Assembly: GCA_016209865.1 (NCBI GenBank)
Contig: JACQVL010000306.1
Span: 1 to 16,991, forward strand
DNA length: 16,991 nucleotides
Source of the DNA: Candidatus Latescibacterota bacterium
GTDB lineage: Bacteria > JAAXHH01 > JACQVL01
Direction of reading: 5' to 3'
The notes beneath the pieces were generated by a model that was not told the DNA's origin, searched no databases, and saw nothing but the letters and a program-made list of their open reading frames with translations. The first letter of the stretch is position 1, and each line of letters begins with the position of its first letter. Below are positions 1-16,991 of the stretch, in pieces. A program made the translations under genes and the position numbers.

Positions 1-1595
1 CGGCGTGCCGCGTCCATCAGGTAGACATCGATCCCGGTGTCCCGGTCGGAGGTGAACGCGAGCCACCGTCCATCCGGCGACCAGGCGGGCGCGGTGTCGT
101 TGTGCCGCCCCTGCGTGAGGCCCTCGACCTGGCCGGTGTCCGGGTCGATCATAAACAGGTTGGTCCACCCGGCCTGATCGCCGCCGTCCGCCCGGTCGGA
201 GGTGAACGCGAGCCACCGTCCATCCGGCGACCAGGCCGGGTCGCGGTCTTCGTACAGATCGTTCGTCAGCTTCATCAGCCGTCCAGAGTCGGAATCGACG
301 AGGTACAGGTCGGACTGGCCGCCCTGGCTCAGCCCGGAGAACACGATCCGTCGGCCATCCGGCGACCACGACGGGGACGACAGTCCGACGAGGTCGTCGA
401 ACCGGAAGCGCCGCTCCAGGGCGCGGGTCTTCAGGTTCCAGACGTACAGCACGTCCTGCGCCTCGCTCTGCGAGACGAACGCGACCTGCCAGTTGCGGTT
501 GACCGCCATCTTGCTCCGGAGGAAGTGGAACGACTCGAACTTCGGCGACCGCCCGCCCCGGACGAGGAGTTGGACGTGCTGCTCGGTCTCGTTGAGCGGG
601 GCCCAGCAGAGGTCTTCGTACCCTTCACGCGTGCTCAAGAACACCAGACCCGCGTCCTCCGTCGAATCGGCGGCGGCCGGGACGCACGCCGGTTTGATGT
701 TCAGGCCGCGCGTCGTCAGCGGGCGCGCCGCCCTATCCGGCAGGTCCGTCCGGGCGAGCAGGGGATAGTACTGCTTGCGCAGGTCGTACGTCCACTCCTC
801 GCTCAACGCGTTCAGACTCTTGCCCGTCGATATCCGCACGATCTCCTCGAACGACCGGCCGCGCCACCAGTTCTCGAACATCAGTTCGATGACCTCATCC
901 CCGTACCGTTCGGCCAGGAACTTCAGGAACGACTCCCCTTCCTTGTACATCAGGAACGTGCCGTAGATGGCGTTGATCTGCGGGAGTCCGACCAGGTAGC
1001 CGGAGAGGACGGCGTCCCGGATGATCATATCCGCTTCCGCGCTCCACCCTTCGGACCAGTGCTCCGCCAGGCCTTCCATGAACCAGAGGGGCGGTCCGAC
1101 GGTCAGCGGCCGATGGTGGGTCATGTACACCGACTTGATCTTTTCGATCGTAAAGACGTGGACGAGTTCATGCCGGAGGACTTTGTCGAACTCGTAGTAC
1201 GAGCCGAGATGGGGGATGACGACCCGGCCTTTGAGGAATTCCGTGAACGCGCCGACGGATTCCGGGAGAAACTCCGGGATGGTGTTCGTTTCCTCGAAGT
1301 ATTGATGCGCACTGTACAGGATGAGCGGGATGCGCCGGTGGATGGAGAGGCTGAACCGGGATTCGAGCACCCGGTAGCTCTGCTCCGCCGACGCCGCCGC
1401 GATTTCAGCTAAGGCGCGCTCTTCGGGGTAGTAGTACAGGTCGATATGCTCGGTCTGCATCACCTGCCAGTCGAACGACGAGTACTGGACTTTGTTCCGT
1501 CCGAACGTGTTGTAGTACTGGGCCGACGCCAGCGCCGGCCAGACGCCGGTCCAGACGACCATGCCCATCAGTGCAAGCCACAGACGACGACGCAT
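1..1595 (-). CDS. Secreted HEXXH metallopeptidase with TolB-like PD40 blades (C-terminus beyond left edge)
   Basis: The first 531 residues are visible and the gene runs off the window. The start ATG (1593-1595) is preceded by GAGGA with an 8-nt gap, a good ribosome binding site. Residues 1-25 form a Sec signal peptide ending in a plausible ALASAQ cleavage site. A peptidase MA-like region carries RHELVH (H142, E143, H146), with a likely third zinc ligand E174 in WFMEGLAEH. From about residue 405, PD40 propeller blades follow; the motif WSPDGR occurs three times (about 410, 455 and 505). This pairing of a zinc-peptidase domain with a TolB-type propeller is a known family layout for exported proteins. 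The substrate is unknown. It follows the S8 protease with a 32-nt gap and is probably co-transcribed, giving two exported peptidases in a row. Confidence 0.88.
   Translation of the reverse strand, partial: MRRRLWLALMGMVVWTGVWPALASAQYYNTFGRNKVQYSSFDWQVMQTEHIDLYYYPEERALAEIAAASAEQSYRVLESRFSLSIHRRIPLILYSAHQYFEETNTIPEFLPESVGAFTEFLKGRVVIPHLGSYYEFDKVLRHELVHVFTIEKIKSVYMTHHRPLTVGPPLWFMEGLAEHWSEGWSAEADMIIRDAVLSGYLVGLPQINAIYGTFLMYKEGESFLKFLAERYGDEVIELMFENWWRGRSFEEIVRISTGKSLNALSEEWTYDLRKQYYPLLARTDLPDRAARPLTTRGLNIKPACVPAAADSTEDAGLVFLSTREGYEDLCWAPLNETEQHVQLLVRGGRSPKFESFHFLRSKMAVNRNWQVAFVSQSEAQDVLYVWNLKTRALERRFRFDDLVGLSSPSWSPDGRRIVFSGLSQGGQSDLYLVDSDSGRLMKLTNDLYEDRDPAWSPDGRWLAFTSDRADGGDQAGWTNLFMIDPDTGQVEGLTQGRHNDTAPAWSPDGRWLAFTSDRDTGIDVYLMDAAR
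41..236 (-). repeat. 46-bp exact direct repeat inside the propeller domain
   Basis: Positions 41-86 and 191-236 are identical over 46 bp and lie 150 bp (50 codons) apart, so the reading frame is kept. They encode the same stretch of two successive PD40 blades around WSPDGRWLAFTSDR. A third, diverged blade copy lies near 350-370, 45 codons away. Identity that includes synonymous positions suggests recent duplication or gene conversion between blades. Confidence 0.85.
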
Positions 1596-1627
1596 AGGAT
1601 CGTTCCTCACATTCCCGTCCGTCCGGC

Positions 1628-3724
1628 CTATCGCAGGAGGATCATCTTCTTCGTCGAGATGAACGCCCCGGCGGTCAGGCGGTAGAGGTACAGACCGCTG
1701 GCGAGGGCCCGCCCCCGCTCGTCGGTGCCATCCCAGGCCTCGACGTAGTGGCCGGCGGTCATCGGCCGGTTGACGAGGACGCGCACCGGCTGGCCGAGCA
1801 CGTTGGAGATCGTCAGGGTCACGTGCACGGAGCTGAGCAGGTCGAACTCGATCTGGGTCGAAGCATTAAACGGGTTGGGGTAGTTCTGGAACAGGGCAAA
1901 CTGCGGGGGGGCGACGCGGTTGAAGGTGATCGAGGACGCCGCCGGAAGGGAGACGATCGTGCCCCCGGCCGTGACCGCCTGGAGGGTGTATTCATACCGC
2001 GCACCGGCCACGACGGTCGAGTCGAGGAAGGTCGTCGTCCGCAGACCGGTAAAGATGCCCAGGCCGGCCCCCGGGATGAGGAGCGGGTTGGCGCGGACGA
2101 CCTCGTTCGTCGTCAGGTTGCGCCTGATGAGGTTCCAGCCCCGGTTGTACACCTCACGAGTCGTCTGCCAGGTGAGCAGCACCCCGTTCGTCTGATTGGA
2201 CGCCTCGAACGAGACAATCCGGATGCCGTCCCCGCCCGACAGGTAGGCTTCCAGAGCATTGACGACCCCCCAGCCCCGGAGGGTATCGGGGGTGCTCGCC
2301 TGATGAGCGGTTCGTCTCAGGGCATCCTTGACTTGCTCGGGCGTCCAGGTGGGGTACACTTCCAGCAAGAGGGCGGCGACCCCGGCGACCAGGGGCGTGG
2401 AGAACGAGGTTCCGTTCGACCGGACGAACCGGGTCGGGTTGTGCGGGTCGGCGACACGGACGCCCACGCCCATCGCCACGACATCCGGCTTGATCCGGCC
2501 GTCGTACGTCGGTCCTATAGAGCTGAACGACGCCCGGGTCCCGGTCGAATCCACCGCCCCGATCGAGATCGCCCCGTCCGCGTCGGCGGGGGCGATCATC
2601 TTCTGCCAGAACGACTGTCCTTCATTCCCCATCGCGTTCACCACGACGATGCCCCGGCTGGCGGCGATGTTGGCCGCCTGCGTCGTCACCGCGGTGTGGC
2701 CGTCCATATCGGCATACTGGTACCAGTCGTTATACCCGAGGGAACTGCTGACCACATCCACCCCCATGCTGTCCGCCCACTCGATCGCCCGCATCCACCA
2801 GTCTTCCTCGACCTGCTGTTCGAACGCCACTGTTTCCGTCTTGGCTAACAGAAACCGGGCACCGTACGCCGGGCCGATCAGGCTGCCCGGCGCGTACCCC
2901 CCGACGGTGGACAGGGTTTCCGTCCCATGATCGTGCTGGCCGGACGAGTCCTGGCCCGGCTCGTTGGCGGTGTTGGTATCGCCGTTGATGAAATCGCGCT
3001 GGGCGATGACGCGCGTCCGCAGGCTGTCGAACGCGACATGATCGAGGAGAAACCCGGTGTCGAGCATGGCGATCAGTACCCCGCGGCCGGACAGTCCTAA
3101 GTCGTGCAGGTCGGGCACGTGCATCTGGGCAAGCTGGGTGAGCGATGCCCCGTAACTCAGCCGGAATGCCTCCGCCGTGGTCAGCCGCTTCGGCTGAGCG
3201 TCATCGGCGAGCGGTTCGACGAGAGGCCGCCGGTAGACGGCGACGGGCGCGATCGACCGGACGAACGGCAGGGTAGCGAGCCGCCGGATGACGGCCGGAG
3301 TCGCCGCGACACTCACCCCGTTCAGCCATCGGGATGTCCCACGCAGCCGCGCCCCCATCGCCGCGACCTGTCGCACATACACGTCTGACACCGGCAGGTC
3401 GTAGAAATCGACCACCTCGGCGCCCCCTCGCGCCACCCGTCGCTGCCGGGCCTGCGGGACGAGCGTCCGCTCGTACGCGCTGACCGCCATGCGGTACGCC
3501 TGCTCATCCAGCAGCCCTTTATCAGTGAAAAAGACCCAGACGATGAGGGAATCGTCTGGGGATGCCTCCTGCAGCCTCGTCAGTACACGAGGGGGGAGTC
3601 GCTCCGGGTCGGGCGGCTGGACGAGCGCCGGACGCGGCCGGGGGGGCATCGCTCCAAGGGCGACCGGGACGAAGCTGGCGAGGATCATCCCACAGACAAG
3701 GATCAGGGCGAGACGAGAAGACAT
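1628..3724 (-). CDS. Secreted subtilisin-like S8 serine protease with C-terminal type A sorting domain
   Basis: This 698-aa exported endopeptidase has a signal peptide (residues 1-24), a likely I9-type propeptide (about 60-165) and an S8 catalytic domain (about 210-495). The triad is D222 (AMLDTGF), H266 (HDHGTE) and S440 (NGTSFSTP), with oxyanion-hole N367 (NAMGNEG). All key residues are present. Residues 500-605 look like a fibronectin-like linker. Residues 611-698 form a FlgD/Por-type sorting domain: it opens with FQNYPNPFN, has the GxYVxAWDGTDxxGRxLASGLYLYRL pattern, and ends in a basic TKKMILLR tail. In Bacteroidetes this domain directs export by the type IX system; whether that system exists here cannot be seen. 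No Shine-Dalgarno precedes the ATG at 3722-3724, but the signal peptide supports that start. The gene lies between the 4TM gene and the metallopeptidase gene. Confidence 0.93.
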   Translation of the reverse strand: MSSRLALILVCGMILASFVPVALGAMPPRPRPALVQPPDPERLPPRVLTRLQEASPDDSLIVWVFFTDKGLLDEQAYRMAVSAYERTLVPQARQRRVARGGAEVVDFYDLPVSDVYVRQVAAMGARLRGTSRWLNGVSVAATPAVIRRLATLPFVRSIAPVAVYRRPLVEPLADDAQPKRLTTAEAFRLSYGASLTQLAQMHVPDLHDLGLSGRGVLIAMLDTGFLLDHVAFDSLRTRVIAQRDFINGDTNTANEPGQDSSGQHDHGTETLSTVGGYAPGSLIGPAYGARFLLAKTETVAFEQQVEEDWWMRAIEWADSMGVDVVSSSLGYNDWYQYADMDGHTAVTTQAANIAASRGIVVVNAMGNEGQSFWQKMIAPADADGAISIGAVDSTGTRASFSSIGPTYDGRIKPDVVAMGVGVRVADPHNPTRFVRSNGTSFSTPLVAGVAALLLEVYPTWTPEQVKDALRRTAHQASTPDTLRGWGVVNALEAYLSGGDGIRIVSFEASNQTNGVLLTWQTTREVYNRGWNLIRRNLTTNEVVRANPLLIPGAGLGIFTGLRTTTFLDSTVVAGARYEYTLQAVTAGGTIVSLPAASSITFNRVAPPQFALFQNYPNPFNASTQIEFDLLSSVHVTLTISNVLGQPVRVLVNRPMTAGHYVEAWDGTDERGRALASGLYLYRLTAGAFISTKKMILLR

Positions 3725-3744
3725 AAAGAATAGGGAAGGAAGAG

Positions 3745-3801
3745 CAGGTTGAGTGATAGTGAAGTAAGGAAGTTTTTAACCTGAACCTCAACCTTAACCT
3801 T
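3745..3801. repeat. Intergenic inverted element, AACCTN family
   Basis: Four hexamer units AACCTN run from 3778 to 3801. A single inverted partner, CAGGTTGAG (3745-3753), lies on the other side of a short core and pairs with CTCAACCT at 3787-3794. The right arm overlaps the 3' end of the 4TM membrane-protein gene and supplies its TAA stop (3794-3796). It is the weakest example of the inverted-arm architecture seen elsewhere in this window. Confidence 0.55.
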
Positions 3802-4369
3802 CTTCTTCCATAATCGGAGTCGTCAGGGGCCGGGTAGAGGTTCGATGGGCCATCATCCGACGGCGGAGGATCAGCCCAACCAGGAGGAACAGGCACAACA
3901 CCGCCGCGCTGAGGGGGAGGGCGAGAGCAGGTCCGACGTAGGCCGTCGTGAGCTGGGCCAACCGGATGCCCACGACGCCGCCGAACAGAAACCGTTGTTC
4001 GAGCGAGAACGCCTCGATCAGGCTCGACGCCGTCGTCCCGGACACGACCGTGACGGCTCCGGTCATCAGCGACAGGATGAGCAACAGGGCATGGTGGTTT
4101 CGGAGACGGTTCCACCCGGAGAGGATGAGCATGACCGGGATGCCATACGCCCAATACCCGAACGCTAAAAACAGGACGGAGGATAGGATGGCTCCCGCCC
4201 GCCCGCCGGCATTCAGGGCGTTCTCCGCCTCCCGGCTGGAATTCGGATAATCGTTCGCCGAATAGGTCAACAGACTGACGACGACGAGTCCCGCCAGGAG
4301 AAGGAACAGCAGCCCGACGAGTCGATTCCGATGCTCAATCGCCCGACGACCCTGCATGGGAGTTGACAT
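3794..4369 (-). CDS. Stand-alone FtsK/SpoIIIE-type 4TM N-terminal membrane domain
   Basis: This 191-aa membrane protein has about four hydrophobic segments: residues 18-37, a GAILSSVLFLAFGYWAYGIPVM region at about 58-82, about 93-112, and about 142-168. The layout (basic N-terminus, first TM, a SANDYPN loop, then an NAGGRAGA segment) is the FtsK_4TM pattern that anchors DNA translocases at the septum. The RecA-like motor and the gamma DNA-reading domain are absent: the ORF stops after a short basic tail, MEEEG, and an S8 protease gene follows. It could be a truncated ftsK or a free-standing anchor. No Shine-Dalgarno precedes the ATG, which is itself formed by the neighbouring ATCCAAA repeat; M5 (4357) is an alternative start. 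The TAA stop lies in another repeat. Confidence 0.75.
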   Translation of the reverse strand: MSTPMQGRRAIEHRNRLVGLLFLLLAGLVVVSLLTYSANDYPNSSREAENALNAGGRAGAILSSVLFLAFGYWAYGIPVMLILSGWNRLRNHHALLLILSLMTGAVTVVSGTTASSLIEAFSLEQRFLFGGVVGIRLAQLTTAYVGPALALPLSAAVLCLFLLVGLILRRRMMAHRTSTRPLTTPIMEEEG

Positions 4370-4468
4370 TTTGGATTTTGGATTTTCAATTTTGGATTGA
4401 ACCCCATTGACCGTGCTCGTCTCACGTCACCCTGTCTGGAATCCAAAATCCAAAATCTAAAATCCAAA
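4370..4468. repeat. Intergenic inverted element, ATCCAAA heptamer family
   Basis: The left arm (4370-4397) is four 7-bp units read as ATCCAAA on the minus strand, one of them variant. The right arm (4441-4468) is four units in the opposite orientation: ATCCAAA, ATCCAAA, ATCTAAA, ATCCAAA. The core (4398-4440) is 43 bp and unlike the arms. The arms could fold into a 28-bp stem with a few mismatches. The element fills the whole gap between the unknown 184-aa gene (stop at 4474-4476) and the 4TM gene (ATG at 4367-4369). Confidence 0.85.
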
Positions 4469-4473
4469 ATCGA

Positions 4474-5028
4474 TCAATGACGGCTGTTGCCCGGCACGTG
4501 AATACACCACAGGCTGGGGATGAGGTGTCCATTGAAGATCTCATGGATGGCGAATTTCAACGACGCCATGTAGCTGTACTTATGCCCGGCGCTGGGGAAA
4601 TCACCGGCGACGATCTTGGGGTCTCGCAGAAAGAGCGACAACAGCAGACAGCTCACCCCGTACGGGGAGATCGTGTTCTCCCGGTGAGGGTCGAACAGGT
4701 TCGGGACGACGATCTGATCCTTGAATTCTTCGGCGAACTTTTTCCCGAAATACGAGGCACGGAAGTCCGGGTTAAACTTGCCGAGCATCGCCTTCTGCTC
4801 AGGCGTGAAGTCGAGGGTCTGTTTCCCTTCGCGATAGGCTTTGGCCCACTCCTTTAGCGCCTGGGTGAGGACCGGGACGACTCGCGCCGTCGTCCCCTCG
4901 CCAGCCCTCTCGAAATGCCAGTTCAGGTCGAACGTGGCCATGTCGAACTGATCATCGATGGCCAGCGATCCCCGTCCCATGTGTCGATGATATTCTTGTT
5001 GTCGTCGAATCTCGTCCGCAACCGCCAT
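4474..5028 (-). CDS. Conserved-looking soluble protein of unknown function (184 aa)
   Basis: I do not recognise this protein. The start at 5026-5028 (MAVADEI...) is chosen because a strong GGAGGAG lies 6 nt upstream. An in-frame ATG at 5163 would make it 45 residues longer but overlaps the TPR gene and lacks such a site. The protein has no signal peptide or membrane segment. It is mixed alpha/beta with a helical, charged middle (residues 52-105, including EFKDQIVVPNLFD at 101-113) and an aromatic, His-containing end (HKYSYM at 149-154, SLWCIHVPG at 172-180). It starts 59 nt after the TPR lipoprotein stop in the same direction, so it is probably in the same transcript. The stop is followed within 5 nt by the ATCCAAA repeat arm. 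Confidence 0.75.
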   Translation of the reverse strand: MAVADEIRRQQEYHRHMGRGSLAIDDQFDMATFDLNWHFERAGEGTTARVVPVLTQALKEWAKAYREGKQTLDFTPEQKAMLGKFNPDFRASYFGKKFAEEFKDQIVVPNLFDPHRENTISPYGVSCLLLSLFLRDPKIVAGDFPSAGHKYSYMASLKFAIHEIFNGHLIPSLWCIHVPGNSRH

Positions 5029-5087
5029 ACCTGGCTCCTCCTTCAGATATACGGCATACAGCCCTGAACGGGTGCATGTCCGCTTCG

Positions 5088-6023
5088 TCACCGGTTCCGG
5101 TATTTCTCCAGGTTCCGTTTCGCGCTCGTATTCGTCGGCTCGATACGGAGCGTATCCTGCCACGTCGCGATCGCACTGTGATAGTCCCCGGATTGGGCAA
5201 ACGCGCGACCCAGGTTGTTGTACGCCTCGACGTAGAACGGATCGATGTCTATCGCCGTCCGGTACGCCACGATGGCCTCGTCATACCGGCCGAGGTCGGT
5301 GTAGAGATACCCGAGGTTATTGTGCGCTTCGGCCAGGCCGGGGTCGAGCCGGCTCGCCCGGTACAACGCGGCGATCGCCTGGGCCATCTCCCCCTTATAG
5401 TAGAGGACAACTCCGAGGTTATTGTACACCATCGCGTAGGCTGAGTCGACCTCAACAGCACGCGTGTACAGCGCGATCGCCCGGTCGAGGTCATCCGTGC
5501 GACTCGCTTCCTCGGCCAGAGAGTACGCCCGGATGTTGAAGTTGCCCGACGAGACTTCGAGGGCGAATTTGAAGTTCTGCCTGGCTTCTCCGTACTCAGG
5601 ATCGAGAGCGAGCGCGCGCTGGTACGCCTCGAGTGCCTGAGCGTACTGGCCGCGCTTGAACGCGATGTACCCGACATTGTTGTACGCTTCGGCGAATGAG
5701 GGGTCGAGCTGGATGGCTCGCCCAAACTCCACCACCGCCCGGTCGTAGTCATCCCGCTTAAAATACCCCAGACCCAAGAAATTATGCAACCGAGCGTTCT
5801 GAGGCTGGCGTTGCGACGCCCGGTTCCACGACTCGATCGCTCGTATGTACTCCCCACGGGCGAACGCATCGATTCCGTCGGCGACCAGGTCTTCAGCGTC
5901 GAGCGATACCGTCCCCATCCGGTCGGAGCTGCCCGATCTCTGGGAGGCAGCACATCCCAGCGAGAGCAAGAACACCACCCCGATGAGTAAAGAAACCTGA
6001 TGGAATGTTCTCAATGGTATCAT
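5088..6023 (-). CDS. TPR-repeat lipoprotein
   Basis: This 311-aa exported lipoprotein has an N-terminal hydrophobic signal (about residues 9-20) and a lipobox SLGC with acylated Cys24. About seven tetratricopeptide repeats follow: residues 42-75, 76-109, 110-143, a diverged stretch at 144-162, then 163-196, 197-230, 231-264 and 265-298. Typical TPR positions are clear (AYNNxGxxxFxxGxYxxAxxxYxxALxLDP). TPR lipoproteins are protein-interaction scaffolds in the periplasm or at a membrane; the partner here is unknown. The gene starts 44 nt after purQ on the same strand. The binding site is weak (AAGG close to the ATG). A TTG at codon 4 would also keep a working signal, so the exact start is uncertain by three codons. 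Confidence 0.88.
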   Translation of the reverse strand: MIPLRTFHQVSLLIGVVFLLSLGCAASQRSGSSDRMGTVSLDAEDLVADGIDAFARGEYIRAIESWNRASQRQPQNARLHNFLGLGYFKRDDYDRAVVEFGRAIQLDPSFAEAYNNVGYIAFKRGQYAQALEAYQRALALDPEYGEARQNFKFALEVSSGNFNIRAYSLAEEASRTDDLDRAIALYTRAVEVDSAYAMVYNNLGVVLYYKGEMAQAIAALYRASRLDPGLAEAHNNLGYLYTDLGRYDEAIVAYRTAIDIDPFYVEAYNNLGRAFAQSGDYHSAIATWQDTLRIEPTNTSAKRNLEKYRNR

Positions 6024-6067
6024 GCCTTATCCAGATTGTCAACGAATTTTTCGAGGACGAGAGAAAA

Positions 6068-6868
6068 TTACAGATTCTCCTTCACATACCGGACCGCGTT
6101 CTGGAAGATAAACAGCCCGTCCGGCTGCGCGTTGCACGGCTCCCGCGTCCAGCGCGGATGGTGCGTCGGATGGGTGTGCCGCTCCGGGTGGGGCATCAGG
6201 CCGAAGAGACGGCCGGTGGTGTCACACAACCCGGCGATGTCCTCGACCGACCCGTTCGGGTTCCAGGGGTACGGGACTCCATCCGTCCCGGTCGCCCCCG
6301 GTGGACACGTGTACCGGAGCGCGACCTGCCCGCTCGACCGGAGCCGGTCGAGGACGGCGTCCGACTGGGGCACGATCTTCCCCTCCCCGTGAGCAACGGG
6401 CATGTAGACCGTCTCCGGCATCGACCGGGTGAAGACACACGGACTCTCCGGGTTGGGCTGGAGGTAGACCCATCGGCACTCGAACTTCCCGGAATCGTTG
6501 AAGAACACGGTCGCCTCCTGCACCCGGTGTCCTGGCCGCGTCTCCGGGAGGAGGCCGATCTTGACGAGCACCTGGAACCCGTTGCACACCCCGAACATCA
6601 GCTTGCCCGCCCCGATAAACCCCTCGACTTCGTCCAGCAGTTTCAACCGGAGTTCGTTCGCCAACACTTTCCCGGCGGAGATATCGTCCCCATACGAGAA
6701 CCCGCCGGGCAGCATCAGGATGTCATACTCCGACAGCCGGCGGCGACCCGCGATGAACTCGTTGATGTGCACCAGATCGACCCGGTCCGCGCCCGCTAAG
6801 ACGAACGCGTGGACGGCCTCGTGGTCGCAGTTGATCCCGGCGGCGCGAAGGACAAGGACGGAGGGCAT
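6068..6868 (-). CDS. purQ: Phosphoribosylformylglycinamidine (FGAM) synthase subunit PurQ, glutaminase
   Basis: PurQ releases ammonia from glutamine and passes it to PurL for step 4 of de novo purine synthesis (FGAR to FGAM). The 266-aa protein is a class I glutamine amidotransferase. Nucleophile C95 lies in FGVCNGFQ, and H227 and E229 lie in GLMPHPERH. GGFSYGDD (55-62) and HGEGK (160-164) are also family motifs. It is somewhat longer than the B. subtilis enzyme. The start at 6866-6868 (MPSVLVLRAAG) is set by AGGAG with a 9-nt gap and by the family N-terminus. An in-frame ATG at 6952 would only translate repeat sequence. It follows purL after a 226-nt gap filled by an AGTGACG element. Confidence 0.96.
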   Translation of the reverse strand: MPSVLVLRAAGINCDHEAVHAFVLAGADRVDLVHINEFIAGRRRLSEYDILMLPGGFSYGDDISAGKVLANELRLKLLDEVEGFIGAGKLMFGVCNGFQVLVKIGLLPETRPGHRVQEATVFFNDSGKFECRWVYLQPNPESPCVFTRSMPETVYMPVAHGEGKIVPQSDAVLDRLRSSGQVALRYTCPPGATGTDGVPYPWNPNGSVEDIAGLCDTTGRLFGLMPHPERHTHPTHHPRWTREPCNAQPDGLFIFQNAVRYVKENL

Positions 6869-6907
6869 GGAAGGACGCTCCTGGAAGGGAAACGTTGAGA
6901 CACTATT

Positions 6908-7086
6908 AGTGACGAGTGACGAGTGACACGTGACGAGTAGACCCAAGAACATTGAGCATAATCGAACTCCTGATGTGGCGATTCAGCTGTCCAAGCGGCC
7001 CTCTATTCCTGCTCAGTCGGCTGCTGGGACGTAGGACGACTGACTATTTGCCTTTAACTCGTCACTCGTCACTGGTCACTCGTCAC
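6908..7086. repeat. Intergenic inverted element, AGTGACG heptamer family, copy 1
   Basis: The left arm (6908-6938) is tandem AGTGACG-type units. The right arm (7057-7086) is the same units inverted (ACTCGTC ...), including the variant AGTGACC also seen in copy 2. The core (6939-7056) is 118 bp and shows no gene or match to the other cores. It fills the purL-purQ gap, starting about 8 nt after the purL stop. The purQ binding site lies outside the other arm. Confidence 0.85.
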
Positions 7087-7094
7087 CGCTTTTC

Positions 7095-9527
7095 TCACCA
7101 TCGCAACGGCCGCTGCCAGGCCCCTTTGAGGGCGTCGATGTCTGACGACACCAGCAGCCGGCCGGCCAGTCCGGTCACGCGGAACGTCCGGTCAGCCGTG
7201 ATCTCCCCGACGCGACCGAACGGGCAGTCGTGCAGGAATTCCTCGACATGGCGTTCGTTTCCCCGTTTCACTTCTGCGACAAACCGGCTGTTCGATTCAG
7301 AGAACAGGGCGATGTCATTCCGGACGACGTCATCCGTCCGTGGGAGCGCGCTCAGGTCGAGGGTCAGGCCGAGGCCGCCCGCGAACGCCATCTCCGCCGC
7401 GGCCACCCCTAAGCCGCCGTCCGAGCAGTCATGACAGGCGGCGATGAGGCCGGCCGCCATCGCGGCGTGGAGCCCGGCCATCGTGCGCTTCCCCACGACC
7501 GGGTCGACGATCGGGACGGTGTTGCCGGTGAACCCTCGGAGCCGGTAGTACTGAGAACCGCCCAGCTCGTTCCGCGTCAGGCCGACGACGTAGACGGGGT
7601 CGCCGGGCGACTTGGCGTCCATCGAGACCGCCTTCTTGACGTCGTCGAGCACACACAGAGCGGAAATCAACAGGGTCGGCGGGATGGCGATCGTCTGCGT
7701 CCCGTCTGAGAATTCGTTGTAGAAACTGTCCTTCCCGGAGATGAACGGGGTGCCGTACGCGACGGCCATCTCGTAGCAGGCGCGCGCCGCCCGGACGAGC
7801 ATGCCTAACCGGTCCGGCTTGTCCGGGTTGCCCCAGCAGAAGTTATCGAGCAGGGCGGTGCGGTCGACCGACCCGCCGACGCAGGTGACCTGCCGGAGCG
7901 CCTCATCGATCCCGGACGCCGCCATCCAGTAGGGGTCGATGTCCCCGTAGAACGGGTTGATCCCGTTCGCCACGATGATCCCCCGGTCGGATGTCAGCAC
8001 CGGCCGGACGATGGCCGCATCCCCCGGCCCGTCGTTCATCACTCCTTGGAGAGGCTTCAGAGCGCTCCCCCCCTGGACTTCATGATCGTACTGACGGACG
8101 ACCCATTCCTTGCTCGCCACCGTCCAGGCGGACAGGAGGCCGGTCAGGCTCTCGGTCAGGTCGGACGGGTCGGCGAACGCCGGCTCCGGGTGCTGGGGCC
8201 GTTCCCAGACCGCTTTCCGGACGATCCGGGGAACCCCCTTGTGGAGGAACGTCATGTCCAGGTCGGCGACCGTCTGCCGCTCGGTCACACGGGATTCTCC
8301 CCGGTAGGTCACCCGCAGCCGCCGGTCGTCCGTGAACTCCCCGATGACCGTCGCCTGCACGTCCTCCCGGCCGCACAGGTCGAGGAGGGCGTCGAGGTTG
8401 TCGGGCGGGACGGACAGCACCATCCGTTCCTGGGATTCCGACAGGAAGACCTCCCAGGGTTTCAGTCCCCCGTACTTGAGCGGGGCGCGTTCTAAGTCGA
8501 CGATCGCGCCGGTGTCCTGTCCCATCTCCCCGATGGCCGACGAGAACCCGCCCGCCCCGCAGTCGGTGATGTTCTCGTACAGGCCGAGGTCGCGGGCCTG
8601 CAGGAGAACGTCCAGCATCTTCTTCTCCTCGATCGGGTTTCCGATCTGCACCGCGTGCGTGGACGTCGTCTCGGACGATTCATCCAGCTCGATGGAGGAG
8701 AACGTCGCCCCGTGAATGCCGTCCCGGCCGGTCTTGCCGCCGATGACGACGATCAGGTCGCCCGGCCGGGTGCGCTTCGCGCAGCGATCCTTCGGGATGA
8801 GACCGGCGGTGCCGCAGTAGACGAGCGGGTTGCCGAGGTAGCGGTCATCGAACAGGATGGCGCCGTTGACAGTCGGGATGCCCATCCGGTTGCCGTAATC
8901 CCGGACACCCGCCACTACCCCCTTGAAGATGCGCTTCGGGTGGAGCACCCCGCGCGGGAGCCGGTCGTACGGAAAATCCGGGGGGGCGAAGCAGAACACA
9001 TCCGTGTTGAGCACCGGCTGTGCGCCCAGGCCGGTGCCCAGCGGGTCCCGGATCACCCCGCCGATCCCGGTATTCGCTCCGCCGTACGGGTCGAGGGCGG
9101 ACGGGTGGTTATGCGTCTCCACCTTGAACGCTAAGTTGTGCCGTTCATCGAACGCGATCAGACCGGCGTTATCCGAGAAGACGGACACGCACCAATCCGC
9201 CGCTCCCTTCGCCCGCCGGACCTCCTGGGTGGCCCGCTTGATCGTCTGGGCGAAGAGGTTGTCGATCACCTCCGTGCGGCCGTCCGCCGTGTACTCGATC
9301 AACCCGTTAAACACTTTATGCTTACAATGCTCAGACCAGGTCTGGGCGAGCGTCTCCAGCTCGACGTCCGTCGGGTTGCGGCCGAGTCGGGCGAAATGGC
9401 GCTGAATCGCCCGCATCTCGTCGAGGTTGAGTGCCAACAGACCGTCCCGGCTGATCCGCAGGAGATGTTCGTCGGACGCGCCGGTCAGGTCGATGATGGC
9501 GACAAGGTCGTCTGGAGGGCGGGGCAT
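7095..9527 (-). CDS. purL: FGAM synthase subunit PurL (small type), ATP-dependent
   Basis: This is the catalytic subunit of three-part FGAM synthase, which uses ATP and PurQ-derived ammonia to turn FGAR into FGAM. The 810-aa protein is of the small PurL type, without the fused glutaminase of the ~1300-aa enterobacterial enzyme. Motifs in order: TWSEHCKHK (63-71) with the conserved active-site His67; ETHNHPSA followed by GGANTGIGG, a phosphate-binding loop; GRDGIHGATFSS; DCGAGGFSSAIGEMG; SGKDSFYNE; and HDCSDGGLGVAAAEMA near the C-terminus, the second AIRS-like half. The start at 9525-9527 has GAGG with a 6-nt gap. It lies between purS and purQ, as expected for the complex. Confidence 0.97.
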   Translation of the reverse strand: MPRPPDDLVAIIDLTGASDEHLLRISRDGLLALNLDEMRAIQRHFARLGRNPTDVELETLAQTWSEHCKHKVFNGLIEYTADGRTEVIDNLFAQTIKRATQEVRRAKGAADWCVSVFSDNAGLIAFDERHNLAFKVETHNHPSALDPYGGANTGIGGVIRDPLGTGLGAQPVLNTDVFCFAPPDFPYDRLPRGVLHPKRIFKGVVAGVRDYGNRMGIPTVNGAILFDDRYLGNPLVYCGTAGLIPKDRCAKRTRPGDLIVVIGGKTGRDGIHGATFSSIELDESSETTSTHAVQIGNPIEEKKMLDVLLQARDLGLYENITDCGAGGFSSAIGEMGQDTGAIVDLERAPLKYGGLKPWEVFLSESQERMVLSVPPDNLDALLDLCGREDVQATVIGEFTDDRRLRVTYRGESRVTERQTVADLDMTFLHKGVPRIVRKAVWERPQHPEPAFADPSDLTESLTGLLSAWTVASKEWVVRQYDHEVQGGSALKPLQGVMNDGPGDAAIVRPVLTSDRGIIVANGINPFYGDIDPYWMAASGIDEALRQVTCVGGSVDRTALLDNFCWGNPDKPDRLGMLVRAARACYEMAVAYGTPFISGKDSFYNEFSDGTQTIAIPPTLLISALCVLDDVKKAVSMDAKSPGDPVYVVGLTRNELGGSQYYRLRGFTGNTVPIVDPVVGKRTMAGLHAAMAAGLIAACHDCSDGGLGVAAAEMAFAGGLGLTLDLSALPRTDDVVRNDIALFSESNSRFVAEVKRGNERHVEEFLHDCPFGRVGEITADRTFRVTGLAGRLLVSSDIDALKGAWQRPLRW

Positions 9528-9540
9528 GAAAACCTCAGTA

Positions 9541-9608
9541 AGTACGAAGGACGAAAAAGATGGTTCTCTCTTCTCTGTTTCGTCCTTTGGCCTTCGTCCT
9601 TATGTCCT
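9541..9608. repeat. Intergenic inverted element, TCGTCCT heptamer family
   Basis: The right arm (9580-9608) reads as 7-bp units TCGTCCT, TTGGCCT, TCGTCCT, TATGTCC. The left arm (about 9543-9556) is two units inverted (TCGTCCT, TCGTACT on the minus strand). The core (9557-9577) is about 21 bp and pyrimidine-rich. It fills the purS-purL gap, and its right arm supplies the last residue and TAA stop of purS (9600-9602). Confidence 0.75.
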
Positions 9609-10067
9609 ATAATACCGATACTCTTCGATAATATCATTGGCCAACAAGCGCCGGCAGACGGTATCGACGTCGGACTCCGACACCGGCCCGGCGATCACGT
9701 AGGCCCGGCCGGTCGTCGACGCGGCTACCCCCTGAATCCCCATGTCCCGGATGCCCTTGAGGGTGGTCTCCCCGGCGGCGTCCGTCACCCCAGGCCGGTA
9801 CCGGACTTCGACCCCCCACTGTCCGGGGGGCGTCTCGACGGTCGTCTCCTGGGTGCAACGGGCGTCCTGGGTGACCGGGTCGACCAGGAGTTCATGGGCG
9901 ATCCGGTGGGCGTCGTCCTTCGACAGCGTCCCGTCGAGTTCGTACAGCCGGATAAACCGCACCCGGTCGACGCCCGTGAGACCCAGGTCGGCGATATCCT
10001 GGGTGACCCCCTCGCCGACCGGGTCGACCACCCCCGGTTTGTTCGCGATCTCGATGCGCCAGATCAT
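9600..10067 (-). CDS. purS: FGAM synthase subunit PurS, tandem double-domain form
   Basis: PurS is the small accessory subunit that bridges PurL and PurQ and is normally about 80 aa. Here the product is 155 aa with two PurS-like units in tandem: residues 1-75 (IANKPGVVDPVGEGV ... IADLGLTGVDRVRFIRLYEL) and 84-155 (VRYRPGVTDAAGETT ... IRDMGIQGVAASTTGRAYV). Both keep the PGVxDxxGE and GxxGV landmarks, but their sequences have diverged well apart. The family start is MIWRIEIANKPG (ATG 10065-10067). An upstream in-frame ATG at 10151 lies in the promoter and is rejected. No clear Shine-Dalgarno is seen. It is the first gene of the purS-purL-purQ run. The stop codon comes from the adjacent repeat arm. 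Confidence 0.9.
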   Translation of the reverse strand: MIWRIEIANKPGVVDPVGEGVTQDIADLGLTGVDRVRFIRLYELDGTLSKDDAHRIAHELLVDPVTQDARCTQETTVETPPGQWGVEVRYRPGVTDAAGETTLKGIRDMGIQGVAASTTGRAYVIAGPVSESDVDTVCRRLLANDIIEEYRYYRT

Positions 10068-10122
10068 GAGCAGTGAAAAAAATCTTCTCCCTGTGGTTTG
10101 TGTCTGGTCCAATGGGGAGTTA

Positions 10123-10151
10123 AATGTAGCCATCCCCCCCGAATTTGTCAA
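10123..10151 (-). promoter_or_regulatory. Sigma-70-type promoter for purS-purL-purQ
   Basis: On the minus strand, TTGACA (10151-10146, a perfect -35) and TACATT (10128-10123, 4 of 6) are 17 nt apart. Transcription would start near 10116, giving a ~50-nt leader to the purS ATG at 10067. The spacer holds a run of seven G (minus strand). No PurR box or riboswitch was recognised in the short leader. Confidence 0.6.
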
Positions 10152-10170
10152 CCCTTAACTGAGAAAAGAC

Positions 10171-10199
10171 TTGACCAAATGGAACTTTTTAGGTATTTT
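10171..10199 (+). promoter_or_regulatory. Sigma-70-type promoter for the sigma factor gene
   Basis: TTGACC (10171-10176) and TATTTT (10194-10199) are 17 nt apart on the plus strand, with an A/T-rich surrounding that contrasts with the coding GC. A start near 10206 would give a ~160-nt leader before the sigma factor start at 10369. Its -35 lies 19 bp from the oppositely facing purS -35. Confidence 0.5.
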
Positions 10200-10206
10200 G
10201 TGGTAT

Positions 10207-10368
10207 TTGTATGAGGAAACCTGATTAACTATGTGCCTGCCTTTTGAGGCTCACCTTCGAATGCATGATCGGCCGCATGAACGACGGAAGCCTCCCCGGT
10301 GAGGGGTCACCAGGACGGCTTGTGTCGTTCTCCTGTGTGGTAGAGGTGTGTGAGGGAGGTGACAAGCG
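10207..10368 (+). promoter_or_regulatory. Long leader of the sigma gene: small ORF, anti-SD stretch and strong SD
   Basis: The leader ends in a strong Shine-Dalgarno, GGAGGTGA (10355-10362). A possible 23-codon ORF (ATG 10231, TGA 10300-10302) ends in the codons CCT CCC CGG TGA. CCTCCC (10291-10296) is fully complementary to GGGAGG (10354-10359), and GTCACC (10307-10312) to GGTGAC (10358-10363), so either could mask the ribosome binding site. A competing CCCC/GGGG hairpin (10294-10297 with 10303-10306) would exclude the first pairing. The pairings are seen in the sequence; a regulatory role is inferred. The small ORF has only a distant GAGGA upstream and may not be translated. Confidence 0.4.
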
Positions 10369-11235
10369 ATCAGCACTCCGTATCAAGAATCGTACACGCG
10401 GTATGAGCAATCGCTCTATCGGTACTTAGCTGAGATGTCTAAGTACCCGCTGATCTCAGCCGATGAAGAAGTCAAGCTGGCCCGGCGGATCAAACAGGGG
10501 GACGAGATCGCCATCGAGAAACTCGTCCAGTCGAACCTCCGGTTCGTCGTCAGCGTGGCCCGGCAGTACCAGAATTATGGACTCCCCCTGCTGGACATGA
10601 TCAACGAGGGGAACATGGGACTCATCCGGGCGGCCAAGAAGTTCGATGAAACCCGCGGGTACAAGTTCATTTCCTACGCCGTCTGGTGGATCCGCCAGGC
10701 GATCATCCAGGCGATCGCCAATCAGTCCCGGACGGTCCGCGTGCCGGTGAACCGTTCTGAGGAGCTGCGCAAGATCAAGCAGACGTCGCGGCACCTGCAG
10801 CATGAGCTGGGACGCAAACCGGATGTGGATGAGATCGCGGAGGAACTGGACACGTCCGTCGATGAGATCAACGAGGCGCTGAACTCCTACAGCCACTGCG
10901 TCTCGCTCGACCTGCCGTTTAACCACGACGACGACCGGAGCCTGCTGGATTTGCTCCCGGATGAGATGCAAACCTCGCCCGACGAGGCGACGATGCTGCA
11001 GTTCCTGAAGTCAGACGTCGGCCAGGTGCTGTCCACTCTGCCGGAACGGGAAGCCGCGGTGATTCGTCTGTACTTTGGGGTCGGGGCCGACCGGGCGCAT
11101 ACCCTCGAAGAGATCGGCGTCCGGTTCGGCCTGACGCGGGAACGCATCCGGCAGATCAAGGAACGCGCCCTGCAACGACTCCGTCACACCTCCCGGAGCG
11201 GCAAGCTCAGTCCGTACCTGCGAGACGACGAGTGA
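10369..11235 (+). CDS. rpoD: Primary-type RNA polymerase sigma-70 factor (RpoD/SigA-like), probable ATC start
   Basis: It directs RNA polymerase to -10/-35 promoters. Counted from ATC 10369 the protein has 288 residues, without region 1.1, like Bacteroidetes primary sigmas. Region 1.2 is YEQSLYRYLAEMSKYPLIS (residues 12-30). Region 2 includes LVQSNLRFVV, LDMINEGNMGLIRA and FISYAVWWIRQAI (100-112). Region 3 spans about 129-200. Region 4 has the LPEREAAVIRLYFG segment and the HTH with RERIRQIKERAL (258-269). The first ATG (10435) would start in the middle of region 1.2 and has no Shine-Dalgarno. The frame is open from a TGA at 10360 with no ATG, GTG, TTG or CTG before 10435. ATC at 10369 lies 9 nt after GGAGG and gives a natural N-terminus (STPYQES). 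A conservative annotation would be 10435-11235. Confidence 0.93.
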   Translation: MSTPYQESYTRYEQSLYRYLAEMSKYPLISADEEVKLARRIKQGDEIAIEKLVQSNLRFVVSVARQYQNYGLPLLDMINEGNMGLIRAAKKFDETRGYKFISYAVWWIRQAIIQAIANQSRTVRVPVNRSEELRKIKQTSRHLQHELGRKPDVDEIAEELDTSVDEINEALNSYSHCVSLDLPFNHDDDRSLLDLLPDEMQTSPDEATMLQFLKSDVGQVLSTLPEREAAVIRLYFGVGADRAHTLEEIGVRFGLTRERIRQIKERALQRLRHTSRSGKLSPYLRDDE

Positions 11236-11262
11236 GGCTGGGAGGGTCGAAGGAGTAGACCG

Positions 11263-11502
11263 ATGAGTGACAACGAATCCAAGCACCACGGTGGTGTTCT
11301 CTTCTTCATCGGCCTGGTCATCGCCGTCCTGGTCGGCCTGGTGATCGGCCTCCTGATCGCGCCCCACAGCGGGCCGGTCATGCGCCGAAAGATCCTGCGG
11401 ACGGCGGGGGAAGCCAAGGACCAGATGTCGGAAGTCCTGGACGATCTGGAAGAGAGCGGGAAAGAATTCCTGAGCGACGTCAAGCGGGTGAAGAAAGTCT
11501 GA
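11263..11502 (+). CDS. Small YtxH-domain membrane protein
   Basis: The 79-aa protein has one N-terminal membrane segment (about residues 12-32, LFFIGLVIAVLVGLVIGLLIA), then the YtxH signature APHSGPVMRRKIL (33-45) and a charged helical tail. YtxH proteins are small membrane-anchored proteins linked to general stress in Firmicutes; a molecular function is not established. AAGGAG lies 7 nt before the ATG. It starts 27 nt after the sigma gene and is followed by a strong terminator, so the two form an operon. A pairing of a sigma factor with a YtxH protein hints at an envelope or stress link, but this is inference. Confidence 0.85.
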   Translation: MSDNESKHHGGVLFFIGLVIAVLVGLVIGLLIAPHSGPVMRRKILRTAGEAKDQMSEVLDDLEESGKEFLSDVKRVKKV

Positions 11503-11525
11503 CGAAAGGGTTGTGCATGATCGAA

Positions 11526-11564
11526 GCCCCGGCAGAGGGTGAGCCTCATCCTCGTCGGGGTTTT
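11526..11564 (+). terminator. Intrinsic terminator of the sigma/YtxH operon
   Basis: CCCCGGC (11527-11533) pairs with GTCGGGG (11554-11560, one G-U), and inside it GAGGGTGAG pairs with CTCATCCTC to form a long stem. TTTT (11561-11564) follows at once. It lies 24 nt after the YtxH stop and before the AGTGACG element, and would also insulate secA from upstream transcription. Confidence 0.85.
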
Positions 11565-11575
11565 CCGTTAAGAGC

Positions 11576-11715
11576 AGTGACGAGTGACGAGTGAGAACCA
11601 GCGGAGGGGCAGGGGGGCAGAGGAGCAGGGGAGGAAAAAGAAGATGGTGTCATTCCCGCGAAGGCGGGAATCCATTTTGTTTTACTCGTCACTCGTCACT
11701 GGTCACTCGTCACTG
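11576..11715. repeat. Intergenic inverted element, AGTGACG heptamer family, copy 2
   Basis: The left arm (11576-11595) and inverted right arm (11684-11715) are built of AGTGACG units, with the AGTGACC variant in the third position as in copy 1. The core contains a G-rich, roughly 8-bp periodic tract (11603-11634, GGGGCAG-like units) and then an ATTCCC hairpin (11652-11671). On the right side the arm ends about 10 nt before the secA binding site. From the hairpin through the right arm it closely matches copy 3 read on the minus strand. Confidence 0.9.
11652..11671. repeat. dRS3-like hairpin nested in copy 2
   Basis: Perfect 8-bp inverted repeat ATTCCCGC / GCGGGAAT with a GAAG loop. It fits the neisserial dRS3 consensus ATTCCC-N8-GGGAAT. 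The flank reads GTGTC before and CCATTTTG after, and the same flanks occur in copy 3. Confidence 0.9.
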
Positions 11716-11738
11716 CTTTCTCAGAGGTAGTTTCTCTC

Positions 11739-14700
11739 ATGTTCGACAAATTGCTCGCCAAAGTCTTCGGGACGAAGCATGAGCGGGATATCAAGCGGCT
11801 CCATCCGATCGTGGAGGACATCAACGCCTGGGCGGATGAGTTCCAGGGGCTGACGGATGCCCAGTTCCCCGACAAGACGGCGGAGTTCCGCCAGCGCTTA
11901 GCCGAGGGGGAAACTCTCGACGACCTGCTGCCCGAGGCCTACGGTCTGGTCAAGGAAGCCTGCCGGCGGATGGTGGGGCGCTCGTGGGACGTCCGCGGCC
12001 AGGCGGTCACCTGGGCGATGGTGCCGTACGATGTCCAACTGATCGGGGCGATCGTCCTGCACGAGGGGAAGATCGCGGAGATGGCGACCGGGGAAGGGAA
12101 GACGCTCGTCGCCATCATGCCCCTGTACCTGAACGCCCTGACCGGCCGCGGGGTGCACCTGGTCACGGTGAACGATTATCTGGCGAAGCGCGACCGGGAA
12201 TGGATGGGGCCGATCTATGAATTCCTCGGCCTGACCGTCGATTGCTTAGAGACGAACGACTATGACATCGGACGGAAACAGCGAGCGTACCGCGCGGACA
12301 TCACGTACGGCACGGTCAACGAATTCGGGTTCGACTACCTCCGGGACAACATGAAGCTCCGCTTAGAGGACCGGGTCCAGCGGGATTATTACTACACGAT
12401 CGTGGACGAAGTCGACTCCATCCTCATCGACGAGGCTCGGACGCCGCTGATCATCGCGGGCGAAGTGCGGGAGTCGAACAGCGAGAAGTACGGCGAGATG
12501 AGGCCGGAGGTGGAGAAGCTCGTCCGGGCGCAGACGCGGCTGGTGACGAAGCTCATCAGCGAGGCGGAAGAACTCCTCAAGGATGAAGAGACGCAGTACG
12601 AGACGGGGATCAAGCTCCTCCAGGCCCAGCGGGGCGCGCCGAAGAACAAACGGCTGATGAAACTCCAGCAGGAGCCCGGCATCAAGAAATTCATCAGTCA
12701 GGTCGAGGCGGATTTCCTCCGGGATAAGCGGATGTCCGAGCTGGATGACGAGTTGTACTACAGCATCGACGAGAAGGGCCACAACATCGAAATCAACGAG
12801 ATGGGCCGGGAACTCCTCTCCCCCGACGACCAGCAGCTCTTCGTCATCCCCGATCTTGGCGATGAGATGCACAAGATCGACACGGATGACGTCCTGTCCG
12901 ACGCGGAGAAAAACCGTCACAAAATGGAGCTGGAGGCGCTGTACGCCGACCGAAGCGAACGCATCCACAACCTCGTCCAGTTGCTCCGGGCCTACTCCCT
13001 GTACGAGCGCGACGTCGATTACGTCGTCGAGAACGGCAAGGTGATCATCGTCGATGAGTTCACCGGGCGTCTGATGTACGGCCGGCGCTACGCCGAAGGC
13101 CTCCACCAGGCGATCGAGGCGAAAGAAGGGGTGAAGATCGAGCAGGAGACGCAGACGGTCGCCACGATCACCATCCAGAACTACTTCCGGATGTACGAGA
13201 AGCTGGCAGGGATGACCGGGACGGCGGAGACGGAGGCGGGGGAGTTCTACCAGATCTACAAGCTCGACGTCGTCGTCATCCCGACCAACCAGCCGGTCCG
13301 GCGGATCGACTACGAGGACGTCATCTACCGCACCCGCCGGGAAAAATACAACTCCGTGCTCGACGAGATCGAGGAGCTGCACACCCAGAAGCGGCCGGTG
13401 CTCGTCGGCACGACCTCCGTCGAGGCGTCCGAGACGCTCAGCCGGATGCTTACCCGGCGCGGCATCAAGCACAGCGTGCTGAACGCGAAGTTCCACCAGC
13501 AGGAAGCGGAGATCATCGCCCGGGCCGGCCAGCCGGGGGTGGTGACGATCGCCACGAACATGGCGGGCCGGGGGACGGACATCAAGCTCGGCTCCGGCGT
13601 CGTCAAATGCGAGCAGTGCCACCTGAACAACAGGGAGCCGCTCGACACACCCACCGCCGACGGCCTGACGCTGAAGGACTGTTACGAGAACGTCCCGTGC
13701 GGCCTGCACATCATCGGCACCGAGCGGCATGAGGCCCGCCGGATCGACCGCCAGCTCCGCGGACGGTCCGGCCGGCAGGGCGACCCGGGGTCGTCCCGGT
13801 TCTACCTCTCCCTCGAAGACGACCTGATGCGGTTGTTCGGGTCGGAACGGATCGCCTCGGTCATGGACCGCCTGGGGATTCAGGAGGGCGAGGTGATCGA
13901 GCACTCGATGGTGACCCGGTCGATCGGACGGGCGCAGAAACGGGTGGAGGCGCATCACTTCGACATGCGCAAACATCTGCTGGAGTACGATGACGTGATG
14001 AACCAGCAGCGGGAGGCGGTCTACGACCGCCGGCTGCACGCCCTCGAAGGGAACGACCTCCGGGATGAGATCATGGAGATGATCGGCGCCACGGCGGACC
14101 GCAAGGCCGCCCAGTACTCCGACCCGAAGACGTACCCGGAGGAATGGGACCTGGACGGGCTGAGCGTCGACCTCCTCCGCACCTTCCACGTCGCCTTCCA
14201 CGTCGGACCGGACGAGCTGGAGACGCTGACGCAGGAAGGACTTCTCGAGTGGGTCCGGGAAGCGATGGTCGGGGCGTACGAGCGCAAAGAGGGCGCGTTC
14301 ACCCCGGACATCATGCGCCAGATGGAACGGTTCGCCACGCTCCGCGTGATCGATGAGCGCTGGCAGGAACACCTGTACGAGATGGACCACCTGAAGGAGG
14401 GGATCGGCCTTCGGGCGTACGGCCAGACGGACCCGCTGATCGCGTACAAGAAAGAAGCGTTCGCGATGTTCGAGGAGTTGTGGGATCGGCTGGATGAGGA
14501 GATCCTGAGCCTGATTTACAAGGCTGAACTGACCGAAGTAGAGCCGTCGCGCCGCCGGACGCCCTCCCGGCTGCAACTCATCCATCAGGAAGCGCAGGGG
14601 ATGGTGGCGGGGGCCGCCTCGTCCGGGGATGACGGGCAGAACGGCCGGGCGGTCGCGCAGGAACAGCCGGTCAAGAAGCAACCGGTCCGCGTGGAGAAGA

Positions 14701-14780
14701 AAGTCGGCCGGAACGATCCCTGCCCGTGCGGGAGCGGAAAGAAGTACAAAAAATGCCACGGCGCGGCGACGGTGGCGTGA
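11739..14780 (+). CDS. secA: Preprotein translocase ATPase SecA
   Basis: SecA drives secretory proteins through the SecYEG channel by ATP hydrolysis. The 1013-aa protein has Walker A MATGEGKT (115-122), Walker B DEVD (223-226), a peptide-crosslinking domain from about 240 to 385, TAETEAGEF at 495-503, [12 protein letters not shown] (607-618), [24 protein letters not shown] (661-684) and the helical scaffold/wing domains to about 935. A C-terminal zinc-binding motif [13 protein letters not shown] (C995, C997, C1006, H1007) contacts SecB or ribosomes in other species. The PPXD is about 50 residues longer than in E. coli, as in FCB-type SecAs. An insert at about 620-655 adds four cysteines (C624, C627, C648, C654). 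GAGG lies 11 nt before the ATG. The stop is one base from the stop of the convergent acyl-CoA dehydrogenase gene. Confidence 0.98.
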
Positions 14781-14781
14781 C

Positions 14782-15978
14782 TCACCGATACGCCTCGTAT
14801 TCCCGTCCGAGCACGTCCACCGCGATCTTCTGCTCTAAAATCTCGTTCGTCCCCTCGTAGATCTGTGTCACCCGCGAATCGCACTCATGCCGGGCCACCC
14901 GGTATTCGAGGGAGTAGCCGTTCCCGCCGAACACCTGGACCGCCCGGTGTGCGGCGTCGAAGCAGGCGTTCGTGGCGACGTACTTCGCCCGGGCGATCAT
15001 CGCATCCGCCCGGGATCGCAGCTCCCGGTTGTCCGGTTCCTGATCCCACTTCATCTTCGCGTACGCGGCGGCGTACGTCAGATAGCGGGCCGCTTCCAGG
15101 TTGGCGCTGATGAGGCCGATGTGCCGCTGGACGAGCTGATGCTTGGCGATCGGCTTGCCGTGCTGCACCCGCTGTTTGGCATAGTTGACCGCCTCGTCCA
15201 GACAGTCCTGCATCGTCCCGACGCACCCGGCGGCGACGCTCAGCCGGCCGCTCATCAGCGTCGTATACGCCACCGTCAGCCCCTGCCCCAGCCCTCCGAG
15301 CAAGTTTTCCTTCGGCACGATGCAATCGTCGAAGTAGATCATCCCCGTGTCCGATGTGGTCAGCCCCATCTTATGGAGGTGCTTCTCCGTCCGGTAGCCG
15401 GGAGAGTCGAATTCGACGATGAACGCGGAGATCCGGTCGTCCCGCTTATCACGGGCGTAGGCGGTGATGACGTGCGCGATCGTCCCGTTCGAGATCCACT
15501 GCTTGCTCCCGTTGAGCTTGTAATAACCCCCGCAGTCCTCGAACGTCGTCCGGAGAGAGGCGGGGTCGCTCCCGGCGGTAGGCTCCGTCAGGGCGAACGC
15601 CATCACCCAGTCGCCGGCGGCCACGCGGGGCAGGTACCGCCGTTTTTGCTCGTCCGTCCCCCATTTCTGGATGGTCAGCGCCCCGATCGATAGGTGGCCG
15701 GAGAAGAACGTGCGGACAGAGCTGCCTTCGCGGCCGATCCGTTCGAGGGCGAGGGCGTACGTCATCAAGTCCGCCCCCTCGCCGCCGTACCGTTCGTCGA
15801 TGGGCAGGCCGGTCAGATGGGCACGTTTGGCGATCTCGACGACCTGGTCGTTGTACCGCCCTTCCAGGTAGCACCGGTCTTCGATCGGACGAATCTCCTG
15901 GCAGGCTTTATCGACGACCTCAAGGAGCGCCCGCTGTTCCTCTGAGATGTCGAAGTTCATGATGGAGAGGTTTTCCAT
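14782..15978 (-). CDS. Acyl-CoA dehydrogenase family protein
   Basis: This FAD flavoprotein oxidises acyl-CoA thioesters to 2-enoyl-CoA, passing electrons to ETF (beta-oxidation or branched amino acid breakdown). The 398-aa protein has the three-domain ACAD fold: an N-terminal helical part (about 8-125), a middle beta domain with AFALTEPTAGSD (127-138) and KQWISNG (159-165), and a C-terminal helical domain with RAVQVFGGNGY (345-355). YEGTNEI (374-380) holds the likely catalytic base E375, at the position used by short- and medium-chain enzymes. The chain-length class cannot be read from sequence. The start at 15976-15978 (MENLSIM) has GAGGA about 8 nt upstream. M7 (15960) lacks a site. An in-frame ATG at 16053 would only translate repeat sequence and is rejected. 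Confidence 0.95.
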   Translation of the reverse strand: MENLSIMNFDISEEQRALLEVVDKACQEIRPIEDRCYLEGRYNDQVVEIAKRAHLTGLPIDERYGGEGADLMTYALALERIGREGSSVRTFFSGHLSIGALTIQKWGTDEQKRRYLPRVAAGDWVMAFALTEPTAGSDPASLRTTFEDCGGYYKLNGSKQWISNGTIAHVITAYARDKRDDRISAFIVEFDSPGYRTEKHLHKMGLTTSDTGMIYFDDCIVPKENLLGGLGQGLTVAYTTLMSGRLSVAAGCVGTMQDCLDEAVNYAKQRVQHGKPIAKHQLVQRHIGLISANLEAARYLTYAAAYAKMKWDQEPDNRELRSRADAMIARAKYVATNACFDAAHRAVQVFGGNGYSLEYRVARHECDSRVTQIYEGTNEILEQKIAVDVLGREYEAYR

Positions 15979-15997
15979 AGCAGGATTCCTCAAAAGC

Positions 15998-16124
15998 AGT
16001 GACAAGTGACGAGTAAAGCAAGATGGATTCCCGCCTTCGCGGGAATGACACAATGTTCTTTCCTCTGGTGCTCTTTCTCCACTGCTCGTCTTTACTCGTC
16101 ACCCGTCACTTGTCACTCGTCACT
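15998..16124. repeat. Intergenic inverted element, AGTGACG heptamer family, copy 3
   Basis: The left arm (15998-16014) has AGTGACA and AGTGACG units. The inverted right arm (16094-16124) has four units and runs into the 3' end of the DUF6807 gene. The core holds the ATTCCC hairpin (16027-16046), in the opposite orientation to copy 2, followed by CT-rich sequence. It fills the gap to the acyl-CoA dehydrogenase start; that gene's GAGGA site lies about 10 nt beyond the left arm. Confidence 0.88.
16027..16046. repeat. dRS3-like hairpin nested in copy 3
   Basis: ATTCCCGC / GCGGGAAT with a CTTC loop: the exact reverse complement of the hairpin at 11652-11671. The shared flanks (GTGTC and CCAT on the minus strand) show it is the same unit in inverted orientation. 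Confidence 0.9.
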
Positions 16125-16991
16125 GAAATATTCGGCGGATTAATGTACCCGTGGTAGACATCCGCCACGCGCCCTTGTGTCGCATCCCCGACGTGGATGT
16201 AAACGCGGTACGCGAAGACCAGCCGCTCGCCGGCCGGCAAGGTGTACGCCCCGGACTGGCGAGGGTCGTTCCGGAACGTGCCCGTCCCGAACGGGTTGGT
16301 GGCCATCAGACCGTAATCCCGGACGTGCCAGTAGGTGGGGCTCCGGAAGGTGTCAGGATGCTCCATCACCGCGATGCCCGACCAGCGGCCGTCGACCGGC
16401 CCGGAATAATCGCACCACGGGGCGCGCCGTCCCCAGGACTCCGCTTCCCCGATCGCCCCGTAGCCGTTTTCGATCTTCCCGCCGCGGACCGCGTCCATCG
16501 ACGTGGCCACGCGGATGGAGAGGAAGCCCCCCTCTTTCGTGTCCCCAAAATGGACATCCCCGTGCGTCGCCTGAAGCTCGACGGTCAGGTCGAACAGCCG
16601 GACGGGATGCGCGCCGGGATGATAGAATGTGAAGTCTCGAGTCTCGTCGAGCAAGACGGTTCCGTCGGCAGCCGTCCAGTCGCTCCGGGCGCGAAGCCGA
16701 CCGAACACCGGCCCGCTCACGAGCGTCTCGAACGCGCGGTGGACCGTCCGGCCGTGTTTCCCTTCCTCGCCCCAGTTGTCCGTCCCGTTCACCTCTCCGT
16801 ACGCCGTCCACAGCGACCGGTGGTGGATGTGATCCGTCGTCTCCCCGGCCTTCTCACCGATGCTCGCCCGTGTGACTGAGGCCCCGAACGCGTCGTTCAC
16901 CGGAGCGCAGAACGGACGGACGAGGTGTCGCCCGAAGTGGTAGGCGGTGAACAGTCCGCCCGCGACCCGGACCTCGACCCGGTCGTCCGGC
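16106..16991 (-). CDS. DUF6807 (PmoA-like) family protein, N-terminus beyond right edge
   Basis: The frame stays open to the window edge, so the true start is outside. A GTG at 16900 is internal, because the family motif YHFG ... RPFCAPVNDAFG reads straight through it. Other motifs typical of DUF6807 are TDHIHHRSLW, NWGEEGKHGR, EGGFLSIRVA, PWCDYSGPVDGRWSGIAVMEHPDTFRSP and WHVRDYGLMATNPF. The family (Pfam PmoA) was once labelled methane oxygenase but is generally treated as of unknown function; it is common in Planctomycetes, Bacteroidetes and Poribacteria, often near sugar-related genes. The last five residues (VTSDK) and the TGA stop (16106-16108) are encoded by a repeat arm, so the original C-terminus has been replaced or extended. 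Confidence 0.88.
   Translation of the reverse strand, partial: PDDRVEVRVAGGLFTAYHFGRHLVRPFCAPVNDAFGASVTRASIGEKAGETTDHIHHRSLWTAYGEVNGTDNWGEEGKHGRTVHRAFETLVSGPVFGRLRARSDWTAADGTVLLDETRDFTFYHPGAHPVRLFDLTVELQATHGDVHFGDTKEGGFLSIRVATSMDAVRGGKIENGYGAIGEAESWGRRAPWCDYSGPVDGRWSGIAVMEHPDTFRSPTYWHVRDYGLMATNPFGTGTFRNDPRQSGAYTLPAGERLVFAYRVYIHVGDATQGRVADVYHGYINPPNISVTSDK

Follow-up and report, generated by a model that had tools for sequence, protein, structure and literature searches.

The window, that is, the whole stretch of 16,991 nucleotides analyzed from a Candidatus Latescibacterota bacterium, contains the genes purS, purL, purQ and secA and five elements in which an array of 7-nt units on the plus strand is followed, across a core, by an inverted array on the minus strand. 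Element coordinates were taken from TRF and an arm listing, and gene edges from a simple codon-based caller. In the first element, a G-rich left arm of ATTTTGG units (4368..4398, 31 nt; TRF, arm listing and gene calls) is separated by a 41-nt core (4399..4439), unique in the 758 kb examined by core comparison, from a C-rich right arm of AATCCAA units (4440..4471, 31-32 nt; TRF and arm listing), which ends 3 nt from the stop codon of a minus-strand gene (4474..). The second element lies between the stop of purL (7095) and the start of purQ (about 6868), both genes being on the minus strand. It has a G-rich AGTGACG left arm (6908..6938, 31 nt; TRF, dimer count and arm listing), a core of 118 nt (6939..7056), also unique in the core comparison, and a C-rich CGTCACT right arm (7057..7086; TRF, arm listing and gene calls).

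The third element consists of a 16-nt AAGGACG left arm (9540..9555), a unique 23-nt core (9556..9578; core comparison) and a 23-nt CGTCCTT right arm (9579..9601), both arms from the arm listing. Part of the purS stop codon comes from the first unit of that right arm (TAAGGACG, minus strand). In the relatives L061 and L062, purS and purL either overlap or have about 20 bp between them, and the junction is empty of any array. Filled and empty junctions were thus seen between this genome and distant relatives; insertion is read from these distant relatives only, the nearest relative having 72% PurL identity.

The remaining two elements again use the AGTGACG unit. One has a G-rich left arm of 19 nt (11576..11594; TRF and arm listing), a core of 89 nt (11595..11683) and a C-rich CGTCACT right arm of 31 nt (11684..11714; TRF and arm listing) that ends 24 nt upstream of the secA start (11739). 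Its core carries a separate dispersed hairpin, TCATTCCCGCGAAGGCGGGAATCCA, with 41 other matches in the core comparison. The other has a G-rich left arm of 17 nt (15998..16014; arm listing), a core of 79 nt (16015..16093; core comparison) and a C-rich CGTCACT right arm of 31 nt (16094..16124; TRF, arm listing and gene calls) overlapping the minus-strand gene 16106..16990 at its called stop end (16106). The sequence CCCGCnnnnGCGGG in this core is the same dispersed hairpin in opposite orientation.

The first-pass annotation had proposed six inverted-arm elements in the window. Five of them are real and lie where they were placed. The sixth, at 3745-3801, is reduced to a one-sided, C-rich AACCTN hexamer array on the minus strand (3778..3801; TRF, folding and random-DNA comparison): its proposed left arm did not stand out from random window DNA (fraction 0.06-0.25), and folding of the element gave a z-score of only -0.97. 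Palindromes of AGGTTN hexamers were seen elsewhere in the genome, nested inside cores (L048 and L058).

A period-7 search with a score threshold of at least 9 found seven arrays and three convergent pairs in the window, while 300 dinucleotide shuffles of the window gave a mean of 0.16 arrays, a maximum of 2 and no pairs. AGTGACG dimers matched 16 times against 0.24 expected. The RNA fold z-scores of four window elements, the 6908-7086 element being left out of the folding, were -8.6, -5.9, -7.0 and -2.9.

We also analyzed arrays in a larger sample of this genome, about 0.76-0.96 Mb. The sample contained 260 period-7 arrays compared with 8 in a Markov-1 control, and the enrichment was confined to period 7. 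At least 10 unit families were found, in keeping with the earlier claim that one design of inverted arms with a 7-nt period uses many unit sequences. The prediction of very many copies genome-wide also held: AGTGACGAGTGACG (at most one mismatch) had 753 matches against 4 for the reversed control, and contigs not chosen for repeats contained about 316 arms per Mb and 64 pairs per Mb. Such arrays border hundreds of intergenic gaps in this bacterium. The annotation would have been contradicted had inverted arms been no commoner than direct ones; in the family scans, about 90 neighbouring arms were inverted and 7 direct, some neighbours being scored under more than one related family. A scan of viral_contigs with the AGTGACG arm found nothing, and the arm search pattern TTGGATTN{10,40}AATCCAA was too loose for use.

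Arm lengths are quantised at 7n+2 to 7n+4 nt, usually with two to four units and with A-rich edges; four units fit 55 of 126 ACGAGTG arms and 22 of 35 AAAATCC arms. The outer and inner units are conserved and units 2-3 are variable, to an extent exceeding a detection-bias simulation. Detection bias was rejected as the source of the conserved end units, since the simulated profiles were flat over units 1-4. Internal variants recur at many loci (e.g., AGTGACGAGTGACAAGTGACGAGT 10 times and ATTTTGGATTTTAGATTTTGGATTTTGGATT 7 times), and the outer edges of the elements are fixed (GC-AGTGACG). The unit has no GG in 108 of 212 arms, among them the largest family, and GGG in only 21.

Two rules went beyond the first-pass annotation: a uniform polarity and an exact placement relative to stop and start codons. 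Whatever the unit, the G-rich arm is 5' and the C-rich arm 3' (74 G-first pairs versus 2 C-first, trials that are not independent by family if families descend from one another). The polarity is common to tandem, convergent (6:0) and divergent (4:0) gaps and is kept in mixed-family pairs. A stop codon marks where the first arm begins, and about 18 nt separate the end of the second from the next start. In tandem gaps, the single arms that follow a stop by at most 20 nt comprised 60 G-sense and 9 C-sense arms. Avoidance of Shine-Dalgarno-like G-rich sequence near starts was rejected as the cause of the polarity, since the single arms near starts are split almost evenly, with 17 G-sense and 23 C-sense within 40 nt. 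Protection of operons from Rho-type termination was also rejected because convergent and divergent gaps show the same polarity (10:0), a limited test given that families have fixed polarity.

A test of the polarity prediction in 384 genomes gave 55 G-first matches in 11 genomes and 2 overlapping C-first matches in one genome; the backward controls gave 24 versus 1. Strict same-unit pairing was not found in other phyla, where G/C polarity alone was 7:0 in one scan and 6:1 in another. Unrelated bacteria share the G-first rule. The results suggest that direction is set by one common process and not by the unit sequence.

To account for these observations, we propose that short tandem repeat modules, all of one general type, have been dispersed into gene junctions, the likeliest of the readings considered but one on which our own confidence is evenly divided. 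Each arm would be a directional array X(YX)n of a 7-nt unit, usually with two to four units and A-rich edges, that spreads through the genome by copying but is tolerated nowhere except at gene junctions. Modules of one family would usually end up in facing pairs over a spacer, with the G-rich strand inward; the first module lies at the stop codon and its partner just before the next ribosome-binding site. The spreading unit would be arms rather than whole palindromes; slippage would alter the unit number, and arrays with interrupted inner units may persist through greater stability. We infer a 5'-to-3' asymmetry in laying down or keeping the second array as the origin of the G-first polarity, because that polarity is seen whatever the gene context, extends to families without G runs and recurs in unrelated genomes; single-stranded hairpin DNA or a nascent transcript could be the substrate. 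At tandem gene pairs, the strong intercistronic hairpin formed by same-family pairs is probably a by-product, which may be used in mRNA processing. Pairs matched in family but not in unit variants are awkward for independent module insertion.

The composition of the pairs bears on two mechanisms offered by the first-pass annotation. Same-family pairs were 55 of 60 against 18.8 expected, and the genome also contains mixed-family pairs and many single arms. These figures, like the covariation and core statistics, come from the 758-kb set, which includes 20 contigs chosen for AGTGACG matches. The excess of same-family pairs and the unit-wise length differences between partner arms would be expected if replication copied one array into its inverse partner on a hairpin or by slippage. 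However, unit variants of partner arms matched no more than those of shuffled partners in AAAATCC (p=0.96) or AAGGACG (p=0.69), and the p value of 0.03 in ACGAGTG probably reflects an AGTGAAG subfamily pairing with itself. Since same-family partner arms lack covariation, both hairpin copying and a conserved MITE are disfavoured. Copying would, moreover, produce both polarities, of which one is seen, and identical variant patterns occur at unrelated loci; we consider it very unlikely. A classical mobile palindrome (MITE or REP-like), whose arms would be terminal inverted repeats moved as a whole unit by a transposase, fits the fixed outer edges, the inverted arrangement of same-family arms, the high copy number and the junctions that are empty in relatives. 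The cores are nevertheless mostly unique and AT-rich (GC 47% versus about 63% genome-wide): 51 of 85 have no other match in 758 kb, unlike the shared interior of a MITE, while the arms are only a few percent off consensus. This, together with the single arms and mixed-family pairs, weakens the mobile palindrome and makes it unlikely. Y1_Tnp (RAYT, PF01797), the only transposase family searched, was not found in the genome, which is 83% complete; mobilisation by a REP/RAYT system was rejected on that basis.

Selection for functional RNA hairpins, in which stems between stop and start process or stabilise the intergenic mRNA and the loop is free to change, would explain the very stable folds (z of -5.9 to -8.6), the exact placement between stop codon and ribosome-binding site and the unique loops. 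We judge it rather improbable, given the lack of covariation in two of three families, a mixed pair that does not fold (z of +1.2), the many single arms and a polarity that extends to divergent gaps. Another idea is that broken 3' ends are extended with G-rich repeats in a telomere-like manner and then joined with filler DNA. It fits the G-rich strands, which always point toward the centre, the arm lengths of the form X(YX)n, the A-rich tails inside and the unique, AT-rich filler. Neither Ku (PF02735) nor reverse transcriptase (PF00078) domains were found in the 83% complete genome, so that end addition plus NHEJ was rejected and the idea is highly improbable. A function or constraint of G-quadruplexes, as considered by Rehm 2015, has in its favour that the GGGAATC repeats of Xanthomonas form quadruplexes in vitro and have the same layout (PMC4692102). 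Yet 108 of 212 arms have units without GG and follow the same rules; because the largest family is among them, quadruplexes cannot be the common cause, and this explanation is barely credible here.

The polarity rule over many units and unrelated genomes makes the cause separable from sequence, renders quadruplexes insufficient as an explanation and offers a simple signature for surveys of every genome. It is doubtful, though conceivable, that a single DNA process measuring seven nucleotides with 5'-to-3' polarity underlies the G-first gene-edge rule for arbitrary units across unrelated bacteria. If so, one process would have produced all the bacterial heptamer repeats that now look "different", and the arrays would be selfish elements of a new class or the result of a new mode of DNA extension at gene junctions. 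The arrays would also matter for annotation, as they provide stop codons and occupy operon junctions within core gene sets such as purS-purL-purQ.

Cyanobacterial STRRs are short tandemly repeated repetitive heptamers, with several intergenic families per genome. The likeness to them drawn in the first-pass annotation is apt in that several intergenic heptamer families occur in one genome here as well, but the closest PurL relatives (MAGs labelled Gemmatimonadetes, bacterium, Omnitrophota and Planctomycetota) do not group the host with cyanobacteria, and the Xanthomonas repeats are closer. REP/REPIN and GTAG- or CGTC-tagged palindromes are likewise dispersed and intergenic; the excerpts available (PMC3733652, PMC3116915) describe palindromes of short units whose ends are tagged, with RAYT transposases for GTAG types and, within those excerpts, no tandem heptamer arms, and no RAYT domain was found here. 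Heptamers are an over-represented short tandem repeat in many bacterial genomes (PMC4692102). The Beggiatoaceae TAACTGA repeats form heptamer arrays at gene junctions with 7-nt indels between related strains (MacGregor 2015, PMC4679880), but they are one family, nearly all direct with one indirect repeat, and mostly lie just upstream of starts (PMC4679880). In Nostoc, convergent pairing of the GGGGA(C/T)T heptamer repeats is reported to be rare (PMC4692102). For the Xanthomonas GGGAATC repeats, a G-first convergent layout had already been shown for one family and explained by G-quadruplexes (Rehm 2015, PMC4692102). The arrays described here share with them a dispersed, intergenic 7-nt unit, a preference for about four units and the convergence of neighbouring arrays on the G-rich strand (74:2), but not a GGGAATC-like, quadruplex-capable unit, which the 108 of 212 arms without GG lack. 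Beyond that study, the present analysis tested whether units covary, how unique the cores are and how well the edges are conserved, and it surveyed polarity across genomes. Whereas Xanthomonas and Nostoc each have one G-rich, quadruplex-forming family per genome, this genome has at least 10, the largest without GG. The arrays are a multi-family version of the known convergent heptamer repeats.

The first-pass annotation had described six inverted elements in the window. Five of them, at 4370-4468, 6908-7086, 9541-9608, 11576-11715 and 15998-16124, are real inverted arrays, while the sixth, at 3745-3801, is only a C-rich hexamer array whose proposed left arm did not stand out from random window DNA. 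Compared with dinucleotide shuffles, the window contained far more period-7 arrays and convergent pairs than chance would give. It also encodes a subtilisin-like protease (1628-3688, minus strand), the C-terminus of which (FALFQNYPNPFN...) resembles by eye a type IX secretion-like sorting domain. The window is contig 275 of a draft genome of 3.75 Mb in 356 contigs (83% complete), and the 59 genomes searched for relatives include no other member of its family.

At the genome scale, AGTGACG dimers numbered 753, compared with 4 for the reversed control. We then analyzed 758 kb of the genome, consisting of the window, 20 contig stretches chosen for their AGTGACG hits and 40 contigs taken by number; this set, chosen contigs included, underlies the family scans and the statistics on arm order (60:2), placement, arm shape, cores, partners and unit variants. 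It contained 260 period-7 arrays, compared with 8 in a Markov-1 control, and at most 48 arrays for each other period from 4 to 12. The 40 unchosen contigs alone gave about 316 arms and about 64 convergent pairs per Mb. The units formed at least 10 families, the smaller ones beyond the four largest, ACGAGTG (113 arrays; the AGTGACG family), AAGGACG (33), AAAATCC (32; the ATTTTGG family) and ACCACCG (30). Families within a genome may be descended from one another and do not count as independent votes.

Arm lengths were quantised at 17, 24 and 31 in AGTGACG, 16, 23 and 30 in AAGGACG, and 24-25 and 31-32 in ATTTTGG. The arms were flanked by A-rich sequence on both sides, with GC at the outer edge of AGTGACG arms. 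In the ACGAGTG, AAAATCC and AAGGACG families the first and last units were conserved and units 2 and 3 variable, a pattern less clear in AACCCCG and ACCACCG. Since the detector gave a flat profile over units 1-4 on simulated, uniformly mutated arms, the conserved ends are not a detection effect. Some exact unit-variant patterns recurred at 7-10 loci, indicating that arms were copied as modules, and it is the arms that appear to spread.

Family-by-family scans found about 90 inverted and 7 direct neighbouring arms, and the G-rich arm came first in every family, with no other order. Because some related families overlap in these scans, a family-free count is cleaner: it gave 60 G-first and 2 C-first pairs. 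Extended to 962 kb, it gave 74 and 2 (tandem gaps 58:2, convergent 6:0, divergent 4:0, contig edges 6:0). Partners belonged to the same family in 55 of 60 pairs (18.8 expected), and the 5 mixed pairs kept the G-first order. AGGTTN hexamer palindromes, likewise G-rich first, were nested in AGTGACG cores (L048 1092-1178, L058 9601-9683, L052 5835-5908).

In loci and contigs of other MAGs, two tallies by G/C polarity gave G-first to C-first ratios of 7:0 and 6:1. The G-first order of GGATTNN families elsewhere was predicted before 384 genomes were searched. G-first matches numbered 55 in 11 genomes, several overlapping at the same locus; C-first matches numbered 2, overlapping, in one genome. The backward controls also form palindromes, of a different family set (TTAGGNN), and gave 24 G-first matches in 4 genomes and 1 C-first match in one genome. 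Two matches in the tally come from the source genome itself. One genome carried an array of about 360 bp with alternating ACGGGTT and GCGGGTT units at a contig end (L197 1-360, G065), and a same-order genome (G013; L176, L181-L185) had 11 period-8 arrays in 120 kb alongside heptamers.

Gene edges were taken from a simple codon-based caller. For pairs in tandem gaps, the first arm started a median 2 nt past the stop codon and the second ended a median 18 nt upstream of the next start. Of the unpaired arms in tandem gaps that lay no more than 20 nt from a stop, 60 were G-sense and 9 C-sense. At the purS-purL junction, part of the stop codon comes from the array, whereas in relatives the two genes overlap (L061) or lie about 20 bp apart (L062); this contrast concerns one junction only. 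By PurL, the closest relatives were two MAGs, one labelled Gemmatimonadetes (72%) and the other unplaced (64%). In the closest relative, the purL-purQ gap (L061 8413-8596) contains a GTCCGAGCC-like tandem repeat of 9 nt in place of heptamers, and L062 has almost no gap there.

As the source of polarity we favour a 5'-to-3' asymmetry in how arrays are laid down or retained, which would leave the second arm facing the first, always with the G-rich strand inward. The rival explanations are selection at the transcript level, a mobile palindrome and end addition. Of 85 cores, 51 had no other match in the 758 kb, and core GC was 47%, compared with about 63% for the genome. Many of the non-unique cores contain a separate dispersed hairpin, CCCGCnnnnGCGGG. 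In two families, unit variants agreed between partners no more than after the partners were shuffled (p=0.96 and 0.69); the p=0.03 in ACGAGTG is attributed to self-pairing of its AGTGAAG subfamily. No Y1_Tnp, Ku or RT domain was found in the 83% complete assembly, an absence that is only suggestive because the assembly is incomplete.

Other palindromes accompany the arrays. A dispersed one, TGTCATTCCCGCGAAAGCGGGAATCCA, lies within many cores, often adjoining an A- or T-rich arm edge (window 11648-11673 and 16023-16050; also L014, L015, L020, L023, L044 and L057, with about 40 matches per core). GTAGGGGCG...CGCCCCTAC hairpins occur in or after arms (L041 3383-3572, L007 2386-2615, L010 11013-11180). 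Members of the ACTGCCC family share a short core (GACGGGGGAACGGCTTCT; L002 18167, L015 6841, L017 4301, L018 4436, L032 4333, L047 6984), which sets this family apart from the others, and it may therefore be a different kind of palindrome. At L035 2623-2675, L044 6832-6880 and L011 5543-5593, arms of different families follow one another in direct order with only 6-9 bp between them; an A-rich piece, which in one case ends in GC, connects the two, as if one array had been added onto the A-rich edge of another.

Heptamer arrays at gene junctions have been described for TAACTGA, with 7-nt-step indels between two cyanobacterial strains (MacGregor 2015, PMC4679880), and Rehm et al. 2015 (PMC4692102), who discussed quadruplexes for the heptamer repeats of Xanthomonas and Nostoc, found no function. 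Here GG was absent from 108 of 212 arms and GGG present in 21. A limited literature search turned up no paper stating the polarity for several families of units or in more than one genome. This kind of layout was already known. The novelty lies in the many seemingly unrelated heptamers of a single genome, most of them unable to form canonical quadruplexes, that obey one set of rules, and in a polarity that, once predicted, also held in other genomes.
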